A DNA stretch of 64,000 nt from Betaproteobacteria bacterium HGW-Betaproteobacteria-9 (GTDB lineage: Bacteria > Pseudomonadota > Gammaproteobacteria > Burkholderiales > Burkholderiaceae_C): NCBI GenBank assembly GCA_002842215.1, contig PHCC01000013.1, forward strand, positions 62,001-126,000, read 5' to 3'. Position 1 is the first letter of the stretch; the number at the start of each line of letters is the position of its first letter. A program made the position numbers and the translations under genes. Shown piece by piece: positions 1-64,000 of this stretch. Under the pieces are notes generated by a model that did not search any database, was not told where the DNA came from, and was given only the letters and a program-made list of their open reading frames with translations.

Positions 1-2
1 CC

Positions 3-1118
3 TGGTTGAAAGGCTTGCTGGAAACGAACGCAGACGACGCTTGGTACTGCCTTGTGGAGCTTGGGCAGTTTGATTCTGATGCCTACGCGCTGGTTGCCGA
101 CGGTCTCGAGCGAGGCGTCTCGCCCGCTGCCCAGCACGTTGCTCGCACCCTTTTCAGGATGGATGGCACAGCCTATGCAGTCAACGAAGTTCCCTTGGCG
201 GGCGTGCTTCAGCGTCTCGTGACGCTCGCCTGCGCCGACGCCTCTGTTTGCGACAACGTGGACCTTGCCCTGAGCTCCTGCCTGAAGAGACAGAGCCAAC
301 GTCCGATTGCGATTGATTGCGTACGCGCGCTGGAAGGCGGGCCGGACGACGTGCTCAAACGATTCGATTCGACCTTCTACGCGCTCTGTGAAGATGCAGC
401 GTTGTTCAAGGAAGTCCTGACCGGCTGGTTGCTCAGCCCGATGGCATCTTTCGAGGTAATTAGCGCCACTCTCAACCTTGTGGCAACGAACCGTGCGCCA
501 GCGGGGTTGGATGAAGCGCTCTTCGCAAGAGCATCGCCGCTGGTCAGGACCAAGGCCGTTCGCCGACTTCTTGGCCTGCTCAGCGATGGTAGAGCGTTGT
601 GCCAGTTCGCGGCAGACATTGCCAGGATGGAGACCCTTGGCGCTGCCGGTCTCGAGCTCGCCAGCCAGATGTTCAACCTGCTCAAGGACGAGTTTCCCCA
701 CGCGACCGAGGACTTTCTGAAGCCCCTCGCCACGTCGGCACTCAGGCGGGAACGGGGAGCCCAAGTCTTCCGCGGGGTCTACGCCATCGTCATGACCTGG
801 AAGCGGCACCTAGAGCGGCTACCAAATCGGCCGGAGCTCCATGTTGGTGATGCCGACGCCATGGCGCTCAGAACCGCGCGCATGAAGCACCAGCGAGAAA
901 TACACCGCGGAGCTGAAGCAATGTCAGTTTTCGCCTCCGTGATGACGAAGGTTCACATCGCTCAGGGCCATCGCTTCACAAGCCACATGCAGGATGGGCC
1001 GTCCCCCATCAGCGACATGGGGCACTTCAGCCATGCGGTCGAGCTGCCTTCCTCAGAGCTATCGGACCCAATGCGCGGGCTTCTACACAGGATGCAGATG
1101 CGGGGGACGTCAAGATGA
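3..1118 (+). CDS. Unknown helical protein, 5' end outside window
   Basis: The frame is open to the left edge, so the protein is probably longer than the 370 residues that follow the TTG at position 6. It is rich in leucine and alanine, with predicted helix-loop-helix character throughout and no signal peptide or membrane segment. I see no catalytic motif. Its stop overlaps the start of the next gene (ATGA), so the two are translationally coupled and probably work together. The partner carries a possible nuclease domain, which makes a defence role conceivable, but this is inference only. I do not recognise the family. Confidence 0.7.
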   Translation, partial: WLKGLLETNADDAWYCLVELGQFDSDAYALVADGLERGVSPAAQHVARTLFRMDGTAYAVNEVPLAGVLQRLVTLACADASVCDNVDLALSSCLKRQSQRPIAIDCVRALEGGPDDVLKRFDSTFYALCEDAALFKEVLTGWLLSPMASFEVISATLNLVATNRAPAGLDEALFARASPLVRTKAVRRLLGLLSDGRALCQFAADIARMETLGAAGLELASQMFNLLKDEFPHATEDFLKPLATSALRRERGAQVFRGVYAIVMTWKRHLERLPNRPELHVGDADAMALRTARMKHQREIHRGAEAMSVFASVMTKVHIAQGHRFTSHMQDGPSPISDMGHFSHAVELPSSELSDPMRGLLHRMQMRGTSR

Positions 1119-2872
1119 AAGACTCGCTGCAGCTGTTGGTCGCCGACTATCTCAGTTTGATGAAGGAGTCGGGGGAGCTCGATGCCTTCATGCCCCTCCT
1201 CATCTCCGGTATGGGACATCAGGTCCTGCACACCGCCCAACGAGGTGTGCGTGAGCAAGGCGTTGACATGGCGTCTGTTGGAAAGGCCGACGACGGACGC
1301 AAGACGCTCTTCATGTGGGTCCTCAAGTGCGGCAATGTCGGCCGCAGCGAGTGGAACGTCGGACCGCAGTCGGTTCGCCACTCGCTGGAGGACCTGGTTG
1401 ACGTGTACATGCGCGGCAACATCCCTCCGGAGCACAAGAAGCTGCCAAGGAAGGCCATGGTCGTCACGAACGGCGAGTTCTCGTCGAACGTGTTGCCGAA
1501 CATGACCGGCTACTTTGAATCCTTGAAGGAAAGGCACGGGATTGAGGTCGTCGCTGTCAACGGCTCACTGCTGGCCGCTTGGACGGTAGATCACCTCTTC
1601 GATGAGCACATACTTCCGGCCGAACGTCGAATGCTTTTTCGACGGGTGCTGGCCAACGTGAGCCAACCTGACCTCTGCATCAGCATCGGCAGGCAGCTCA
1701 TCGACGCATTGGTGGCAGACCTACCCGTCACCGAGGGTTCAAAGGGCTCCCGGAAGAAGCGCACGCTGCTGGCATTGAGGGGTGCTCGGGCGGTGCTGTC
1801 GGCGTTGACGCTTCGAGGCGCCGCCGAAGACAACATGCTGGCGCCCTGCAGGCTGGCTGAATACGCGGTTCTGGCTGTGTGGTCCAAGCTCCATGGGGAG
1901 CTCGCAGGCGCGACCGCTTCTGACAGCGCCAAGGAGTTCGGGATGCTCTTGGGCGAGACTATGAGCGTCGCCATGCGGTATCACGAGCGGCTTGACGAGT
2001 TCTACAGGACGCAGGACGCCTTTGCCTACGTGCTTCCTGACCACTTGTTCGTCTCCAAGCGCATCTTCGAAGAAGCAGGGCGGCTTGGGTTTCAGGGCTG
2101 TTTTTGGGCTTGGCACAGCAAGTCTAGTCGTGAGGATGTCGGCATGCACTGGGCGTACGCGCGCCGGCTCATCTGGCTGCTGGAGACCCATTCAGGCCTG
2201 CTGCTCCCTGCCTTCGACCATCAGGCGACGGACATCCATCATGCCTTGTTGTTGTTGGCCATCACGGGGCACATGGACGAGGCCAAAGGGTGGGTGAGTT
2301 CGCTCTGCCAACGGCTTGGCGTCGCGCAGTCCAAGAGGGAGCTTTGGCCAACGGTGCAAACACTAGAGCAGCAGCTGCAGGTTCGCTTCGACTTTGAAGA
2401 GCCAACCGACGACGGGATGTCGTGTTCGACCCTCATACCCATCCTGCTTCTCTGGACGGCGCTGTTGGGCATTGATGAGGGCTACAAGTTTCTACGCGAG
2501 AAGCTGATTCCCGAGACCCGCTGGAGCACACCGAATCTCTGGAGCCCGGATGCAGGGTATGACTCGTTGCTTGCCAGCCCGCGAGGCTTGGCGAGCCACG
2601 GTGTCGGCGAGACCCTGGCTTACGTTCCTGAGGAGCCGTCTGAGTACCTCTCCAGAATGGCTAATGCATTGCCTGGCGTCGAGCCCATCGCCAGCGCTGA
2701 TTGGTACAAGGCCAACTTCCCGTTCATACCAATGCTGGCGGCCTTGCACTGGGAGCTGCAGCTGCCCCGGGAGATGCTGGTCCAGCAGGCGATCGCGTTT
2801 TGTGAAGGCGGGACAGCGCTTGCGCGTGAACTGCATGCAGCCGGACAGACGCCGGTGGATGGAAGGGCGTAG
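1115..2872 (+). CDS. Unknown 585-aa protein with possible PD-(D/E)XK nuclease-like N-terminus
   Basis: It starts with ATGA overlapping the upstream stop. Residues about 30-155 have the spacing of a restriction-endonuclease-like fold: GVDM supplies an acidic residue, followed by a strand ending in WVLKCG with a lysine, then a helix and a hydrophobic strand MVVTNG. The remaining about 430 residues look helical, with many tryptophans and leucines and no recognised motif. The gene ends 45 bp before the convergent HEPN gene. Coupling with the previous gene suggests a two-gene system. The nuclease reading is a fold-level guess from strand pattern and could be wrong. Confidence 0.75.
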   Translation: MKDSLQLLVADYLSLMKESGELDAFMPLLISGMGHQVLHTAQRGVREQGVDMASVGKADDGRKTLFMWVLKCGNVGRSEWNVGPQSVRHSLEDLVDVYMRGNIPPEHKKLPRKAMVVTNGEFSSNVLPNMTGYFESLKERHGIEVVAVNGSLLAAWTVDHLFDEHILPAERRMLFRRVLANVSQPDLCISIGRQLIDALVADLPVTEGSKGSRKKRTLLALRGARAVLSALTLRGAAEDNMLAPCRLAEYAVLAVWSKLHGELAGATASDSAKEFGMLLGETMSVAMRYHERLDEFYRTQDAFAYVLPDHLFVSKRIFEEAGRLGFQGCFWAWHSKSSREDVGMHWAYARRLIWLLETHSGLLLPAFDHQATDIHHALLLLAITGHMDEAKGWVSSLCQRLGVAQSKRELWPTVQTLEQQLQVRFDFEEPTDDGMSCSTLIPILLLWTALLGIDEGYKFLREKLIPETRWSTPNLWSPDAGYDSLLASPRGLASHGVGETLAYVPEEPSEYLSRMANALPGVEPIASADWYKANFPFIPMLAALHWELQLPREMLVQQAIAFCEGGTALARELHAAGQTPVDGRA

Positions 2873-2917
2873 GGCTGACCTGCCTGCGAGGCTCGCGCGG
2901 CAGCGCCCTGGCCGTTG

Positions 2918-4375
2918 CTACTGGAAACCCAGCGCCGCTTGGGCTTCCTTGCCCTTGAACTCGTGAACCGGCCAGCCCTTCACGTTCCGCGCGTCGAACC
3001 TGCCGTCATAGCCGATGTGCACGAACACCAGCCGGTAGACCAGGGTCACCAGCTTGTAGAGGTCATCGAAGTGAACCTGCATGGTTTCGTCCTTGGGCAC
3101 CCAACTGCCGTGCACCGTTGGGTGCCTCAACTTATCCCAGGCCCTGATTTCCGCGCCGGTAACTGCGCCAACGTCCTTGAGTAGCCTCAGCGAGTCGATG
3201 GTCCGACCTCCGGCTCCCAGCAAGCTAAGTAGAGCATCTAGCCGCTCTGACAGCGACCGTTTGTCGGGCAGCGAATTGGCCTCGCCGAACTGCTTCGCTA
3301 GGTCATCCAGCTCGGGCATCTTCATAACCGCTGTCTTGATGGCCTCCACAACTGCCAAGTGCGCCGGCGTAGCCTTGGATCGGCCAGCAAGTTCTCCCAC
3401 CTGCGCCAACGACTCCACCGCGACCGCAAGGCCCAGAGCGACAGCCGCTATAGAGGCACCGCTCAGGTCGAACAAGCTTGCAATCTTCCGGGTGAGCAGC
3501 GACATCCGTTCAACGTCCCCGTCCTTGCAAGCGTGTTCGTAGTACGCCGTGGCCAGGCTGTAGAAGTCCCGGTCGGCGAAGCGATCCTCTATCGGTGGCT
3601 TAACCAGACTACCTCGGGCCGGCCGATGCTTGAAGAACGCAATAGACCGTAGCGTCCCGTGAGCCACCTCCGTGCAAACCGGCTGGGCCAACAGCGCTGA
3701 GCAGAACATCATCGTCTCCTCAATCCGCGTGTCGAAGTGCCGCGGTGGTACGGCTCCATCCACCGCTTGCACGCTCAGCTCGCTGCGCTCTACCGTGTCG
3801 TCTCGAAACCGGCGGACGTATGTGAGGTCGAGGTTCGCAAGTCGACCCGTGGACCCGTCCCGGCCCACGAAGCGACTACCATTCCTGCCCGCCTCGTCGA
3901 CGCGGTGGTTCTCGGGCATTCGCAGCCTCTCGATGTACGTCAGTCTCGCGGCGTAGTCAGACTCCTCGGCCTGAGAGATGTTCTCTACGTAGCTCGCGTC
4001 AAAGCGAACCTCGCATTCGTCCTGACCGGGTCGCTCTCGCACGGAGACCCGGGGGCAAATCCAGTGGACTCCCTTGTTCGTTACCGCCTCAAGCTGGAAA
4101 TACTGGTCTTCCCGGACCAGCTGCCCCAGCTCGTAGTCCTCCACCATCGACAGCTCCGCAAAGACATCCTCGATGGAGCTGCCCGGCTTTGGCGCGCGAA
4201 ACGTGCCCTTCACCCCGAAAGACTTCCCGAGTTCCAGGGTCCCTGGTGCCTCGTAGACCGTCGGGTCCTGTGCCGCCAACCGGGTGAGCCGGATTCGTAC
4301 GCACGGAATCCGAAGTTTGTCTTCAAGGTACTGGTGAATGTAGTCGTCTCTTGAGGTAGGTACGGCGTCGGTCAT
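2918..4375 (-). CDS. HEPN-domain protein (Apea-like)
   Basis: A 485-residue soluble protein. The C-terminal third is helical and contains the HEPN ribonuclease signature R-x4-H, seen as RHPTVH at about residues 417-422 within WDKLRHPTVHGSW, which matches Apea-like HEPN proteins. The N-terminal about 250 residues are mixed beta/alpha and may be a sensor domain. HEPN proteins are frequent toxins or abortive-infection effectors that cleave RNA. No obvious antitoxin lies beside it on the same strand. No strong Shine-Dalgarno precedes the ATG at 4375, but the next in-frame starts are well inside the conserved N-terminus. Function in defence is inferred. Confidence 0.8.
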   Translation of the reverse strand: MTDAVPTSRDDYIHQYLEDKLRIPCVRIRLTRLAAQDPTVYEAPGTLELGKSFGVKGTFRAPKPGSSIEDVFAELSMVEDYELGQLVREDQYFQLEAVTNKGVHWICPRVSVRERPGQDECEVRFDASYVENISQAEESDYAARLTYIERLRMPENHRVDEAGRNGSRFVGRDGSTGRLANLDLTYVRRFRDDTVERSELSVQAVDGAVPPRHFDTRIEETMMFCSALLAQPVCTEVAHGTLRSIAFFKHRPARGSLVKPPIEDRFADRDFYSLATAYYEHACKDGDVERMSLLTRKIASLFDLSGASIAAVALGLAVAVESLAQVGELAGRSKATPAHLAVVEAIKTAVMKMPELDDLAKQFGEANSLPDKRSLSERLDALLSLLGAGGRTIDSLRLLKDVGAVTGAEIRAWDKLRHPTVHGSWVPKDETMQVHFDDLYKLVTLVYRLVFVHIGYDGRFDARNVKGWPVHEFKGKEAQAALGFQ

Positions 4376-4789
4376 GTGCTGGCAGTTGGGCTGAAATCTA
4401 GTTGTTGGAGACGACCCGCGCGAGAACCACCCTGGTCGCGTACTCCCTCAGGTCCCGGGCGCATTCGAGCACCTGGCCCTCCCGCAAGGTCCTCCAAAAG
4501 AATGGACAGCAGTATCCCGCCAGACGCATCTTCTGCCGCGAGAACATAACGGCGCCGTTTATGCGTCAACTTGCGCTGGTGAGCCTAGCCCGCGTGGTGG
4601 AGCGAATTTGTCGAGTGGTACTCATTGCAAGCATATTGCTGTTCAACCCTTCGCTCCAGCGGACGGCTTCGCCGCCCGCATACCATTGACGTTGAAAGGC
4701 AACTCCCGGGCGTTGAATCCGGCAAGCCGAAGTACCGCAATCGCTGCACTGCTGCCAATCAAAAGCAAGGGGAAGGCCGTTACGAGGTT
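4376..4789. other. Intergenic region between HEPN gene and relaxase gene
   Basis: No convincing gene. Short open frames exist on both strands but lack ribosome binding sites and family features. The plus-strand 95-codon frame at 4402-4689 ends inside the attC-like site, as often happens with spurious reads into such sites. The right part contains the attC-like element. I saw no tRNA or tRNA fragment that would mark the ICE attachment site. Confidence 0.6.
4641..4697 (+). repeat. attC-like integron recombination site
   Basis: GTTCAAC at 4641 fits the RYYYAAC core and GTTGAAA at 4691 fits GTTRRR, giving a 57-bp unit, the size of classical short attC sites. Between them GCGG-a-CGGC ttc GCCG-c-CCGC forms the expected stem with offset unpaired bases, and exactly 11 bases separate the stem from the right core, as in aadA-type attC. 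The bases after the first G of the right core belong to the next cassette, so the missing final pyrimidine is not disqualifying. No integron integrase is in the window. Confidence 0.55.
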
Positions 4790-7288
4790 TCAATCCATCC
4801 GAAGGACTGGGTTGATTGGGGGAACTGGTACCACCCAACGTTCAGGCCGAATCAAAACAATCGCACTTAGCTTTCCAACAGGCACGCTGCCTCGACCGAG
4901 AACTTGGTACTTGAGAATGTTGCTCTTGCCGGGGCCCATCAAGTGCCAGCCTGCTTTGATCACCTCGCGCTGAACTTGCAGTGCTTGTGCCTCGGCACCA
5001 GAGTCATTCAACTCCTGATCCGCCACAAAGGCCTTGAAAACCAGTGGGGACACCAGCGCCATCCCTTCGGGCACGAAATGAATCATGGCACCCGTCTCGC
5101 TGTATTTCAGTTCACGGCTGGCCAGCCCTTGCTGCAGCCAAGTGATGAAGGCCATTGCCGTGGCGGTTGGTTCAACCTGTTTGCCTGCAGTCTCGTGCGG
5201 CAGCTCGGGCAAAAATGGTGTGAGCACCACAGGCGCATGCTGCAACCTGTGAAGCGGTTGTGTTCGTGCCGACATGGCCGCTTGACCCGCTCGAACCAGA
5301 AGCGGTCGCTTGTCTGGTGGTTCAGGCATGGGTGGGAGCGGCGCACTTGAGGGAGCGGGGGACTCGGCTTTTTCCGGCGGGGCCTTTGTCGCAGTTTTGG
5401 ATTCTTTGGGGGTGATTGGCGCAGGCGCTTGCGATGCAGCAGCCGTTGCAACAACAGTGGGCTCTTTGGCGCGTGGCGCAGGTTTGGGTGATTCCTTGAA
5501 CAGCGCAGCATCGTCTTCAAAATCCAGCCATTTTTCCTTGGCATTGAAGCCATCGGGTCCACCCATCTGCAGAGGTTCCATATCAAACGAACTGGGGTCG
5601 GTGGGATCTGGTCTTGTTGCAGCGGTAACCTGGTTGTTTGGCGGCGTCGAACTCGATGCCTTGGGTGCCTTCGTTGTTGCAGCTTTGGGTTTTCCGAATG
5701 ATGGTGCGCGGAGCACTGGCTCAGCTTTGGCTCGAAAGCCTTTATTGGCACCAGGAGCGGGTGCAGACGTTGCTTCAACCTCATGAGACTGCGCTGGGAG
5801 CCCATTCCTCTTCTCACTCTTGTCTGGGCTTGTTTCGGGTGATTCAGGTGTTTCAGGTGCCCGCGACGAATCTTCCTCGCGAGAAGGCATTTCGATTGCG
5901 CCAGTTTCCATTTGATCAGAGGGCACTGCGACACGCTTTTGTTGAATGATGATGCGCCCCACCATGGGTGGTGGATATTGCGCCCCGTCTTCAAACAGTT
6001 TGTCCAAGGGAAACCGCAGCATGGTCAGGCTGTGAGTGTAGGTCGCACCTCCCTCCCCTGAGTTGCCGTTTTCGTCCGTGTCCTGCTCGTCAGAGGTTAG
6101 TTCAGCACCGCCCTGCACTTGCACATACCAGACCGCCTGGCCCGATTGTGGGTTGAGTTGAATGCAGCCGTACTCCTGCCAGGTATCAAAGAGCCGGTCG
6201 TTTTTGTTCTCACTAGGAATGGATTCATCGGGGTGGTGATTTTTGATGTGTTGGCGCACACCGTCTGCCAAGCGCTTGGCCACAAACCAGATCGCTCCCT
6301 CGAACACCCACCCCGCCGCGCCGCTGCGATTGAGCGGCAAGGCTGTGCCGCTTCTGAGCATGTCCTTGATGGACTGCATGAGCAGGTCAATCAATGGCAC
6401 GCTGCTTGACGTGGTGAAGCGCGCACGGTTGCCGCTGGCCAGCGCTTTTTGTGTGGAGGCTTGATCCGCTTTGCGGATGGTATTGGCGAGCAGGCTCGAC
6501 TTGTCAGCGCCCGCAAGATACTGCGACAGTGCATCGAATGCCTGTGGTCGCCTTGCCAAGAAACTTAATGCGGTGGACGGTGCAATTTGCTGCAACAGGA
6601 TCATGGACAGCTTGGAGTGCGCTTGGTAGTCTCGCGCCGATTTTGGTGTGAACTCGACCAGGTATTCGCCACCCGCTCGCAGCTGAGAGGTTTCGGTCAA
6701 TGGCCCAGACATCGGCACCCATCGCAGAGGTGAATCCATACCCTGCGCCGTCCAGGACACACGCAGATCGGTCATGATCTTGCCAATGTCGTGCAGCAGT
6801 GCGCCAAAGAACATGACATAGGTCCACTCATCGCGCTGCGCGTCCATTTCCTCAACGGGTGCACCCTCGGGAAAGAAATGCCCGTTGCGCCAAGTCATGG
6901 CTGCGAGCGTCACCTCCAAGGTGTGAGCCAGCAAACCACCAGCGTGCGCGTGGTGGTGGCTTTCAGACGCGGGCATGAGTTGCACATATTCGGCATATCT
7001 ATGCATCGCGGGAAGCAGGTCACGGCGCCAGACCAGGGCAGACAAGCGAGACTGTCGCCACATCAGCTCCAGGGCGCGTTCGCCTCGCACTTGATCCAGC
7101 AGTTCGCGCGAACGCAAGATGCGCAGCCAGCCATCAGCGTGGCCACGAATCTCAATACGCTTGTTGGTGCCACCTTCCTCGGCCGCTGCGTCCGACAACG
7201 GCACTGGATCAGTTCGTGCAGGCAACGCCGCTGGCCTAGGTGACCTCGGATCGAAGCGCTTGATCCAGCGTATGCACTGACCAATCAT
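4790..7288 (-). CDS. traI: MobH-family conjugative relaxase TraI
   Basis: The relaxase nicks oriT and pilots the transferred strand. The 832-residue protein has the N-terminal TraI_2 domain with HHH at residues 111-113 and the HD pair in LLHDIGK at 166-167, which together mark the metal-dependent MobH family. The middle (about 430-690) is a low-complexity, proline/alanine/glutamate-rich linker. The last about 120 residues match the TraI_2 C-terminal domain. Length agrees with ICE relaxases of the PFL_4751 family. The start lies 7 bases after the stop of the upstream 7296-7826 gene, so both share one transcript from the divergent intergenic region. Confidence 0.92.
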   Translation of the reverse strand: MIGQCIRWIKRFDPRSPRPAALPARTDPVPLSDAAAEEGGTNKRIEIRGHADGWLRILRSRELLDQVRGERALELMWRQSRLSALVWRRDLLPAMHRYAEYVQLMPASESHHHAHAGGLLAHTLEVTLAAMTWRNGHFFPEGAPVEEMDAQRDEWTYVMFFGALLHDIGKIMTDLRVSWTAQGMDSPLRWVPMSGPLTETSQLRAGGEYLVEFTPKSARDYQAHSKLSMILLQQIAPSTALSFLARRPQAFDALSQYLAGADKSSLLANTIRKADQASTQKALASGNRARFTTSSSVPLIDLLMQSIKDMLRSGTALPLNRSGAAGWVFEGAIWFVAKRLADGVRQHIKNHHPDESIPSENKNDRLFDTWQEYGCIQLNPQSGQAVWYVQVQGGAELTSDEQDTDENGNSGEGGATYTHSLTMLRFPLDKLFEDGAQYPPPMVGRIIIQQKRVAVPSDQMETGAIEMPSREEDSSRAPETPESPETSPDKSEKRNGLPAQSHEVEATSAPAPGANKGFRAKAEPVLRAPSFGKPKAATTKAPKASSSTPPNNQVTAATRPDPTDPSSFDMEPLQMGGPDGFNAKEKWLDFEDDAALFKESPKPAPRAKEPTVVATAAASQAPAPITPKESKTATKAPPEKAESPAPSSAPLPPMPEPPDKRPLLVRAGQAAMSARTQPLHRLQHAPVVLTPFLPELPHETAGKQVEPTATAMAFITWLQQGLASRELKYSETGAMIHFVPEGMALVSPLVFKAFVADQELNDSGAEAQALQVQREVIKAGWHLMGPGKSNILKYQVLGRGSVPVGKLSAIVLIRPERWVVPVPPINPVLRMD

Positions 7289-7295
7289 GGGTGAC

Positions 7296-7826
7296 TCAGC
7301 GCTCCATCAAGTAGGCAATCAGGTCTTCTGCTGATGCTCGAAATTCACAAGGGGTTGACATGTACAAACGGGTGTAATCCGGCAGCGTTTCACGCCGTGC
7401 CAAGAACCTCAGCCACGACTGTTCCAGTGGGTTCCACCAGATCGACTCCATGGGATCGTTCAAATTGCGTTGGATCTTGAACGCTGCGCCATAGCTCGTG
7501 ATCGGTGCGTTGGCCATGGCGACCGCCAGGCGAAAGCGCCGTTCGCTCACAGATTCTTTGGTGGGCTTGTCGGTTCGATGCAGCTCCTTGAAGAGCAACT
7601 GGCGAACGAAGTCCACCGCCTCCTGGTCGCCCGGCTCAAGAAACGACTCCAGGCCATCGTAAATGTGCAGAAAGCCCATCACCCGCCCGGTCCAACCGGC
7701 GAGGCCCAGATCCATCAAGTGATCTGCCACGATGTAAGGGCCGTGCTGCACATCTTGCGTGTGCCTGCCAAACGCCAGCTCCAGGCTGGAGGGCAAGGAA
7801 TCGCTCGGCGGTGGTGGGTACGACAT
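7296..7826 (-). CDS. Unknown ICE protein upstream of the relaxase
   Basis: A 176-residue soluble protein beginning MSYPPPP. I chose this ATG because GGAAGG lies four bases upstream. An earlier in-frame ATG at 7853 lacks such a site. The sequence is helical with aromatic residues and conserved-looking segments such as HIYDGLESF, but no motif that I can name. It is the first gene of the leftward relaxase transcript and lies 60 bp from the 39-bp repeat at 7886-7924. It may be a relaxase accessory or TraI-operon protein, which is inference from position only. Confidence 0.75.
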   Translation of the reverse strand: MSYPPPPSDSLPSSLELAFGRHTQDVQHGPYIVADHLMDLGLAGWTGRVMGFLHIYDGLESFLEPGDQEAVDFVRQLLFKELHRTDKPTKESVSERRFRLAVAMANAPITSYGAAFKIQRNLNDPMESIWWNPLEQSWLRFLARRETLPDYTRLYMSTPCEFRASAEDLIAYLMER

Positions 7827-7885
7827 GGGGCCTTCCGGACATTCTTGGATCACCCAACTCTAGGTAGGCAAGCCCTTTCGCACAA

Positions 7886-7924
7886 CCGGAAACCGGATTT
7901 CGCACAGGCAGGTTTTCGCTTGAC
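7886..7924 (-). promoter_or_regulatory. 39-bp motif, copy C, oriented toward the relaxase operon
   Basis: On the minus strand it begins GTCAAGC and continues with AAACCTGCCTG, CGAAAT and GGTTTCCGG. It is a diverged copy of the sites at 8211 and 51914, with the same length and the same orientation relative to its downstream gene. The inner palindrome is imperfect here. It ends 60 bp ahead of the 7826 start, so it may be an activator or repressor site. Confidence 0.6.
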
Positions 7925-8210
7925 GCCGACGTGATTATTGGATAGTCCTTTCGGATTACTTCAATGCCCCGCCGTTGAAGTAATCCGCCCCTGCCTGTAT
8001 CTCCCGAGTTGCCCGTTCCAGTAAGCCCTTTACCACCGGAACCTTGGAGGTGGTGCCCTTTGGATAAGGCCATTAACCCCGTAGAAAGCCGTTTGCCCGT
8101 CGTTGCCCGGCCTTCCGGGCAACTGCCCCGGTTTTGTCGGTGTCGGCCCGTTGCCACATGAACAGCCCAAGACCGCTTGTTTCTGGCTGATACATCAATT
8201 TGATTACATC
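7925..8210. other. Structured divergent intergenic region, candidate oriT
   Basis: No gene is apparent. Two clear inverted repeats are present: 7953-7986 with 12-bp perfect arms (GGATTACTTCAA and its complement, 10-base loop), and 8103-8122 with 8-bp arms TTGCCCGG/CCGGGCAA around a 4-base loop. A weaker ACCACC/GGTGGT pair lies near 8032-8054. Position between the relaxase operon and the secretion operon, plus perfect inverted repeats, is what an oriT would look like, but no nick site is recognisable. Confidence 0.4.
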
Positions 8211-8249
8211 GTCAAGCCGAAACCTGCCTGCGAAATGGCAGGTTTTCGG
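8211..8249 (+). promoter_or_regulatory. 39-bp motif, copy A, upstream of the transfer operon
   Basis: It begins GTCAAGC, then CGAAACCTGCC, GCGAAAT and GGCAGGTTTTCGG. Its core is an 8-bp inverted repeat AACCTGCC/GGCAGGTT around TGCGAAAT. It is identical to copy B (51914-51952) at 35 of 39 positions and sits 126 bp before the first gene of the secretion operon. A shared operator is the simplest reading. A hairpin in a leader transcript is an alternative. Confidence 0.65.
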
Positions 8250-8375
8250 TGGAGTTCTTTGGCCTCGAACCAGACACTGCATGCACTGGCGACGCATCTT
8301 TTGATGGTGTCACTTTTGCCCTGACCGGCGTCGTTCACGGCAACGCGCAGGGCTTCTTTTATGCAAGGTGTCTCG

Positions 8376-8930
8376 ATGAAACAAGGCTTTTTGGTCGGTC
8401 TGATGGGCTTGGTGATGTGGGTGCCGAACGCGTGGGCGCAAACGCGCCTCACGGCAGGCGGTGATCAAGTGCAGGTCGGTCGATACACCACCCAGTCGGC
8501 GCAGCCACCGACTGAACTGGCCGAGCCCATGAACGTCTATGCGCAACTCACGTTCCCTCGGCAGGCCGTGGAAACCGTTGGACAAGCCATCGACTACACG
8601 CTGATGCGCACCGGCTACCGCTTGGTGGACATCGAGGCCTTGGGCGGCAGCGCACGCCGCTTCCTGTCGCTCACGCTGCCCGAATCGCAACGCAGCATGG
8701 GGCCGTACCAGGTCAAGACCATTCTTCAAACCTTGTTGGGCAGTGCGTGGACTCTGCGAACCGATCCCGTGACGCGCCAAGTGTGGTTTGAACTGGAGGC
8801 CGTCGAGGCTGGCGCTTCAGCGGCTGTTGTCGTACAGCCCGAACAAGTGAGCAAAGCACCTGAACCAGTCGCAAAGGCCGAGGCTCAAGAGAGCGAGTGC
8901 TTTCCCTATGACGACCACTGCAACCCCTGA
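8376..8930 (+). CDS. PilL N-terminal domain-like secreted ICE protein
   Basis: A 184-residue protein with a signal peptide (MKQGFLVGLMGLVMWVPNAWA). Following it is a domain resembling the N-terminal part of PilL/PFL_4669-type proteins, which are encoded at the head of transfer operons in PFGI-1-class elements and are linked to the outer-membrane or pilus apparatus. I chose the ATG at 8376, preceded by AAGGTG, over the one at 8361. A cysteine near the C-terminus (ECFPYDDHC) could form a disulfide. It is the first gene of a long plus-strand operon running to 29.4 kb. Confidence 0.75.
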   Translation: MKQGFLVGLMGLVMWVPNAWAQTRLTAGGDQVQVGRYTTQSAQPPTELAEPMNVYAQLTFPRQAVETVGQAIDYTLMRTGYRLVDIEALGGSARRFLSLTLPESQRSMGPYQVKTILQTLLGSAWTLRTDPVTRQVWFELEAVEAGASAAVVVQPEQVSKAPEPVAKAEAQESECFPYDDHCNP

Positions 8931-8944
8931 TCTGGAGCACCGCC

Positions 8945-9874
8945 ATGGATGACCTACTGGAACACCAGCGCCGCCAGGAAGAAGAAGAGTTCTGGGAGGA
9001 CAAGGAACGCAATGAACAGAGTCCCAAGGGAGGCAGAAAGCCGGATTTCTCCCTCCCTGATGACGACGATGCCATTCGCCCGGCCAGAAGTGCACCGTTG
9101 ACCGACAGCGTGTTCGGCGCACCACGGGCAAGCCAGGAAACCGAGCCTGTCTTTCGACAGCCCGCCAAACGGATGCCTGAGACCAAAAAGAAAACGAACA
9201 TGGCTGGGTTGTGGTTGGTTCTGATTCTGGTGCTCGGTGCCCTTGGCTACCAGGGGTACCGCATGTGGCAAAAGAGCCGAGAGAGCAGCGGAGCAATCGT
9301 CCAATCCGGCGCTGCGCCCGCTTTGCCGCCCGTGTTAGGTGCCGTCGAATTGCCTGCCACGGTGGGCGCGCCCAACCAAGCGCCTTTACCAGCCGCAGCG
9401 CCCGAGCCGGAGGGGCCCGCTGGCCCGACGCCTGAACAAATTGCACTGAATGCCCGCTTGGACAAGCTGGAAGCCCGTCTGAACGAGGTCATAGAAGGTC
9501 TGCGCGCGCAGGGCTACGTCATTGGCGAAGCCGGTGCAAACGGTGGGGCGTTGCCACCTTCCGCCTTCGCGCCTCGGCAGGTAGCGCCGCCCATGGTGCA
9601 AAAAACGGCTTTGCCGGTGCGCAAGCGCCACGCACCGAAACCCGTGATCAAGGCGATGCCACCAGTCACCCGGCAAGAGCTGTTGTCTGTGGACATGTGG
9701 GGCGGAAAGCCCTCTGTGGTGGTCGGCAATGGCGACCCGAAGAACAGCCGAATCAAGGTGCTTCAACCGGGTGACAGCTTCAACGGCATCACCCTCAACT
9801 CGGTGGACGTGGGCGCGCAGCGCGCCACCTTCACCAACGGCGCTCGTTCCATCACGCTGGATGTGACGAATTGA
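8945..9874 (+). CDS. Single-pass membrane protein of the ICE transfer operon
   Basis: A 309-residue protein. It begins with a charged cytoplasmic segment (EDKERNEQSPKGGRKPD), has one transmembrane helix at about residues 83-101, then a proline/alanine-rich periplasmic linker and a compact C-terminal domain of about 75 residues starting near RQELLSVDMWGG. The topology is similar to PilP/VirB10-type envelope spanners, and the C-terminal fold reads like the short beta domain of PilP-like lipoproteins. I cannot name the family. It lies 14 bp after the PilL-like gene and 8 bp before the PFL_4693 gene. Confidence 0.75.
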   Translation: MDDLLEHQRRQEEEEFWEDKERNEQSPKGGRKPDFSLPDDDDAIRPARSAPLTDSVFGAPRASQETEPVFRQPAKRMPETKKKTNMAGLWLVLILVLGALGYQGYRMWQKSRESSGAIVQSGAAPALPPVLGAVELPATVGAPNQAPLPAAAPEPEGPAGPTPEQIALNARLDKLEARLNEVIEGLRAQGYVIGEAGANGGALPPSAFAPRQVAPPMVQKTALPVRKRHAPKPVIKAMPPVTRQELLSVDMWGGKPSVVVGNGDPKNSRIKVLQPGDSFNGITLNSVDVGAQRATFTNGARSITLDVTN

Positions 9875-9882
9875 GCTGCGCC

Positions 9883-10449
9883 ATGAAACGACTTGACCTC
9901 ATCTCCCTTTGCGCCGTGACCGTGGCTTTGGTGGGCGCATGCCTCAGCTTGGGCGCATCCGCCCAGTCGCGCGTGCTGAATCAGACACAGGAACAAACCA
10001 CGCAAACGGGTGAGTCTTCCCAACAGCCTGTCGCACGTCTGCATTCCCAGCTGGATGCCAATGACCTGTTGGTGGCTCAGATATGGGGCCTGAGCAACGA
10101 GGAAATGATTCGCGCCAAGGTGCTGCTGAAAGGCCCGAGGGCGGCGTTTTCGGTCCAAAACCTCTCGCCCGTCGAAGCGCTGGGCATCCATGCCCGCGAC
10201 GAAAAAGAGCGGGTGAAGTACGCCGAACTGTTCGCCAAGGCCCTGCAGGCCGACGTGGAGCGCAGCCTCGCATGGAACAGGACGTTCATGGAAGTACAGG
10301 CCCGGCTGTACCCCAACCAAGCCGTTGTGGACTACTCAGGACTGCCACAAGTGACCGCACCCACGGCCACAGCCGACATGATGGGCGTACCACGCGCCAT
10401 GGTCAAAGAGCCCGCTGCTCCAACCCGCCGCCCGGCAGCGAAGCGTTGA
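9883..10449 (+). CDS. ICE protein, PFL_4693 family (TIGR03759)
   Basis: A 188-residue exported protein with an N-terminal signal sequence ending ASA-Q at about residue 28. The central region (DLLVAQIWGLSNEEMIRAKVL) is the conserved core of the TIGR03759 conjugative family, whose precise task is not known. Its constant place just before the transglycosylase gene suggests a periplasmic role in building the channel. The ATG at 9883 is used rather than the TTG at 9871 because the signal sequence then begins with the usual MKR. The C-terminus is basic and proline-rich. Confidence 0.85.
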   Translation: MKRLDLISLCAVTVALVGACLSLGASAQSRVLNQTQEQTTQTGESSQQPVARLHSQLDANDLLVAQIWGLSNEEMIRAKVLLKGPRAAFSVQNLSPVEALGIHARDEKERVKYAELFAKALQADVERSLAWNRTFMEVQARLYPNQAVVDYSGLPQVTAPTATADMMGVPRAMVKEPAAPTRRPAAKR

Positions 10450-10456
10450 TTCAGCC

Positions 10457-11281
10457 ATGACGCGCCGCGCAGTTTCACCATACATGCCACTGGCTTCGCG
10501 CCAACTGGCGGTGTCGTGCGCGTTGTTTTTCGCGTCATTGGGTGGCGCTCACGCCCAGGCGGTCGGCAGTGCCTGGATTGACCCTTCGGAACAAACCAAA
10601 ACCATTTATCCAGCACCGGCCAAGGGCCTGAGGCAAGCCCACGAGCCAAGCGTTCGCATGCAAGCCCAACGCTTGGCCGAGGACGGCACCAAGCTGATTT
10701 GGCCTAAAACGCTCACAGCGTCTGAACAAACCGCTTTGGCTCACCGCTTGTTGCCGCAGGCCTTCACGCCCGGCATGGCGTCGGCGTCGGCGTCGGCTTC
10801 TGCGCCAGCGCCTAAAAGGGGTGCCGCCTCGCGCGCCACGCCATTGATGCTCAAGACCTTGATGCAGGCCGCTGAGCGCTTTTCTGTGGATGCCTACCTG
10901 ATTAAAGCGGTGATCCACGCCGAGTCGGCGTTCAACCCTCACGCGCGCAGTCCCAAAAACGCCATCGGCTTGATGCAAGTCTTGCCCGGCACCGCCCGCG
11001 ATCTGGGTTTATCCGCGCAGCCGACGGCCACGGTCGAGGAGCTACTGACCGATCCCCGCGTGAGCATTGTTGTGGGCACCAAGTACCTTGCCGAACAGCT
11101 TGAGCGGTTCGGCGGCAATGTCGAGCTGGCGGTTGCCGCTTACAACGCTGGTCCAGGTGCCGTGATGAAGGCCGGCAACAAGGTGCCGCCTTACGCGGAA
11201 ACGCGGGCCTACGTGAAACGGGTCATGGAGTTGGCGCGCAACTACCGGCTGCGCAAGACTTTGCAAGGGGTACAGGCATGA
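10457..11281 (+). CDS. Lytic transglycosylase (SLT domain) of the transfer system
   Basis: It cleaves peptidoglycan so that the secretion channel can cross the wall, the VirB1 role. The 274-residue protein has a signal peptide, a linker containing a run of Ser-Ala pairs (encoded by repeated GTCGGC units near 10780-10805), and an SLT domain from about residue 130. Catalytic Glu is in HAESAFNPHA, followed by the GLMQV and AAYNAGPGAV motifs that define the family. Its last four bases overlap the next gene. Confidence 0.92.
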   Translation: MTRRAVSPYMPLASRQLAVSCALFFASLGGAHAQAVGSAWIDPSEQTKTIYPAPAKGLRQAHEPSVRMQAQRLAEDGTKLIWPKTLTASEQTALAHRLLPQAFTPGMASASASASAPAPKRGAASRATPLMLKTLMQAAERFSVDAYLIKAVIHAESAFNPHARSPKNAIGLMQVLPGTARDLGLSAQPTATVEELLTDPRVSIVVGTKYLAEQLERFGGNVELAVAAYNAGPGAVMKAGNKVPPYAETRAYVKRVMELARNYRLRKTLQGVQA

Positions 11282-11895
11282 GCGCTGCGCCGGGCCGTTC
11301 CCAAGCAAGCTCGCACCGCAGCCCGCAGGGCGAAGGTACTCCAGTGAGCGCCCACCTGTCTCTGCTGTTGCTGGCGTCTTTGATTGCCCTGCCCTTCGCA
11401 TCCGCGGCGGGCTGGTGTGCCGACTTGGAGGTGATCCACGACGGCGCCGGTAGCGTGCCACTGGGCACGTACTACGGCCACCTGGTCTCGGGCGTGGATC
11501 AGGCTGGGGTGTTGCCGGGAACCCGTTTTCCATTGACCACGGCACTCAAGCCTGGTCGCTTGATCTCGGCTGGTTCAGGCGATGGCCTGTTCGACACGCA
11601 CTGGCTGGCCCATCCGATCTTTGTCTTGGGCACCGATGACCTGAGTTTTCAGTGGCTGCAACAACACCGGCAGACATTGCATACCTTGGGTGCCTCAGGT
11701 TTGGTGATCGAAGCCAGCTCGGAGACGAAGTTCAAGGATTTGCAGGCGTTCGCGGGGGGTGTTTCGGTCGCTCCCGTGCGCGGTCCATGGCTGGAACAAA
11801 AGCTCTTGTCTGCGGGCATCAGCCGTTACCCAATCGTGGTGATGCCAGATGGTCGCATCACCGACACGCCAGAACCTGAGGGGCGCGTCAAGTGA
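11278..11895 (+). CDS. ICE protein, PFL_4695 family (TIGR03765)
   Basis: A 205-residue exported protein. The recognisable core DLEVIHDGAGSVPLGTYYGH and the downstream VLPGTRFPL segment match the PFL_4695 family of conjugative elements, function unknown. The first ATG overlaps the preceding stop. A GTG at 11344 with an AAGG element nearby would give a tidier signal peptide, so the true start may be there. The 3' end overlaps the TraD start by four bases, which places it in the coupling-protein block. Confidence 0.85.
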   Translation: MSAAPGRSQASSHRSPQGEGTPVSAHLSLLLLASLIALPFASAAGWCADLEVIHDGAGSVPLGTYYGHLVSGVDQAGVLPGTRFPLTTALKPGRLISAGSGDGLFDTHWLAHPIFVLGTDDLSFQWLQQHRQTLHTLGASGLVIEASSETKFKDLQAFAGGVSVAPVRGPWLEQKLLSAGISRYPIVVMPDGRITDTPEPEGRVK

Positions 11896-14180
11896 AAAAC
11901 GACAACGCACTGGAAGCCCTGTTGCGGCCTCCTGTGGAGCTGTGGAGCACCGCCATGGCCTGGGGTGTGGCCTTGGTGGCCATCGCCGCCCCATGGGCCT
12001 TGATGATGCCGCCGTGGCTGGGCTGGGGGCTGGCCATCGTCGCGGCCTACTTTGGCTGGGTTCGCGCACGCCAAGCCGTTGAGATCCTGCGCTACCAGCA
12101 CGGGATGAAGTATTACAAGGTGACCAAAGTGGCCCCGCACAAGATCCCGGTTGAGCCTGGCCAGTTCTACCTGGGTGATGGTTTTGAGTGGACGCAGCAA
12201 CACACGCAGCGCAAACGCGATGCCACCCGCACCGACGCACGTCCCTATGTGCGAGCACAACCGCGCGAGCTGGCGCTGCGGAGAGTCGGTTTGAGGCTTC
12301 GGGAATGGTCAAGCTCGGAGGCTGGGCTTCCTCGGAAATTGAGGGCCGTGAAGCAGGTGGCGGGCTTGGTGGCCAACTACGACAGTTGGATCAATCCGTT
12401 TCAGGCCCATGCCGACTTGGGCGGATCTCCCATCCTGCATGGTGTGGGTGCGCTGGAAGAACGGCCTGTGACCATGCGCCAGTCTTCGCGCAACGGCCAC
12501 ATGATTGTTCTCGGCACCACGCGGGTGGGCAAGACACGCATGCTGGAAATGCTGGCGACACAGGACATTCACGCTGGGCATGTGACCATCGTGATCGACC
12601 CTAAGGGTGACGCGGAACTCATGTTGCGCCTGTACGCGGAAGCCCAGCGCGCAGGGCGCGCCGATCAGTTCTACCTATTCCATCTCGGCTACCCGGAGAT
12701 TTCTGCGCGCTACAACGGCATCGGCAACTTCAGTCGCATCACCGAAGTCGCTGGCCGGGCCACCAACGCCCTGCCCTCTTCGGGCAACAGCGCGGCGTTC
12801 AAAGAATTCTCCTGGCGCTTCACCAACATCGTGGCGCAGGCCCAGGTGGCGCTCGGTCGGGTACCGACCTATGAGACCTTGCTGGCCGATGTGACCGGCA
12901 TCGACCCGCTGTTCATGGACTACGCCACCATGGTGTTTCGCACCAAAGCGGCAGAAGGCCAGTTCACCGACTACCAAGACCGTCTGGGACGCCTGGAGGG
13001 CCTGATCGAGAAGAAGAAGGCCCCCGTGCCGCGCAGCCTGGCCGACCGTCAGGTGGAGCTGGTGGCGATGTTCTTGCTCATCAAAGAAACTCGCATTGTT
13101 GACAAGGTGTTGACCGGTCTGGCCGCTGCGTTCAGTTACGAGCGCTCCTTCTACGAAAAGATCATCGCCAGTCTCGGCCCCTTCCTGGAGAAGCTGACCT
13201 CCGGCGCAGCAGGCAAGCTGATTTCCCCCGACTACTTCGATCCCGAAGACAAGCGCCCGATCTTCGACTGGATGACAGTCATTCGCCAGGGCGGCATCGT
13301 GTACTCCGGTCTGGACGCGCTGTCGGACTCGGTGGTGTCTTCCGCTGTGGGCAACAGCATGCTGGCCGACCTGGTGTCCGTGGGCGGCAAGCTCTACAAG
13401 ACAGGTCTTGATCCACACCACCCCGAGGGCAAGATCGTATTGCCGACGGTCTGCGCGCACTTTGACGAAGTGAACGAGATTTGCGGACCTGAGTTCGTGC
13501 CCATGGTCAACAAGCTGGGTGGCTCAGGTTTTCGGATCACGGCCTACACGCAGTCGATGTTCGACATCGAGGCCAAGGTCGGCGACAAGGCAAAAGCTGG
13601 CCAGATCCTGGACAACTTCAACCACGTCGTGATGCTGCGCGTGCGCTCGGTGGCCACGGCCAACCTGTTGGCCGAACAAGTGCCCCAGGTGGACGTGGTG
13701 CATCTGACGCCCATGTCGGGTGTCAGCGACACCGCAGCCGAAGGCACGGGCGTGGACTTCACCAGCCGCAACAACGACATTGTGACCACCACCAAGGTGG
13801 CCATGATTGAAGCGGCCGACGTTCTGGAGCTGCCCCAAGGTCAGGCCTTTGCCCTGCTGGAAGGCAATCGCCGGTACAAGCTGCGCATCCCGCTGGCCGA
13901 CACCACCGACGATCCGTTCGTTCCCGAATCGCTCAAGAAGGTGGCGGCGGACATGAAGGCGCGTTACCGCACGTCCGAGAAGTGGGCATCCGAGACCGAC
14001 TGGTTGGGCAATCAGCCGCTGGGCGCCAATGCGGGCGGTGTCATCGACACCACCCTGGCTTTCCCCGACGCCATGGCAGAAGATGAAGAACCGTCGGACA
14101 GCCCAAATCAAACCCGAGGTGGCACGCAAGCGTTTGAGACCAGCGCGGTCGTGACTGGCGTGGTGGGAGGTCTGGAATGA
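11892..14180 (+). CDS. traD: Type IV coupling protein TraD (SXT/ICE type)
   Basis: This inner-membrane ATPase hands the relaxase-DNA complex to the secretion channel. The 762-residue protein has two N-terminal membrane helices (about 17-56), then a RecA-like motor with Walker A GTTRVGKT at about residue 207 and Walker B VIDPKGDAEL shortly after. The C-terminal part is conserved up to about residue 700. The size and motifs are those of TIGR03743 TraD. It starts at a GTG overlapping the previous stop and overlaps the following membrane protein gene by four bases. Confidence 0.95.
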   Translation: MKNDNALEALLRPPVELWSTAMAWGVALVAIAAPWALMMPPWLGWGLAIVAAYFGWVRARQAVEILRYQHGMKYYKVTKVAPHKIPVEPGQFYLGDGFEWTQQHTQRKRDATRTDARPYVRAQPRELALRRVGLRLREWSSSEAGLPRKLRAVKQVAGLVANYDSWINPFQAHADLGGSPILHGVGALEERPVTMRQSSRNGHMIVLGTTRVGKTRMLEMLATQDIHAGHVTIVIDPKGDAELMLRLYAEAQRAGRADQFYLFHLGYPEISARYNGIGNFSRITEVAGRATNALPSSGNSAAFKEFSWRFTNIVAQAQVALGRVPTYETLLADVTGIDPLFMDYATMVFRTKAAEGQFTDYQDRLGRLEGLIEKKKAPVPRSLADRQVELVAMFLLIKETRIVDKVLTGLAAAFSYERSFYEKIIASLGPFLEKLTSGAAGKLISPDYFDPEDKRPIFDWMTVIRQGGIVYSGLDALSDSVVSSAVGNSMLADLVSVGGKLYKTGLDPHHPEGKIVLPTVCAHFDEVNEICGPEFVPMVNKLGGSGFRITAYTQSMFDIEAKVGDKAKAGQILDNFNHVVMLRVRSVATANLLAEQVPQVDVVHLTPMSGVSDTAAEGTGVDFTSRNNDIVTTTKVAMIEAADVLELPQGQAFALLEGNRRYKLRIPLADTTDDPFVPESLKKVAADMKARYRTSEKWASETDWLGNQPLGANAGGVIDTTLAFPDAMAEDEEPSDSPNQTRGGTQAFETSAVVTGVVGGLE

Positions 14181-14935
14181 GCGGGCCGTCCAAAGGGCCA
14201 GTGCGCGCCCGCACGCGCGGGCCGATGGAGCTGGGCATGGAGATCGCCTTCGGCTTGCTCTTCGTCACCCTCTTCGCCTGGTTCATCGGTGTGCTGATCG
14301 AGATAGTCGGTTCGCACACGATCTGGCAAGAAAAAGGGGAGTTCCACGCCAAAGAAATCGTGGCGCAAGACATGGACTACATCGCCATGGCACCGCGCAG
14401 CTTGCTGGTGCGCGACACCGTGGCCTGGTCCAACCGCGTCATCGGCTGGGTGGCCTTCCCCTACGAAAAACTGGGCGTCCTCAATTGGTACGAGCGCCTG
14501 CATGGCGAATCCGCCCAGCGCTCGGCGCCTGCGGCCAACCAATCCATCTTGAGTCAGCGTGTGAGCAAGGCCAACGCCTCCTTGCAGCACACCCTCTCCA
14601 AATGGCTCGTGATGTCCATGTACGTCGGTCAAGATGTGCTGCTGCGCCTGTCGGTGGCCGCGTTCGCCCTGCCCGCTTTTGTGTTGGCCTGCATGGTTGG
14701 TGTGGTCGATGGCCTGGTGCGCCGCGATCTGCGCCGCTGGGGAGGTGGGCGCGAAAGCTCGTTCGTCTACCACCACGCCAAACGCTACACGCACTGGGCG
14801 CTCACGGGCGGTTTTGGGCTGTACCTGGCCTGGCCGTTCGGCGGTTTCAACCCGGCCTACATGGTGTTTGTTTTCACGATGCTGGTGGCTTTCACCATGT
14901 CCACCGCTGTGTCGGCGTTCAAGAAATATGTCTGA
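14177..14935 (+). CDS. ICE membrane protein, PFL_4697 family (TIGR03747)
   Basis: A 252-residue inner-membrane protein with about four transmembrane helices: one near the N-terminus (GLLFVTLFAWFIGVLIEIVG), one at about 155-180 and a pair at the C-terminus. The family always follows traD in this type of element and is thought to assist the coupling protein, although this is based on gene order. Start ATGA overlaps traD. The ORF ends 31 bp before the RAQPRD-family start. Confidence 0.88.
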   Translation: MSGPSKGPVRARTRGPMELGMEIAFGLLFVTLFAWFIGVLIEIVGSHTIWQEKGEFHAKEIVAQDMDYIAMAPRSLLVRDTVAWSNRVIGWVAFPYEKLGVLNWYERLHGESAQRSAPAANQSILSQRVSKANASLQHTLSKWLVMSMYVGQDVLLRLSVAAFALPAFVLACMVGVVDGLVRRDLRRWGGGRESSFVYHHAKRYTHWALTGGFGLYLAWPFGGFNPAYMVFVFTMLVAFTMSTAVSAFKKYV

Positions 14936-14966
14936 TTTTCTGTTCTTTCAAACCACGGGAGCCTCT

Positions 14967-15344
14967 ATGTCTCAAGCTCAATCTCAGGCTGCATCACAAG
15001 TGGTGCAGCCCAATCCGACCCACGCTGCGAAGCCCAGCGCGCACCGCGCCTGGATGGTCACCTTGCTGATTGCCTGCGCATCGTTGAGCACCACGGCCAG
15101 CGCCGCCAGTGGCGACGCCGACACCGAACGAGAGAACCTGGCGCGCATCAGCTCCGAGCTGGAGCGTGTGCAGGCCATGGTCAAGGATGCCGCCGACCGC
15201 GCTCCCAGCGGCCAGCGCGTCAAGTTCCGTTACGACTGGTTGATGCAAGACCTGCAAATGTTGCGCGAAGGCGTGACTGATCACGTCGATGCACCACGCC
15301 AGCCGCGCCCGGTGCCTCCCCTGCGCGGCGACTACCGCCAATAA
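14967..15344 (+). CDS. RAQPRD-family ICE protein (PFL_4698)
   Basis: A 125-residue exported protein. Its C-terminus carries DAPRQPRPVPPLRGDYR, a variant of the RAQPRD motif that names the family, preceded by the helical ERENLARISSELERV. A hydrophobic segment at about residues 30-50 ending in TASAASG serves as signal sequence. The start is the ATG at 14967 with GGGAG six bases upstream. Longer readings run back into the previous gene. The role is unknown but it is probably periplasmic. Confidence 0.85.
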   Translation: MSQAQSQAASQVVQPNPTHAAKPSAHRAWMVTLLIACASLSTTASAASGDADTERENLARISSELERVQAMVKDAADRAPSGQRVKFRYDWLMQDLQMLREGVTDHVDAPRQPRPVPPLRGDYRQ

Positions 15345-15359
15345 GCCCGGGGTCAAGCA

Positions 15360-15593
15360 ATGAATGCCTCCATGGCCACTGCCTTTGAAGTCGGCTCAGG
15401 TGTCGCACCCACCGCGCTGCGCTCAACCATCCAGCTCATTGCCTTGGGCGTGTCTTTGATGGTTTTTGCCTGGGTCATCGCGCAGATCTTTTCGGCCTAC
15501 CAGAACAACCGGGCAACGGTGGCTCAGGCCGTAACGGGTTCCCTCAAATCAACCGTGATTTTGTGCTTGTTGGTCACGGTGATTTTTTGGTGA
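15360..15593 (+). CDS. Small ICE membrane protein, PFL_4701 family (DUF3262)
   Basis: A 77-residue protein with two transmembrane helices flanking a short polar loop (SAYQNNRATVAQAV). Such VirB2/VirB3-sized proteins precede the PFL_4702 protein in all elements of this type. Notably, residues 20-77 align without gaps to the C-terminal 59 residues of the protein encoded at 54085-55035, so a second copy of this domain exists in the window. Confidence 0.88.
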   Translation: MNASMATAFEVGSGVAPTALRSTIQLIALGVSLMVFAWVIAQIFSAYQNNRATVAQAVTGSLKSTVILCLLVTVIFW

Positions 15594-15657
15594 CGCTTGG
15601 TCACCGCTTTTGTGCTTCTGTTCAACAACTCGCTCATTTATCTCAGGAGAAACGTCC

Positions 15658-16059
15658 ATGACACCTCAACCTTTCATCAACAAATGGCGCGCTGCCCGCA
15701 GCACGCTCAGCCATTGGGCGCTTGTCCCAGCCGTGGCGCTCATGAGCAGTCCGGTCTTTGCGGCACTGCCGACCATGCCCACACCGGGCACCGACATGAA
15801 AGGCAACGCCGTCGCTGCCGGGGACTGGATGGGCTCCATGAGTGCCTGGTTCAAAGCCGGTTTGGCCATTTTGGGACTGGTCCTGCTGGCCTTCATGTTC
15901 TTCAAGGTCGTCGGCGGTGCCGTGGGCAAATGGGGTGAGTACACCAAGGGCCGTGCCGACATTGGCGACCTAAAGGAGTACCTGATCATGGGCATCATCA
16001 TCGTCGGCTTTGCCATTCTGATGGTGACCTATGCGTTCCAAGTGATCGGTGAGACCTGA
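15658..16059 (+). CDS. ICE membrane protein, PFL_4702 family (TIGR03745), candidate pilin-like subunit
   Basis: A 133-residue protein with a cleavable signal (ending SSPVFA-A), a short exposed stretch and two transmembrane helices joined by a basic loop (KWGEYTKGRAD). That is the layout of VirB2/TraA pilins, so a pilin role is plausible though unproven. The ATG at 15658 has AGGAGA eight bases upstream, which fixes the start. It lies between PFL_4701 and the TIGR03750 protein, the standard order. Confidence 0.88.
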   Translation: MTPQPFINKWRAARSTLSHWALVPAVALMSSPVFAALPTMPTPGTDMKGNAVAAGDWMGSMSAWFKAGLAILGLVLLAFMFFKVVGGAVGKWGEYTKGRADIGDLKEYLIMGIIIVGFAILMVTYAFQVIGET

Positions 16060-16081
16060 TCCTCACTGAGCGAGCGCCAGC

Positions 16082-16564
16082 ATGAACGCAGACACCTATT
16101 CATCAGGGCGCAACGCCCAACAAGAGGCCGACCCTGCGCGTTTGCGCGCGCCGGTGACCGACCGTGTGAATGTCGAGCCCGCGATCATTCGCGGGATGAC
16201 GGTCACCGAGGCCAAGGTCATCGCCTTGATCACGGTGCCCTTGTTTCTCTTGTTGGGCGGCGTGTTGCTGCTGTTGACAGGCTTTTGGCAGTTCATCCTG
16301 GCGCTCGGCATCGTCGGACCATTGGTTTCGCTTTGGTACGCCTCGGGCTCCCTGCAAAAGCTCAAGCGCGGACGACCCGATGGCTACTACACGCAAGCCA
16401 TCCACCTTTGGCTGGCCAAGCGCGGTCTGGTCGCCAGCAAGTTTATTTCCCACGACGGCCAATGGGATCTTGGCCGGTCTTTGGATCTCAGTCTGGCTCA
16501 TCCCTATGAGCTGAAAGAGCAAGCAGCCAAACCACAACCCCCTTCTAAATCCAAGACACCATGA
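16082..16564 (+). CDS. Conjugative transfer membrane protein, TIGR03750 (DUF3487)
   Basis: A 160-residue protein with two adjacent transmembrane helices (about residues 46-65 and 68-88) and a cytoplasmic tail. Size and position correspond to TIGR03750, thought to be the TraL/VirB3-like component. The conserved ITVPLFLLLGG and the RPDGYYTQ segments are visible. Its stop overlaps the start of the next gene, indicating coupled translation with the VirB8-like partner. Confidence 0.88.
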   Translation: MNADTYSSGRNAQQEADPARLRAPVTDRVNVEPAIIRGMTVTEAKVIALITVPLFLLLGGVLLLLTGFWQFILALGIVGPLVSLWYASGSLQKLKRGRPDGYYTQAIHLWLAKRGLVASKFISHDGQWDLGRSLDLSLAHPYELKEQAAKPQPPSKSKTP

Positions 16565-17391
16565 GCACGAATCAATCCCTGGACGCACTCGCCAACGAGC
16601 GCGCAAGCCACGCCAACACCCGGCGCTTGTTTCTGGGTCTGACCATCGTTTCGGTGGTGGGCATGGCACTGCTGTGGGCCAAACCCAAAGAGATTGACCT
16701 GCACATCAACCCCGATCTGCGGGCGGGCGACCGTGTGACCGTCGCCAACGGCACCGCACCTGTTCCCAACCCCAATGTGTACAGCTTCGCCTACTACGTG
16801 TGGCAGCAAATCAACCGCTGGCAAGCCGATGGCGGCACCGACTATGGCACCCAGATTTACAACTTCCAGTCCTACCTGACACCCCGTTGCCAGGCGCAGC
16901 TGCAGGGCGATATGGATGCCCGCAGCCGCAGCGGCGAGCTGCGCATGCGCACGCGCCAGATCACCGAGATTCCGGGTTTGGGCTTTCAAGACAACCGCGT
17001 TCTGAGCGAAGGCCCGGCCGCATGGAACGTTTTACTGGACATGCAGGTAATGGAGACCTTCCGTGGCCAGGCGGTCAAGGACACCTATGTCCGGTACCCC
17101 ATCCGAGTGGTGCGCTTTGACGTGGACCGTGAGCGCAACCCTTTCCGCCTGGCGGTGGACTGCTTTGGAAGCAACACGCCAGCCCGTATCGATGTGAAAG
17201 ACAGCGCTGTGAGCGGCGCCACCCCCGCCGGCATGGCTCCTGCGGTCTTGCCTGGCCTGAGCGATCAGCCTGCCGTGGCTATCGATCCCCAGCGAAACCC
17301 GTCTGCTTCGACAGCAGCACCAGCGGAACCACCCGCAGCACCAATGAGCGCGCCACAGGCCGCTGATGCGGCTACCACCCCGAACAACTGA
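16561..17391 (+). CDS. ICE protein, PFL_4703 family (DUF2895), TraE/VirB8-like
   Basis: A 276-residue bitopic protein. One transmembrane helix lies at about residues 22-40, followed by a periplasmic domain with the conserved VYSFAYYVWQQINRW segment. Topology and gene order fit the TraE/VirB8-like scaffold that links the inner-membrane complex to the outer-membrane core. The last about 60 residues are a low-complexity alanine/proline tail. It is followed 14 bp later by the TraK-like gene. Confidence 0.88.
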   Translation: MSTNQSLDALANERASHANTRRLFLGLTIVSVVGMALLWAKPKEIDLHINPDLRAGDRVTVANGTAPVPNPNVYSFAYYVWQQINRWQADGGTDYGTQIYNFQSYLTPRCQAQLQGDMDARSRSGELRMRTRQITEIPGLGFQDNRVLSEGPAAWNVLLDMQVMETFRGQAVKDTYVRYPIRVVRFDVDRERNPFRLAVDCFGSNTPARIDVKDSAVSGATPAGMAPAVLPGLSDQPAVAIDPQRNPSASTAAPAEPPAAPMSAPQAADAATTPNN

Positions 17392-17405
17392 TTCAGGAGC
17401 ATCAC

Positions 17406-18479
17406 ATGACACACCGCAAACGCACCGCACCAAAGTGGCCGGTTCTTTGCATGACCGCAGGACTGGCCTGGAGCCTGTCTGCCGCCGCTCAAGTGCAAGA
17501 CATCACGCCAACGGGATCGACCCCTGATCTATTGACGGCGACACCCGCTGCTGCCCCGACAGTGGCGATAACCGGCGCAGCCGCGCCCATGGTGGGCGAC
17601 ATTGACTTGGGCCAAAGCATGGGCGGTTCGCAAGTGGGCCAACCCGCCTCGGAGGCCGTGGTCGTAGGGGTCGCCCGCAAGGCAGCACAAGAAGCCGAAC
17701 AAGCCAAAGGCGCAGCTGTCACCTCAAAGAAGGCCAAGAAGGGCAGCGCCGTACCGTCTTATCGGGAAGGCGTAGAGCGCGCCGTCTTTGCGCGCATGCC
17801 GGTTCGGGTGGGCCTGCCGGTCAGCCGCGAGCGTTTGATCACCTTGCCTTCGCCTGCGGTCTTGCATGTTCCGGGCGACATTGAAGCGGTGGCCCGTGTC
17901 GAATCCATCGACCGAACCATCTATGTGACCGCCTTGGTGCCCTTCGCACCGATTCGCATCGTTGCTGAGTTGATCGACGGCGGCCAGCAGATCCCGCTCG
18001 ACTTGGTGGCCAATACCCAGACAGCAGCCGCGAGTCAGGAGCTGGAGGTGTTCATTGAGCGCGCGCGCGGCGCCGACACGGCCAGCGAGGCATCTGCTGC
18101 GGCTGACGAAGCGCCAGCGGCCGATATGGTGGAGCTGACGAGATTCGCCTCTCGCATGCTCTACGCGCCGCGCCGGTTGGCCGTGGGTCAACCTGGGGTG
18201 AGTCAGGTGCAAGTGAGCAACCGACCCGTGATTGGCCTGGTGCGCGGAGCCCTGGTGGAAACCGTGCCTATGGGTCAGTGGCGTTCTGCCGGGTTGTATG
18301 TGACAGCAGTACGCATCACCAACCAGTCCAAACAGCCTTTGGAGATCCCCCTGGACAACTTGCGCGGCAAATGGCTTGCCGTGACGGCCCAGCATGGGCG
18401 CTTGGGTGCCGCAGGCAGCGAAGCCGATACCAGCGTGCTGTATTTGGTTTGTGACCGGGCGTTCGACGCCTGCCTGTGA
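17406..18479 (+). CDS. ICE protein, PFL_4704 family (DUF3438), TraK/VirB9-like
   Basis: A 357-residue periplasmic or outer-membrane-associated protein with a signal peptide ending SAAAQ. It has an N-terminal variable region, then a conserved beta-rich domain beginning near SYREGVERAVFARMPVRVGL. This matches the family taken as TraK/VirB9 counterpart, part of the outer-membrane core complex. The adjoining PFL_4705 gene (TraB/VirB10-like) starts 12 bp past its stop, as expected for core-complex partners. Confidence 0.88.
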   Translation: MTHRKRTAPKWPVLCMTAGLAWSLSAAAQVQDITPTGSTPDLLTATPAAAPTVAITGAAAPMVGDIDLGQSMGGSQVGQPASEAVVVGVARKAAQEAEQAKGAAVTSKKAKKGSAVPSYREGVERAVFARMPVRVGLPVSRERLITLPSPAVLHVPGDIEAVARVESIDRTIYVTALVPFAPIRIVAELIDGGQQIPLDLVANTQTAAASQELEVFIERARGADTASEASAAADEAPAADMVELTRFASRMLYAPRRLAVGQPGVSQVQVSNRPVIGLVRGALVETVPMGQWRSAGLYVTAVRITNQSKQPLEIPLDNLRGKWLAVTAQHGRLGAAGSEADTSVLYLVCDRAFDACL

Positions 18480-18490
18480 GGAGCAAAGAC

Positions 18491-19933
18491 ATGGCGGTCA
18501 AACAAAACACCTTGCTTCCGATCTTGGGCGCTCTCGGCTTCATCATTGTTGGCACGATTCTGTACCAGCAGTTTGTCTCCGATGGTGCGGTCAAATCGGG
18601 AGCACCTATCCAGCAAATCCCCACCCCCGATCCCCTGCCGGTGGCCACGGGCGCGGACGGCGACAACGCCAGCGAGACGCTCAAATCGGTCGTGGCCAGC
18701 AACGAGGCCTTGCGCAAACAGGTGCAGGAGATCGTCAAGCGCAACCAAGAGCTGGAAAAACAAGGCCAGCCAGCAGCCAAAGAGGGAGCCTCTTTCGGCA
18801 GCAGCGGCACCGGTACCGCGCTGGATGCGGCCGGTCGTGCCGCCGATGATTTCCTGAGCGGCATGCCCACGTTCTCCGGTCCCACCTCCAACAACCTGCC
18901 GGGCGCACAGGTCGGGCGCGTGATCAATGCCGCGCCAGTGATTGGCGACATGCCTTTGGCTTCCAGCGAAGGCCTGCCCGGCGCGGTTGCCTATGAAAAG
19001 AAGATTCCACTGGGCTTCACAGCGTTTGAGGACACGCGCAACCGGGCCAATGGCCCCGTGCAAACGCGCTATGTGCGCACCACCGCCACCGCCACCGCAG
19101 ATCTGGCCAGCGGTGGACAAGCGACTGGCCGGGCCAGCTCCGCAGCACTGAGAGCAGCCAATGAGCCGGTGGACGAGGCCTACTTCACGATCCCAGAGAA
19201 CGCCACGATGGTGGGCGTCAAGGCCATGACCAGCATCATTGGCCGGGTGCCCATCGACGGGCGGGTTACCGACCCGATGCAGTTCAAAGCGGTGGTGGGC
19301 CGAGAGAACCTCGCGGCCAACGGCTGGGAGCTGCCCGACGACCTGGCCGGGATGATCGTGACGGGCGTAGCCATCGGCGACATGGCCCTGTCGTGCTCGG
19401 AGGGCAAGATCCGCTCGGCCACGTTCATCTTCAATGACGGCACGATTCGCACCGTCTCCCCCCGTGCCCGCGCCGGATCGGGTGGCGGCTCGGGCATCTC
19501 GGGTGACCTGGGTTTCATTTCTGACGTTCATGGAAACCCCTGCATTCCCGGCAAGTTTGTCACCAACGCGCCCGCATACCTCTCCGACATCGTGGGGGCC
19601 AAAACCCTGGGTGTGGCCGCTTCTGCCTTTGCCGACGCCGCCAAACTGGTCACCCAGAACAGCACCACCGGCTCGACCACCACGCAGATCAACAACACCG
19701 AAGACTACGTGTTGGGGCAGGCGGTATCGGGTGCCAGCGATGAATTCACCACCTGGTTGCTCAGCCGCCTCAAAAACAGCTTTGACGCCGTGGTCACGCC
19801 TTCTGGCAACGAGCTGGTGGTCCACCTGGATCAAGAGCTGCGCATCGACAAGATGGCCAACGCCCGCAAGTTGACGCACCGCCAACAAACCTCTCAAAAC
19901 TCAACCCGTGGAGCACTCTATGGCCTCGAATAG
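18491..19933 (+). CDS. ICE protein, PFL_4705 family (TIGR03752), TraB/VirB10-like
   Basis: This envelope-spanning protein joins the inner and outer parts of the channel. The protein is 480 residues from the ATG at 18491, which has AGGAG seven bases upstream and is preferred to the GTG at 18476. One N-terminal transmembrane helix is followed by a coiled-coil region (ASNEALRKQVQEIVKRNQEL) and a long periplasmic domain with GRVPIDGRV and CSEGKIRSATFIF. The 3' end overlaps the lipoprotein gene by 14 bp. Confidence 0.9.
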   Translation: MAVKQNTLLPILGALGFIIVGTILYQQFVSDGAVKSGAPIQQIPTPDPLPVATGADGDNASETLKSVVASNEALRKQVQEIVKRNQELEKQGQPAAKEGASFGSSGTGTALDAAGRAADDFLSGMPTFSGPTSNNLPGAQVGRVINAAPVIGDMPLASSEGLPGAVAYEKKIPLGFTAFEDTRNRANGPVQTRYVRTTATATADLASGGQATGRASSAALRAANEPVDEAYFTIPENATMVGVKAMTSIIGRVPIDGRVTDPMQFKAVVGRENLAANGWELPDDLAGMIVTGVAIGDMALSCSEGKIRSATFIFNDGTIRTVSPRARAGSGGGSGISGDLGFISDVHGNPCIPGKFVTNAPAYLSDIVGAKTLGVAASAFADAAKLVTQNSTTGSTTTQINNTEDYVLGQAVSGASDEFTTWLLSRLKNSFDAVVTPSGNELVVHLDQELRIDKMANARKLTHRQQTSQNSTRGALYGLE

Positions 19934-20423
19934 GTTCACCTGGTTCATTCGCTCGCACCTGACGCGCAGCGCGATGTTTGTGGCGTGCGTGGCAGCACTT
20001 TCGGCCTGCTCGGTCAGCGGCCCGCGCGAGTCGCCTTTGAACGAGGTCACGGCGGGCAGTCCCACGGTCTCCGAAGTCTTTCGTGGCACGGATGGTGCAC
20101 AGACCGACAACCACCGCGCCAAGGAGCGCTTCAACGCCAGCGGGCGCGCCCGTCCGGTCGGCCAGCTCGATGAGCAACAAAGCCCGTATTGGACGCCCTT
20201 GAAGCCCATGCAGCAGCGTTTTGCCCGCGTACCCAACCCCGACTTAGTGATGGTGGTCTATCCGCACCTGTCCAAAGGCAAATACCCGGTACCGGGCTAC
20301 GTGACGGTGTTCCCGATGTACGAACAGACGCAGTACGCCTTGCCTGGTGAGGTTGAACAGGAAGACGGTGATGCGCGCGAGCGCTATATGAGCACACCTG
20401 ACGACAAAGCGGCCGCTCGCTAA
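19920..20423 (+). CDS. Conjugative transfer lipoprotein, TIGR03751 family (TraV/VirB7-like)
   Basis: A 167-residue protein with a lipobox LSAC near residue 32, so it is anchored in a membrane by an acylated cysteine. The family takes the place of TraV/VirB7 in the outer-membrane core. The ATG at 19920 lies within the end of the previous gene and has GGAG eight bases upstream. An earlier ATG at 19908 is possible. The C-terminal half (YPHLSKGKYPVPGYVTVFPM) is the conserved part. Confidence 0.9.
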   Translation: MASNRFTWFIRSHLTRSAMFVACVAALSACSVSGPRESPLNEVTAGSPTVSEVFRGTDGAQTDNHRAKERFNASGRARPVGQLDEQQSPYWTPLKPMQQRFARVPNPDLVMVVYPHLSKGKYPVPGYVTVFPMYEQTQYALPGEVEQEDGDARERYMSTPDDKAAAR

Positions 20424-20463
20424 TACCCGTTTCACCGCAACGACGCAGACAAGGGAAAAGACG

Positions 20464-23421
20464 ATGTTGAAGAAAATGGGCCTGGGCTTTCTCGGCGAAA
20501 CACTGGGTCTTGCACCTAAAGACACGGGTGGTCAAGCCAAATCCAGCGGGCAAACCAAGGGGGAGCGCCAGCGCATGGCGCACCGCCCGCCCTCCTTCAC
20601 CGACATGCTGCCCTACGTCTCATACTCGCCCGATGACGAGGTGTTCGTGCTGAAGGACGGCAGCACCCTGGGCGCGCTGTTTGAGCTGGGTCCGGTGCCC
20701 ACCGAAGCGCAGGGACCGGCCTACCTGGCCGAGCGGGCCAGCAAGGTTCAAGAGGCCCTGCAAGCGATTCCCGAGTCCGAAGGCTCGCCGTGGATCGTGC
20801 AGTTCTTCCTGTCCGATGACCGCGACATCAGTGGGCTCAATGGCTACCTGGCCGAGTACATCGCCAAACAACACGCCAAATACCCCGAGCGCCGTGACGC
20901 CATCCTGAATTCACCCTACACGCAAGCCGTGCTCAAGCAGTTTGAAGAGCACCTTGCCCTGGTGTCGCGTCCTGAAGGCCTGTTCGTGGACGCCTTGGTC
21001 AGTGGCCAAGAGTGGCGAGGCCAGCAACGCCGGGTGCGCTGTGCCATCTACAAACGCTTCGCAGGTCTTTCTGACAACCCGGCGCCCGCTGAGGCCCAGA
21101 TTGAGGCCGTGGCCATCACCTTGATAGCCACTTTCACCGAGGCGGGCGTTTCGGCCAAGCGCTGCTCGTCGGTCGAGTTCTATGAATGGATGTTGCCCTT
21201 CTTTAACCGGGCGGTGCCCTGGGCCAGCCAGCACTCCGGGGATCTGATCAACCAGATGCCCTATCCCGGCGATGCATCGCCACTGACCGATGCCGATGGC
21301 CGCGACTGTGCGCCCATCTTTGGCTGGGACATGGGCGACATGCTCAATGTGACGCCCCCGGTGTCCGATGTGGAGGCCGGTCTGTTTGAGTTCGATGGCG
21401 TGCCGGTCAAGGCCCTCACGCTGCAAAGCATGCGCACGCAGCCCAACGTGGGTCACTTCTCTGCTGAGCGCACCAGCGGCAAAGAGTCGTTCGCGCGATT
21501 TGACCGCTTACCTGCAGGGTGCATGTTGTCCATCACGGTCACGGTGGAGTCGCAGTACAAGCTGGAAAACCACATCACCCGCATCCGTGATTCGTCGCGG
21601 GCTCGCAACCCCGCCGCCAGAGAAGCCCACAACGAATGCGAGATGGTGCTCAAGCGCATGCTGAACAACGACAAGCTGTTCCCCATGCTGATGACCTTGT
21701 ATGTCACCGCACCCAACCGGGAAGAGTTGAATGCGTCGATTTCCCAGGTCAACGCTTTGCTGGTGCCCTCAGGCCTGCGCTTCATTGACCCCCGTCAGGA
21801 TCTGGTGCCGCTGGATTCCTTCATGCGCGGCCTGCCCTTCAACTTTGACCCGGCTTTTGATGCCAAGTCGCTGAGGCGCTGCCGCCTGACGTTTGCCTCA
21901 CAGATTGCCGCCTTGTTGCCTGCCTATGGGCGTTCACGCGGCACGCCCAACCCCGGCATGTGGTTCTGGAATCGGGGTGGCGAGCCCATGTGGCTGGACC
22001 CGTTGAACAAGGACGACAGAAAAAAGAACGCCCACATGCTGGTTCTCGGGCCGACCGGTGCGGGCAAGAGCGCCACCTTGAACTACATCGCCTCTTTGAG
22101 CATGGCAGTTCACAAGCCGCGCCTGGTGATCGCCGACGCCGGGCGCTCATTCGCCCTGCTGCTGGACTATTTCAAGTCCATGGGACTGAGCACCTACAGC
22201 GTGACATTGACCGCCGAGGCCGATGTGTCATTGCCGCCCTTCTTCCATGCCCACCGCTTGCTTCAGGACGAAGACGTGATGTCCTCCTACCGAGCCGCAG
22301 AGCGCCAGGCGCGCTTGAATGCCGGTCTTCCCGAAGACGACAGCCTGGACGCCTTGCTGGGCGGCGAAGGGAAAGCCGCGTCCAATGCAACCCCCGCAGA
22401 AACGGGCAGCTTCGGCAATGAGAGCGGTGAAGAAGACGACGAAGACGCCACCGAAAAACGCGATTTGCTCGGAGAAATGTTGATCGCCGCAGTGATGATG
22501 ATCACCGGCGGTGAAGATCAGGAAGTGGCGCGCATGTCGCGCGCCGACCGCTACCTGGTCACCAACGCCATCATCCGTGCGGCCACCAAGTCCAGTTCAG
22601 CTGGCCGCAAGCATCCGCTGACCCACGACGTGGCCATCGAGCTGATGGGCATGCACAGCGAAGGCACTCTCTCTCCAGCGCGCCAGGCACGCGCGGAAGA
22701 AATGGGCCAGTCGATGATGACGTTTTGCCAAGGCCTGCGGGGCAAGCTGTTCAACCGCGAAGGCGTGGATTGGCCAGACGCCGATGTGACCCTGGTGGAA
22801 ATGGGCACCCTGACGCAAGACGGCTATGGCGATGCGCTGGCCATGGCCTACACCTCCCTGATCGACTCGGTGCAGTCGCGCGGCGAGCGCTTTCAGCACG
22901 AAGACCGGCCCCTGATCATGTTGACCGATGAGGGGCACTTGATCACCACCAACGAACTGCTGGGGCCCAAGATCGCCAAGGGAACGAAGATGTGGCGAAA
23001 GCTCAACATCTGGTTCTGGCTGGCCACCCAGAACTTGAAGGACTTCCCGGACTCGATGAGCCGCGTTCTGTCCATGTGCGAATACTGGATGTTGCTCACC
23101 ATGGACCGCTCCGAGATCGAGGAGGTGGCGCGCTTCCGAAGCCTCACACCCGAGCAGCGCGCCATGATGGAGTCGGCCCGCAAATCGCCCGGCCAATACA
23201 CCGAAGGCGTGTTGATTTCTGCGACTGACCAGATGCTGTTTCGCAATGTGCCACCAGCCTTGCCCATTGCGCTGGCCATGACCGAAGGCCATGAAAAAGC
23301 CCACCGCCGCCGCTTGATGGATCAACACGGCTGCACAGAGATGGAAGCGGCCCACCTGGTGGCCAAGGAACTCAACGCCAGCCGATCTGTGAGCACCAAA
23401 AAGAAAGAGGCCGCGCGATGA
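20464..23421 (+). CDS. Conjugative transfer ATPase, PFL_4706 family (TraC/VirB4-like)
   Basis: The motor that drives pilus or channel assembly. It is 985 residues, typical for TIGR03744. Walker A GPTGAGKSATL lies at about residue 529, and a Walker B-like LIMLTDEGHL is near 820. An acidic insert of about 80 residues (GESGEEDDEDATEKRD region) sits between them, as in other members of this family. It overlaps the 86-residue gene that follows by four bases. Confidence 0.95.
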   Translation: MLKKMGLGFLGETLGLAPKDTGGQAKSSGQTKGERQRMAHRPPSFTDMLPYVSYSPDDEVFVLKDGSTLGALFELGPVPTEAQGPAYLAERASKVQEALQAIPESEGSPWIVQFFLSDDRDISGLNGYLAEYIAKQHAKYPERRDAILNSPYTQAVLKQFEEHLALVSRPEGLFVDALVSGQEWRGQQRRVRCAIYKRFAGLSDNPAPAEAQIEAVAITLIATFTEAGVSAKRCSSVEFYEWMLPFFNRAVPWASQHSGDLINQMPYPGDASPLTDADGRDCAPIFGWDMGDMLNVTPPVSDVEAGLFEFDGVPVKALTLQSMRTQPNVGHFSAERTSGKESFARFDRLPAGCMLSITVTVESQYKLENHITRIRDSSRARNPAAREAHNECEMVLKRMLNNDKLFPMLMTLYVTAPNREELNASISQVNALLVPSGLRFIDPRQDLVPLDSFMRGLPFNFDPAFDAKSLRRCRLTFASQIAALLPAYGRSRGTPNPGMWFWNRGGEPMWLDPLNKDDRKKNAHMLVLGPTGAGKSATLNYIASLSMAVHKPRLVIADAGRSFALLLDYFKSMGLSTYSVTLTAEADVSLPPFFHAHRLLQDEDVMSSYRAAERQARLNAGLPEDDSLDALLGGEGKAASNATPAETGSFGNESGEEDDEDATEKRDLLGEMLIAAVMMITGGEDQEVARMSRADRYLVTNAIIRAATKSSSAGRKHPLTHDVAIELMGMHSEGTLSPARQARAEEMGQSMMTFCQGLRGKLFNREGVDWPDADVTLVEMGTLTQDGYGDALAMAYTSLIDSVQSRGERFQHEDRPLIMLTDEGHLITTNELLGPKIAKGTKMWRKLNIWFWLATQNLKDFPDSMSRVLSMCEYWMLLTMDRSEIEEVARFRSLTPEQRAMMESARKSPGQYTEGVLISATDQMLFRNVPPALPIALAMTEGHEKAHRRRLMDQHGCTEMEAAHLVAKELNASRSVSTKKKEAAR

Positions 23422-23678
23422 GGGATGAATTGATGAGTTTTGAGGAAGGCCGCTGGAGCGAGCTGTGCGTGACCCTGGCCGCAGAGGCCGCCAGAGAAGC
23501 GGGTTCTGAGTACAGCCGGTACGTCATCGCTTTTAGCGAGAAGGTCGACAAGCGCGTGGCCCTGTTGCCCGAAGAGATGCGCGTGAAGGCGATTCAACAG
23601 GCCGAACGCTGGGACTACGCCAGCGCCACCCAACGCGCAATTGACCGGAACCAACCAACCACCAGGAGATCCCTATGA
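23418..23678 (+). CDS. Small unknown protein after the VirB4-like ATPase
   Basis: An 86-residue soluble protein, mainly helical and highly charged, without signal peptide. Both ends overlap neighbouring genes (ATGA at the 5' end, ATGAG at the 3' end), so it is translated with the ATPase and the PFL_4709 protein. Similar small reading frames occupy this place in related elements. I cannot assign a function. Confidence 0.75.
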   Translation: MRDELMSFEEGRWSELCVTLAAEAAREAGSEYSRYVIAFSEKVDKRVALLPEEMRVKAIQQAERWDYASATQRAIDRNQPTTRRSL

Positions 23679-24166
23679 GCCCACCGACCCTCTCTCGCCG
23701 CACAGTTGTCACACGCCTCGTTTTGCTGGTGACCATGGCCGCACCGGGCACCTTGCTCCATGCTGAAGGCCTGGGCCGCTACCAGGGCATCCAAAAAGTG
23801 GAGGTGTTCACACATGCGGAAGTCCCAATCACACAACCCAAAAAGCCACCGTTTGAACTGAAAGTGTGGCGACTCGATGGCTACGCCAGTGCCAACCAGG
23901 CACTCAATAAGCTCACGCCCAAGAATCTCACCGACGCGCAAAAGAAGGAATGGCAGACCAACTACAACAAGGCGCATCCTGAGTTCGAAGAAAAATGGGT
24001 TGATGCCATGGTGGAGAGCATCGAGGGCAATCAGGTCTGGCGGCGCGGCTACAGCGCCAAAGCGCGCGGTCGCGTCCCAGCCATCGTGATCAACGGGGAC
24101 TGGGTGATGATCAATGAGACCGATGTGGAAAGGGCCATTGCGCGCTACCAGGCGCAAAACCGATAA
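23675..24166 (+). CDS. ICE protein, PFL_4709 family (TIGR03757), first copy
   Basis: A 163-residue exported protein with a signal peptide ending LLHA-E. The mature part has a thioredoxin-like appearance: KVEVFTHAEVPI, then a helical middle and RVPAIVINGDWV near the end. The family is found at this locus in all PFGI-1-class elements and resembles TrbC/TraW-type pilus assembly factors in size and location. A second, diverged copy follows directly. Confidence 0.85.
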   Translation: MSPPTLSRRTVVTRLVLLVTMAAPGTLLHAEGLGRYQGIQKVEVFTHAEVPITQPKKPPFELKVWRLDGYASANQALNKLTPKNLTDAQKKEWQTNYNKAHPEFEEKWVDAMVESIEGNQVWRRGYSAKARGRVPAIVINGDWVMINETDVERAIARYQAQNR

Positions 24167-24176
24167 GGGCAGCGAC

Positions 24177-24653
24177 ATGTCCATCCGACACCTTCTTCGC
24201 CTGCCTTCCTCCTGCTTGTTGCTGCTCTCCAGCAGCCTTGTGCTGGCCGACAACCGCACCGGCCCGGATCTGTACCACGGCATCACCAAGGTTGAGGTGT
24301 TCGCCAACTCGGCCATGGTGATCACGCCGATTCAAGCGAATCAATACCAGCTGGTGATTTACCGCCTCGATGCCCTCAAAAACGTTGAGGGCGCGATCAA
24401 CCAGAACATCCCCAAGACAGAGGAAGAAGCCAAGGCGTACTTTGCCGCGCACCAGGCAGAAATCAAACGCCAGATCACGCCCGCCGTGCTCAATGGCGCC
24501 AACGGTATCGCCTTGGCTCGCCACTACAAGCTCGACCGCATCCCCGCCGTGGTGGTCGATGGCACCTCGGTGATCTACGGTGTCACCAATGTCGATCAGG
24601 CGATTGCCATGGTGCAGCAACACCGAGCCAAGAACCACGAGGGGGCACGATGA
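24177..24653 (+). CDS. ICE protein, PFL_4709 family, second diverged copy
   Basis: A 158-residue exported protein starting at the ATG at 24177, ten bases after the previous stop. It shares the same layout as its neighbour: signal peptide, KVEVFANSAMVI strand, YRLDALKNVEGAINQ, and RIPAVVVDGTSV near the C-terminus. The two are tandem paralogues with low identity, so the duplication is old or the second copy was acquired separately. Its stop overlaps the start of the TraU-like gene. Confidence 0.83.
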   Translation: MSIRHLLRLPSSCLLLLSSSLVLADNRTGPDLYHGITKVEVFANSAMVITPIQANQYQLVIYRLDALKNVEGAINQNIPKTEEEAKAYFAAHQAEIKRQITPAVLNGANGIALARHYKLDRIPAVVVDGTSVIYGVTNVDQAIAMVQQHRAKNHEGAR

Positions 24654-25942
24654 AGCACTCAGTCTCGCGACCATTGCGCCGCTGGCTTGCCGCCTTGACC
24701 ATCGCACTGGGCGCTGGGCAGGTCGGCGCCCAGACCGACACCATGGGGGTGGTCTCGGCCACGCTGGCCGCTGCACCGAGTTGCATCTCCTACAAAGTGA
24801 CAGGCGTGTGTTTTTTTCTGCGCTGCACACCTTTTGGCTGCACGGTAGAAACCAGCATCCGTGTGAGCCACTACATGCCCGACGTGGTGATCAGCAGCTT
24901 CAACGACCAGTACATACATCCCTGGAGGGATGTGGGTGGTGCCGTGTCAGGCATCGGCACCTCGGTGGGGAGCGCCATGCTCAGCCAACCCCTGGATGCA
25001 TCGGGCAATACCGGTGAGGCCAAGCAATCCGTGGCAGAGCCCACCACCAGCAAAAGTGCCGACGCCATTGGCAATCCGGTGGTGTTGATCAACAACGTCA
25101 GCACCAGCATGGTGATACCGGGGGTTTCGGAGCTGATGAGTTTCCCCTCGACCTTGCCGCAAATCATGCAGGAGTGGGCCACAGCACCGGCCTCGCTGAT
25201 CTCCAACGTGCCCAGCAATGTCGCGGGCTGGATGAGCAATCCCAGTAGCCTGATGAGCAGCATCAGCGGGGTCAGCAATGTGGTCGGTGGTCTGATGCCC
25301 GACTTGGGCTCCATGTCGCCCACGGCGAGCAGCACAGGCAACCGGTCCAACTTCCAAGGGCAACTCCAGCAATTCAAGGGCATGCTCACCGCCGCCGCCA
25401 GTGCCGGCGGCGGTGGCAACGACATGTTGTGTCCCAGCTCGTCGGACGCGTTTGGGGTGTATTACCAAAGCGATGCGGACAGCTACTTCTGGCGCAGCAT
25501 CATCCCACTGGAGCTGCTCTACGTCGGCTCCTGGTTGCCTGGCTACAAAGAGGTCTCCAAAACGGCGGGCCTGACCACCTGGGGGAGCCTGTACCCCCGC
25601 ATTGGTGAGGTCGTGCAGCAGCACCCGGTCAAGGCTTCGGCGGTGTTCGCCAAGCGCATTTCCACCATCATCACCCAGCCATCGCAGCCGCATATTTACA
25701 CGCGGATCAAAGGGAAGAGTCCCCGTTCCTACGTGTGGTTCGCCCAGGTCGCCGATCCCAAATTCTCGATGGTCTACCCCCTCCCATCGGGTTGCACGAC
25801 CTTTGGCGACAACGACAGCGCGAGCCTCACCTCCTACGGCGACGGCCGCACCACCCAGACCAATGGCCATATCTGGAACATGTGGACACGCTACGAGTGC
25901 TGCAAGCGCAAGACCAACATTTATCTTTTTGCTGTTCCTTGA
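24650..25942 (+). CDS. ICE protein, PFL_4710 family (TIGR03756), TraU-like
   Basis: A 430-residue exported protein, probably involved in pilus assembly or mating-pair stabilisation as TraU is in F. It has a signal peptide ending VGAQ, an early cysteine cluster (CISYKVTGVCFFLRCTPFGC) and a C-terminal CCKRK. These many cysteines imply disulfide bonds, which fits the DsbC-like proteins encoded by the element. It overlaps the previous gene by four bases. Confidence 0.9.
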   Translation: MKHSVSRPLRRWLAALTIALGAGQVGAQTDTMGVVSATLAAAPSCISYKVTGVCFFLRCTPFGCTVETSIRVSHYMPDVVISSFNDQYIHPWRDVGGAVSGIGTSVGSAMLSQPLDASGNTGEAKQSVAEPTTSKSADAIGNPVVLINNVSTSMVIPGVSELMSFPSTLPQIMQEWATAPASLISNVPSNVAGWMSNPSSLMSSISGVSNVVGGLMPDLGSMSPTASSTGNRSNFQGQLQQFKGMLTAAASAGGGGNDMLCPSSSDAFGVYYQSDADSYFWRSIIPLELLYVGSWLPGYKEVSKTAGLTTWGSLYPRIGEVVQQHPVKASAVFAKRISTIITQPSQPHIYTRIKGKSPRSYVWFAQVADPKFSMVYPLPSGCTTFGDNDSASLTSYGDGRTTQTNGHIWNMWTRYECCKRKTNIYLFAVP

Positions 25943-25955
25943 AAGCGGAGTCTTT

Positions 25956-27347
25956 ATGAAAACCAACCAAACTCCTTTGACCGCCCGCAGCCGCCCTGCC
26001 CTGCGCGCCACCAGGCTGGCCGTGTCGCTGGCAGTGGCCACCCTGGCGCTCACCAATCAGCCGGTGCAGGCCCAAACCCGCAGCTCCGCCCTGTACTACC
26101 AAATGGGCGGCAGCTCAGCCGGTGGGCTGAGCAACTACAAGTCCACCATTCCCATCCAGATCGGCCTGGCCGCTGATCTGCGCCTGAACTATTCCTGTGG
26201 CAAGTTCGACATTGGTCTGTCCTGGAGCACGTTGATGAACAACGTAGCGAACCTGGGCCAGACTTTTTCGAACGCGGTCAGGGCGGGTATCGCTTCTTTG
26301 CCCATGTACATCTTCCAGCGCGCGCAGCCGGGCCTGTACCAGCTCTTTCAGACCTACTCGGCCAAGGCCGACGCCATCATTGAGGCTTCCCTCTTGACAT
26401 GCGAAGAGATGGAAAAGCAAATCAAGGCGGGTGGCAATCCCTACGAGGATTGGGTCAACAACGCCAAGGGTGAAACTTGGCGTGCCAAAGCATCCCTGCA
26501 AGGCGACGTGGTGCAGGCCAAGACCGACATCAACAAAAACGAAGAGGCCCAGAAGAATGGCGTTTCGTGGATCTTCGGTGGGGCCAAGGCCGGTGGTGTG
26601 GGCACACAGCCGCTGCGGCCCATTCGGGATCTCTCGGTTGCGGGCTACAGCGTCACGATGAACCGCCCAACCACGTCCAGTGCCACCCTGGGCGGCACGC
26701 CGGGCGCGCGCCTGACCAATGCCTTCGCCACGCCCGAGGCGCTGGCCGAGTGGACCACCAAGGTGCTGGGTGACCAGCAAATTTATCTTTGTGAAGGTTT
26801 GGCCAACTGCCCTGCCGCAACCTCCACCTCCACCGCCACCGGCCTCGGTCCACGCCTAGATGCCGAGCTGGACATCATTCGGCCCAAGCTCTCAGCGTTG
26901 GTTTCGGGCGTCGGTACGAACAACGCGGCCGCTTTGAATGAAATTTCTGCGCCTGGCATCGCCATCACGCCCCAACTTTTGCAATCCTTGCGTTCGATGC
27001 CACCCGATACCCAGTCGCTTGCCGGTGGGCGTCTGGCTTACGAGCTGGCCATGCAGCGTGTGATCGACAAGGCGCTGGTCGCACGCAACGTTTTGATCGC
27101 GGGCCTGAGCTTGCCCGAGGTGACTGCCGCAGGCAAGGTTTCCAAAGACATGGAAGTCAAGGTGGCCCGGTTGAATCAATACATCGAAGACCTGATGTTT
27201 GAGCACCGCATCCGCAAAGAAATCACATCGAACACAGCTTTGCAGATCATGGACGATGCGACGATGCGAGACGCCGAAGCGGCGCGTCTGGGCAAAACGC
27301 AGCGCGGCGAAACGGCTCCCGTGGTCGACGGGCGGGTCAAGCCGTGA
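25956..27347 (+). CDS. ICE protein, PFL_4711 family (TIGR03755), TraH-like
   Basis: A 463-residue exported protein. The start is the ATG at 25956 with GGAG six bases upstream, and longer readings run into the TraU-like gene. After the signal peptide (ending PVQA-Q) the protein has the family features ALYYQMGG and LNYSCGKFDIGLSW. A helical region toward the C-terminus follows. Size and position match the TraH-like component of the mating-pair formation set. It is followed closely by a small membrane protein gene. Confidence 0.9.
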   Translation: MKTNQTPLTARSRPALRATRLAVSLAVATLALTNQPVQAQTRSSALYYQMGGSSAGGLSNYKSTIPIQIGLAADLRLNYSCGKFDIGLSWSTLMNNVANLGQTFSNAVRAGIASLPMYIFQRAQPGLYQLFQTYSAKADAIIEASLLTCEEMEKQIKAGGNPYEDWVNNAKGETWRAKASLQGDVVQAKTDINKNEEAQKNGVSWIFGGAKAGGVGTQPLRPIRDLSVAGYSVTMNRPTTSSATLGGTPGARLTNAFATPEALAEWTTKVLGDQQIYLCEGLANCPAATSTSTATGLGPRLDAELDIIRPKLSALVSGVGTNNAAALNEISAPGIAITPQLLQSLRSMPPDTQSLAGGRLAYELAMQRVIDKALVARNVLIAGLSLPEVTAAGKVSKDMEVKVARLNQYIEDLMFEHRIRKEITSNTALQIMDDATMRDAEAARLGKTQRGETAPVVDGRVKP

Positions 27348-27367
27348 GCACGCCTCAGGAGCCCAGC

Positions 27368-27763
27368 ATGGCCAGTCCTGCGAGCGCCCGAATGTTTTAT
27401 CCAAAAACCAAGCGTGGGTGGCGCGGTTGGTTGGTGGGTGCTCTGGCGGTCCTGGGAACCATCGCTTTCATGGGCCTGGGCGTGGTCGCCCTGGTCAAAA
27501 GCGGTGTGGACGTGTTCAAGGTACAGACCGCCTTGTCTTCCTTTCGCCTGTACGGCATCGCCATCCAGTGCGCTGTGGTGGCTTTGGTAGGCCTGCGCTG
27601 GCATGCCTTGGTCCGCTGGGGTCAACGACGCGGCATCGTCCAAAACCACGAGTTCCATCGTGTGATCGAGTTGCGCGCAAAGGCCATGGCCTTCCTGTGC
27701 GCCCACTTGCTCCTCGTTCCTATTGGCCCACAGATGCTGTTCAAGCTGCTGGGCATGGGTTGA
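27368..27763 (+). CDS. Small membrane protein of the transfer operon
   Basis: A 131-residue protein with three hydrophobic segments at about residues 23-45, 60-80 and 105-125. I chose the ATG at 27368 because AGGAG stands six bases upstream. The GTG at 27344 overlaps the previous stop and is an alternative. It lies between the TraH-like and TraG-like genes. I do not recognise the family, and a role in stabilising the inner-membrane complex is only a guess from position. Confidence 0.75.
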   Translation: MASPASARMFYPKTKRGWRGWLVGALAVLGTIAFMGLGVVALVKSGVDVFKVQTALSSFRLYGIAIQCAVVALVGLRWHALVRWGQRRGIVQNHEFHRVIELRAKAMAFLCAHLLLVPIGPQMLFKLLGMG

Positions 27764-27817
27764 CCAGCCCTCGGGAAATTCACTTCAAACCCATTCACTG
27801 CGCTCCTGGAGCAACCT

Positions 27818-29398
27818 ATGCAGCTCGACAGCTACCTTGAAATCTTCACCACCATGTATGGCTGGGCCTTTGCCAACATCTTTGGCGAAGTCATCACCGG
27901 CACCGGCCTGGTGGTGATCCCCTTCATGTTGATCGTTTTCAACGCCTGGCGAGAGGCCAAAGAACAAGGTGAAGACAGCGTTGGCGTCTTCTCGGTACTG
28001 GATCGCATCGGCACGCAGCTCCTGGTTGCGCTGTTCGTGTTCTCGGTTTGTTTTGCGACCCTGCCGGTCACATCGCTTCACTCGATCAATCTGTCGTACC
28101 AACCAAGACCAACAGCGACCGACCCCACCCCCGCCCTGGTCACGCGCGACAGCGGTACCGGGTCAACCTTTGATACGGCGATGGTGGATGCCATCGACGG
28201 CAGCATGAGCAGCGCCAGCGGATCGTTGTCACGAGTTCCTGCCTGGTGGTTTACGGTCATGTCGATCTCCGCTGGCGCCAACACCGCACTGCGCGCAGGC
28301 ATCGCTAGCTCGGAGAGCGAGATCCGCGCCATCGAGGAGCTGGCCAGGTTCACTTCGATTGAGGATCCCGCCTTGCTGCACTCCGTACAACGCTTCTACA
28401 GCGAGTGCTTCAAGCCCGCACAAAGCAAATATATCAATACGGTCAAGAGCGATATTTCTGCGTCTGGCCAGGCGATCATCGCCACGACCAATACCGACTA
28501 TGGCCCCACCGACGTGGGCTGGATCGGGAGCCAGTTGTTCCGCACGGAACCGGGCTTCTATGCCGATATGCGTGCGGCCAACCCTGTGCCCGGGTTTCCG
28601 GTCAACTTTGCACGTGACGGGGACTACTACAACCCCGCCAGTGGCACACCGCCGCCCTACGAGGGTTACGTGAACCCCGACTGGGGTCGTCCAACCTGCA
28701 AGGAATGGTGGGAGAGCAGCGCCGGCATCCGCGAGTCCATGATCACGCAAAGCCAAAGCTGGAAGACCATGTTCGACAGACTCGCGTTGACATTCACCGA
28801 CGCTGACAAGGCCAAGGATGAACTCGCCAAACTCGCTGAGAGTATGGCCAATCCCACTTTCGTGGACACCACCCGTGCATTGGGACTGGATTCTTCGTTG
28901 GCGCAGAACGCAGGCGGCGCTCTGTCCACCATCGGCGTTTTTCTGACACAGTTGTTCAGCTATGTGACCATCAACCCGCTGCTCAATGGGCTGCTCATGA
29001 TGCAGGCCATCATCTTGATGGGTATGTACATGTTCCTGCCCTTGATCACCTTCCTCTCAGGCTACAACCTGAAGGTCATGCTCTATGGCGCCGTGGGGAT
29101 TTTTACGGTGAAGTTCTGGGCTGTGCTGTGGTCATTCACTGTGTGGATAGATGCCCACTTGGTGAAAGCCATGTACCCGCAAGGATTCAGGTACACCGAC
29201 TTCATTCGGTCCGCAGGCAACGACTACAAGCTCACGTTGATGGCCATGCTCATGATGACCATGTTCATTGGTCTGCCGGTCATCTGGACGGGCATGATGT
29301 CCTGGATTGGGATTCGAATGAGCGGCACCTTCGATGGAATGATGAATAGCACTTCAAAAACAGCGGAAAACGCAGGAAGGAAGTCGGTAGGCCGGTAA
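27818..29398 (+). CDS. traG: TraG-like mating-pair stabilisation membrane protein
   Basis: A 526-residue inner-membrane protein resembling the N-terminal part of F TraG. It has helices near the N-terminus (about 20-45 and 65-85), a long periplasmic region (about 90-370) and a cluster of helices from about 375 to 505. The length matches the ICE form, which lacks the large C-terminal domain of F TraG. GGAG seven bases before the ATG supports the start. It is the last plus-strand transfer gene before the minus-strand toxin-antitoxin block. Confidence 0.88.
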   Translation: MQLDSYLEIFTTMYGWAFANIFGEVITGTGLVVIPFMLIVFNAWREAKEQGEDSVGVFSVLDRIGTQLLVALFVFSVCFATLPVTSLHSINLSYQPRPTATDPTPALVTRDSGTGSTFDTAMVDAIDGSMSSASGSLSRVPAWWFTVMSISAGANTALRAGIASSESEIRAIEELARFTSIEDPALLHSVQRFYSECFKPAQSKYINTVKSDISASGQAIIATTNTDYGPTDVGWIGSQLFRTEPGFYADMRAANPVPGFPVNFARDGDYYNPASGTPPPYEGYVNPDWGRPTCKEWWESSAGIRESMITQSQSWKTMFDRLALTFTDADKAKDELAKLAESMANPTFVDTTRALGLDSSLAQNAGGALSTIGVFLTQLFSYVTINPLLNGLLMMQAIILMGMYMFLPLITFLSGYNLKVMLYGAVGIFTVKFWAVLWSFTVWIDAHLVKAMYPQGFRYTDFIRSAGNDYKLTLMAMLMMTMFIGLPVIWTGMMSWIGIRMSGTFDGMMNSTSKTAENAGRKSVGR

Positions 29399-29405
29399 GC
29401 AGAAA

Positions 29406-29636
29406 CTAGCGATCCCCATAGTGAGTCTCCCATTGGGCGTCACTAGAGTTCGTGTAGTACGGCGTTCCATCGGAAAACGTACCATGGTCAATGTGCAGTG
29501 GGCTGTTGTCGCGTCCAGCCACCCCATCCTTTGAAGTACTAGAGGCGAGTGCGCCGAATGCTGCGGGCAGCAAAACACCCATGACGCGCAGCACAAGTAT
29601 CCCGCTGTGCTTGATCAGCTTGAATGCGAATTCCAT
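29406..29636 (-). CDS. Small membrane or secreted protein, unknown
   Basis: A 76-residue protein with one hydrophobic helix (ILVLRVMGVLLPAAFGAL) and a polar C-terminal tail of about 45 residues rich in Asp, Ser, Tyr and His. AAAGGG lies about eight bases before the ATG. It is convergent to the TraG-like gene with only 7 bp between stops. It follows the 83-residue gene of the toxin-antitoxin block by 23 bp, so it may be on the same transcript. No family recognised. Confidence 0.55.
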   Translation of the reverse strand: MEFAFKLIKHSGILVLRVMGVLLPAAFGALASSTSKDGVAGRDNSPLHIDHGTFSDGTPYYTNSSDAQWETHYGDR

Positions 29637-29659
29637 GGTCGATTCCCTTTCGTGTCATT

Positions 29660-29911
29660 TTAGCTTTCAGTCACGACTCTACTCTTCTCTTGTCTGGCGG
29701 TGACACCTTTGAAATACCGCCACGCCTCAGCCGGTGTGGCGGTCATCGCAGCAAAGCACCAGTAGCGCCGGTCGGCCTCTGTCATCAAGTTCCACCAGGC
29801 CATACCCAATTGTTCGTCTTCAGCCTTCAAATTCAGCTTGCTCTGCGCGATTGATCGTTCCAAGTGCGCAGCATTGGCCGGAGATTTGAGCAGGTATTCG
29901 GTTGCCGACAT
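29660..29911 (-). CDS. Unknown 83-aa protein linked to toxin-antitoxin module
   Basis: It begins directly after the toxin stop codon (ATG one base past TGA) and is therefore coupled to the PIN toxin gene. The protein is soluble, with the striking segment GMAWWNLMTEADRRYW near its middle. A diverged, truncated version of the same coding sequence follows the second PIN toxin at 30708-30815. The repeated association suggests it belongs to the modules, perhaps as a third component, but that is inference. Confidence 0.7.
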   Translation of the reverse strand: MSATEYLLKSPANAAHLERSIAQSKLNLKAEDEQLGMAWWNLMTEADRRYWCFAAMTATPAEAWRYFKGVTARQEKSRVVTES

Positions 29912-29912
29912 T

Positions 29913-30332
29913 TCAAGATTCCCAAGGATTGATGACCTCAAGCCCTGCTGCCTCGAAAGGGCTGGTGTCGCGTGTAGCGACCATGAAGCCGTTGGCCAGG
30001 GCAACGGCTGCAATGAAGGCGTCAGCCGCTTCAATCGCCAAACCGGCAGCGCGAGACTTGGCCAACAGTTCAGCATAGGCGACCGTGCATGCCATGTCGA
30101 ACGAAAGCACACGATTGGCGAACAACGGCAGCAGGCGCTTTTCCAGGCTCTCCTGCAAGCTGTCGCGGCGCTTTCCGGCCGGCAACAGCGCGATACCCGC
30201 ACGCAGCTCGGCTACCGTAATCGCGGACAGGTAGAGCGTTTCCAGAGCTTGCGCGTCAATCCAGTCAAGAACGCGGGCATTCTGCGTTTGGCGTTGCGAC
30301 TCCGAAATTACATTCGTATCGAGCAGGATCAT
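29913..30332 (-). CDS. vapC: VapC/FitB-type PIN-domain toxin
   Basis: A 139-residue PIN-domain ribonuclease of the FitB/StbB group. Acidic active-site residues are visible in ILLDTNVISE (Asp5), in VAELRAGI (Glu) and in EAADAFIAA (Asp). Such toxins cut tRNA or other RNA and are held inactive by the antitoxin encoded just upstream. Its start overlaps the antitoxin stop (ATGA). It probably helps to maintain the ICE by post-segregational killing. Confidence 0.9.
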   Translation of the reverse strand: MILLDTNVISESQRQTQNARVLDWIDAQALETLYLSAITVAELRAGIALLPAGKRRDSLQESLEKRLLPLFANRVLSFDMACTVAYAELLAKSRAAGLAIEAADAFIAAVALANGFMVATRDTSPFEAAGLEVINPWES

Positions 30333-30586
30333 TCGAAGCTTACCGCGCGGGCTGGTGAATTGATGCGCGCACCCTCAATCAGGGTGTGTTCTTCATCGGT
30401 CAGGCCACCAGCGTCGCGGGCGATAGAGGCCAAGAGCGAGCCAAGTTTTACGCGGCCCTCAGGCTTCACGGCCCTCTCCAAGATCGCGCGGATTTCAGCC
30501 TCAGTGCTGTGCCCGTGATGGGCGGCTTGGATTCGGATGGCCCGATGCACCTCATCGGGCAGATTTCTTACGTTCACGTTTGCCAT
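30329..30586 (-). CDS. FitA/StbC-type ribbon-helix-helix antitoxin
   Basis: An 85-residue antitoxin. The N-terminal NVNVRNLPDEVHRAIRIQAA is a ribbon-helix-helix DNA-binding segment of the FitA/StbC kind, followed by AEIRAILERAV. The C-terminal tail would wrap the PIN toxin. It likely autorepresses its own promoter, located in 30587-30670, where a repeat shared with the second module also lies. GGAG precedes the ATG. Confidence 0.88.
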   Translation of the reverse strand: MANVNVRNLPDEVHRAIRIQAAHHGHSTEAEIRAILERAVKPEGRVKLGSLLASIARDAGGLTDEEHTLIEGARINSPARAVSFE

Positions 30587-30669
30587 TTGGTGCTACTCCT
30601 ATGCATAAACCTCAATGGTGCTATTTTAAGCGATTGATACCAAAAGACAAGCGATTCGCAGTCCAGATA

Positions 30670-30716
30670 GAGGCGTTCCGCCCGTTGCCTATGGCAACCC
30701 CACGGTGGGGGTTCCA
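30670..30716 (-). repeat. Intergenic repeat, copy 1, upstream of the first toxin-antitoxin module
   Basis: A 47-bp sequence containing AGGCGTTCCGCCCG, a hairpin GTTGCC-TAT-GGCAAC at 30684-30698 and CCACGGTGGGGGTT. It is a close match to 31571-31616 upstream of the second module. The hairpin arms differ between copies (GTTGCC here, GGTGC there) while remaining complementary, which indicates selection for a structure. A second small stem is formed by GGCG and CGCC. Confidence 0.65.
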
Positions 30717-30815
30717 ATGGCTGTAGAGCACCAGCAGCGCCGGTCGACCTCTGTCATCGAGTTCCACCAGGCCATACCCAACTGCCCATCTTTATCCGTG
30801 TTCTTTGTCGCGCTC
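30708..30815 (-). pseudogene. Decayed copy of the 83-aa gene at 29660-29911
   Basis: Read on the minus strand, this sequence gives GQLGMAWWNSMTEVDRR, which aligns with GMAWWNLMTEADRR of the intact gene, at high nucleotide identity over roughly 70 bp. It lacks a start codon and the first about 35 codons, and its 3' end runs out of homology into the intergenic repeat before a stop. It lies just after the second PIN toxin, as the intact copy does after the first. Confidence 0.75.
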
Positions 30816-30825
30816 CCCTAATCGG

Positions 30826-31212
30826 TCACACCATCAAAATATTGCCAGAATACTTCGCCACCAACTTGTCAGCCGTCACGAGTTGCATGCCCTCCACCTT
30901 GGCCTGAGCGATGAGAATACGGTCGAACGGGTCTTTGTGAAGATCTTCCAGCACACTGACCTCAACAGCAAGTTCGCCAGTGATGGGCAGCTCCAAGTAT
31001 CCATTGGACAACAGGCCTCGCCTCAACTGCCTTGGATCCACCGCAAAGTCGGGCCTCCCCAGGCCCATCTTGATGGCCACCTCCCAGATGCTGGCGGCAC
31101 TGAAATGAAGCTCAGCCGAACCTGAGAGTAAGATTTCACGCGCCTTCTCACTAAGCGATGCCGAGTCGGCCGCTGCCCACAGAAGGATGTGGGTGTCCAC
31201 CAATACTTTCAT
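30826..31212 (-). CDS. vapC: VapC-type PIN-domain toxin, second module
   Basis: A 128-residue PIN-domain toxin of a different subgroup from the first. Active-site acidic residues are in VLVDTHILLW (Asp6), SIWEVAIK (Glu) and KDPFDRILIAQA (Asp). It pairs with the Phd-type antitoxin whose gene overlaps it by four bases. The two toxins in this block are not close relatives, so the modules did not arise by simple tandem duplication even though their flanks are repeated. Confidence 0.9.
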   Translation of the reverse strand: MKVLVDTHILLWAAADSASLSEKAREILLSGSAELHFSAASIWEVAIKMGLGRPDFAVDPRQLRRGLLSNGYLELPITGELAVEVSVLEDLHKDPFDRILIAQAKVEGMQLVTADKLVAKYSGNILMV

Positions 31213-31460
31213 GCGGCGTCTTCTCCGAGGAAGATGCTTTCAATCTGCTCATCGCCCATGGAGTCGAAGTCTTTCGGCACCTTCAGCTGTCCTGACATGA
31301 ATCCAATGCGTCGTTGCACCTGGTCATCGGGTTGATTAAGGGCGACGACCTTGACCAACGGATGGCCAGCCTTCGCGATCACGAAGGACTCTCCTTTCAC
31401 CGCGCGCTCGATCAGCCGCGAAAGATGCGTCTTGGCCTCATGAATGTTGACGGTGTGCAT
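31209..31460 (-). CDS. Phd/YefM-type antitoxin
   Basis: An 83-residue antitoxin with the typical N-terminus TVNIHEAKTHLSRLIERA and KAGHPLVKVVAL of the Phd/YefM DNA-binding fold. The C-terminal part (DQVQRRIGFMSGQL) would neutralise the PIN toxin. It is first in the module and its stop overlaps the toxin start. Autoregulation through the promoter in 31461-31570 is expected from the family. Confidence 0.9.
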   Translation of the reverse strand: MHTVNIHEAKTHLSRLIERAVKGESFVIAKAGHPLVKVVALNQPDDQVQRRIGFMSGQLKVPKDFDSMGDEQIESIFLGEDAA

Positions 31461-31570
31461 ATCTGTTCCTTAGTTCAACTGGATTGACTAAGTCTAACGT
31501 GCATGGCCTCTTCGGTAAAGTAATTTGCACTGTGCTACACACAAGGGCATTTTTGGAAAAATCCCGCCAA

Positions 31571-31616
31571 GAGGCGTCCCGCCCGGTGCTTATGGCACCT
31601 CCACGGTGGGGGTTTT
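31571..31616 (-). repeat. Intergenic repeat, copy 2, upstream of the second toxin-antitoxin module
   Basis: It shares GAGGCGT.CCGCCCG, TATGGCA and CCACGGTGGGGGTT with the copy at 30670-30716, with compensating changes in the hairpin (GGTGC-TTATG-GCACC at 31585-31599). It lies about 110 bp before the Phd-type antitoxin start and also about 150 bp before the plus-strand SprT-like gene. Confidence 0.65.
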
Positions 31617-31738
31617 GCCAACCCCTCAACCCCTTGGGGTCTACCGACCCCCTCGTCCCGCCTGAACGGCGGAACAGGCACCCCCGACTGTTGATCAAAG
31701 GGAGAAAAGGGGAGCGCAGAAGTTCTGCCAAGCCTTGT

Positions 31739-31762
31739 GATTTGTGATGCTCAATACAAATC
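31739..31762 (+). promoter_or_regulatory. Hairpin abutting the SprT-like start codon
   Basis: GATTTGT and ACAAATC form a perfect 7-bp stem around a 10-base loop, and the 3' arm ends on the base before the ATG. No Shine-Dalgarno lies in the stem. The purine-rich GGGAGAAAAGGGGAG is about 50 bases upstream. The position directly before the start codon recalls the hairpin leaders at 59.5-63.9 kb. Confidence 0.5.
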
Positions 31763-32539
31763 ATGGACACAACGTCTACCCAGTCACCTACCGCTCAGAA
31801 CTACGCCGAATTGCAGAGGGCCTATGACCACTTCAACCGGGTTCTTTTTCAGGACAAGCTGCCCGCGTGCCTGATCACGCTCCAGCGAGAAAAGCGCACC
31901 TGTGGCTATTTCTCTCAGGAGCGGTTCGCTGATCTGGATGGACGCACCACAGATGAGATCGCCCTCAACCCAGCCTACTTCGCTGTTGTGCCGCTGGTTG
32001 AGACCATGCAAACCCTGGTGCACGAGATGGCGCACCAATGGCAATTTCACTTCGGCAAGCCTGGGCGCGGGCGGTACCACAACGATGAGTGGGCAGCCAG
32101 GATGGAGGCATTGGGATTGATGCCCTCTTCCACGGGAAAACCTGGCGGTAAACGCACAGGGGATCACATGGCCGACTACGCGATCGAGGGCGGCGATTTC
32201 TTGCAGGCCTGCGCCGAGTTGATAACTCACGACTTCAGATTGAGCTGGTACGACCGATTCCCCGGCGAGGCGCTAGTCGCGGCTGGCCAACAGTCCGAAG
32301 GCATGCGTTTGAGTGCTGCTGTCGGCGGTGGTTCGACGCCGGCACAAAGCGAAAACGTAAAGACCCACCTTGTAGTTCGTCCGACGGTGGCTAGCGCAGC
32401 CGCTGCAAACAAATCCAACCGGGCGAAATACTCCTGTGCATGCAGTCAAAGCGTCTGGGGCAAGCCCGGCCTTCGCCTGCGTTGCGAACTGTGCGAAAGC
32501 TCCTTTATCGAACCGAGATTTGGTACGCTTCCTGCTTGA
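31763..32539 (+). CDS. SprT-like zinc metalloprotease domain protein
   Basis: A 258-residue protein related to SprT/Spartan proteases. The metal-binding and catalytic HEMAH is at about residue 87, followed by HNDEW with a likely third ligand. The C-terminal 45 residues hold a zinc ribbon with CAC and CELC pairs (YSCACSQSVWGK, RLRCELCESSF). SprT-like genes are common on plasmids and ICEs, possibly for DNA-protein crosslink removal during transfer. That role is inferred from eukaryotic relatives. Confidence 0.88.
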   Translation: MDTTSTQSPTAQNYAELQRAYDHFNRVLFQDKLPACLITLQREKRTCGYFSQERFADLDGRTTDEIALNPAYFAVVPLVETMQTLVHEMAHQWQFHFGKPGRGRYHNDEWAARMEALGLMPSSTGKPGGKRTGDHMADYAIEGGDFLQACAELITHDFRLSWYDRFPGEALVAAGQQSEGMRLSAAVGGGSTPAQSENVKTHLVVRPTVASAAAANKSNRAKYSCACSQSVWGKPGLRLRCELCESSFIEPRFGTLPA

Positions 32540-33029
32540 TTTGGGCCTCCCCAGCCTCCCGGACTCAAACAATGACACGATTTGTTCAAGCCAATGGCCC
32601 AATGGCAGCATCGCAGCGATTGCTGCCTGTCGCGGCCGGGAGACGGGATCACAGTGCCTGGAACGAAGCCGTCATCGGCCTGTCCGGAAGCGCGGTTGCA
32701 TCAATGCCCGGTATGGAGCGGCCTGCAGTCGTCCGGCCTGGCTGGCCCCGGGTTACCCCGCCAACTCGCGGTCAAATGTCAGTTGCTCGAAGGGCCGAGA
32801 TCACGCTGGCGACCCAGAGGCGGATCACCATATGTTTGACCGTTCCACCTCGGGACTAGGTGGCCGAGACATACGCTTGGTGAAGAGCCTCATAGGCACA
32901 TGGAACGAGGCGCTGAGGAGATACCTTGCCTTCTGCAATATTCGGGCATTGCGTAAGGCGACATCGATGGTGGATGGGGCAATCCACAGCGGATGATGCA
33001 CACAGATGCCGAACCCGCAAGTTTCCAGA
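32540..33029. other. Gene-free junction between transfer accessory genes and sulfur cargo
   Basis: I see no supportable gene. Several overlapping short frames exist, none with a start signal, family motif or consistent codon pattern. No terminal inverted repeats of an insertion sequence are recognisable. This is the left junction of the sulfur gene block and may hold the scar of its insertion. Confidence 0.55.
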
Positions 33030-34118
33030 TCAGTTGTTCTGCGGCTGCAAGAACACGCGCGCCTTGCGCGGTGAGACCACCAGCATCTCGCCTTCTTTGA
33101 AGCCCAGCTCCCGGAACTGCTGTGCGGGAATCTGCGCCTCGATCAGCGGGTCGTGATCTGCCGGGTGGTTGTTCTCCATTGGGAGCAGCTCCAGCCGCGC
33201 GATGGGGCCCACCACGATGGCGCGGCTGAGCGTGGCGACGATGCCACTGGCGCCCAGCGTGTGGCGCTGCACGTCCAGATCGTGCGGTCGCACGTAAGCA
33301 AAGGCCTGTGCGTTCTGCGCGCCGGCGTGCTCGGGGGTGTCGATGGACACCCCGTCCAGGTGCAGCAAGCCCTCATGCGCCCGGCCGTGGAACAGGTTCA
33401 CATCGCCCAGGAAACCGTACACAAACGGACTGGCCGGGTGGTCCCACACGTCCTGCGGCGAGCCGCTTTGCTCGACCACGCCCTTGTTCATCAGCACCAC
33501 GCGGTCGGCCACCTCCAGCGCTTCTTCCTGGTCGTGTGTGACGAAGATGCTGGTCACGTGCAGCTCGTCGTGCAGGCGGCGCAGCCAGCGGCGCAGTTCT
33601 TTGCGCACCTTGGCGTCGAGCGCGCCGAAGGGCTCGTCGAGCAGCAACACCTGGGGTTCCACCGCAAGGGCTCGGGCCAACGCAATGCGTTGGCGCTGGC
33701 CACCGGAGAGTTGCGAGGGATAGCGGTCGCCCAGCCAGTCGAGCTGCACGAGCTTCAGTAAGTCGGTCACCTTCTGTTTGATCTGCGTCTCGCTGGGGCG
33801 CTGGTCGCGTGGTTTCACGCGCAAGCCAAAGGCCACGTTTTCGAACACGCTCATGTGGCGGAACAAAGCGTAGTGCTGGAACACGAACCCCACGTTGCGC
33901 TCGCGCACGTGCACGTCGGTCGTGTCTTCGCCGCTGAAGTGGATGCTGCCGGTGTCGGGCGTTTCCAGCCCGGCGATGATGCGTAAAAGTGTGGTCTTCC
34001 CGCAGCCCGAGGGGCCGAGCAGCGCCAGCAGCTCGCCCGAGGCGATATCGAGGTTGACGTCGCGCAGGGCCTGGAACGTGCCGAAGTGTTTGTTGACGTT
34101 GCGGATTTCAATGCTCAT
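33030..34118 (-). CDS. cysA: Sulfate/thiosulfate ABC transporter ATP-binding protein CysA
   Basis: It powers uptake of sulfate and thiosulfate. The 362-residue protein has Walker [12 protein letters not shown] at about 34-44, signature [15 protein letters not shown] and Walker [11 protein letters not shown], then a C-terminal regulatory domain from about residue 240. The start [13 protein letters not shown] is the standard CysA beginning. Upstream in-frame codons reach into cysW and are not used. It is the last gene of the sbp-cysT-cysW-cysA order, 20 bp after cysW. Confidence 0.95.
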
Positions 34119-34138
34119 GATGTTTTGTCCGATTCGGG

Positions 34139-35056
34139 TCAGTGGGCGGCGCTGTTGGCAGCCGTGGGCAGCAGCGGGGATGGCCGCTCGGGCGGCAGTT
34201 CGGCCAGGGCTTTGAGTTCGCGCTCCATGCGCCACTCAGCCACAGACTTGATGGCCAGCGTCACCAGCGCCAGCAGGGCCAGCAGCGAGGCCACTGCAAA
34301 CGCCGCCACCGACTGGTACTCGTTGTAGAGCACCTCGACGTGCAGCGGCATGGTGTTGGTCTGGCCACGGATGTGACCCGAGACCACCGAGACCGCACCG
34401 AACTCACCCATGGCCCGCGCGTTGCACAGGATCACGCCGTAGATCAGGCCCCACTTGATGTTGGGCAGGGTCACGAACCAGAAGGTCTGCCAGCCGGTGG
34501 CGCCGAGCACCTGGGCCGCCTGTTCCTCGTCGTTGCCCTGGGCCTGCATCAGCGGAATGAGTTCGCGCGCGATGAAGGGGAAGGTCACGAAGATGGTGGC
34601 CAGGATGATGCCGGGCACGGCGAAAACGATTCGGATGTCGTGTTCGGCCAGCCAGGGGCCGAACCAGCCCTGCGCGCCGAACACCAGCACATAGATCAGG
34701 CCGGCCACGACCGGAGACACCGAGAACGGCAGGTCGATCAGCGTGGTGAGGAAAGACTTGCCGCGGAACTCGTACTTGGCGATGCACCAGGCCGCTGCCA
34801 CGCCGAACACCAAGTTCAGCGGCACGGCCACCATTGCGGTGAGGAAGGTGAGCCGGATGGCCGACCAGGCGTCTGGTTCTTGCAGTGCTTCCCAATAAGC
34901 TTCCCAGCCCTTGCGCAGCGCTTCGGTCGCCACCGCCGCCAGTGGCAGCACGAGGAACAGGAACATGAAGACCAGCGCGACGCCGGTGAGCGTGTAACGC
35001 ACCCAGGGCGCTTCGGTGGTGCCCCGCTGTGCGGTGCGAACGGTGTTGGCGCTCAT
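34139..35056 (-). CDS. cysW: Sulfate ABC transporter permease CysW
   Basis: One of the two inner-membrane subunits for sulfate uptake. The 305-residue protein has six transmembrane helices. The EAA loop, which contacts CysA, includes [16 protein letters not shown]. The start overlaps the cysT stop and GGAGGG precedes it. The C-terminus carries a short proline/alanine tail. It acts as heterodimer with CysT. Confidence 0.95.
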
Positions 35057-35934
35057 TGGTTGTTCCCTCCAGAACGTTTGCGCTGCCAGCCCTGCAAACC
35101 GTTGATCACGAGCAGCAGGATGAAGGAAATTCCCAGCATCACTGTGGCCACCGCGGTGGCACCGGCGTAGTCGTATTGCTCCAGCTTGCTGATGATGATG
35201 AGCGGCGTAATTTCAGAAATCATGGGCATGTTGCCGGCGATGAAGATGACCGAGCCGTATTCCCCCACGGCACGCGCAAAGGCCATGGCAAAGCCAGTGA
35301 GCAGCGCGGGCGCGATGATCGGGAAAATGACACGGCTGAAAGTCTGCCAGCGCGTAGCGCCCAGGCAGGTGGCCGCTTCTTCCAGCTCTTTCTCCGCGTC
35401 TTCCAGCACCGGCTGCACCGTGCGCACCACGAAGGGCAGACCGATGAAGATGAGCGCGATCACGATGCCGTTGGGGTTGAAGGCGAGCTGAATGCCCATG
35501 GGTTCCAGGTGCTGGCCGATCCATCCGTTGCTGGCCAGCAGTGCGGTCAGCGAGATGCCGGCCACGGCCGTGGGCAACGCGAACGGCAGGTCCACCAGCG
35601 CGTCCACGATCTTCTTGCCGGGAAAGCTGTAGCGCACCAACACCCAGGCCACCAGCAAGCCGAACACCACGTTGACCAGCGCCGCCAGAAAAGATGCGCC
35701 GAAAGTCAGGCGGTATGACGCCACCACACGTGGCGAAGCCACGGCGTCCCAGAACTGTGGCCAGGTCAGTGAAAAGGTTTTGAACAACAGCGCCGAAAGC
35801 GGGATCAGCACGATCAGGCTCAGGTAAAACAGCGTGAAGCCCAGCGTGAGGTTGAAGCCAGGCAACACGCGCATAGGCGCGCGGCGTGCGCCAGTGACAG
35901 GCAGCGTCCCGGAAGACAGCTCGGCAGTTGTCAT
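35053..35934 (-). CDS. cysT: Sulfate ABC transporter permease CysT (CysU)
   Basis: The partner permease of CysW. The 293-residue protein has six predicted helices and the EAA loop [19 protein letters not shown], very similar to that of CysW, as expected for paralogous subunits. It follows the sulfate-binding protein gene after 120 bp containing a strong hairpin. The N-terminal 20 residues are polar, then helix 1 starts at about residue 27. Confidence 0.95.
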
Positions 35935-35961
35935 GAAAGATCCAAATAAATGCGAAAGCGA

Positions 35962-35982
35962 TTCGGCGCTAAATGCGCCGAA
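35962..35982 (-). terminator. Stem-loop between sbp and cysT
   Basis: Perfect 8-bp arms TTCGGCGC/GCGCCGAA around a 5-base loop, with no proper T run after it on the minus strand. Located in the 120-bp gap after the binding-protein gene, it may stabilise the upstream message or partly end transcription so that the binding protein is made in excess over the permease. Confidence 0.5.
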
Positions 35983-36054
35983 CCCAAAACGCCGAGAGGC
36001 TGGCTTAGTCCCAACGCGGCGGAAGTGTTCGGCGTCTTGCGGCGGGGGCGGGCT

Positions 36055-37050
36055 TTACTTTGTGGTGTACAGCTTGTCGAACTGGCCACCGTCGTTGAAG
36101 TGCACTTTCTGAGCCTCGGACAAACTGCCGAAGACATCTTGCACGGTAAACAGCTGCAGTGGCTTGAAGACGTCTTCGTACTTTTTGAGCACCGTGGGGG
36201 AACGAGGGCGCAATGCCTGTTTGGCGGCTATTTCCTGTGCTTCCTCGGAATAGAGGAAGTCCAGGTACGCCTTGGCAGCCTCGGAGGTGCCCTTTTTGTT
36301 CACGGTGCGCTCGACGATGGCCACAGGGTTCTCTGCGATGATGCTGATGGACGGGTAGACCGGCTGAACCTTGCCTGCACCAAACTCGCGAACGATCGAA
36401 ATCACTTCGCTTTCGAAGGTCACCAGCACGTCACCGATGCCCCTTTGTACAAAGATCCCCGTGGCGTCTCGACCACCTTTACCCAGCACAGGCACATTCT
36501 TGTATAGCTTTCCTACAAACTCTGCGGCCTGCTCATCCGTGCCCCCCTTCTTCCTGATGTAACCCCAGGCAGCGAGATAGGTGTATCGGCCATTGCCCCC
36601 GGTCTTGGGATTGACCACGATCACCTGAACACCAGGTTTGATGAGATCGTCCCAATCCTTGATGCCCTTGGGATTGCCGTCGCGCACCACAAAGATGTGG
36701 GTCGATGTGGTGGGAGCGGCGTTGTAGGGAAACCGCTTGGCCCAGTCTTTGGCAACCACACCGTTCCTGGCCAGGAATTCAATATCGGTGGTGGTGTTCA
36801 TGGTCACCACGTCGGCATCAAGCCCGTCGTTGACGGCACGGGCCTGAGCGCTGGAGCCACCGTGTGCCTGGTCAACCTTGATGTCCTTGCCAGTCGTCGT
36901 CTTGTAGTGCGCCACGAAGGCCGGGTTGATTTCCTTGTAGAACTCACGGGCAACGTCGTACGAGGCATTGAGCAAGGTGGTTTGCGCTGAGGCAATGGTC
37001 CCAGCAGCGAAGGCCAGGACGCCTAGGGTGCGCTTGAAGGTGTTTTTCAT
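36055..37050 (-). CDS. sbp: Sulfate-binding periplasmic protein, first copy
   Basis: It captures sulfate in the periplasm for CysTWA. The 331-residue protein has a signal peptide ending ASA-Q and the family motifs NASYDVAREFYKEINPAF, HGGSSAQARAV and NPKTGGNGRYTYLAAWGY, which line the sulfate site. Start MKNTFKRTLG is used because upstream residues are not conserved. It is first in the cys operon. A second sulfate-binding protein is encoded at 50230-51243. Confidence 0.95.
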   Translation of the reverse strand: MKNTFKRTLGVLAFAAGTIASAQTTLLNASYDVAREFYKEINPAFVAHYKTTTGKDIKVDQAHGGSSAQARAVNDGLDADVVTMNTTTDIEFLARNGVVAKDWAKRFPYNAAPTTSTHIFVVRDGNPKGIKDWDDLIKPGVQVIVVNPKTGGNGRYTYLAAWGYIRKKGGTDEQAAEFVGKLYKNVPVLGKGGRDATGIFVQRGIGDVLVTFESEVISIVREFGAGKVQPVYPSISIIAENPVAIVERTVNKKGTSEAAKAYLDFLYSEEAQEIAAKQALRPRSPTVLKKYEDVFKPLQLFTVQDVFGSLSEAQKVHFNDGGQFDKLYTTK

Positions 37051-37154
37051 TACAGATGGATTCGATGAATGGAATGCATCGAATAATGCAATCCCTTCAT
37101 CGCATCGCAAACGACTTTGTTCTAGTTTTCATATTTGTTATCCGAATAAGGGAG
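37051..37154 (-). promoter_or_regulatory. Promoter region of the sulfate transport operon
   Basis: An AT-rich segment relative to the window. It holds GGAATGCATCGAATAATGC at 37071-37089, which resembles GGAACGAATAA-type sequences ahead of three other sulfur transcription units, so it may bind the CysB/Cbl-type regulator. Only sequence similarity supports this. Confidence 0.4.
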
Positions 37155-37712
37155 TCATGCGACTGTCAGCGGAAAGGCGGGCGTGACGTCGGCGCCCAGC
37201 GACTGAAGGAGGGCCAGTCCGAGGGGCCAGTCACCATGACCGGACTCCACGTTGATGTGGCCGGCATTGTTGAGCCGAACGAACTCGCTGCCCCAGGCTC
37301 GGGCATACGCTCCGGCCAAGCGTACCGGACAAAACGGATCGTTGCTGCTGGCCACCAGCACGCTGCGGTAAGGCAGCGTCTGGTAGGGTACTGGCGCGAA
37401 GTCGGCCAACACACCTCGGCGCTCGGGATCGGCAGGAGCCACCAGCAGAGCGCCCTGAACGCGCTGGGAGACATCGGCCGGGAGGTGGGAGACCGCGATG
37501 CAACCCAAGCTGTGCGCCACAATCACGACGCCTCCCGGGCACTGCTCGATGGTGTCCGAAAGACGTTGCACCCAGGCCCTTTTGAGCGGACTGATCCAGT
37601 CGTCCTGATGGACGCGTAAAACATTGGGCAAACGTTTGGCCCAGAGACTCTGCCAGTGGCTAGCACCCGAGTTGCGCCAGCCTGGCACGATGATGACAGT
37701 GGGTGGAGGCAT
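37155..37712 (-). CDS. RBBP9/YdeN-family alpha/beta hydrolase
   Basis: A 185-residue serine hydrolase of the RBBP9 family. The nucleophile elbow is VIVAHSLGCIAV, the N-terminus has PTVIIVPGWRNSGASHWQ with the typical W-x-N-S motif, and the final His is in NAGHINVESG. Substrate unknown. It is set between the cys transport operon and cysK, with its own gap on both sides, so it may be transcribed separately. Members are often near sulfur genes, but a sulfur role is not shown. Confidence 0.85.
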   Translation of the reverse strand: MPPPTVIIVPGWRNSGASHWQSLWAKRLPNVLRVHQDDWISPLKRAWVQRLSDTIEQCPGGVVIVAHSLGCIAVSHLPADVSQRVQGALLVAPADPERRGVLADFAPVPYQTLPYRSVLVASSNDPFCPVRLAGAYARAWGSEFVRLNNAGHINVESGHGDWPLGLALLQSLGADVTPAFPLTVA

Positions 37713-37833
37713 GAGACGGTTCTGATGAGCTGGATTGACTGTACAAACGGCTACTCAGCGAATTGCTGATTCGCAGATTGCCCATGAGTTCTTTTAGGGG
37801 AATGTGCGGTTTAAGCAGACCACAACGTCAGCA
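37713..37833. other. Intergenic region downstream of cysK
   Basis: No gene seen. It probably holds the promoter of the RBBP9-family hydrolase at its left end. The cysK terminator adjoins on the right. Confidence 0.5.
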
Positions 37834-37865
37834 AAGAAGGGAAACTTCAATTGCGTTCCCTTCTT
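37834..37865 (-). terminator. Candidate terminator of cysK
   Basis: A perfect 10-bp inverted repeat AAGAAGGGAA/TTCCCTTCTT with a 12-base loop begins at the cysK stop codon on the minus strand. The following TTTGCT is only weakly T-rich, so termination may be incomplete. Confidence 0.6.
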
Positions 37866-38838
37866 AGTCTGGCTGCCCGGCCGCGTCGAAGACGCCTTCA
37901 AACAACACCGAGCTGAGGTAGCGCTCGCCCGAGTCGGGCAGGATCACCACGATGGTCTTGCCCGCGTTCTCTGGGCGCTGGGCCAGGCGAACGGCTACCG
38001 CCGCGGCCGCGCCGCAGGAGATCCCCGAGAGGATGCCTTCTTCACGGGCCAGGCGCCGCGCAAAGTCCACCGCCTCTTCGTTGCTGACCTGTTCGATGGC
38101 GTCCACCAGCGACAGGTCGAGCACATCGGGCACGAACCCGGCGCCAATGCCCTGGATCTTGTGTGGTGCAGGCTTGAGCTCTTCGCCCGCACGCTGTTGG
38201 GTCAGGATGGGACTGGACGTGGGTTCGACCGCTACCGAGGTGATGGCCTTGCCCTTCGTGTGCTTGATGAAGCGGGTGACACCGGTGATGGTGCCGCCGG
38301 TGCCCACGCCCGAGACCAGGATGTCGATGGCGCCATCGGTGTCGTCCCAGATTTCCGGGCCGGTGGTCTTTTCGTGGATCGCCGGGTTGGCCGGGTTCTT
38401 GAACTGCTGCAACAGCACGTACTTGGGATCGCTGGCCGCGATCTCTTCGGCCTTGGCCACCGCGCCCTTCATGCCCTTGGCGCCTTCGGTCAGCACCAGC
38501 TTGGCGCCGTAGGCGAGCAGCAGCTTGCGCCGCTCGATGCTCATGGTCTCGGGCATGGTCAACGTCAGCGGGATGCCCTTGGCCGCAGCCACGAAGGCCA
38601 GCGCGATGCCGGTGTTGCCGCTGGTGGGTTCCACCAGTTCCTTGCCCGGGCCGAGCAGGCCGCGTTGTTCGGCGTCCCAGATCAGTGCTGCACCGATGCG
38701 GCACTTGACCGAGTAGGCCGGGTTGCGGCCTTCGATCTTGGCCAGCACGGTGGCCTTGGCGCCGCCGGTGAGGCGGTTCAGGCGCACCAGTGGCGTGCGG
38801 CCGATGGACAGCGCGTTGTCTTCGTAGATTTGTGACAT
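37864..38838 (-). CDS. cysK: Cysteine synthase A (O-acetylserine sulfhydrylase)
   Basis: It makes cysteine from O-acetylserine and sulfide with PLP. The 324-residue protein has the PLP lysine in [11 protein letters not shown] at residue 45 (the family usually has S-V-K-x-R) and the substrate loop [16 protein letters not shown]-phosphate contacts are in [14 protein letters not shown]. It lies just downstream of a rhodanese gene on the same strand. This is the final step that uses sulfur released by the rest of the cargo. Confidence 0.95.
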
Positions 38839-38856
38839 GGAGAATCCTTGTGGGGG

Positions 38857-39324
38857 TCAGTCCTGCACCCAGGGCAGGTGGTGGAAACGCCAGCCGTCGC
38901 TGCCGCCGCGGTGCTGGTTCTCGTCGATCTCCCCCTCGAAACCTTCGAGCACGTTGAACACGTTGTGCAGGCCGGCTGCCGCTGCGGCTTCGGCCGCCAC
39001 CACCGAGCGCTTGCCGCTGCGGCAAAGCAGCAGCACCGGCTGCTCCTTGCCCAGTTTGGCTTCGAGCTCGCGCACGAAGCGCGGGTTGCGCGTCAGGCCG
39101 GTGCCGGTGGCCCAGGCGATGTGCACACTGCCCGGGACATGACCGACGAACTTGCGCTCCTCGGCGCTGCGCACATCGACCAGCACCGCCTGACCGCTGT
39201 CAAACAGGCGCCAAGCCAGCTGGGGTGAGACCCCGCCGGCATAGCTCAGGCCGCTGGCGGCCGCCGCCTGGCGCGCCTGCGCCAGGGCATCGAGTTCGGG
39301 AGTGCTCTCAAGTGTTTCGCTCAT
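38857..39324 (-). CDS. Rhodanese-domain protein
   Basis: A 155-residue sulfurtransferase with the single rhodanese domain. The active-site cysteine is residue 101 in LLLCRSGKRS, and DVRSAEERKFVGHVPGSVHI is the typical upstream segment. It may pass persulfide sulfur to the neighbouring cysteine pathway or act on thiosulfate. It starts the two-gene rhodanese-cysK unit, 18 bp before cysK. Confidence 0.92.
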   Translation of the reverse strand: MSETLESTPELDALAQARQAAAASGLSYAGGVSPQLAWRLFDSGQAVLVDVRSAEERKFVGHVPGSVHIAWATGTGLTRNPRFVRELEAKLGKEQPVLLLCRSGKRSVVAAEAAAAAGLHNVFNVLEGFEGEIDENQHRGGSDGWRFHHLPWVQD

Positions 39325-39437
39325 GGTGTGTCTCTTGGGGTGAGGAGGTGGGAAATGATGAACGTCACTCTATGAGTTGCATCCCAGAACACGAACGAAG
39401 AGTTTCTTGTTTTCTCATGCGGAAAACGAGCAAGCCT
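39325..39437 (-). promoter_or_regulatory. Promoter region of the rhodanese-cysK unit
   Basis: A non-coding gap between the arylsulfatase gene and the rhodanese gene. It contains ACGAACGAAGAGTTTC at 39391-39406, similar to the GGAACGAATAAC motif ahead of the second sbp gene. It also holds AT-rich stretches that could supply promoter boxes. Confidence 0.4.
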
Positions 39438-40772
39438 TCACATGCCCCGCTTGGCCCGCTCCGGCGCGTACCGGTCGGCCTGGATGTCTGGCGTCACGCC
39501 GTGCGTGAGCACATCGCCGGTGATGGGAAGGAATTGCGCGTTCCAGTCTTCCCAGGCCTGTCGCAGGCGGGTGAACACCTCGGGGTGCTTGTCCTTGAGG
39601 TTGGCGCGCTCCAGCGTGTCGTCTTCGATATCGAACAGGAATTCGTTGTCATTGATGCGCAGGTATTTGAAGCGGCCTTCGCGCGCGGCGCGCTGGCGTT
39701 GCGCCTTGTAGCGCCAGAACAGCAGGCGCTCATGCACCGCCGCCTGACCTTGCAGCACTGGCAGGATGTTCTCGCCGTCGCTGGGGTAGTCGGGGTGCGG
39801 CGTCGTGCCCGCGGCCGAGAGCAGTGTGGGCAGCCAATCCATGGTGATGCTGACTTGCTCGCTGACTTGGGGCTCCAGGCGCGCTGGCCACGACAGCAGC
39901 GTTGGCACGCGGATGCCGCCTTCGAGCAGTTCTGTCTTCTGGCCGGCGAAGGGCCAGGTCTTGGAGAAGCGCTCGCCGCCGTTGTCGCTGGTGAAGACGA
40001 CGATGGTGTTGTCGAACACGCCCTTGGCCTTGAGCGCATGCACCACTTGCCCCACAGCGGCGTCGAGTGAGCGCACCATCTTGGCGTAGGTGTGCAGGTT
40101 GCCGCCGTCGTAGTGGAAAATGTCGGTGAGGTTGCGTGAGACATGTTCGTCTTCTGGCCCCACCCAGGGCCAGTGCGGCGCGGTGAAGTGCAGCGAGAGG
40201 AAGAAGGGTTTGTTGGCGCTCTGCTGGCTGATCCAAGCCGAGGCTTCATCGGCCAGCAGCTGTGTGTAATAGCCCACACGCTCGACCGGCACCTCGCCTT
40301 CGTACAGATCGCGCGGCACGGCCGTCCCCACACCGGGCTTGTGGGTGAAGTAGTCGATAGCACCGCCGTAGTTCCCGAAGAAGCGGTTGTAGCCGCTCTT
40401 GAGCGGGCCGAAGGTCGGCAGGTTGCCCAGGTGCCATTTGCCGATCAGCGCCGTCTCGTAACCGGCGTCGCGCAGCAGCGAGGGCAGCGTCGGGTGTTCC
40501 GGCGGCAGGCCGTGCAGGTGGGCGGTGCGCACCAGCGGCTCCTCCAGTCCGCCGCGCAGACGGTACTGGTAGCGCCCGGTGATGAGACCGAAGCGCGTTG
40601 CCGAGCACACCGCCGAGTTGGCATAGGCCTGTGTGAAGCGCACGCCGCCGGCAGCGAGTGCGTCCAGATGCGGCGTGCTGTAGTGGGTCTGCCCGTAGAC
40701 GCTCAGGTCAGCCCAGCCGAGGTCATCGGCCAGGATGAAGACAATGTTGGGTTGGCTCGATCCGCCGCTCAT
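39438..40772 (-). CDS. Arylsulfatase (sulfatase family)
   Basis: It hydrolyses aryl or other sulfate esters to free sulfate. The 444-residue protein has metal ligands in FILADDLGW, the formylglycine motif C-S-A-T-R with Cys at residue 56 (alanine replaces the usual proline, which is allowed in Cys-type sulfatases) followed by GLITGRYQYR, and HWPWVG and FTSDNGGERF later on. There is no signal peptide, so it is cytoplasmic, as PAO1 AtsA is. Its ATG overlaps the stop of the upstream binding-protein gene, tying ester uptake to hydrolysis. Confidence 0.93.
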   Translation of the reverse strand: MSGGSSQPNIVFILADDLGWADLSVYGQTHYSTPHLDALAAGGVRFTQAYANSAVCSATRFGLITGRYQYRLRGGLEEPLVRTAHLHGLPPEHPTLPSLLRDAGYETALIGKWHLGNLPTFGPLKSGYNRFFGNYGGAIDYFTHKPGVGTAVPRDLYEGEVPVERVGYYTQLLADEASAWISQQSANKPFFLSLHFTAPHWPWVGPEDEHVSRNLTDIFHYDGGNLHTYAKMVRSLDAAVGQVVHALKAKGVFDNTIVVFTSDNGGERFSKTWPFAGQKTELLEGGIRVPTLLSWPARLEPQVSEQVSITMDWLPTLLSAAGTTPHPDYPSDGENILPVLQGQAAVHERLLFWRYKAQRQRAAREGRFKYLRINDNEFLFDIEDDTLERANLKDKHPEVFTRLRQAWEDWNAQFLPITGDVLTHGVTPDIQADRYAPERAKRGM

Positions 40773-41872
40773 GCCGAACCCTTTGCCTTGCCTTGCGCGT
40801 CGAATTCGGGCCACGCCTGGTCCAGCTTCAGATCTCGCAATGCGGCCTGCACGAAGCTGGGCTCGAACCAAGCCTTGACATCGAAACCCTTGCGGATCAG
40901 CGCAAGTTTGAGCCCGTCATCCAGCACCCCTTGATACCCTGCTAACAGGGCGTCGTCGAAACGGGGAGAAAAGCGGGCCGCAAGGGTTTCGCCGTCCAGC
41001 TCGGCGCGTACGCCCGCCTCGGGTGCGCCACTGCTTTTGACGATCAGTTTGATGAAGGCCTCGCGGTTGACTTCTTGCGATGCCCAATGGGCGCCTCTGA
41101 CGATCTGACGGACCAGGCGCCCGGTCAGCTGAGGCTGGCCCGAGGCGAAGTCTTCGGTCGCCAGCACGCCTGCGTTGATGGTGAACGCAGGCCCACGGCC
41201 TTTGGTGCTCAGCGGAATGTTGACGCCTTTGTCCTTGAGCAAGAACAGATCGGAGCCACCAAAGGTGGCGTCGATTTCGCCGGCCACAACGGCCGCTTTG
41301 GAGCTGGGCCAGTCAAGGTTTATCACCTTCAAGTCCTTCTCGCTCAGGCCTGCCGTGGCCAGCAGGTTGTCAAACGGTCGTTGATAGGCCGTGCCCTTGA
41401 GCACCGAGACCTTTTTGCCCTTGAGGTCGCCCATGGTCCGGATGGTGGACCCGGGCGCAGTGGCCAGGTAGCTGTTGGAACCCCGGCCAGTGGGAACGAT
41501 GTAGCGCGTATTCAAACCACGCGACTTGTGAATGATTGAAGCCAGGTCCCCGAGGAAAACAACATCCAGTTGCTTGGCGGCCAGCGCTTCCGCCACGGCC
41601 GGACCCGCGCCACGGAAGAAGTTCCATTCGACTTTGACACCATCCTTGGCGAATTCTTCCTCCAGCCAGCCGTTGGCGTGTGCGACCGCCAAAGCGCTGG
41701 AGCCCGGTGAGGGCTTGCCCGCGGTGCCGAGGTCGGGTGAACCGATACGGAGGACTTTTGCAGTTGCCGTCTGTGCGCGCAGACCCAGCGGCATGATCAG
41801 ACCGGCAGCGGTCAGGCCTGCCACGAAATGGCGTCGGTTGATGGAAGCGAACGAAGCAGAAACGTGGTTCAT
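40769..41872 (-). CDS. Sulfonate/sulfate-ester ABC transporter binding protein, copy 1
   Basis: A periplasmic binding protein of the SsuA/AtsR family. The 367-residue protein has a Tat-like signal (NRRHFVAGLTAAG) and the family core KVLRIGSPDLGTAG, EVKWNFF-type segment VEWNFFRGAGPAVAEAL and LDVVFLGDLASIIH. The ATG at 41872 is chosen because upstream codons begin at a TTG only. It lies between ssuB-like (upstream, 47 bp) and the arylsulfatase gene (overlap), so sulfate esters are likely ligands. It is a paralogue of the protein at 44451-45527. Confidence 0.9.
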   Translation of the reverse strand: MNHVSASFASINRRHFVAGLTAAGLIMPLGLRAQTATAKVLRIGSPDLGTAGKPSPGSSALAVAHANGWLEEEFAKDGVKVEWNFFRGAGPAVAEALAAKQLDVVFLGDLASIIHKSRGLNTRYIVPTGRGSNSYLATAPGSTIRTMGDLKGKKVSVLKGTAYQRPFDNLLATAGLSEKDLKVINLDWPSSKAAVVAGEIDATFGGSDLFLLKDKGVNIPLSTKGRGPAFTINAGVLATEDFASGQPQLTGRLVRQIVRGAHWASQEVNREAFIKLIVKSSGAPEAGVRAELDGETLAARFSPRFDDALLAGYQGVLDDGLKLALIRKGFDVKAWFEPSFVQAALRDLKLDQAWPEFDAQGKAKGSA

Positions 41873-41919
41873 ATGAATCAAAAAGGGCAAGTGGTTGTCG
41901 GGATGGTAGAAACAGAACG

Positions 41920-42753
41920 TCAGACGGCGAATTGCCAGGCAACTACGGAATCTGATGGCCTGTGAGGCTTGAGAGGCGCCTCGGCGAGCTCATCCGAACT
42001 GTGTTCGCTGAACTCGCGCAGCACGGCCTCCTTGACCGTTGTGAACGCATACGACGTGCGGTCGCGCGGGTGGGCCAGCGGCACAGGGATGGTGCGGCGG
42101 ATGCGGCCCGGACGCGGCTCCATCACCACCACCTTGTCGCCCAGGTACACCGCCTCTTCCACGTCGTGGGTGACGAGAATCATGGTGATGCCTTCCTTCT
42201 CCCAGATGCGGTGCAGCTCCTGCTGCAGATGGGCGCGGGTCATGGCGTCCAGCGCACCGAAGGGTTCGTCCAGCAACAGGATGTCGGGACGGTTCACCAG
42301 CGCGCGGGCGATGGCCACGCGCTGCGACATGCCGCCCGAGAGCTGATGCGGGTAAGCCTTCTCGAAGCCATGGAGGCCGACCAGTTCGATGTGCTCGCGG
42401 ATGGTCTGACGCCGCTGGGCTTCGGGCAGATCCGAGTTGAGCAAGCCCAGGCCGATGTTCTTTTCGACATTGAGCCAGGGGAACAGGCGGTGCTCCTGAA
42501 ACACGATGCCGCGGTTGAGGTTGGTGCCCTTGATGCGCGTGCCGTCGAGCAGGATCTCGCCCTGGTAGCCCTCTTCCAGACCAATGATCAGGCGTAGCAA
42601 GGTGGACTTGCCGCAACCGCTCGATCCGACGATGCTGACGAATTCACCCGGTTCGATGGTGAGCGAAATGTCTTGCAGCACGGACAGAGCTTCGCCCTTG
42701 ACCTCGTACTGCTTGTTCAGGCCCTGAATGGCCAGGGTGCCGGCATGTGCCAT
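41920..42753 (-). CDS. ssuB: Sulfonate/sulfate-ester ABC transporter ATP-binding protein (SsuB-type)
   Basis: A 277-residue ATPase with Walker A GSSGCGKSTLLRLI, signature LSGGMSQRVAIARAL and Walker [11 protein letters not shown]. It has a short C-terminal extension of about 30 residues. It is the only ATPase for two binding proteins and two permeases in this gene set, so it probably drives a heteromeric transporter or two alternative ones. It starts at MAHAGTLAIQ, with 16 bp to the upstream permease. Confidence 0.93.
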   Translation of the reverse strand: MAHAGTLAIQGLNKQYEVKGEALSVLQDISLTIEPGEFVSIVGSSGCGKSTLLRLIIGLEEGYQGEILLDGTRIKGTNLNRGIVFQEHRLFPWLNVEKNIGLGLLNSDLPEAQRRQTIREHIELVGLHGFEKAYPHQLSGGMSQRVAIARALVNRPDILLLDEPFGALDAMTRAHLQQELHRIWEKEGITMILVTHDVEEAVYLGDKVVVMEPRPGRIRRTIPVPLAHPRDRTSYAFTTVKEAVLREFSEHSSDELAEAPLKPHRPSDSVVAWQFAV

Positions 42754-42769
42754 GGGTTTCTCCAAAAGT

Positions 42770-43561
42770 TCAATAACGTGCGACAGTGCGCTCGCGCCAG
42801 GCCAGCAGCCGCTTCTCCAGCGCACCCAGCACCGCGTTCAAAATAAAGCCGACCAACCCGATCACGACCACACCGAACAACACCAAGTCCATTTCGAAGT
42901 GCTCTCGCCCGTCGATCAGGGTGTTGCCGATGCCCTTGCCCGACGCGAGCAGGTACTCGGCCCCCAGGGTCGCAAGCCAGGTGTAGATCAGTGAGAGCTG
43001 GATGCCGGTGAAGACTGAAGGCGCAGCCGAAGGCGCGATCACGCGGGTCAGCAATTGCCAGGGGTTGAAGGCGCAGACCCGAGCCACTTCGATGTACTCG
43101 CGCGGCACGCTGCGGATGCCCTCGTAGGTATTGAGCACCACCGGGAAGAAGGCGGCCATGGCCACGAAGGCGATCTTGGCGCCATCACCCAGGCCGAACC
43201 ACATCGAGAGCATCGGAATCCAGGCGAACAGAGAAATCTGCTTGAGCGTGTGAAAGGACGGACCGACCAGCCGGTCGAACCAGCGCGACCCGCCCAATAG
43301 CAGGCCAAACACCAGGCCGATGGTCGACCCGATGGCAAAGCCCCAGGCCATGCGCCAAAGGCTGGCCGACAGCGCGACCGACAGCTCTCCGCTGGTGACC
43401 TGCTGCATGGCGCGGTCCCACACCGCGCCCGGCGACACCAGCAGCGGCGAGGTGGACCAGCCCGAGGCCACGGCCCACCACCACACAAACAGGATCAGCG
43501 CGGGCAGCACCCAGCCGCGCAAAGCGGGCGGCACGCCAACAGACGACTTTTCGATAGACAT
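42770..43561 (-). CDS. ssuC: Sulfonate/sulfate-ester ABC transporter permease, copy 1 (SsuC-type)
   Basis: A 263-residue permease with six helices and the EAA-type loop RVCAFNPWQLLTRVIAPSAAP that contacts SsuB. ATG at 43561 is preferred over the ATG at 43579. The family imports alkanesulfonates, taurine or sulfate esters. It is closely followed by ssuB and preceded, 15 bp upstream, by a second permease gene of the same family. Confidence 0.92.
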   Translation of the reverse strand: MSIEKSSVGVPPALRGWVLPALILFVWWWAVASGWSTSPLLVSPGAVWDRAMQQVTSGELSVALSASLWRMAWGFAIGSTIGLVFGLLLGGSRWFDRLVGPSFHTLKQISLFAWIPMLSMWFGLGDGAKIAFVAMAAFFPVVLNTYEGIRSVPREYIEVARVCAFNPWQLLTRVIAPSAAPSVFTGIQLSLIYTWLATLGAEYLLASGKGIGNTLIDGREHFEMDLVLFGVVVIGLVGFILNAVLGALEKRLLAWRERTVARY

Positions 43562-43575
43562 GGAGCGTGTTCCTT

Positions 43576-44421
43576 TCACAGCCCGGGCTTGCGCCAGCGC
43601 AGCAGCCAGGCCTCTGTCAGCGAGAGCAGCTTGTCGATGGCCAAGCCCACGATGCCCACCGCCAGCACGGCGGCCAGCACCACATCGAGCTGGAACAGCT
43701 GGCGGCCATAGACGATGAGGAAGCCGATGCCCTCGGAGGAGGCCAGCAACTCCACCACCACCAGCGCCAACCAGGCGTGTGTGAGTCCGTAGCGCACACC
43801 GTTCCAGATCGGCGCAGTGGCTGCGGGGAACACCACGCGGGTCAACATCTGCCAGCGGTTGAAGCCATAGACCCGCGCCACCTCGATGAAGCGGTTGGGC
43901 ACGCCCTGGATGCCCTGGCAGGTGTTGATGGTCACGGGCACCAGCGTGGCTTTGGCGATCAGCAGGAACTTAAGTCCCTCGTCGATGCCCACCAGCAGCA
44001 TCAGCAGCGGCAGCCAGCCGATCACCGGCACCTGGCTGAAGGCCTTGAACGCCGGGAACACATAGGCCCGCACGGTGGGAGACAGGCCCATGGCCGAGCC
44101 GAGGGCGAGGCCCGCGACCAGACCTATGCCGAAGCCGGTGAACACGCGCGCCAGGCTGATCTGCAGGTTCTCCCAGAGCTCGCCGCTGGCCGCCAGGTCG
44201 GCAAATGTCTGGAAAACCACCGCCGGCGACGGCAGCACCTGTTCTGGTGCCCAGCCCCAAACCGACGACAGGTGCCACAGCAACAACACCGCCAGCGGGA
44301 AGGGCCAGGCCCAGAGCCACTGCCAACCCGGGGTCCAGACGGACTTGCGCGGTACAGCCTCGACGACGTCGGTGGATTGGGAATGGGTCAGCGCCACGTT
44401 GGCGGTGATCTGCTGGGACAT
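43576..44421 (-). CDS. Sulfonate/sulfate-ester ABC transporter permease, copy 2 (SsuC-type)
   Basis: A 281-residue permease paralogous to the previous gene, with the loop RVYGFNRWQMLTRVVFPAATAP. AGGAG seven bases before the ATG at 44421 sets the start. A polar N-terminal extension of about 35 residues precedes the first helix. It may pair with the first permease as heterodimer, as in the two-domain AtsB permease of Pseudomonas putida S-313, or serve a separate binding protein. Confidence 0.92.
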   Translation of the reverse strand: MSQQITANVALTHSQSTDVVEAVPRKSVWTPGWQWLWAWPFPLAVLLLWHLSSVWGWAPEQVLPSPAVVFQTFADLAASGELWENLQISLARVFTGFGIGLVAGLALGSAMGLSPTVRAYVFPAFKAFSQVPVIGWLPLLMLLVGIDEGLKFLLIAKATLVPVTINTCQGIQGVPNRFIEVARVYGFNRWQMLTRVVFPAATAPIWNGVRYGLTHAWLALVVVELLASSEGIGFLIVYGRQLFQLDVVLAAVLAVGIVGLAIDKLLSLTEAWLLRWRKPGL

Positions 44422-44450
44422 GGCTGGCTCCTGCACGGACACAGGTCATC

Positions 44451-45527
44451 TCACTGGGATAACTGACCGTCGGCGCCATAGGCCGGCCAGTAGCCTTCCA
44501 GCTTCAGTTCCTTGAGCGCCACCGTCAGGTAGCGGCGGTCGAACCAACTGTCGATCTCGGGCACCGAACGCGTGAGCTTGAGCGCATGGGCATCTTTCGC
44601 GGCCTCCTTGTAACGCGACACAAGGAAGGTATCGAGCAGCGGCGAGAGGCGCACGCGAAGCGGCTGACCTATGAAGTCCTCGCGCCAAACCTTATCCGGG
44701 TACTCGGCCTTGCCCCAGCGTTCGAACAGCTCGGCTCGGTTGGACTCGTTCGAATAACGGTGCGCCACCTTGACCAGGGAGGTGACCACCCGCTGCACTG
44801 CTTCTGGGTGCCTCTCCGCAAACGCATCGCTCACGAGCAATGCGGTCTGACGCGTGTACTTGTAGTTGTCTGCTGCGGCAGACCAGACGATTTTCGCCAG
44901 TCCCTTGTCGCGCAGATCGAATGCGCCCACATAGTCGAAGACCGCATCCACGTCCTTGTTGATTAGCGCGGCCCGGCCGCTGGCCAGGTCCAGGTTGATG
45001 AGCCGCAGGTCGCGCTCCTTGAGGCCGTGCGCTGCCAGCGCCGCGACGGCGGCCAGATGCAGGTTGGTGCCCTTGAACAACGCAACCTTCTTACCCCTGA
45101 GATCTTCGATGCGGCGGATGTCCGAATCAGGCTGCACCGAGAGGTAAAGACCGGTACGTACGCCGCTGCCGGCAACGATCCGTGTCTTCACACCGTTGGC
45201 GCGGTGCACGATGGATGGCAGATCGCCTTGCCAGGCGAAATCGAGCTGCCCGTTGACCAGGGCCTCGTTGACCGCGGGGCCTGCGCCCTTGAAGAAAGTC
45301 CATTTGACCTCGACACCGTCTTTGCGGAAAGCCTCTTCAAAGACGCCGTCGGTGTAGGCCAGTGCCGTAGTGGTTCCTCCGTGGCGAATTGGATTGCTGC
45401 CGACACCGCCGGTGGCCACCCCGATCCGGATGACCTTCAGGGGTTCGGCGATTTGTGCCCGCACGGGGCCAGCGGCTGACAAGGTGAAGGCCAGTGCGAG
45501 TAGGCCCAGTCGTTGACGTGGATTCAT
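44451..45527 (-). CDS. Sulfonate/sulfate-ester ABC transporter binding protein, copy 2
   Basis: A 358-residue periplasmic binding protein with a signal peptide (ending PVRA-Q) and the core KVIRIGVATGG, KWTFFKGAGPAVNEAL and DLPSIVH. It is a clear paralogue of the copy at 40769-41872. It is first in the leftward transport operon, divergent from the dioxygenase gene. Two binding proteins could widen the ligand range to sulfonates and sulfate esters. Confidence 0.92.
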   Translation of the reverse strand: MNPRQRLGLLALAFTLSAAGPVRAQIAEPLKVIRIGVATGGVGSNPIRHGGTTTALAYTDGVFEEAFRKDGVEVKWTFFKGAGPAVNEALVNGQLDFAWQGDLPSIVHRANGVKTRIVAGSGVRTGLYLSVQPDSDIRRIEDLRGKKVALFKGTNLHLAAVAALAAHGLKERDLRLINLDLASGRAALINKDVDAVFDYVGAFDLRDKGLAKIVWSAAADNYKYTRQTALLVSDAFAERHPEAVQRVVTSLVKVAHRYSNESNRAELFERWGKAEYPDKVWREDFIGQPLRVRLSPLLDTFLVSRYKEAAKDAHALKLTRSVPEIDSWFDRRYLTVALKELKLEGYWPAYGADGQLSQ

Positions 45528-45794
45528 GGTTTCTCCGGTTGAATCGGTTGCTGTTGACTGGACGGAATCTACGCACGTTCCCTTGCTCAAGGAACGAATG
45601 AAAACGGATATCCAAACACGCAGATGTTTGCCTCATGAGGTCATCAGCGAATCGAATGATCACCCCGTGTTTGCCGAGCATGGATATACGGAACCATTCG
45701 TATGCGGCGGGCGTTCGGCTCTCTAAAGTGAAAAAAGGGTGGCGCAATGTGTGCCGCACCTGATCTCTTCCAACCACCGATCCAGGAGTCTTTC
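45528..45794. promoter_or_regulatory. Divergent promoter region of transporter and dioxygenase operons
   Basis: A 267-bp gap between divergent sulfur operons. GGAACGAATGAAAAC at 45591-45605 resembles the motif upstream of the second sbp gene (GGAACGAATAAC). A near-symmetric ATACG-gaaccatt-CGTAT lies at 45686-45703. Either could be the site for a CysB/Cbl-type LysR regulator such as the one encoded at 48128-49054. No direct evidence of binding. Confidence 0.45.
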
Positions 45795-46664
45795 ATGTCA
45801 CAACTCAACGACCTGCCCAGCCACTACACCCACTTCAAGGTCGAGCCCTTCACACCCAACATCGGCGCCGTGGTCCACGGCCTCGATTTGCGCCAGCCGC
45901 TTGACGATGGCACACAAGCCGAATTGCGCGATGCGCTGGCCCGCCACGAAGTCATCTTTTTCCGTGACCAGCAGCTCACCCCCGATCAGCAGGTGCGTTT
46001 CACCCGCACCTTTGGCAACGTGGCCGAGGTCAAGGCCTTCTTCCCGCGCCTGGAAAGCCACCCCGAGATCGAGATCGTCGAGAGCACGGCCGAGCGCCGC
46101 TATGCCGCCAACAACTGGCACGCCGACATCACTTGGCGCGAACAGCCGCCGCTGGGCACCAGCCTGTACGCGCAGGTGATTCCGGTCACCGGTGGCGACA
46201 CGATCTGGTCCAGCCTGACCAAGGCCTACGAAAGCCTCGAACCTGCTTTCCAGGGCTACCTCGAAACACTCACTGCTGTTCACACCTGGGAGATCAGCGG
46301 CTGGACCGAGTACCTGCTGCGCAAGGACGCCAGCGGCGAAGAGCTCAAGACCGCGCGCGTCAAATATCCGCCGGTAGAACACCCGGTGGTGCGCGTGCAC
46401 CCGGTCACCGGCAAAAAAATCCTTTACGTCAACTCCACCTTCACCAGCCACATCAAAGGACTCAAGCGCTCGCAGAGCGACGCCCTGCTGACCCAGCTGT
46501 TCGAACTGGCCCGCGTGCCCGAATTCCAGGCGCGCCTGAAGTGGCAAGAGGGCACGCTGGCCGTTTGGGACAACCGCTCCACCCAGCACTACGCCGTGGG
46601 GGACTACTTTCCGCAGCACCGCAAGCTGCACCGCATCACCATCACGACAGACAAAACGTTCTGA
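45795..46664 (+). CDS. TauD/AtsK-like 2-oxoglutarate-dependent dioxygenase
   Basis: It oxidises taurine, alkanesulfonates or alkyl sulfate esters to release sulfite or sulfate. The 289-residue protein has the iron ligands His109 and Asp111 in WHADITW and His265 in STQHYAV, with an Arg nearby (HRKLHR) for 2-oxoglutarate. The start MSQLNDLP follows a good ribosome binding site (AGGAG). Its neighbours (arylsulfatase, Ats-type transporter) favour an AtsK-like role in alkyl sulfate use, but taurine cannot be excluded. Confidence 0.92.
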   Translation: MSQLNDLPSHYTHFKVEPFTPNIGAVVHGLDLRQPLDDGTQAELRDALARHEVIFFRDQQLTPDQQVRFTRTFGNVAEVKAFFPRLESHPEIEIVESTAERRYAANNWHADITWREQPPLGTSLYAQVIPVTGGDTIWSSLTKAYESLEPAFQGYLETLTAVHTWEISGWTEYLLRKDASGEELKTARVKYPPVEHPVVRVHPVTGKKILYVNSTFTSHIKGLKRSQSDALLTQLFELARVPEFQARLKWQEGTLAVWDNRSTQHYAVGDYFPQHRKLHRITITTDKTF

Positions 46665-46689
46665 TCGACGACAACACAAGGAAGACCAC

Positions 46690-48060
46690 ATGACTCAAGG
46701 GCAACTGCAACCCAAACGAAAGCTGCGCCTGGGCGCTTTCATCATGGCCACCGGCCACCACATCGCCGCCTGGCGCCACCCGGGCGCCCAGGCCGATGCG
46801 GGTGTGAATATCGACCACTACATCGCGCTGGCGCAGACCGCCGAGCGCGGCCTGTTTGACCAGGTATTCGTGGCCGACAGTCCTGGCATCTGGCACAAAG
46901 GCGACCAGGAGTCGTTCAGCCGCCAGGGCCGCCTGTCGCACTTCGAGCCGGTCACACTGTGGGCCGCGCTGTCGGCGGTGACAAAACACATCGGCTTCGT
47001 CGCCACGGCATCGACAACCTATGAAGACCCCTATCTGCTGGCGCGCAAGTTCGCTTCACTGGACCACATCAGCAAGGGCCGCGCCGCTTGGAACGTGGTG
47101 ACGACCAGCGCCGAAAGCGTGTACGGCAACTTCGGCCTTGACGCCCACCCGGACCCTGCTACCCGCTACGAACGGGCAACCGAGTTCGTGGAAGTGGTCA
47201 AGGGACTCTGGGACAGCTTCGAAGACGACGCATTCAGCCGAAACAAGACGTCTGGCGTGTACTTCGACCCCGACAAGCTGCACGCGCTCAACCACATCGG
47301 TAAGTTCCTGAAGGTCAAGGGCCCACTGAATATCGAGCGCCCACCGCAGGGCCATCCGGTGATCGTGCAGGCCGGCTCGTCCGAAGACGGCAAGGAACTG
47401 GCCGCCGCCACGGCCGAAGCGATCTTCACCGCCTGGACCAGCCTGGCCGAAGCACAAGCCTTCTACGGCGACGTGAAAGGTCGCATGGCCAAGTACGGCC
47501 GTGGCCCCGAGCAGCTGGTGGTCATGCCTGGCATCTCTCCAGTGATCGGCCGCACAGAAGAGGAAGCTCAGGCCAAGTGGGCCGAGTTGCAGGCGCTGAT
47601 CCACCCCTCGGTGGGTCTGGCCACGCTGGCGCCGTTCTGGCCCGGTGAAGACCTGAGCAAGTGGGAGCTGGACGCCCGCCCGCCCTACATCCCCGAATCG
47701 CCCAAGGGCATCAACAGCCGGGCGCACGTGGTGCTCGAACTCGCGCGGCGCGAGAAGTACACCGTGCGCCAGCTCTACGAGTACCTGGCCGGCGCGCGCG
47801 GGCATTGGGTCGTCGTCGGCACACCGGTGCAGATCGCCGACCGCATGCAGGAATGGTTCGAGAATGGTGCGGCCGACGGCTTTAACGTGATGCCGCCGGT
47901 GCTGCCGGAATCGCTGGACGATTTCGTGGAACTGGTGGTGCCCGAGCTGCAGAAACGCGGCCTGTTCCGCACCGTCTACGAGGGCACGACGCTGCGAGAG
48001 AACCTGGGCCTGGAGCGGCCGGTGAACCGCTACGCCGAGCCGCAGGCCAAGGCCGCCTGA
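46690..48060 (+). CDS. NtaA/SnaA/DszA-family flavin-dependent monooxygenase
   Basis: A 456-residue reduced-flavin monooxygenase of the luciferase-like superfamily. LRLGAFIMATGHHIAAWRHP and VFVADSPGIW near the N-terminus are typical of the NtaA/DszA/DmoA group. It needs reduced FMN, which the SsuE-type reductase at 49587-50183 can supply. In this setting it likely opens C-S bonds of sulfones or sulfonates. It lies 25 bp after the dioxygenase gene, in one operon. Confidence 0.9.
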   Translation: MTQGQLQPKRKLRLGAFIMATGHHIAAWRHPGAQADAGVNIDHYIALAQTAERGLFDQVFVADSPGIWHKGDQESFSRQGRLSHFEPVTLWAALSAVTKHIGFVATASTTYEDPYLLARKFASLDHISKGRAAWNVVTTSAESVYGNFGLDAHPDPATRYERATEFVEVVKGLWDSFEDDAFSRNKTSGVYFDPDKLHALNHIGKFLKVKGPLNIERPPQGHPVIVQAGSSEDGKELAAATAEAIFTAWTSLAEAQAFYGDVKGRMAKYGRGPEQLVVMPGISPVIGRTEEEAQAKWAELQALIHPSVGLATLAPFWPGEDLSKWELDARPPYIPESPKGINSRAHVVLELARREKYTVRQLYEYLAGARGHWVVVGTPVQIADRMQEWFENGAADGFNVMPPVLPESLDDFVELVVPELQKRGLFRTVYEGTTLRENLGLERPVNRYAEPQAKAA

Positions 48061-48082
48061 AAAGGTGTGAAGTGGCGTTGAT

Positions 48083-48114
48083 GCGGGGCTGAACCATGGC
48101 CCCGCTATTTCTTT
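48083..48114. terminator. Terminator between convergent monooxygenase and regulator genes
   Basis: A 7-bp stem GCGGGGC/GCCCCGC with a 9-base loop followed on the plus strand by TATTTCTTT. It lies 22 bp after the monooxygenase stop, as expected for a Rho-independent terminator. Confidence 0.75.
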
Positions 48115-48127
48115 AGCACCGCCCAGC

Positions 48128-49054
48128 TCAGGCGGCTTCCTGGGCCTGCATCACCGCCTCGCGGTTGAGCGTCGGAACAAAGCTCTCGATGAATCCGTAG
48201 GCAAAGCCGGGCAGCCAGTGGTTGCGCCGCAGGCCCAGACGCGTGAGGTTGATGCGGAACAAGTGACCAGCATCAATGGCGCGCAGGTGGCTATCGCGCT
48301 CCTCGTCCATAGCGATGGCAGCCACAATGCCCACGCCCATCTCCAGCTCTACGTAGGTCTTGATCACGTCCGCGTCCATGGCTGTGAGCACCACATCCGG
48401 CTGCAGGCCGGCCTTCGCAAATGCGTCGTCGATATGCGAGCGGCCGGTATATCCCACCTCGTAGGTGATGATCGGGTAGTCGATCAGATCAAGCAGCGTG
48501 ACTTGTTGGGGCAGCGACAGCAACGGGTGACCGGGCGGTACCACGATGCTGTGGCTCCAGCGGTAACACGGCAGCGTAACCAACTGCTCATAGCTGGCCA
48601 GCGCTTCGGTGGCCACGCCGATGTCGGCATCGCCAGCCAGCAGCATTTCGGCCACCTGCTTGGGCGATCCCTGATGCAGGTGCAGTGTGACGCGCGGGTA
48701 ACGCTTGCGGAAATCGCGCACCACATGGGGCAGTGCATACCGCGCCTGCGAGTGGGTAGCGGCGATGGACAGGCGGCCTTCTTCGCGGCCCTGGAGTTCC
48801 TGCCCGGCGCGTCGCAGGCTCTCGGCGTCCAGCAGCACACGCTGGATGATGGGCATGAGCGCCTGGCCGGCCGATGTGAGCCCCAACAGGCGCTTGCCAG
48901 AGCGCACGAACAGCTCCACACCCAGCTCTTCTTCCAGCTCTCGCACCTGGCGGCTCACGCCTGGCTGAGAAGTGTGCAAGGCCAGGGCCACTTCGGTCAG
49001 GTTGAAATGGCAACGCTCGGCCTCCCGGACCGAGCGCAGTTGTTGGAAGTTCAT
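48128..49054 (-). CDS. CysB/Cbl-family LysR-type regulator
   Basis: A 308-residue LysR-type regulator. The N-terminal helix-turn-helix has VALALHTSQPGVSRQVRELE, and the residues after it match CysB/Cbl/SsuR, the regulators of sulfur starvation genes in enterics and Burkholderia. The C-terminal ligand domain would bind O-acetylserine, sulfate or adenylylsulfate in relatives. It probably controls the divergent and neighbouring sulfur operons. It is first upstream of nothing on its strand apart from a 75-bp gap to the ssuF-like gene. Confidence 0.92.
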   Translation of the reverse strand: MNFQQLRSVREAERCHFNLTEVALALHTSQPGVSRQVRELEEELGVELFVRSGKRLLGLTSAGQALMPIIQRVLLDAESLRRAGQELQGREEGRLSIAATHSQARYALPHVVRDFRKRYPRVTLHLHQGSPKQVAEMLLAGDADIGVATEALASYEQLVTLPCYRWSHSIVVPPGHPLLSLPQQVTLLDLIDYPIITYEVGYTGRSHIDDAFAKAGLQPDVVLTAMDADVIKTYVELEMGVGIVAAIAMDEERDSHLRAIDAGHLFRINLTRLGLRRNHWLPGFAYGFIESFVPTLNREAVMQAQEAA

Positions 49055-49135
49055 GGTGCTGGTTGTTCTTTGAATAGTGAAAAAGCGACACCGGCACTCG
49101 AGGCCTCGGTGTCGCCGACGAAGCAGAACGCGCTG

Positions 49136-49351
49136 TCAAAGCTTGGCGATAGAAACCTCGGTGGACTTGACCAGCGCCACAACGTCGGACCCTACGCTGA
49201 GCTCGAGCGCGTCGACTGAGCGGGTGGTGATGACCGAGGTCACGATGCCCCAAGGCGTCTCGACGTCGATTTCGGAGACGACATCGCCGCGGATGATTTC
49301 GCGCACCTTGCCTTTGAACTGGTTGCGCACGTTGATGGCTTGAATGGACAT
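49136..49351 (-). CDS. Mop/TOBE-domain molybdopterin-type binding protein (SsuF-like)
   Basis: A 71-residue protein consisting of one Mop domain. The motif SIQAINVRNQFKGKVREI and later TTRSVDALELSVGSDVVAL are typical of Mop proteins that bind molybdate or similar oxyanions. In Pseudomonas putida the ssu operon ends with ssuF, a 71-residue protein of this type needed for sulfonate use. The present gene lies 67 bp after the small membrane protein gene on the same strand as ssuE, supporting an ssuF identity. Confidence 0.88.
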   Translation of the reverse strand: MSIQAINVRNQFKGKVREIIRGDVVSEIDVETPWGIVTSVITTRSVDALELSVGSDVVALVKSTEVSIAKL

Positions 49352-49418
49352 GGGAAACTCCTATGAAAGGTGTGAGGAAATTGAAGGGAATTGAAAAAGC
49401 AAGAAACCGTGAATGGAT

Positions 49419-49580
49419 TCAGCCGCGCCCGAACAGGAAGTACAGCCCCAACGCCACCAGAAGGACCATCACCACCAGGTTGACCGCGTGTTCGGCAGTC
49501 GTCATACCCTGACTCGGTTCAGTCGAATGGAAGTGGTCCTGCTGTTCAGGCTGCGGGCGAGGGTGGTCGCGGGGGCTCAT
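49419..49580 (-). CDS. 53-aa membrane protein between ssuE and ssuF-like gene
   Basis: A short protein with a polar, His/Pro/Gln-rich N-terminus (MSPRDHPRPQPEQQDHFH) and one transmembrane helix near the C-terminus (VVMVLLVALGLYFLF). The ATG lies six bases after the ssuE stop, suggesting coupled translation. It is too short for most gene callers. I do not know a named family. The Ssu context suggests a role tied to sulfonate use or metal/oxyanion handling. Confidence 0.55.
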   Translation of the reverse strand: MSPRDHPRPQPEQQDHFHSTEPSQGMTTAEHAVNLVVMVLLVALGLYFLFGRG

Positions 49581-49586
49581 GGTGGA

Positions 49587-50183
49587 TCACACGCTGTATT
49601 GCGTCTGCACAAACGGCACAGAGGCGAACTCCGGGGAAACAGGCCAGCGCAGGCCTTCGTGCAACAGGCTGGATACGGCGTCGTCAAGCCGGGCATGGAT
49701 CTCTTCAATGGGCCGATACGCGCCGTCCGCATCCTTGGGAAGCTGACCGTCTGAGGCGTACACCCCTGGCAGGATGTGCTTGGCCCCGAGCGACTGAAGC
49801 ACCGGACGCAGCGCGTAGTCCAAGGCCAACATGTGGTGCGGACTGCCTCCGGTTGCAATGGGTAGCACCACCTTGCCTTTAAGAGCTGTCTGCGGCAGCA
49901 GATCCAGAAAGACCTTCAAAACGCCACTGTAGGCGGCCTTGTAAACGGGCGTGGCCACCACCAGGGCACGTGCATTGGCAACCCGCTCGATCGAAGCAAT
50001 CACGCTGGGATGGCCCCAGTCGGCCAGCAACAGCGCCTGTGGCGAGAGATCGCGGATACGCAGCCAGTCGACCTTCAGGCGACGACCATCGACCTTTTCG
50101 TGCAGGCGGGCAGCCACCTCGTTCAACAAAGTGGACGAGCGCGACTGCTCCGAAGGGCTGCCGGCGATCAGTAAAACAGACAT
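49587..50183 (-). CDS. ssuE: NADPH-dependent FMN reductase SsuE
   Basis: It supplies reduced FMN for sulfonate or sulfone monooxygenases. The 198-residue flavodoxin-like protein has LLIAGSPSEQSRSS for FMN phosphate binding and TPVYKAAYSGVLK, both characteristic of SsuE. The start is MSVLLIAG, the residue count then matching the family. It stands downstream of the second sbp gene and before the small membrane and ssuF-like genes. The partner may be the monooxygenase at 46690-48060. Confidence 0.93.
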   Translation of the reverse strand: MSVLLIAGSPSEQSRSSTLLNEVAARLHEKVDGRRLKVDWLRIRDLSPQALLLADWGHPSVIASIERVANARALVVATPVYKAAYSGVLKVFLDLLPQTALKGKVVLPIATGGSPHHMLALDYALRPVLQSLGAKHILPGVYASDGQLPKDADGAYRPIEEIHARLDDAVSSLLHEGLRWPVSPEFASVPFVQTQYSV

Positions 50184-50229
50184 GGAAAATGGCCCCCCAG
50201 ACAGTGTGTGACAGTGGTTGCTGAAACTG

Positions 50230-51243
50230 TCATTTCTTGGTGTAAATCTGGTCGAACGAGGCGCCGTCGGCAAAGTGTTGCTTGGCGGCTTGTGCCCAGC
50301 CACCAAAGGCCTCGTCGATCGTGAAGAGGTTCAGCTTGGGAAACTGCTGGGCGTACTTGGCCTGGGCTTTGGCAGATGTCGGGCGATAAAAATGCTTGCC
50401 TGCCAGATCCTGCGCTTCGTCGCTGTACAGGTATTCGAGGTAGGCTTGTGCGACGACCCGTGTGCCCTTTTTGTCCACGTTCTTGTCCACGACGGTGACT
50501 GCAGGTTGAGCCAGGATGCTGATAGACGGCACCACGATCTCAATGGCGTCCCCAAACTCTTTCTTCAGCAGATACGCCTCGTTCTCCCAGGAGATGAACA
50601 CGTCGCCCTGATTGCGTTGCGAAAACGTGATAGAAGACCCGCGTGCGCCGGTGTCGAGCACCGGCACGTTGGCGTAGAGCTTGCCCACAAACACCTTGGC
50701 CTTGTCGTCACTGCCATACCTGCGCTTGGCGAACTCCCATGCCGCCAGGTAGTTCCAGCGCGCGCCACCCGAGGTCTTGGGATTGGGGGTGATCACCGAC
50801 ACGCCTGACTTGACCAGATCGTCCCAATCCTTGATGCCTTTGGGATTGCCCTTGCGCACCACCAATACGATGGTCGATGTGTACGGCGACGAGGCCAGAG
50901 GGAGGCGTTTTTGCCAGTCTTTGGGAATCAGCTGGGCCTTTTCAGACAGCGCATCCGTGTCGCCGGCGAGCGCCAATGTGGCGACATCGGCATCCAGGCC
51001 ATCGATGATGGAACGGGTCTGCTTGCCCGAACCCCCGTGGCTTTGTTTGACGGTCACTTCCTGACCAGTCGTGGTCTTCCAGTGTTTGGTGAACGCGGCG
51101 TTGAAATCGACGTAGAACTCGCGCGTCGGGTCGTAGCTTACGTTGAGCAGGGTGACGGGCGCAGACTGGGCAAAGGACGGAAATGCGGCTGCGGCGAAGG
51201 CAGCGGCGACCAGGGTGGTGGTGAAAGTGCGGCGGGTATTCAT
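50230..51243 (-). CDS. sbp: Sulfate-binding periplasmic protein, second copy
   Basis: A 337-residue sulfate-binding protein, paralogous to the one at 36055-37050. It has a signal peptide ending PSFA-Q and [29 protein letters not shown], and [18 protein letters not shown]. No second CysTWA set is nearby, so it likely shares the transporter encoded at 33-36 kb. It is the first gene of the ssuE operon. Confidence 0.95.
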
Positions 51244-51913
51244 AGGTTTTCTCCGTGGATCAGGTGACAACGGAGGCCATCATGAAACGCCATGCAAAAA
51301 ACTGGAACGAATAACTTCTCAGTTGCATATAAGAAAAGCAACTAAGAAGACCCGCTTGCACTGTTTGTCCGAGGATATGTCGCCTATCGGAACTGATCGG
51401 CTTGGATAGTTAAATCGGTTGCCGCCATTTAGTCGAAATAGCAAGTTCATTCTTCACATGAACAGCCGTTCCGTTCCGCCAGCCTAGCCTAGGCCACCTC
51501 GGTCGAGCGACCGGTCTGGGTGGTTGAGCTGCCGTCTGTTGTTTGGTTCGGTGAATGGCCGGTTGCAGCAACTCACGGTAGCTCAGGTATCAAATCCGGA
51601 TGACTGCACCCAGCCTGAACTGACTTTGGCCGTGCTTTCAGGGCGGTCAGCAAGACAGGGATGGCGGTAGTTTGACTGTTTGCTGTGTCTATCTTTCGAG
51701 GTGCGACGTGGCCACTTGGACGACTCCCCAAGCCACAAACACCTCTTGAGCACGCGTCAGCTCCAGCCTTGGCATTGACCCAGCCGGTTTTGATTTCGCC
51801 TGACGCATGAACCTTACGGGCATTGGCCGATGCGGAAGCCCATGACAGCCAACCTAAAAGGCCAGCTGCTCAGGTGGTTGGTCTTTTCTCCCCTGGCACG
51901 TTTGTCAACCCAT
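51244..51913. promoter_or_regulatory. Gene-free junction with promoter of the second sbp gene
   Basis: The left part holds the sbp promoter region, with GGAACGAATAAC at 51304-51315, the clearest copy of the motif common to sulfur units. From about 51420 to 51900 I see no gene or insertion sequence. Several stretches look like decayed coding or intergenic DNA. This marks the right junction of the sulfur cargo with the ICE backbone, followed by the 39-bp motif at 51914. Confidence 0.5.
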
Positions 51914-51952
51914 GTCAACGCGAAACCTGCCCGCGAAATGGCAGGTTTCCGG
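51914..51952 (+). promoter_or_regulatory. 39-bp motif, copy B, upstream of the second transfer-like operon
   Basis: It matches copy A (8211-8249) at 35 of 39 positions, including the whole AACCTGCC/GGCAGGTT palindrome. The differences are two bases just after GTCAA, one in the loop and one near the end. It precedes the plus-strand operon by 159 bp. Confidence 0.65.
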
Positions 51953-52111
51953 ATGCCTTACCTGCGGGTTCTCGATAGATTTACACATCTCAAGAGTAAT
52001 TCGAAAAGATGAATTCGAGCGCAGAGGGCCAGTTCGACGTATTGGTATGGCTTACAGCCGGTTGCCCTGATGGATGCGGCGAATGACCACGAAAACCAAG
52101 GACAGATCACG

Positions 52112-52603
52112 ATGACCTCGCTACCGCCAGCCGCACACGCCGCTGCGATTCAGGATGACGACCGACCGCTTCTAGCAGGCAGCACACAGGAGCGCCGCGA
52201 GCTGTGGAATTCGTCGGAGGGACAGGTGGCCAATGCCCACATCTATTTGCTGGCTATCTTGACTTGTTGGCTTGTGTTGCCCGTGTTTTACGCCTTCTAC
52301 CGCTACCTCAGAACAGCCAGTCACCGCTACATCTTGACCGACCAGCGCCTGGTCGAGGAAAGCGGCATCTTTGTAAAGAACGTCGAGTCGGTCGAGCTGT
52401 ACAGGGTGAAAGACCTGTCCGTCAGCGGAACCCTGGCCCAAACGATTTTCGGACGCGGCCGCGTGATCGTTCAAAGCACCGATACCACCTCCCCCACTCT
52501 CGTAATTAATGCGGTACCCGACGCGATTGCTGTGTCGCACTTGATGCGTGAGACCGTGGAGCGTTGCCGTGCTGCGCGCGGTGTTCGGTCATTTGATTTT
52601 TGA
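52112..52603 (+). CDS. PH-domain (bPH2/DUF304-like) membrane protein
   Basis: A 163-residue protein with one hydrophobic hairpin (HIYLLAILTCWLVLPVFYAF) followed by a bacterial PH-like domain (YILTDQRLVEESGIFVKNVE, VELYRVKDLSV). The ATG at 52112 is chosen, with AAGGA ten bases upstream, and the earlier ATG at 52070 is an alternative. It is first in a five-gene operon of envelope proteins that follows the 39-bp motif. Function unknown. Confidence 0.8.
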   Translation: MTSLPPAAHAAAIQDDDRPLLAGSTQERRELWNSSEGQVANAHIYLLAILTCWLVLPVFYAFYRYLRTASHRYILTDQRLVEESGIFVKNVESVELYRVKDLSVSGTLAQTIFGRGRVIVQSTDTTSPTLVINAVPDAIAVSHLMRETVERCRAARGVRSFDF

Positions 52604-52637
52604 CTGCTGTCACAAGACCATTCAACAAGGAACCTAC

Positions 52638-53411
52638 GTGGAAAACACAAAATCTCGGCACCCATGGCGCACAGCTATCGCAACAGCCCTATTGGCATTG
52701 TTCATGGCATCCCCTGCACAGGCACAAGCGGACAAGGCTGTCCCGGTTTCGGCGAGCAAGGATGCCACGATCCGCGCCGGCATCGAGCGCAACACCAAAG
52801 GCAAGATCGCCGTCCGCTCCATCAGCACCACACCCATTGATGGGATCTATGCCGTTGAGACTCCCACCGAGGTGTTCTACGTTGATGGGAATGGACGTTA
52901 CGGCTTTGCTGGTGCGGCCCTGATCGACATGCAGAACCAGGTTGACCTCACCGCCAGCCACCTGGAGCGGGTGCAGCGAATTAAGTTCGATGACCTTCCC
53001 CTCAAAAATGCGATCAAGGAAGTGCGCGGCAATGGCGCGCGCAAGCTGGCTGTCTTTGAAGATCCGAACTGCCCTATCTGCAAGGTTTTCACCAAGTTCG
53101 TTGACCAGCTCGATGACGTGACGGTCTACAAGTTCATGTTCCCTGTCATTGGCCCGGAGTCGGTCCCGTTGGCGCGCATGGCCTGGTGCTCACCAGATCG
53201 CGGCGCGGCCTGGCGCGCCATCATGGCGGGACAACGCCCGATGGGTGTACGCCAGGATTGCGACACCAGCGGCCTGGTTGAGATTCTCAAGACAGGTGAA
53301 CGCTATAGTATTCAAAATACGCCGACCATCGTCTTGGCGAATGGCAAGCGGCTGGTGGGGGCGACACCGCCAGAAGTATTCATGACAGAGCTGAACAACG
53401 CCAGCCGTTGA
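52638..53411 (+). CDS. DsbC/DsbG-like periplasmic thiol-disulfide protein
   Basis: It probably isomerises disulfides in secreted transfer proteins. The 257-residue protein starts at a GTG (52638) with AAGGA seven bases upstream, has a signal peptide ending PAQA-Q, and the redox motif CPIC in FEDPNCPICKVF. A cis-proline segment (NTPTIVLANG) follows near the end. An N-terminal dimerisation domain (about 30-110) is present, as in DsbC. The cysteine-rich TraU-like protein is a plausible client. Confidence 0.88.
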   Translation: MENTKSRHPWRTAIATALLALFMASPAQAQADKAVPVSASKDATIRAGIERNTKGKIAVRSISTTPIDGIYAVETPTEVFYVDGNGRYGFAGAALIDMQNQVDLTASHLERVQRIKFDDLPLKNAIKEVRGNGARKLAVFEDPNCPICKVFTKFVDQLDDVTVYKFMFPVIGPESVPLARMAWCSPDRGAAWRAIMAGQRPMGVRQDCDTSGLVEILKTGERYSIQNTPTIVLANGKRLVGATPPEVFMTELNNASR

Positions 53412-53443
53412 ACGCGGAATCGCTGCACTCACATAGGAAAACC

Positions 53444-54085
53444 ATGTATTTGCTGTCACACAAATCACGTCTCTTTCGCCTGCTTCAAGCCATGGCGCTT
53501 TGCCTCACCTTTGCCGGTGGCTTCATCGCACAGGCTCACGCCCAGGTGCGCGTCACCAGCTCGGACAAGGTGATTTTCCCGGCTGGGTTGAAGTGGGAGC
53601 GAATGCGCGAAGTGGAGTTTCGGTATACGCCGAAACCGGCACACAAATTTGAATCCAAGGCCGATGACCAAGCGGCGCAACTCATCTGGAGCGATGAGAT
53701 CCGGAAATCCGAAGCCAGCACGCCGAAGCGCAACATGTTTGTATTGGTGGCCACCGCCCAAAACAGCAAGGACATACCTCTTACCTTTTCGCTCATCGAC
53801 ATGTTGGACTTCGACCGTTGCGAACCTTCGAGCAACGGAAAGGACATGACCAACATGTTTTCCAAGTGTTTGGCTCGTGTTGCCATTGGCAACTTGCAAA
53901 AGCCACATATCGTTGAGTTTGAAGGGTTTTGCTACCTGAACCTGAACTTTCCAGAGACCCCAGTCGAAAAGAACAACACGCAATTTGCATTTGATCGGGC
54001 AACGTCAACCGCATATTTCCGGGTCATCCAATACGGGAATCCTGTTTCAACATGCAATCGCATGATCAAGTTGGAGGGTATTTGA
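53444..54085 (+). CDS. Unknown exported protein of the accessory operon
   Basis: A 213-residue protein with a signal peptide (ending QAHA-Q) and a mature domain with four cysteines (C at RCEPSS, KCLAR, FCYLN and TCNRM), likely forming disulfides. AGGAA precedes the ATG at 53444 closely. I do not recognise the family. It overlaps the next gene by one base (TGATG) and follows the DsbC-like gene by 32 bp, and the disulfide partner is probably that protein. Confidence 0.75.
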   Translation: MYLLSHKSRLFRLLQAMALCLTFAGGFIAQAHAQVRVTSSDKVIFPAGLKWERMREVEFRYTPKPAHKFESKADDQAAQLIWSDEIRKSEASTPKRNMFVLVATAQNSKDIPLTFSLIDMLDFDRCEPSSNGKDMTNMFSKCLARVAIGNLQKPHIVEFEGFCYLNLNFPETPVEKNNTQFAFDRATSTAYFRVIQYGNPVSTCNRMIKLEGI

Positions 54086-55035
54086 TGGCCCTCGAACTCA
54101 GCCGCCTTGATCGCCGCTTGACCTCTCAGTTTTTGTTGGTGTTCTTGGCCTTCATCTTTTGGGTCACCTCGGTTCACGCCATTGACCGAACGGTCAACAA
54201 CATCCGTGTCTCAAGCGATCAGGTGGCAGTGGCCATCGCCGCCTCGCCAAACGCCAGCACGCAACTGCAAAACTACGCATCGGCAATCGGCAGTCTCGCA
54301 ATGTTTGAGAGCGAAGGGCAATTGTCTGTCTACAACGGTTCTTGTTGCTACGGCGTGCTTCAAATGACAGGTACCAACATCAGAAATACGTTGGGTATTG
54401 GAGCCGAAGAATTCCGGCGCCTGCCACTCCAGCAGCAAGTCAACGCCTGGTCGACCGTCATGTCCCAAGCCCTCAGCACTTATGCTCCTAGAACGCTGGC
54501 GTCGATGGTCACTTTCGATGGACGCCCGGTGACGCCCAGCATGGTTCTCGCGTGCGTGCAACTGGGTGTAGGCAACTGCATGACCATGATTAGTTCAGGC
54601 CGATGCAATGGGTTTGAAGACATCAATGGCACCTCGATTTGCGACATGGCAGATCGCATTGACGGCACCACGACCCCCACCACGTCAGGCACAGCGCCAA
54701 CAACCGGTGGCCCAACTGGCTCACCCGTTTCAACCCCGCTAACGCCAACCACCGTGATCAACAACTGCATCACGGATGGTTATGGCCATTGTCTTTCCAT
54801 GTCGGCTGCGATGGAGCAAGGGTTCTTGAACGGGTCTGGCCACTCCATGGCTGACTTGCGTGACCTCATCCAGTCGCTCACCGTCGGCATCACCTTGCTT
54901 ATTTGCGCGTGGCTCGTCTCTGGGCTTTGGCGTGAGTACACAACGGGTCGCGCAAGCACCGCCGATGTAATCATGGGCGCTCGCAGCGTGTTCATGATCG
55001 TCGCCATGATCCTTGTGGTCATGACGGTGGTTTGA
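54085..55035 (+). CDS. Lysozyme-like protein fused to a PFL_4701-type (DUF3262) membrane domain
   Basis: A 316-residue protein with GGAGGG five bases before its ATG. After an N-terminal signal or anchor helix comes a domain that looks like a transglycosylase: LAMFESEGQLS with the possible catalytic Glu near residue 75, then CCYGVLQMTG, comparable to the GLMQM motif. A Thr/Pro-rich linker (about 208-235) follows. Residues 258-316 align gap-free with the PFL_4701 protein at 15360-15593, sharing LR.IQ...G, AW and Y...RA. I know of no named family with this fusion. Confidence 0.8.
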   Translation: MALELSRLDRRLTSQFLLVFLAFIFWVTSVHAIDRTVNNIRVSSDQVAVAIAASPNASTQLQNYASAIGSLAMFESEGQLSVYNGSCCYGVLQMTGTNIRNTLGIGAEEFRRLPLQQQVNAWSTVMSQALSTYAPRTLASMVTFDGRPVTPSMVLACVQLGVGNCMTMISSGRCNGFEDINGTSICDMADRIDGTTTPTTSGTAPTTGGPTGSPVSTPLTPTTVINNCITDGYGHCLSMSAAMEQGFLNGSGHSMADLRDLIQSLTVGITLLICAWLVSGLWREYTTGRASTADVIMGARSVFMIVAMILVVMTVV

Positions 55036-55059
55036 GACAAAGCTTTCAGGGAGCAAATA

Positions 55060-56130
55060 ATGAATCTCAGGTACCTCAAGCTGAGCGCTGCGCTCGCTGC
55101 CGCACTGGGCTTGTCCGGTTGCGTCACGATGCAGTCATTGGCATCAGATCCGCGCGAAGACATGCGCTACAACGTGGGCACCGAAGTCACGCGGCAGGAC
55201 ACCTCAGGCAACACCGATGTCTTGACCAAAGACGGCTGGAAAACGACCGCATTGCCCGAGGCCAAGATTGAGCGACAAAAGGTCTGGTACATATCGCGCC
55301 AGGAGTCCGGTATCAAGGCTTGGCGTTATGGATTCCAAAGCGAAGAGAACTACCGGTACATCGACCCCCTGTCGCCCATCGTTGAAGCGTCCGAGTTTTC
55401 GGCGACGGGCTGGGTCACCTACCTGGTCAAAGGCGACGGAGTCAATGACTACTTCGTCAAGCGTGCGAATTTCGTCAAGAACGGAGACCCCGAGGTGCTT
55501 GGACACCTGGAGGGCTACCGGCGTGAATGGCGTTTCACACCGAACGGTGGCCCCACCATCGCGGCCTACGACTACCACCTGGCCTCAAAAGGCTTGGTGC
55601 TGTGGCGCACGCCTTCCGCTTTCACCTACGTTCCGGCCTCCCGTCCCCGCGCGACGCTGTTGCCCGAAGCTTGGGAGCTGGCCTGGAGGCAAAAAGGCGA
55701 CATCGAGAACTCGCGGTTGTTGATTGTCAAAAAGCCCACGCCCAAGGGCTTTGAACCTGGTCGCCACCAAATTGGATTCTTTGACCTGGACAAGAACCGT
55801 ATGCTGCCCACAGTCTTAGAGATGACCTTCATTCCCGGCAGTGAAGACGCCCAATTCGGCAACCGGTTTTTCATTTATGACACGCCTCGCGGGCCAATCA
55901 CCATCACCCTGGAGGACGGTATCAAACAGATGGTCGTGCGCAACGTGAAAACAGGTCAAAAACGGGTTGCCTTTCAGCGAAATGCAGGCATTGCCCGCAT
56001 CAAAGCCGAACAGACCAACACTGGACGCATCTCCGTGAAGGCAGCCGTGGGGTTCTCTGACGAGGCGATATTTGACGCCGAGGACTTCCTCTACAGTGGA
56101 AACAAAGCGCCGCCTGTTGCTCCGAAATAG
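55060..56130 (+). CDS. Unknown lipoprotein of the accessory operon
   Basis: A 356-residue protein with lipobox LSGC at residues 19-22, so it is lipid-anchored, probably in the outer membrane. The rest is beta-rich and shows no recognised domain. It follows the fusion gene by 24 bp, ending the five-gene operon. Such lipoproteins commonly stabilise envelope complexes, but no specific function can be proposed from the sequence. Confidence 0.78.
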   Translation: MNLRYLKLSAALAAALGLSGCVTMQSLASDPREDMRYNVGTEVTRQDTSGNTDVLTKDGWKTTALPEAKIERQKVWYISRQESGIKAWRYGFQSEENYRYIDPLSPIVEASEFSATGWVTYLVKGDGVNDYFVKRANFVKNGDPEVLGHLEGYRREWRFTPNGGPTIAAYDYHLASKGLVLWRTPSAFTYVPASRPRATLLPEAWELAWRQKGDIENSRLLIVKKPTPKGFEPGRHQIGFFDLDKNRMLPTVLEMTFIPGSEDAQFGNRFFIYDTPRGPITITLEDGIKQMVVRNVKTGQKRVAFQRNAGIARIKAEQTNTGRISVKAAVGFSDEAIFDAEDFLYSGNKAPPVAPK

Positions 56131-56194
56131 CCACACCCACGATCTCTGGTAACGCCAACGCCTCACATTTCAAAAGAACGGGCCAACCTCCATC

Positions 56195-57094
56195 ATGATC
56201 TCTTGGATTTGGAATGCGCTGATCGAGGAAGTAGACCAGCGATGTGCCAACCGGCATCGTCAACAATTGCGGTCCAAGGGAGTTTTCTTGGAGGTTGCCC
56301 TGGTTCTTGGTGAATACCAAGGGAAGCGTGCAACAGACTTCAATCCCTCTCTGGGGCGAACGGGCCACCGGGACTGGTCTTTGCTTGAGGTCAACACCCA
56401 CTGGTCCGCGCAGAAAGACACCAACAATCTGGGACAGGTATTTGCGAGGTTGGTGAACAAAGTCAGGACACCTGAGGCCGAATTCGACATTGCCGATGTG
56501 CGCAACATTCTCCTGTCAAAGAGCGATTTGTCGACCTTCGCAACCATGGAGTCATTCGAGAATCGCTCTCCCAACTACGAGTACGGGGAAGGCACGTCTC
56601 AAGACCTCCAAGGGTGCCTTGACCACAACGAGATCCGATGCCTAAAGGGCACCCCACTTATCAGTGATTCATTCAGTTCATTTGGTTGGGATGACCGCTT
56701 GCTCTTGAACAACCATGGCGGTTCACACCACTTCTCGGCCGCACGGCGAATCGCCAGAGAGCTGGGAGTCAAGGTGCCCTTGCAGCTGGTTCAACATCAT
56801 CACGCGTTGGACGAGGCAACCGTTGGGCTGATTGAACGGACGCTGGCGCTCATTCTGATCCCCAACCAGGAGCTTCTGAATGATCTCCGAAGCGCGCTGC
56901 GCACCGAAGGTGTACCCATCGTGCAAGGCGACTTCAGGGCACCGCCCTATTGTGGCGATGACACCAAATTGCTGCCCTTGGATCTGAGCAATCCGCTGTC
57001 AAGCACTGCTGCAGCCTACCTCCGACGCTGTGGATTCACAGATCTGGTCAGCCACCTCCTCGAAGATTTTCAGCAACAAATGGCATCCCGGTAG
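56195..57094 (+). CDS. Unknown 299-aa protein with ParB-like motif
   Basis: A soluble protein with a motif GGSHHFSAARRIARELG at about residue 175, similar to the phosphate-binding GGxxHFxAA/GExRxxA motif of ParB/sulfiredoxin-type nucleotide-binding folds. The upstream half has no clear motif. The rest of the protein lacks the ParB DNA-binding helices. No convincing Shine-Dalgarno stands before the ATG, so the start is tentative. It ends before the bidirectional terminator. A role in maintenance or defence is possible. I do not recognise the family. Confidence 0.7.
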   Translation: MISWIWNALIEEVDQRCANRHRQQLRSKGVFLEVALVLGEYQGKRATDFNPSLGRTGHRDWSLLEVNTHWSAQKDTNNLGQVFARLVNKVRTPEAEFDIADVRNILLSKSDLSTFATMESFENRSPNYEYGEGTSQDLQGCLDHNEIRCLKGTPLISDSFSSFGWDDRLLLNNHGGSHHFSAARRIARELGVKVPLQLVQHHHALDEATVGLIERTLALILIPNQELLNDLRSALRTEGVPIVQGDFRAPPYCGDDTKLLPLDLSNPLSSTAAAYLRRCGFTDLVSHLLEDFQQQMASR

Positions 57095-57120
57095 CTCATC
57101 CAATCAAGCCCGAAAAGAAG

Positions 57121-57150
57121 AAAGCCCGAACCATCACGGTTCGGGCTTTT
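57121..57150. terminator. Bidirectional terminator
   Basis: A perfect 12-bp stem AAAGCCCGAACC/GGTTCGGGCTTT with a 5-base loop, followed by TTCTGTTTC on the plus strand and TTCTTCTTTTC on the minus strand. It separates the plus-strand gene ending at 57094 from the minus-strand helicase gene ending at 57173. Confidence 0.85.
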
Positions 57151-57172
57151 CTGTTTCAAGACCCCAGCGGGA

Positions 57173-59557
57173 TCAAACTTCACTCAACAGCTTCTTGGCC
57201 AGTGCCACCTCCAGGCTGTCTCCGGCATCGTTGAGCACGTCCAGACCGGAATCTGGCATGTCCCCCGAGGTGGACTGCGACACCGCGATCTTCTTGGCCA
57301 TTAACCGCAAGCACTCCATCTGCGAGCTGCCTGCATAGCCCAAGAAAAGCACCTTCACAGCGTTCTTCTGTCCAATCCGCCATGAACGCCGCGCCGCCTG
57401 TTGGACGGTGTAGACGTTGTAGCCGGACTGCATGAAGACGATGGTCGGGAACTCCAGCAAGTCCAACCCGGTTTTCACCAGCTCGGGATTGCAGATCATC
57501 ACATCGATGCCGCGTTCAACCTGGTCGGCAACCCAGTCTTCGCGCTTGGAAGCGTCCACACTGGCACGCAACACTGCCACCTTCAGGCCTTTGGCCTCCA
57601 GCAAGGCCTTGAGCCTGGCTGTGGTGTCGCGGGTGCCTGAGTAGATCGAATACGCCAGGACACGGCGACCGTCAGCCTTCTCTTCCTTGCAGATGCGCAG
57701 CAGCTCGGCCTCCTTCGGGCTGGTTTCACCCTCTTCAAAGATCGCCTTCTGGGTGTACAGCAGCGCTTTCGTGCGGGGGTGGCGAACCACCTCCATCCGA
57801 AAACAGCAATCTGGCCACGCCAACAGCACATTCATGACCACGCCCAGGAGCGTGCTGTCTTTCAGTGCCAGCGCTTGCTTGAGGATCTGCACAAGGCTGC
57901 GCGACATCGCGTCGTAAGCAGCTTGTTGTGCCGGTGTCATGGGCACGTCGATGAAGCGCTCTTCGTAGGGCGGCAACACCTTTTGGCCAATGTCTTTTAG
58001 CTTCAAAAAGACCGTGTTGGGAAGCACGTACCGCATGATGCCAACTGGGCCGAAGCCCGGTGCTTTGCTGGTTCTCACGGTCAGGGATTTACCCTTGGCC
58101 GTGCGGTGGGAGCTTTCGCCCGACTCCTTGTAAATGTCTTTCAGAATTCCGTGCTCTCGCATGAAACTCATCGCGGCATTGCCCATGGAGCCCGTCTTGG
58201 ACGGCTTGAACCCGTCCTCGATCATGGCGCTCGGGTTCAAGCGCCACAGCAGGTGGAACAAATCGTCGGCATAGCCGCCCATGAGGGTGCCGGTCAGCAG
58301 CAACGTCTTTTGACACTGACTGGCCAGCACACCCATGGCCTGGCCCTGTGCCGAACCCTCGTTCTTGTACTCGTGCCCTTCATCCACCACCAGCAGCCCA
58401 AAGTAATGGCGCGGCAGGTAGCGCTTGATGAACTCGGTGGGCTGGTAACCGCCCTCCCCGACGCTGAACTCAAAGTTGGCCAGGCTGCGCTCCATGCGCG
58501 TGGCCTGCCTGTCAGAAAACACCAGGTCCCCGTTCTCATCCATGAGGTTGAGGAACTCGTACACGTTGTCACCCAGCATGGCACCCAGCATCTTCTCGCC
58601 AAAGGTGTTGAGCAGCTTGGAGGCTGTTTTTTCACCGATGGTGGGCATCTGCTTCAAGGCTCCGAGCACCAGGTCGTGCATGGAATCAATGGCTCGCCCG
58701 GAACGAATCAACGTCCACAAGGCTGCACCACACTTTTGACCGTCGCCCATCTCGGCTTCACAACGGCGGCGTTTGTCACCCAGACTCGCTTGCGCATAGG
58801 CCACAGACACGGGCACCGAATGCCCGTCTCCGTCCTCCGCACAAATGAAGGACCCACAGTCAGGACAAGCGGCACCCGTGAAGACCTCGCCCTCGATCAG
58901 GGTTTTTCGTGTCACAAATGAGGCCTTCCAGTGGAAGCCCATCCGCATGCGTACACGTCCGAGCACAAAGAACTCGGGCTGCTCGGTCTTCAGGCCCAAC
59001 ATCGAGCGCAACTGCAAGAGCTTGCGCAGGGTGTCCGGACCGTTCAGAACCCAAACCTTGGCACCGGGTACCGTCTCCAGGATCTCGCGCCGCCACTTGT
59101 AGACCAGATGGGGAGGCGCAATGACGATGGTGCGCGGATGGGTCGCCTGCATGGCGGCCGCCGCGCAGATCGCCATCATGGTTTTACCTGTGCCCATTTC
59201 CGCGTTGATCACCACAGCAGGCTGCTTGTGGTCCACCAGGAGCTTCACGGCGGCTTGCACTGCGTCGGACTGGGCCTTGAACGGCTGGCGTTTGAGGCCC
59301 GCCATGATCTCGGCACGTTGCTGGTGAAGCGGTGTGCCTTCATCCAGCTCGGGGTCGTAAATCGCCGGGTTTTGCGATCTCACTTGAGACAACAGGCCAT
59401 CACCAAACTCGTTGATGAAGTCCGTCAGGCTCATGCGATCTCCCAATTCACTGCCGTCGTTGGACAGTTCACCAGATTGCTCTTCCGGTGGGGTTTCACT
59501 GTCGGCATCCAAGGTGGCCACGTCAGTGGCTTGATCCTGGTTGTTTTCTTCGTTCAT
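57173..59557 (-). CDS. SNF2/DEAD-type helicase-like ATPase
   Basis: A 794-residue superfamily 2 ATPase of the kind often carried by ICEs. It has Walker A NAEMGTGKTMMAI at about residue 119, DEGH at about 388 (motif II), TGTLMGG (motif III) and the C-terminal QQAARRSWRIGQ motif VI at about 722. A cysteine-rich segment (TGAACPDCGSFICAED) suggests a bound zinc. The ATG at 59557 is used, with GGAGAG just before it. The leader carries the hairpin pair described for this operon. Confidence 0.9.
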   Translation of the reverse strand: MNEENNQDQATDVATLDADSETPPEEQSGELSNDGSELGDRMSLTDFINEFGDGLLSQVRSQNPAIYDPELDEGTPLHQQRAEIMAGLKRQPFKAQSDAVQAAVKLLVDHKQPAVVINAEMGTGKTMMAICAAAAMQATHPRTIVIAPPHLVYKWRREILETVPGAKVWVLNGPDTLRKLLQLRSMLGLKTEQPEFFVLGRVRMRMGFHWKASFVTRKTLIEGEVFTGAACPDCGSFICAEDGDGHSVPVSVAYAQASLGDKRRRCEAEMGDGQKCGAALWTLIRSGRAIDSMHDLVLGALKQMPTIGEKTASKLLNTFGEKMLGAMLGDNVYEFLNLMDENGDLVFSDRQATRMERSLANFEFSVGEGGYQPTEFIKRYLPRHYFGLLVVDEGHEYKNEGSAQGQAMGVLASQCQKTLLLTGTLMGGYADDLFHLLWRLNPSAMIEDGFKPSKTGSMGNAAMSFMREHGILKDIYKESGESSHRTAKGKSLTVRTSKAPGFGPVGIMRYVLPNTVFLKLKDIGQKVLPPYEERFIDVPMTPAQQAAYDAMSRSLVQILKQALALKDSTLLGVVMNVLLAWPDCCFRMEVVRHPRTKALLYTQKAIFEEGETSPKEAELLRICKEEKADGRRVLAYSIYSGTRDTTARLKALLEAKGLKVAVLRASVDASKREDWVADQVERGIDVMICNPELVKTGLDLLEFPTIVFMQSGYNVYTVQQAARRSWRIGQKNAVKVLFLGYAGSSQMECLRLMAKKIAVSQSTSGDMPDSGLDVLNDAGDSLEVALAKKLLSEV

Positions 59558-59620
59558 GGTTCTCTCCAAAAGGTAAAAAATGCAGAGACCAGACCCCGCA
59601 GGGTCTTGTGTCCCTGCGGG
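59558..59620 (-). promoter_or_regulatory. Leader hairpins of the SNF2-type gene
   Basis: Hairpin 1 is 59595-59620, perfect CCCGCAGGG/CCCTGCGGG. Hairpin 2 is 59558-59590, in which GGT and CTCT pair with ACC and AGAG of the ribosome binding site region, with one bulged base, and the 3' arm reaches the ATG. A T-rich loop separates the arms. Confidence 0.65.
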
Positions 59621-59686
59621 TGGTTAAAAACAGCGGCTGGCGCCGCTTTTGAGGTCAACCGACCCAGAGGGTCGGTCAGTTCGGTT

Positions 59687-60301
59687 TCAGGCCTCCAGGA
59701 GGCCGTCACGCACGCCATCGCTGACGAATTGCACAAAGTGGTCACTCAAGCTGACCCGCAAAGCCATAACCTGGCCAAGCGCTGGGTACACCGGGTCATC
59801 GAGCAACTCGACGGCCCGCTTTTCCCGGCACCAGTCCATGCACGGTTGTCGCCAGTGATTCAGAAGGGCCACCGGCGACAGATCCACCATGGCCTGCCAC
59901 GCCTTTCGATACAGAGCGTCCACCTCGGTCGGTGCCCGCATCTGTCCATCGGCTGGTCGGTGCATGACCCAAGCGATCCGGTTGGCTCGGTCTGGGCTTT
60001 GCAGGGTCTTGTCGTAGATCCAGTTGTGACTCAGGGGGCCGAACAAGTTCTGTTTTGGCAATCGCGCGGCATGCTTGCCAAGCCGCTCGGTTCCCTCCAC
60101 ATCCACCGGATGCCGTTGCCCGTTCGCATCCACCAGGTGGAAACGGTTCAGGCCGCGTTCGGTCTTGCCCAGCTCAAGGGACGCCATGAACTGCATGACC
60201 GATCCATCCCGCCCAAAGTAAGACAAGAACATCAAGCGGCCATCGCTGTTGCGCAAACAAGCGTCTACCCAGAGTTCGGAGAACTCTTCGATTTGGTACA
60301 T
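59687..60301 (-). CDS. Unknown 204-aa ICE protein
   Basis: A soluble protein starting MYQIEEFSELWVD, with GGAGG six bases upstream of the ATG at 60301. It contains recognisable segments such as LSYFGRDGSVMQFM and PLSHNWIYDKTL, but no motif that I can place. It is part of the minus-strand operon whose genes each have a hairpin leader. Possibly a maintenance or anti-restriction protein, as is common in this part of ICEs, but that is context only. Confidence 0.75.
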   Translation of the reverse strand: MYQIEEFSELWVDACLRNSDGRLMFLSYFGRDGSVMQFMASLELGKTERGLNRFHLVDANGQRHPVDVEGTERLGKHAARLPKQNLFGPLSHNWIYDKTLQSPDRANRIAWVMHRPADGQMRAPTEVDALYRKAWQAMVDLSPVALLNHWRQPCMDWCREKRAVELLDDPVYPALGQVMALRVSLSDHFVQFVSDGVRDGLLEA

Positions 60302-60302
60302 A

Positions 60303-60366
60303 GGTGCCTCCAGTTGAAAATTGCGGGAGGCACCCACCCCTGCGGGTGGGGTTCCCGCAGGGGTGG
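60303..60366 (-). promoter_or_regulatory. Leader hairpins of the 204-aa protein gene
   Basis: Hairpin 1 at 60334-60366 has 13-bp perfect arms (CCACCCCTGCGGG and its complement). Hairpin 2 at 60303-60334 is a perfect 9-bp stem GGTGCCTCC/GGAGGCACC that holds the whole ribosome binding site GGAGG and ends one base from the start codon. Confidence 0.75.
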
Positions 60367-60375
60367 TCGTTGAAA

Positions 60376-60738
60376 TCAGGCGAGCGCAGGGCTCACCGGA
60401 AACTTGGCGTAATGCGCCTGAACGGCCGACAAAATGCCAGGGATGGTTTTCAGCACACTTTCGTGCTGCGCTGAAATCACTTTCTCTGTGACGCGGGCCG
60501 GCTTCGTCACAACCAACGTTTCTGAAAAATCCCCACCAGGCGTGCCAAAACCCATGATGTGCCGCAAACCACCCTCCACTTTCGTGTGGACAGTGGCTGT
60601 GGTGCGCAAGAGGCCTCGGTCGTTCCTGTAGGTGCGGATCTTGAGCAGCTGATCGCCAGTCAGATCCATTGCGGATGTTGCATTCCAGCCGTCACGGTCA
60701 CGGAAGATGCGGGTTTCAATGTTGTTGTCGTTGCTCAT
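60376..60738 (-). CDS. Unknown 120-aa ICE protein
   Basis: A small soluble protein with a beta-rich pattern (RTTATVHTKVEGGLRHIMGF, DFSETLVVTKPARVTEK). It reads as a single domain with no motif I can name. AGGAG lies nine bases before the ATG, inside the loop of the second leader hairpin. It lies between the RadC-like gene and the 204-residue protein gene on one transcript. Confidence 0.75.
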   Translation of the reverse strand: MSNDNNIETRIFRDRDGWNATSAMDLTGDQLLKIRTYRNDRGLLRTTATVHTKVEGGLRHIMGFGTPGGDFSETLVVTKPARVTEKVISAQHESVLKTIPGILSAVQAHYAKFPVSPALA

Positions 60739-60798
60739 GGTGGTAACTCCTGTTCAAAAAAATGAAGCGGACCACCCCCAGCGGGAAGGCCCGCAGGG
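60739..60798 (-). promoter_or_regulatory. Leader hairpins of the 120-aa protein gene
   Basis: Hairpin 1 at 60777-60798: GCGGG/CCCGC plus CCC/GGG outside one mismatch. Hairpin 2 at 60739-60776: GGTGGT pairs with ACCACC directly before the ATG, enclosing the ribosome binding site and a T-rich loop. Confidence 0.65.
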
Positions 60799-60847
60799 CT
60801 AAGAAAACTGACACAGCGCCCGTCATAGGACAGGCAGATTCAAGGGC

Positions 60848-61447
60848 TTAGATCAAACCCATTTCGGCCATCGATGCGCAATGAGCATCGCCCACGATGA
60901 TGTGGTCGAGCACGCGCACATCAACCAGCGTCAAAGAGGCTTTCAGACTTTGAGTCAAGGCCTCATCGGACCGGGAAGGCTGGGTTGTCCCGGAAGGATG
61001 GTTGTGCGCCAAGATCACGGCGGCCGCATTCAGTTGCAAGCAGTGTTTGACCACTTCGCGCGGGTAGACCGAGGTTTGCGTGAGCGTTCCACGGAACATT
61101 TCTTCGGCCCGAATCAATCGATTTTGCGAGTCCAGAAACAGAACCCAGAAACTCTCATGGGAGAGCCCACCGATTTTCAGACGCAAAAATTCACGCACTG
61201 CCTGTGGGTTGTCGAACAAAGGCCGATCCTGCATGTACTCGTGCATTGCTCGGGTGAGCAGTTCACGAGCGCACATCAAGCGGTGAATACCGCCGCTGTC
61301 TGCCGCCTTTGCTTCATCGCCCAGTTGCAGCCCGAAAGCCTGTGCCAAACTGGTGATGTGTTCCATGACGCCCTCGCCGAGGACGTGTTGCAGCAGGTCC
61401 CGATCCGGGAGCCGTTGCAGTTCTTTCAAATCAATGACCGTGGCCAT
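60848..61447 (-). CDS. radC: RadC-like JAB/MPN-domain protein
   Basis: A 199-residue protein of the RadC family, common on ICEs and phages. The JAMM metal motif is [15 protein letters not shown] at about residues 146-160, and the preceding [13 protein letters not shown] is typical. It has an N-terminal helical part of about 70 residues. It was named for DNA repair, but its activity is not established and a role in anti-restriction or DNA processing is only suggested. The 240-bp leader holds seven hairpins. Confidence 0.9.
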
Positions 61448-61651
61448 GTGCTTCTCCTAAAAAAGTGTGAAGCACGGCCCCCGCAGGGACACGATGCCCC
61501 ACGGGTTGGTAGAAATAACAGAAACTCCAGCAGCTCTCGCTGCCGGGCGCGTTTACAGAGTTGAACGCGCCTAGAAACCATCTTTGGTTTGATCAAATGG
61601 TTTCCCTCAACCGCCAGGTGTGTGGCGCCTGAGGGAACCCATCTGGGTTCC
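61448..61651 (-). ncRNA. Multi-hairpin leader upstream of the RadC-like gene
   Basis: Seven hairpins in 204 bases. From the gene outward: 61448-61475 (GTGCTTC/GAAGCAC, touching the ATG and part of the ribosome binding site), 61480-61505, 61530-61543 (GCAGC/GCTGC), 61546-61571 (GGCGCGTT/AACGCGCC), 61574-61604 (GAAACCAT/ATGGTTTC), 61606-61633 (CTCA..CGCCA/TGGCG..TGAG), 61634-61651 (GGAACCC/GGGTTCC). Most have perfect arms. A structured leader RNA is the simplest reading. A single-strand DNA origin or recombination site is an alternative. Confidence 0.6.
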
Positions 61652-61688
61652 GCGAAGTGTTTGACCACCCCGCTCTGGCCAGCCTGGT

Positions 61689-61880
61689 CTAGGCTGGCGT
61701 CACAGAGAACGCCCAGTCCGGCGCAATGCCAAAAACCGGTTGCTCCTGTTCGTCTTGCGCGTCCGCTGCATCAGCAGTCAACGCAAATTTGGAGAGTGCC
61801 GCGCAGCTAGCCAACTCTTCCGTGTTTTCTTCAACGGTTCCGAGGAACCGTCCTTCGCAATGCACATTCCAAGTCTTCAT
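61689..61880 (-). CDS. Unknown 63-aa ICE protein
   Basis: A small acidic soluble protein starting MKTWNVHCEGRFLGTVEEN, with GGAGGT six bases before the ATG. The C-terminal part is rich in Asp, Ala and Gln. It is 26 bp from the next upstream gene and has no hairpin leader of the kind seen at its neighbours. No function can be proposed. Confidence 0.7.
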   Translation of the reverse strand: MKTWNVHCEGRFLGTVEENTEELASCAALSKFALTADAADAQDEQEQPVFGIAPDWAFSVTPA

Positions 61881-61906
61881 TGAAAAACCTCCGGTTAAAC
61901 AGCTGC

Positions 61907-62146
61907 TCAGTAGCCTTGCTTTCCCAGCTCCTGAACCAAGATATTGGCCACCACCGACTTCTGATCATCGCTCAGGAGCGACATGAGTCGCTGCAAAGCC
62001 TCTGCGGCAGCGAATGCCCTCGCCGCTTCCGGCCAGATCTTTTTAACCGCAATCTGCTGCTTTCCATCGAAGGCCAAACGCCGAACAATGACGCTGATTT
62101 CACCCCAGGTGGGAGTCAATTCCACTGTGCCAACTTGCACATCCAT
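61907..62146 (-). CDS. Unknown 79-aa ICE protein
   Basis: A small protein with an N-terminal beta segment (VELTPTWGEISVIVRRL) and helices at the C-terminus (AARAFAAAEALQRLMSLL). ATG at 62146 has AGGAG eight bases upstream and lies 14 bases after the methyltransferase stop. An ATG at 62164 is less likely. No motif recognised. Its coupling to the methyltransferase suggests a linked function. Confidence 0.7.
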   Translation of the reverse strand: MDVQVGTVELTPTWGEISVIVRRLAFDGKQQIAVKKIWPEAARAFAAAEALQRLMSLLSDDQKSVVANILVQELGKQGY

Positions 62147-62160
62147 GGCACCGCTCCTGG

Positions 62161-63306
62161 TCAACTGATTTTCACGATCCGACCCTTGTTGGGGCCAGGC
62201 GTGAATTCGATGGCAGAAATAACGGGCACGAACTTGTCGAGCATCGTCACGGTTTGTTGACTCTCCCCCTTGTCATTGATCTCGGTGGTCACCGTTCGCT
62301 GCTTGCGCTTGAAGGTGTCGCCCTTGATCAGAAATGACCGTCCACCCTTGGACTTGATCATCCCCCTGACTTGGCCTGCAGCCAACGCAAGCGCCAGGTG
62401 CCAGCGGCTCAAATCACGCAATGGTCGCCGATGGCTGGCGCGCGCCTGGTTGAAATGCCGATCAAACCCTGTCCACAGCAAGCTGGGTTCGAAGTGTTTC
62501 AACTCCTCGACCAGCTGGTCACGGTCAATGCGAACGGCCCGAAAGTCGAATTCATCGTCAGTGGCCACCGGCAGGATGTACGGCGTCTCACACCACTCTG
62601 TGGGCAACACCTGGTCTTTCAACTCGCCCGCCTGGGCTTTGGTCAGCATTTCCAACACGTCTTTTCGGGGGTGGGTCGGTTTGACCTTCACCCCAAAGAT
62701 GACGCACTGTTGAAACTGCTTCTCCGGTGCCATGTAGAACCGCAGGTCTTTGAAGTGCCGCGCTAGGTAGGTTCTGATGTCGTCGTCGAGCGCGTAAAAC
62801 GGGACGAGGTACACCAACACACCACCGGGCATCAAGGTTGTCGCGGTCTTCTTGAGGAAGGTTCGCTCCAGTCTTTCGGCTTTCTCCCCACCGTCGCTGA
62901 TGTTCCGATCCATATTGGCCGAATCGGAGACACCAAAGCCGTAGGGCGGGTTCAAGAACAGCAGGCTCAGAGAGCGCGGCTTGATCACCACGTCGTGAAT
63001 GTCGGCATGGATGACGCGAAACAGGAGCTTCTTCGCCTCCCATGCGCGCTCTTTGTCGAACTCCACGCCCAGCGTTTCAATGAGGCTTGGTGCATCCAAA
63101 CCCTGTTGGTAGTCCACCAGGTGCTGTGCAATGTCTGCGAGAGCCGCGCCCGTGCCGCAGCAAGGGTCACAAATCCGGATCAGACGCCGGGCACTGTGGG
63201 ATGGGGTCGCCAGCGCAGATTGAATGCGCGAGAGCGTGTCCTCATCGGTAGGAAAGTAACCGGCCTTCACATGGTTGTTGGCCGAGCGAGAAAACATCAA
63301 CGCCAT
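62161..63306 (-). CDS. ICE-associated DNA methyltransferase-like protein (DUF6094-type)
   Basis: A 381-residue protein with an S-adenosylmethionine fold. Motif I is DPCCGTGAALADIAQ at about residue 46, and the catalytic NPPYGF of N6-adenine or similar amino-methyltransferases is at about 118. The start is MALMFSRSANNH, with AAGGAG seven bases upstream. Such proteins are usual in ICEs near RadC-like genes. They could modify the element against host restriction. No restriction partner is seen. Confidence 0.88.
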   Translation of the reverse strand: MALMFSRSANNHVKAGYFPTDEDTLSRIQSALATPSHSARRLIRICDPCCGTGAALADIAQHLVDYQQGLDAPSLIETLGVEFDKERAWEAKKLLFRVIHADIHDVVIKPRSLSLLFLNPPYGFGVSDSANMDRNISDGGEKAERLERTFLKKTATTLMPGGVLVYLVPFYALDDDIRTYLARHFKDLRFYMAPEKQFQQCVIFGVKVKPTHPRKDVLEMLTKAQAGELKDQVLPTEWCETPYILPVATDDEFDFRAVRIDRDQLVEELKHFEPSLLWTGFDRHFNQARASHRRPLRDLSRWHLALALAAGQVRGMIKSKGGRSFLIKGDTFKRKQRTVTTEINDKGESQQTVTMLDKFVPVISAIEFTPGPNKGRIVKIS

Positions 63307-63366
63307 GAGCGTCTCCTTGAAGAAGAATCCCCGAGGAAGCACCCGGACGGGTGCTCCCGTCCGGGT
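63307..63366 (-). promoter_or_regulatory. Leader hairpin of the methyltransferase gene
   Basis: Hairpin 1 at 63341-63366 has 11-bp perfect arms (ACCCGGACGGG and its complement). The second stem near the ribosome binding site is poor here, with several bulges, unlike in the other leaders of this operon. Confidence 0.55.
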
Positions 63367-63379
63367 TGGTTTAAGACAT

Positions 63380-63823
63380 TCAGGCGGAACGGCTGTTCGC
63401 ACCCATCACGTAGGCTTCCATCATCGCGTCGCACACCAAACCCGTCTCCAGGTTGTGGACGGCCGACCCGTTGCCTTCTGGCCTGAGATTCAGACGCCGA
63501 ATGGCAATCTCCTGGACCGTGCGCTGAGCCGCATGTTCATCCGCCGCTTCGATCACTCGAAAGAGTGAACGGCGAACATCCACATGGCCAAACGCAACCG
63601 CCTCAAGGCTTGCGTCGTTCAAGGCTTCCAGTACCGAGGTTTTGCGAGCCATCAACAACGCACGAGCGGCAGTCTGCCAGTCTTGTGTCGTCAACGACTT
63701 CATCACCTCAATCCGTTCAGCCGCTTGTGCGTCTTTGCTTTTCACAGCGCCCATGAGCGTTTGCTCAACTTCGCCGTGCAAAACAGAAATCTCGCGTTCA
63801 AATGCTTGTGCCGTAATTGCCAT
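63380..63823 (-). CDS. Unknown 147-aa ICE protein
   Basis: A helical soluble protein beginning MAITAQAFEREISVLHGEVE. AGGAG lies seven bases before the ATG, inside the second leader hairpin. The segments GNGSAVHNLETGLVCDAMMEAYVMG at the C-terminus and ALLMARKTSVLEAL in the middle are notable, but I cannot place the family. It is the first full gene of the minus-strand operon in the window. Confidence 0.75.
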   Translation of the reverse strand: MAITAQAFEREISVLHGEVEQTLMGAVKSKDAQAAERIEVMKSLTTQDWQTAARALLMARKTSVLEALNDASLEAVAFGHVDVRRSLFRVIEAADEHAAQRTVQEIAIRRLNLRPEGNGSAVHNLETGLVCDAMMEAYVMGANSRSA

Positions 63824-63886
63824 GGTGTACTCCTAATCAAGAAAAAAACCAGGAGACACCCCGCCCCACTGGGGATCGAGATCCCC
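63824..63886 (-). promoter_or_regulatory. Leader hairpins of the 147-aa protein gene
   Basis: Hairpin 1 at 63871-63886: GGGGATC/GATCCCC. Hairpin 2 at 63824-63860: GGTGT and CTCCT pair with ACACC and AGGAG, with one bulged base on the 3' arm. The ribosome binding site AGGAG is wholly paired and the arm reaches the ATG. Confidence 0.7.
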
Positions 63887-63911
63887 TGGTGGGTTGGTAA
63901 AAAACTAGCTG

Positions 63912-64000
63912 CTAGTCGGCGGTCAGGTCGGTTTTCACCAGAGCCCAATCGTTTGCCATTTGCTCCCACTTGCGAGAGCCGTCTTCAAAATAACAATGCA
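63912..64000 (-). CDS. C-terminal end of an ICE gene, cut by window edge
   Basis: On the minus strand a frame enters from the right edge and ends at TAG (63912-63914). The visible tail contains HCYFEDGSRKWEQMAND and ends VKTDLTAD. Too little is present to name it. It would be the gene upstream of the 147-residue protein in the same operon. Confidence 0.6.
   Translation of the reverse strand, partial: HCYFEDGSRKWEQMANDWALVKTDLTAD

Follow-up and report, generated by a model that had tools for sequence, protein, structure and literature searches.

In trp-type leaders and in the expression platforms of riboswitches, terminator and antiterminator folds form as mutually exclusive hairpins, and in erm-type translational attenuators, alternating segments of one strand free or hide the ribosome binding site (SD). 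Genes for resistance, virulence and catabolism can travel on conjugative elements of the type considered here. The leaders described below bear on the question of how, in most cells, such elements leave many genes unexpressed. For pLS20-type conjugation operons, the cited part of a report on the conAn processive antitermination system describes many internal intrinsic terminators that halt stray transcription (PMC8955417). The radC motif (RF01754) was described in 2010 as certainly an RNA and probably cis-regulatory, and the part of that description cited here gives no known function (Weinberg et al. 2010, PMC2864571).

Leader modules in the operon

In the window, by which we mean the whole 64,000-nucleotide stretch of DNA that was analysed, six minus-strand genes of one operon are each preceded by a leader module (Table 1). 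Within each leader, C-rich and G-rich blocks alternate in the order C1-G1-C2-G2-C3-(U-tract)-G3, and the G3 block carries the SD and is followed by the AUG. C3 has two possible partners: G3, with which it forms a second stem (B:C), and G1, which is part of hairpin 1 (A:B). The A:B stem stops where the U-tract starts, as in an intrinsic terminator. Fold z-scores of the six leaders range from -2.4 to -6.4 (60 dinucleotide shuffles each).

A preliminary description of this DNA had noted a GC-rich hairpin at the head of the leaders and a second stem whose 3' arm contains or overlies the SD and ends at the ATG. Both are present in all six, with the arm in the 204-aa leader ending one base earlier, and in each of them hairpin 1 is moreover complementary to the second stem's 5' arm, making a third complementary segment. 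The methyltransferase leader, which had been set apart as an exception, has a GGGTGCTTCCT/AGGAGACGCTC stem with one C-A mismatch and matches the family model, and homologous leaders also carry the second stem. The six genes had been called consecutive; all carry the leader, but a 79-aa ORF (ATG 62146) and a short ORF (start 61880), neither of which matches the leader model, intervene between the methyltransferase and RadC genes. The proposed common 5' start, ACCAACCC, does not hold, as the 120-aa leader starts with TTAGCCC, and ACCACCC opens both the 204-aa and the SNF2 leader.

Table 1. Leader modules, an associated hairpin and genes of the operon, in window coordinates; free energies are in kcal/mol.
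Feature	Position	Strand	A (G1)	B (C3)	U-tract	SD arm (G3)	ATG	R1 (bits)	A:B	B:C	Remarks
Module of 147-aa gene	63824..63900	-	63881-63890	63849-63860	63841-63848	63824-63834	63823	45.2	-19.4	-18.4	
Module of DUF6094 methyltransferase gene	63307..63372	-	63349-63358	63335-63344	63319-63328	63307-63317	63306	31.1	-31.2	-14.9	Weak U-tract
Module of RadC gene	61448..61512	-	61494-61502	61467-61475	61459-61464	61448-61458	61447	37.5	-11.6	-10.8	
Module of 120-aa gene	60739..60805	-	60788-60794	60767-60776	60756-60763	60739-60751	60738	37.4	-20.3	-14.2	R1 match 60740-60805
Module of 204-aa gene	60302..60369	-	60353-60358	60323-60334	60317-60322	60303-60311	60301	35.4	-16.0	-20.6	
Module of SNF2-type helicase gene	59558..59627	-	59610-59617	59582-59590	59575-59581	59558-59565	59557	39.5	-15.1	-10.4	
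Terminator-like hairpin with T-run	59632..59647	-									Directly upstream of SNF2 module
147-aa protein gene	63380..63823	-									Pfam/NCBIfam: no match
DUF6094 methyltransferase gene	62161..63306	-									PF19587, E 2.8e-26
RadC/JAB-domain gene	60848..61447	-									PF04002, E 2.4e-45
120-aa protein gene	60376..60738	-									Pfam/NCBIfam: no match
204-aa protein gene	59687..60301	-									Pfam/NCBIfam: no match
SNF2-type helicase gene, 794 aa	57173..59557	-									PF00176, PF00271

Covariation and strand bias of the two pairings

Both pairings covary across leaders, giving the two mutually exclusive folds expected of an attenuator. A:B played no part in the selection of leaders, while B:C was a selection criterion. 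For the six window leaders, the true assignment of partners is the best of all 720 permutations for A:B and also for B:C, in keeping with the earlier observation that the arms of the second stem differ between leaders yet stay complementary. In larger sets, true A:B partners gave -18.8 kcal/mol versus -13.1 for swapped partners (37 leaders), -15.8 versus -10.8 (54 model-found leaders) and -17.6 versus -12.5 (54 leaders from further loci, sharing less than 70% identity with the first-search matches). Both model-found sets were restricted to matches with a start codon, and one of 64 compiled leaders was excluded because its flank was not recognised. None of 20,000 permutations equalled the true assignment in any of the three tests of A:B, or in any of the three sets for B:C. 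The covariation of the second stem that had been predicted for homologues is present, as shown by swapping partners and by counting pairs, not by R-scape. A:B is the stronger pairing, at -15.8 versus -10.2 kcal/mol in the model-found leaders and -17.6 versus -12.3 in those from further loci.

In 123 non-redundant leaders, A:B contains 144 G-U changes versus 19 A-C changes (p 6e-25), an excess which indicates that this pairing acts in the sense-strand RNA. The sense-strand bias of B:C is weaker (75 G-U versus 81 A-C overall), with 52 versus 24 outside the SD core (p 0.0018) and 23 versus 57 inside it, where A-C is tolerated more. This count was picked after a comparison of whole-leader folding energies between the strands had given no difference, the sense strand being lower in 64 of 133 leaders (p 0.54) and in 33 of 63 non-redundant ones (p 0.95). 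For the first 48 nt of the leaders, the sense strand is lower in 80/133 (p 9e-4). Matches without a start codon were omitted from the strand-folding and G-U/A-C counts and from the T frequencies of the 107 leaders below.

Predicted folds and the U-tract

When leaders were cut before the SD, A:B was in the minimum free energy (MFE) fold of 90 of 116 (the 123 leaders minus seven without a recognised SD), and 83 of those 90 also had the inner hairpin. The SD stem was in the MFE fold of 103/116 full leaders, and both A:B in the cut form and the SD stem in the full form were predicted for 78/116. Counting against alternation between the two folds are 26 cut leaders without A:B, among them the window's 204-aa leader, which retains hairpin 1 instead, as well as 21 full leaders that still fold A:B and the fact that the locked state makes up most full-length folds.

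The frequency of T is 0.59-0.69 at positions 1-5 past the A:B stem (107 leaders), against 0.20 overall. In 27 leaders with a long spacer it is 0.667 after A:B versus 0.296 before the SD (p 1.5e-4), so the U-tract goes with the G1:C3 stem and not with the SD. A:B is thus predicted to be a GC-rich hairpin followed directly by a U-tract, the form of an intrinsic terminator, with the reservation that U-tracts are poor where the host is GC-rich (in L066-L069, 9 positions hold a mean of 3.5-4.2 T) and weak in the window's methyltransferase leader. The position of the U-tract at the end of A:B points to transcription termination, alongside or instead of a translational switch.

We consider it probable, with some reserve, that each gene has its own leader module, which works as a conditional terminator and also as a lock on the ribosome binding site. 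In what we call Fold I, C1:G2 and G1:C2 would build hairpin 1, and C3:G3 would conceal the ribosome binding site. In Fold II, G1:C3 with the inner C2:G2 hairpin would make one long hairpin leading straight into the U-tract; this has the shape of an intrinsic terminator, and the binding site would be free should RNA polymerase get through. Fold II would be favoured until G3 is transcribed, halting unmodified RNA polymerase, and transcripts getting past would tend to settle into Fold I, blocking translation. Because Fold II would stop the polymerase and Fold I would block translation, the genes would be doubly silent until the fold or the polymerase changes. Possible triggers are an antitermination factor, radC RNA in those elements that have it, or a protein that recognises hairpin 1 together with the well-conserved CAACCC-like start.

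In a purely translational switch, C3:G3 would hide the SD and G1:C3 would free it with no termination, a factor in trans shifting all of the genes together. This is possible, if rather unlikely. It fits the covariation of C3:G3 (bearing in mind that this pairing was a selection criterion), its G-U bias outside the SD core, the poor U-tracts of some modules and the abutment of the SD arm on the start codon (see below), but it leaves aside that the U-tract tracks the stem of G1:C3, that G1:C3 is the stronger pairing in model-found leaders, and that some full leaders, such as L068:3838, have little or no C3:G3 by MFE. Of the translational switch first suggested for this locus, the SD-covering stem and its covarying arms stand, while the better-supported RNA pairing is A:B and the U-tract suggests termination. 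The suggestion that an RNA-binding protein or helicase controls the leaders gained nothing: we found no link of either, the SNF2 helicase included, to the leaders, and the host's sole matches of NusG type and ProQ type are on other contigs, none on that of the element.

Of 122 modules, 20 have a terminator-like hairpin with a T-run directly upstream, versus 2.1 expected from shuffles; at 20/122, such a terminator was rejected as a constant part of the module. These hairpins and the U-runs within the modules would suit an operon mRNA that is cut in U-rich stretches into single-gene mRNAs with a protective 5' hairpin, but processing of this kind seems improbable to us since it accounts for neither the leader-specific three-way complementarity of G1, C3 and the SD arm nor the abutment on the start codon.

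Distribution in related elements

A covariance model of the leader, R1, was built without the start codon. It has eight matches in the host genome (5.26 Mb; E up to 0.1), all within this operon, with two copies upstream past the window end (G000:C19:126772-126840 and 127904-127976). The leader family, including the SD-covering stem, recurs in related conjugative elements of other bacteria, as had been anticipated. Model matches in relatives abut a start codon in 98/104 cases and, in a second search, in 94/98. Among random positions, 21-23% abut a start codon of any kind and 8-9% an ATG. For the first search the fairer figure is 75/80, for matches never compiled by hand, because its 104 non-seed matches include 24 that had been hand-compiled earlier for preceding an ATG. 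The alignment took the best 150 of 165 matches, after removal of the L041 entries that duplicate the window. In each of 19 regions counted there are 4-11 sequence-divergent copies, standing before most operon genes; with a module per gene, most genes of the operon would own a lock against stray expression.

All modules examined in context are in or beside conjugative elements. This setting and the strand-neutral folding energy of whole leaders could suggest hairpins that act as DNA, either as single-stranded promoters on the strand entering during conjugation or as recombination sites. We regard this as very improbable, as the G-U excess in A:B is unexpected for a strand-neutral DNA function and the module has the SD and the start codon as integral parts.

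Relation to radC RNA

A search of the window with Rfam 15 at gathering score gave no matches. The radC RNA model specifically matches nothing in 59000-64000 at E up to 5 and, at E 0.001, nothing in the host genome, and a pattern search of the window for the promoter-like block upstream of radC RNA found none. In relatives, 27 of 28 radC RNA matches adjoin a module. Five of 16 run 34-38 nt into the module from upstream, and no other Rfam match overlaps a module in the scanned relatives (all but L067, L075, L100, L101 and L104); the other 11 end before the module. In a 26-kb region of pKLC102 we found eight modules, three of them accompanied by radC RNA, and only two of the three radC RNAs have clear TTGACA hexamers upstream. 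Across 24 loci, -10-like hexamers upstream of radC RNA share no position.

With the model matches absent, we rejected the idea that the window's leaders are radC RNA, and despite the adjacency and the five overlaps it is highly unlikely that the modules are members of this already named family, given that the radC model has another layout and a length of 149 nt, that 11/16 matches end before the module and that many modules have no radC RNA (0 matches in L090-L099).

A more speculative idea, which we think unlikely as things stand, is that the modules are gene-by-gene terminators with SD locks and that radC RNA is a cis-acting antiterminator, like HK022 put RNA or EAR. If so, the operon would be expressed only by transcripts from the element's own promoters, radC RNA letting the polymerase through, and elements lacking radC RNA would rely on another antiterminator.

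Comparison with known systems

Since one leader design, with private sequences and a single block logic, stands before most genes of the operon, the question of silencing in conjugative elements becomes directly testable. radC RNA gains a physical neighbour and with it a testable role, and the modules offer studies of co-transcriptional folding a natural collection of bistable RNAs. Such a leader module is not named in the literature among the matches listed, a scope that leaves aside the supplementary motif details of Weinberg et al. (2010). We also weighed the PesA sRNA of PAPI-1 as a possible terminated leader; the cited part of its report places it downstream of pilM2 (PMC5493400).

Like the modules, radC RNA occurs in several copies in related elements, directly beside a module, but it is a different structure of 149 nt that is absent from the window and accompanies only some leaders. 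The conAn system resembles the modules, as far as the cited part of its report goes, in being a conjugation operon with repeated internal terminator-like elements; it differs in belonging to Gram-positive plasmids, whereas the terminator-like elements here serve as gene leaders and share sequence with an SD lock (PMC8955417). As to a conAn-like antiterminator, the terminator-like modules are repeated, the host's one NusG-type match lies on another contig, and only in some elements is radC RNA a candidate. The modules share with erm-type attenuators the control of SD access by alternating segments, and differ in the U-tract that comes after the alternative hairpin. With attenuators generally they have in common hairpins that exclude each other, one of them with a U-tract behind it, and one segment common to two partners. 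They depart from attenuators in coming as many divergent copies before most genes of an operon, in adding a third, SD-hiding pairing just past the U-tract, and in that we saw no known ligand or aptamer in the window's copies.

A third complementary segment in the leaders

The preliminary description held that six minus-strand leaders of one ICE operon (genes for a 147-aa protein, a methyltransferase, RadC, a 120-aa protein, a 204-aa protein and an SNF2 protein) begin with a hairpin, mostly followed by a second stem over the ribosome binding site, and inspection of the window found the leaders as described. They fold better than shuffles (z-scores -2.4 to -6.4). No Rfam family matches them at the gathering score, nor at E up to 5, where two unrelated weak matches occur elsewhere. 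When leaders of related elements were compared, the second stem stood, but we noted something that had been overlooked: its 5' arm is also complementary to hairpin 1. The blocks run C1-G1-C2-G2-C3-(U-tract)-G3-AUG, and C3 (segment B) could pair either with G3 (C), the arm with the Shine-Dalgarno sequence (SD), or with G1 (A), which belongs to hairpin 1 (its 5' arm and loop). Fold I comprises hairpin 1 (C1:G2 and G1:C2) and the SD-hiding stem B:C; fold II comprises A:B around an inner C2:G2 hairpin and runs into the U-tract.

We swapped partners among leaders and compared own with swapped pairing energies, using 20,000 permutations per test. The first set, 64 compiled leaders reduced to 37 non-redundant ones, had A:B at -18.8 against -13.1 kcal/mol (own against swapped) and B:C at -15.9 against -9.1. 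The second set came from a model that included B:C and not A:B; its 98 non-seed matches with a start codon were reduced to 54 non-redundant leaders, which gave -15.8 against -10.8 for A:B and -10.2 against -7.2 for B:C. A third, 54 leaders from further loci less than 70% identical to first-search matches, gave -17.6 against -12.5 and -12.3 against -8.0. In all six tests, every one of the 20,000 permutations fell short of the observed sum. Because B:C selected the first set and was part of the models, it is a biased measure, while A:B is not. In the window's six leaders alone, the true partner assignment ranks first among all 720, for A:B as well as B:C.

Pairing that works in RNA should tolerate sense-strand G-U but not A-C. 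A cruder test, run earlier, found no difference between sense and antisense folding energy over whole leaders (64/133 lower in sense, p 0.54) and a difference over the first 48 nt (80/133, p 9e-4). We then counted G-U and A-C in 123 non-redundant leaders, scoring them alike in choosing the register. A:B has 144 G-U against 19 A-C (p 6e-25), and B:C outside the SD core 52 against 24 (p 0.0018); inside the core the counts are 23 and 57, making 75 and 81 for the whole of B:C. Such an A-C excess in the core would be expected if ribosome binding kept the A of GGAG constant and C3 were matched to the GGGG in G1.

Predicted switching and the U-tract

By minimum free energy, leaders cut just before the SD form A:B in 90/116 cases, 83 of them with the inner hairpin. 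Full leaders form the SD stem in 103/116, with A:B persisting in 21/116; in 78/116 the prediction changes from A:B in the cut leader to the SD stem in the full one. In a structure-fitted alignment, little variation falls on the lower stem (CCC:GGG) or on three of the upper GGG:CCC pairs, and most other pairs of hairpin 1 and the SD stem show two-sided changes. With two C partners for every G block, such invariance is what bistability would require.

The U-tract starts where A:B ends, with a T fraction of 0.59-0.69 in positions 1-5 (107 leaders) against 0.20 overall. In the 27 leaders with a spacer of at least 13 nt ahead of the SD, T is 0.667 beside A:B and 0.296 before the SD (p 1.5e-4). A predicted A:B stem followed by a U-tract has the layout of an intrinsic terminator, though a weak one in GC-rich hosts. 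A purely translational switch is a less likely alternative. Based on sequence and predicted folds, we think that the leader is a conditional terminator combined with an SD lock. Before the SD is synthesized, fold II would be preferred and would stop an unmodified polymerase; a transcript past the stop could either keep fold II, with the SD free, or rearrange into fold I, which hides the SD. Termination and SD hiding together would keep most stray transcripts silent.

Spread of the module

With a 68-position covariance model that lacks the start codon (R1), 21 loci yielded 165 matches (E up to 1). Among the best 150 of these, a start codon directly follows 98 of the 104 non-seed, non-identical matches. 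Of the 80 among these 104 that had not been compiled by hand earlier, 75 lead directly into a start codon, against 23% (any start codon) and 9% (ATG) of randomly drawn positions on those strands. In the 5.26 Mb host genome, all eight matches at E up to 0.1 lie in this operon, six being the leaders already described. A second model (R2) added 16 loci with 98 matches at E up to 0.1, of which 94 have a start codon. Compared with annotation in four plasmid regions (Comamonas aquatica, pKLC102 of Pseudomonas aeruginosa, Aliivibrio fischeri and Stutzerimonas stutzeri), 15/21 matches stop no more than 2 nt from an annotated start, 7/8 in the pKLC102 region alone.

At the thresholds used, matches occur in 32/399 genomes of the order (20 families), 17/369 of the class and 11/398 of the phylum, two of the latter outside the class; stricter filters lost weak matches here, and some of the genomes with one match may owe it to chance. 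Gene context was viewed for part of these genomes.

On its plus strand, the window's element has among others the genes of a conjugative ATPase (NCBIfam TIGR03744) and a TraD coupling protein (TIGR03754), of the kind that occurs in integrative conjugative elements with MPF_G transfer systems. Two plasmids with related operons, pKLC102 and one from A. fischeri, are typed as MPF_G/MOBH. Given the hairpins upstream of two modules (see the table), some gene boundaries have two terminator-like structures.

Features noted in the window and in related loci (L numbers)
Sequence	Position	Feature
Window	39225-51270	Cargo-like stretch; ORFs presumed from translations: sulfatase-like, sulfonate-type ABC transporter, TauD-like dioxygenase, monooxygenase, LysR-type regulator, sulfate-binding-like protein
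Window	59632-59647	Terminator-like hairpin, T-rich tail, shortly upstream of SNF2 module
Window	61527-61546	Terminator-like hairpin, T-rich tail, shortly upstream of RadC module
L103 (pKLC102)	3884-4031	radC RNA
L103 (pKLC102)	4961-5111	radC RNA
L103 (pKLC102)	7489-7626	radC RNA
L063-L069		Several more radC RNAs
L076 (G344:C283)	~9279-13893	SNF2 helicase gene apparently in two pieces, group II intron matches between
L065	11121-11186	Fluoride riboswitch match (Rfam), near a relative's element
L044	18562-18645	Anti-hemB sRNA match (Rfam), near a relative's element

Association with radC RNA

In three scans of relatives, all 19 radC RNA (RF01754) matches over the gathering score have a module match overlapping (5) or at most 24 nt downstream, five of the modules being weak by model (E 0.19-0.73). 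In a first set of radC loci, 8/9 matches over the cut-off adjoin a module, some weak, and L010 has none. The converse fails: an Rfam scan found no radC RNA in L090-L099, which have many modules, nor in the window, which marks the module as a unit of its own that can follow radC RNA. It is possibly the output stage of that RNA.

Only some leaders have the radC RNA 5' of their module (pKLC102; L063-L069). For two of the three in pKLC102, a -10-like hexamer at the radC RNA start is preceded, 17 nt away, by TTGACA. In L063, L064, L066, L068 and L069, a GCCGATT...CTGACG-like block recurs upstream, often 17 nt from a NANNCT hexamer at the start, and is possibly a shared promoter or activator site. 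In a formal count, -10-like hexamers upstream of radC RNAs had no shared position.

Comparison with known systems

The underlying logic of exclusive hairpins, a U-tract and SD hiding is already known. The combination, its repetition before most operon genes with leader-specific sequences, and the link to radC RNA were not found in Rfam 15 and are unnamed among the literature matches listed. For many terminators within a conjugation operon, as predicted here, pLS20 with its conAn antitermination system is a precedent (PMC8955417).
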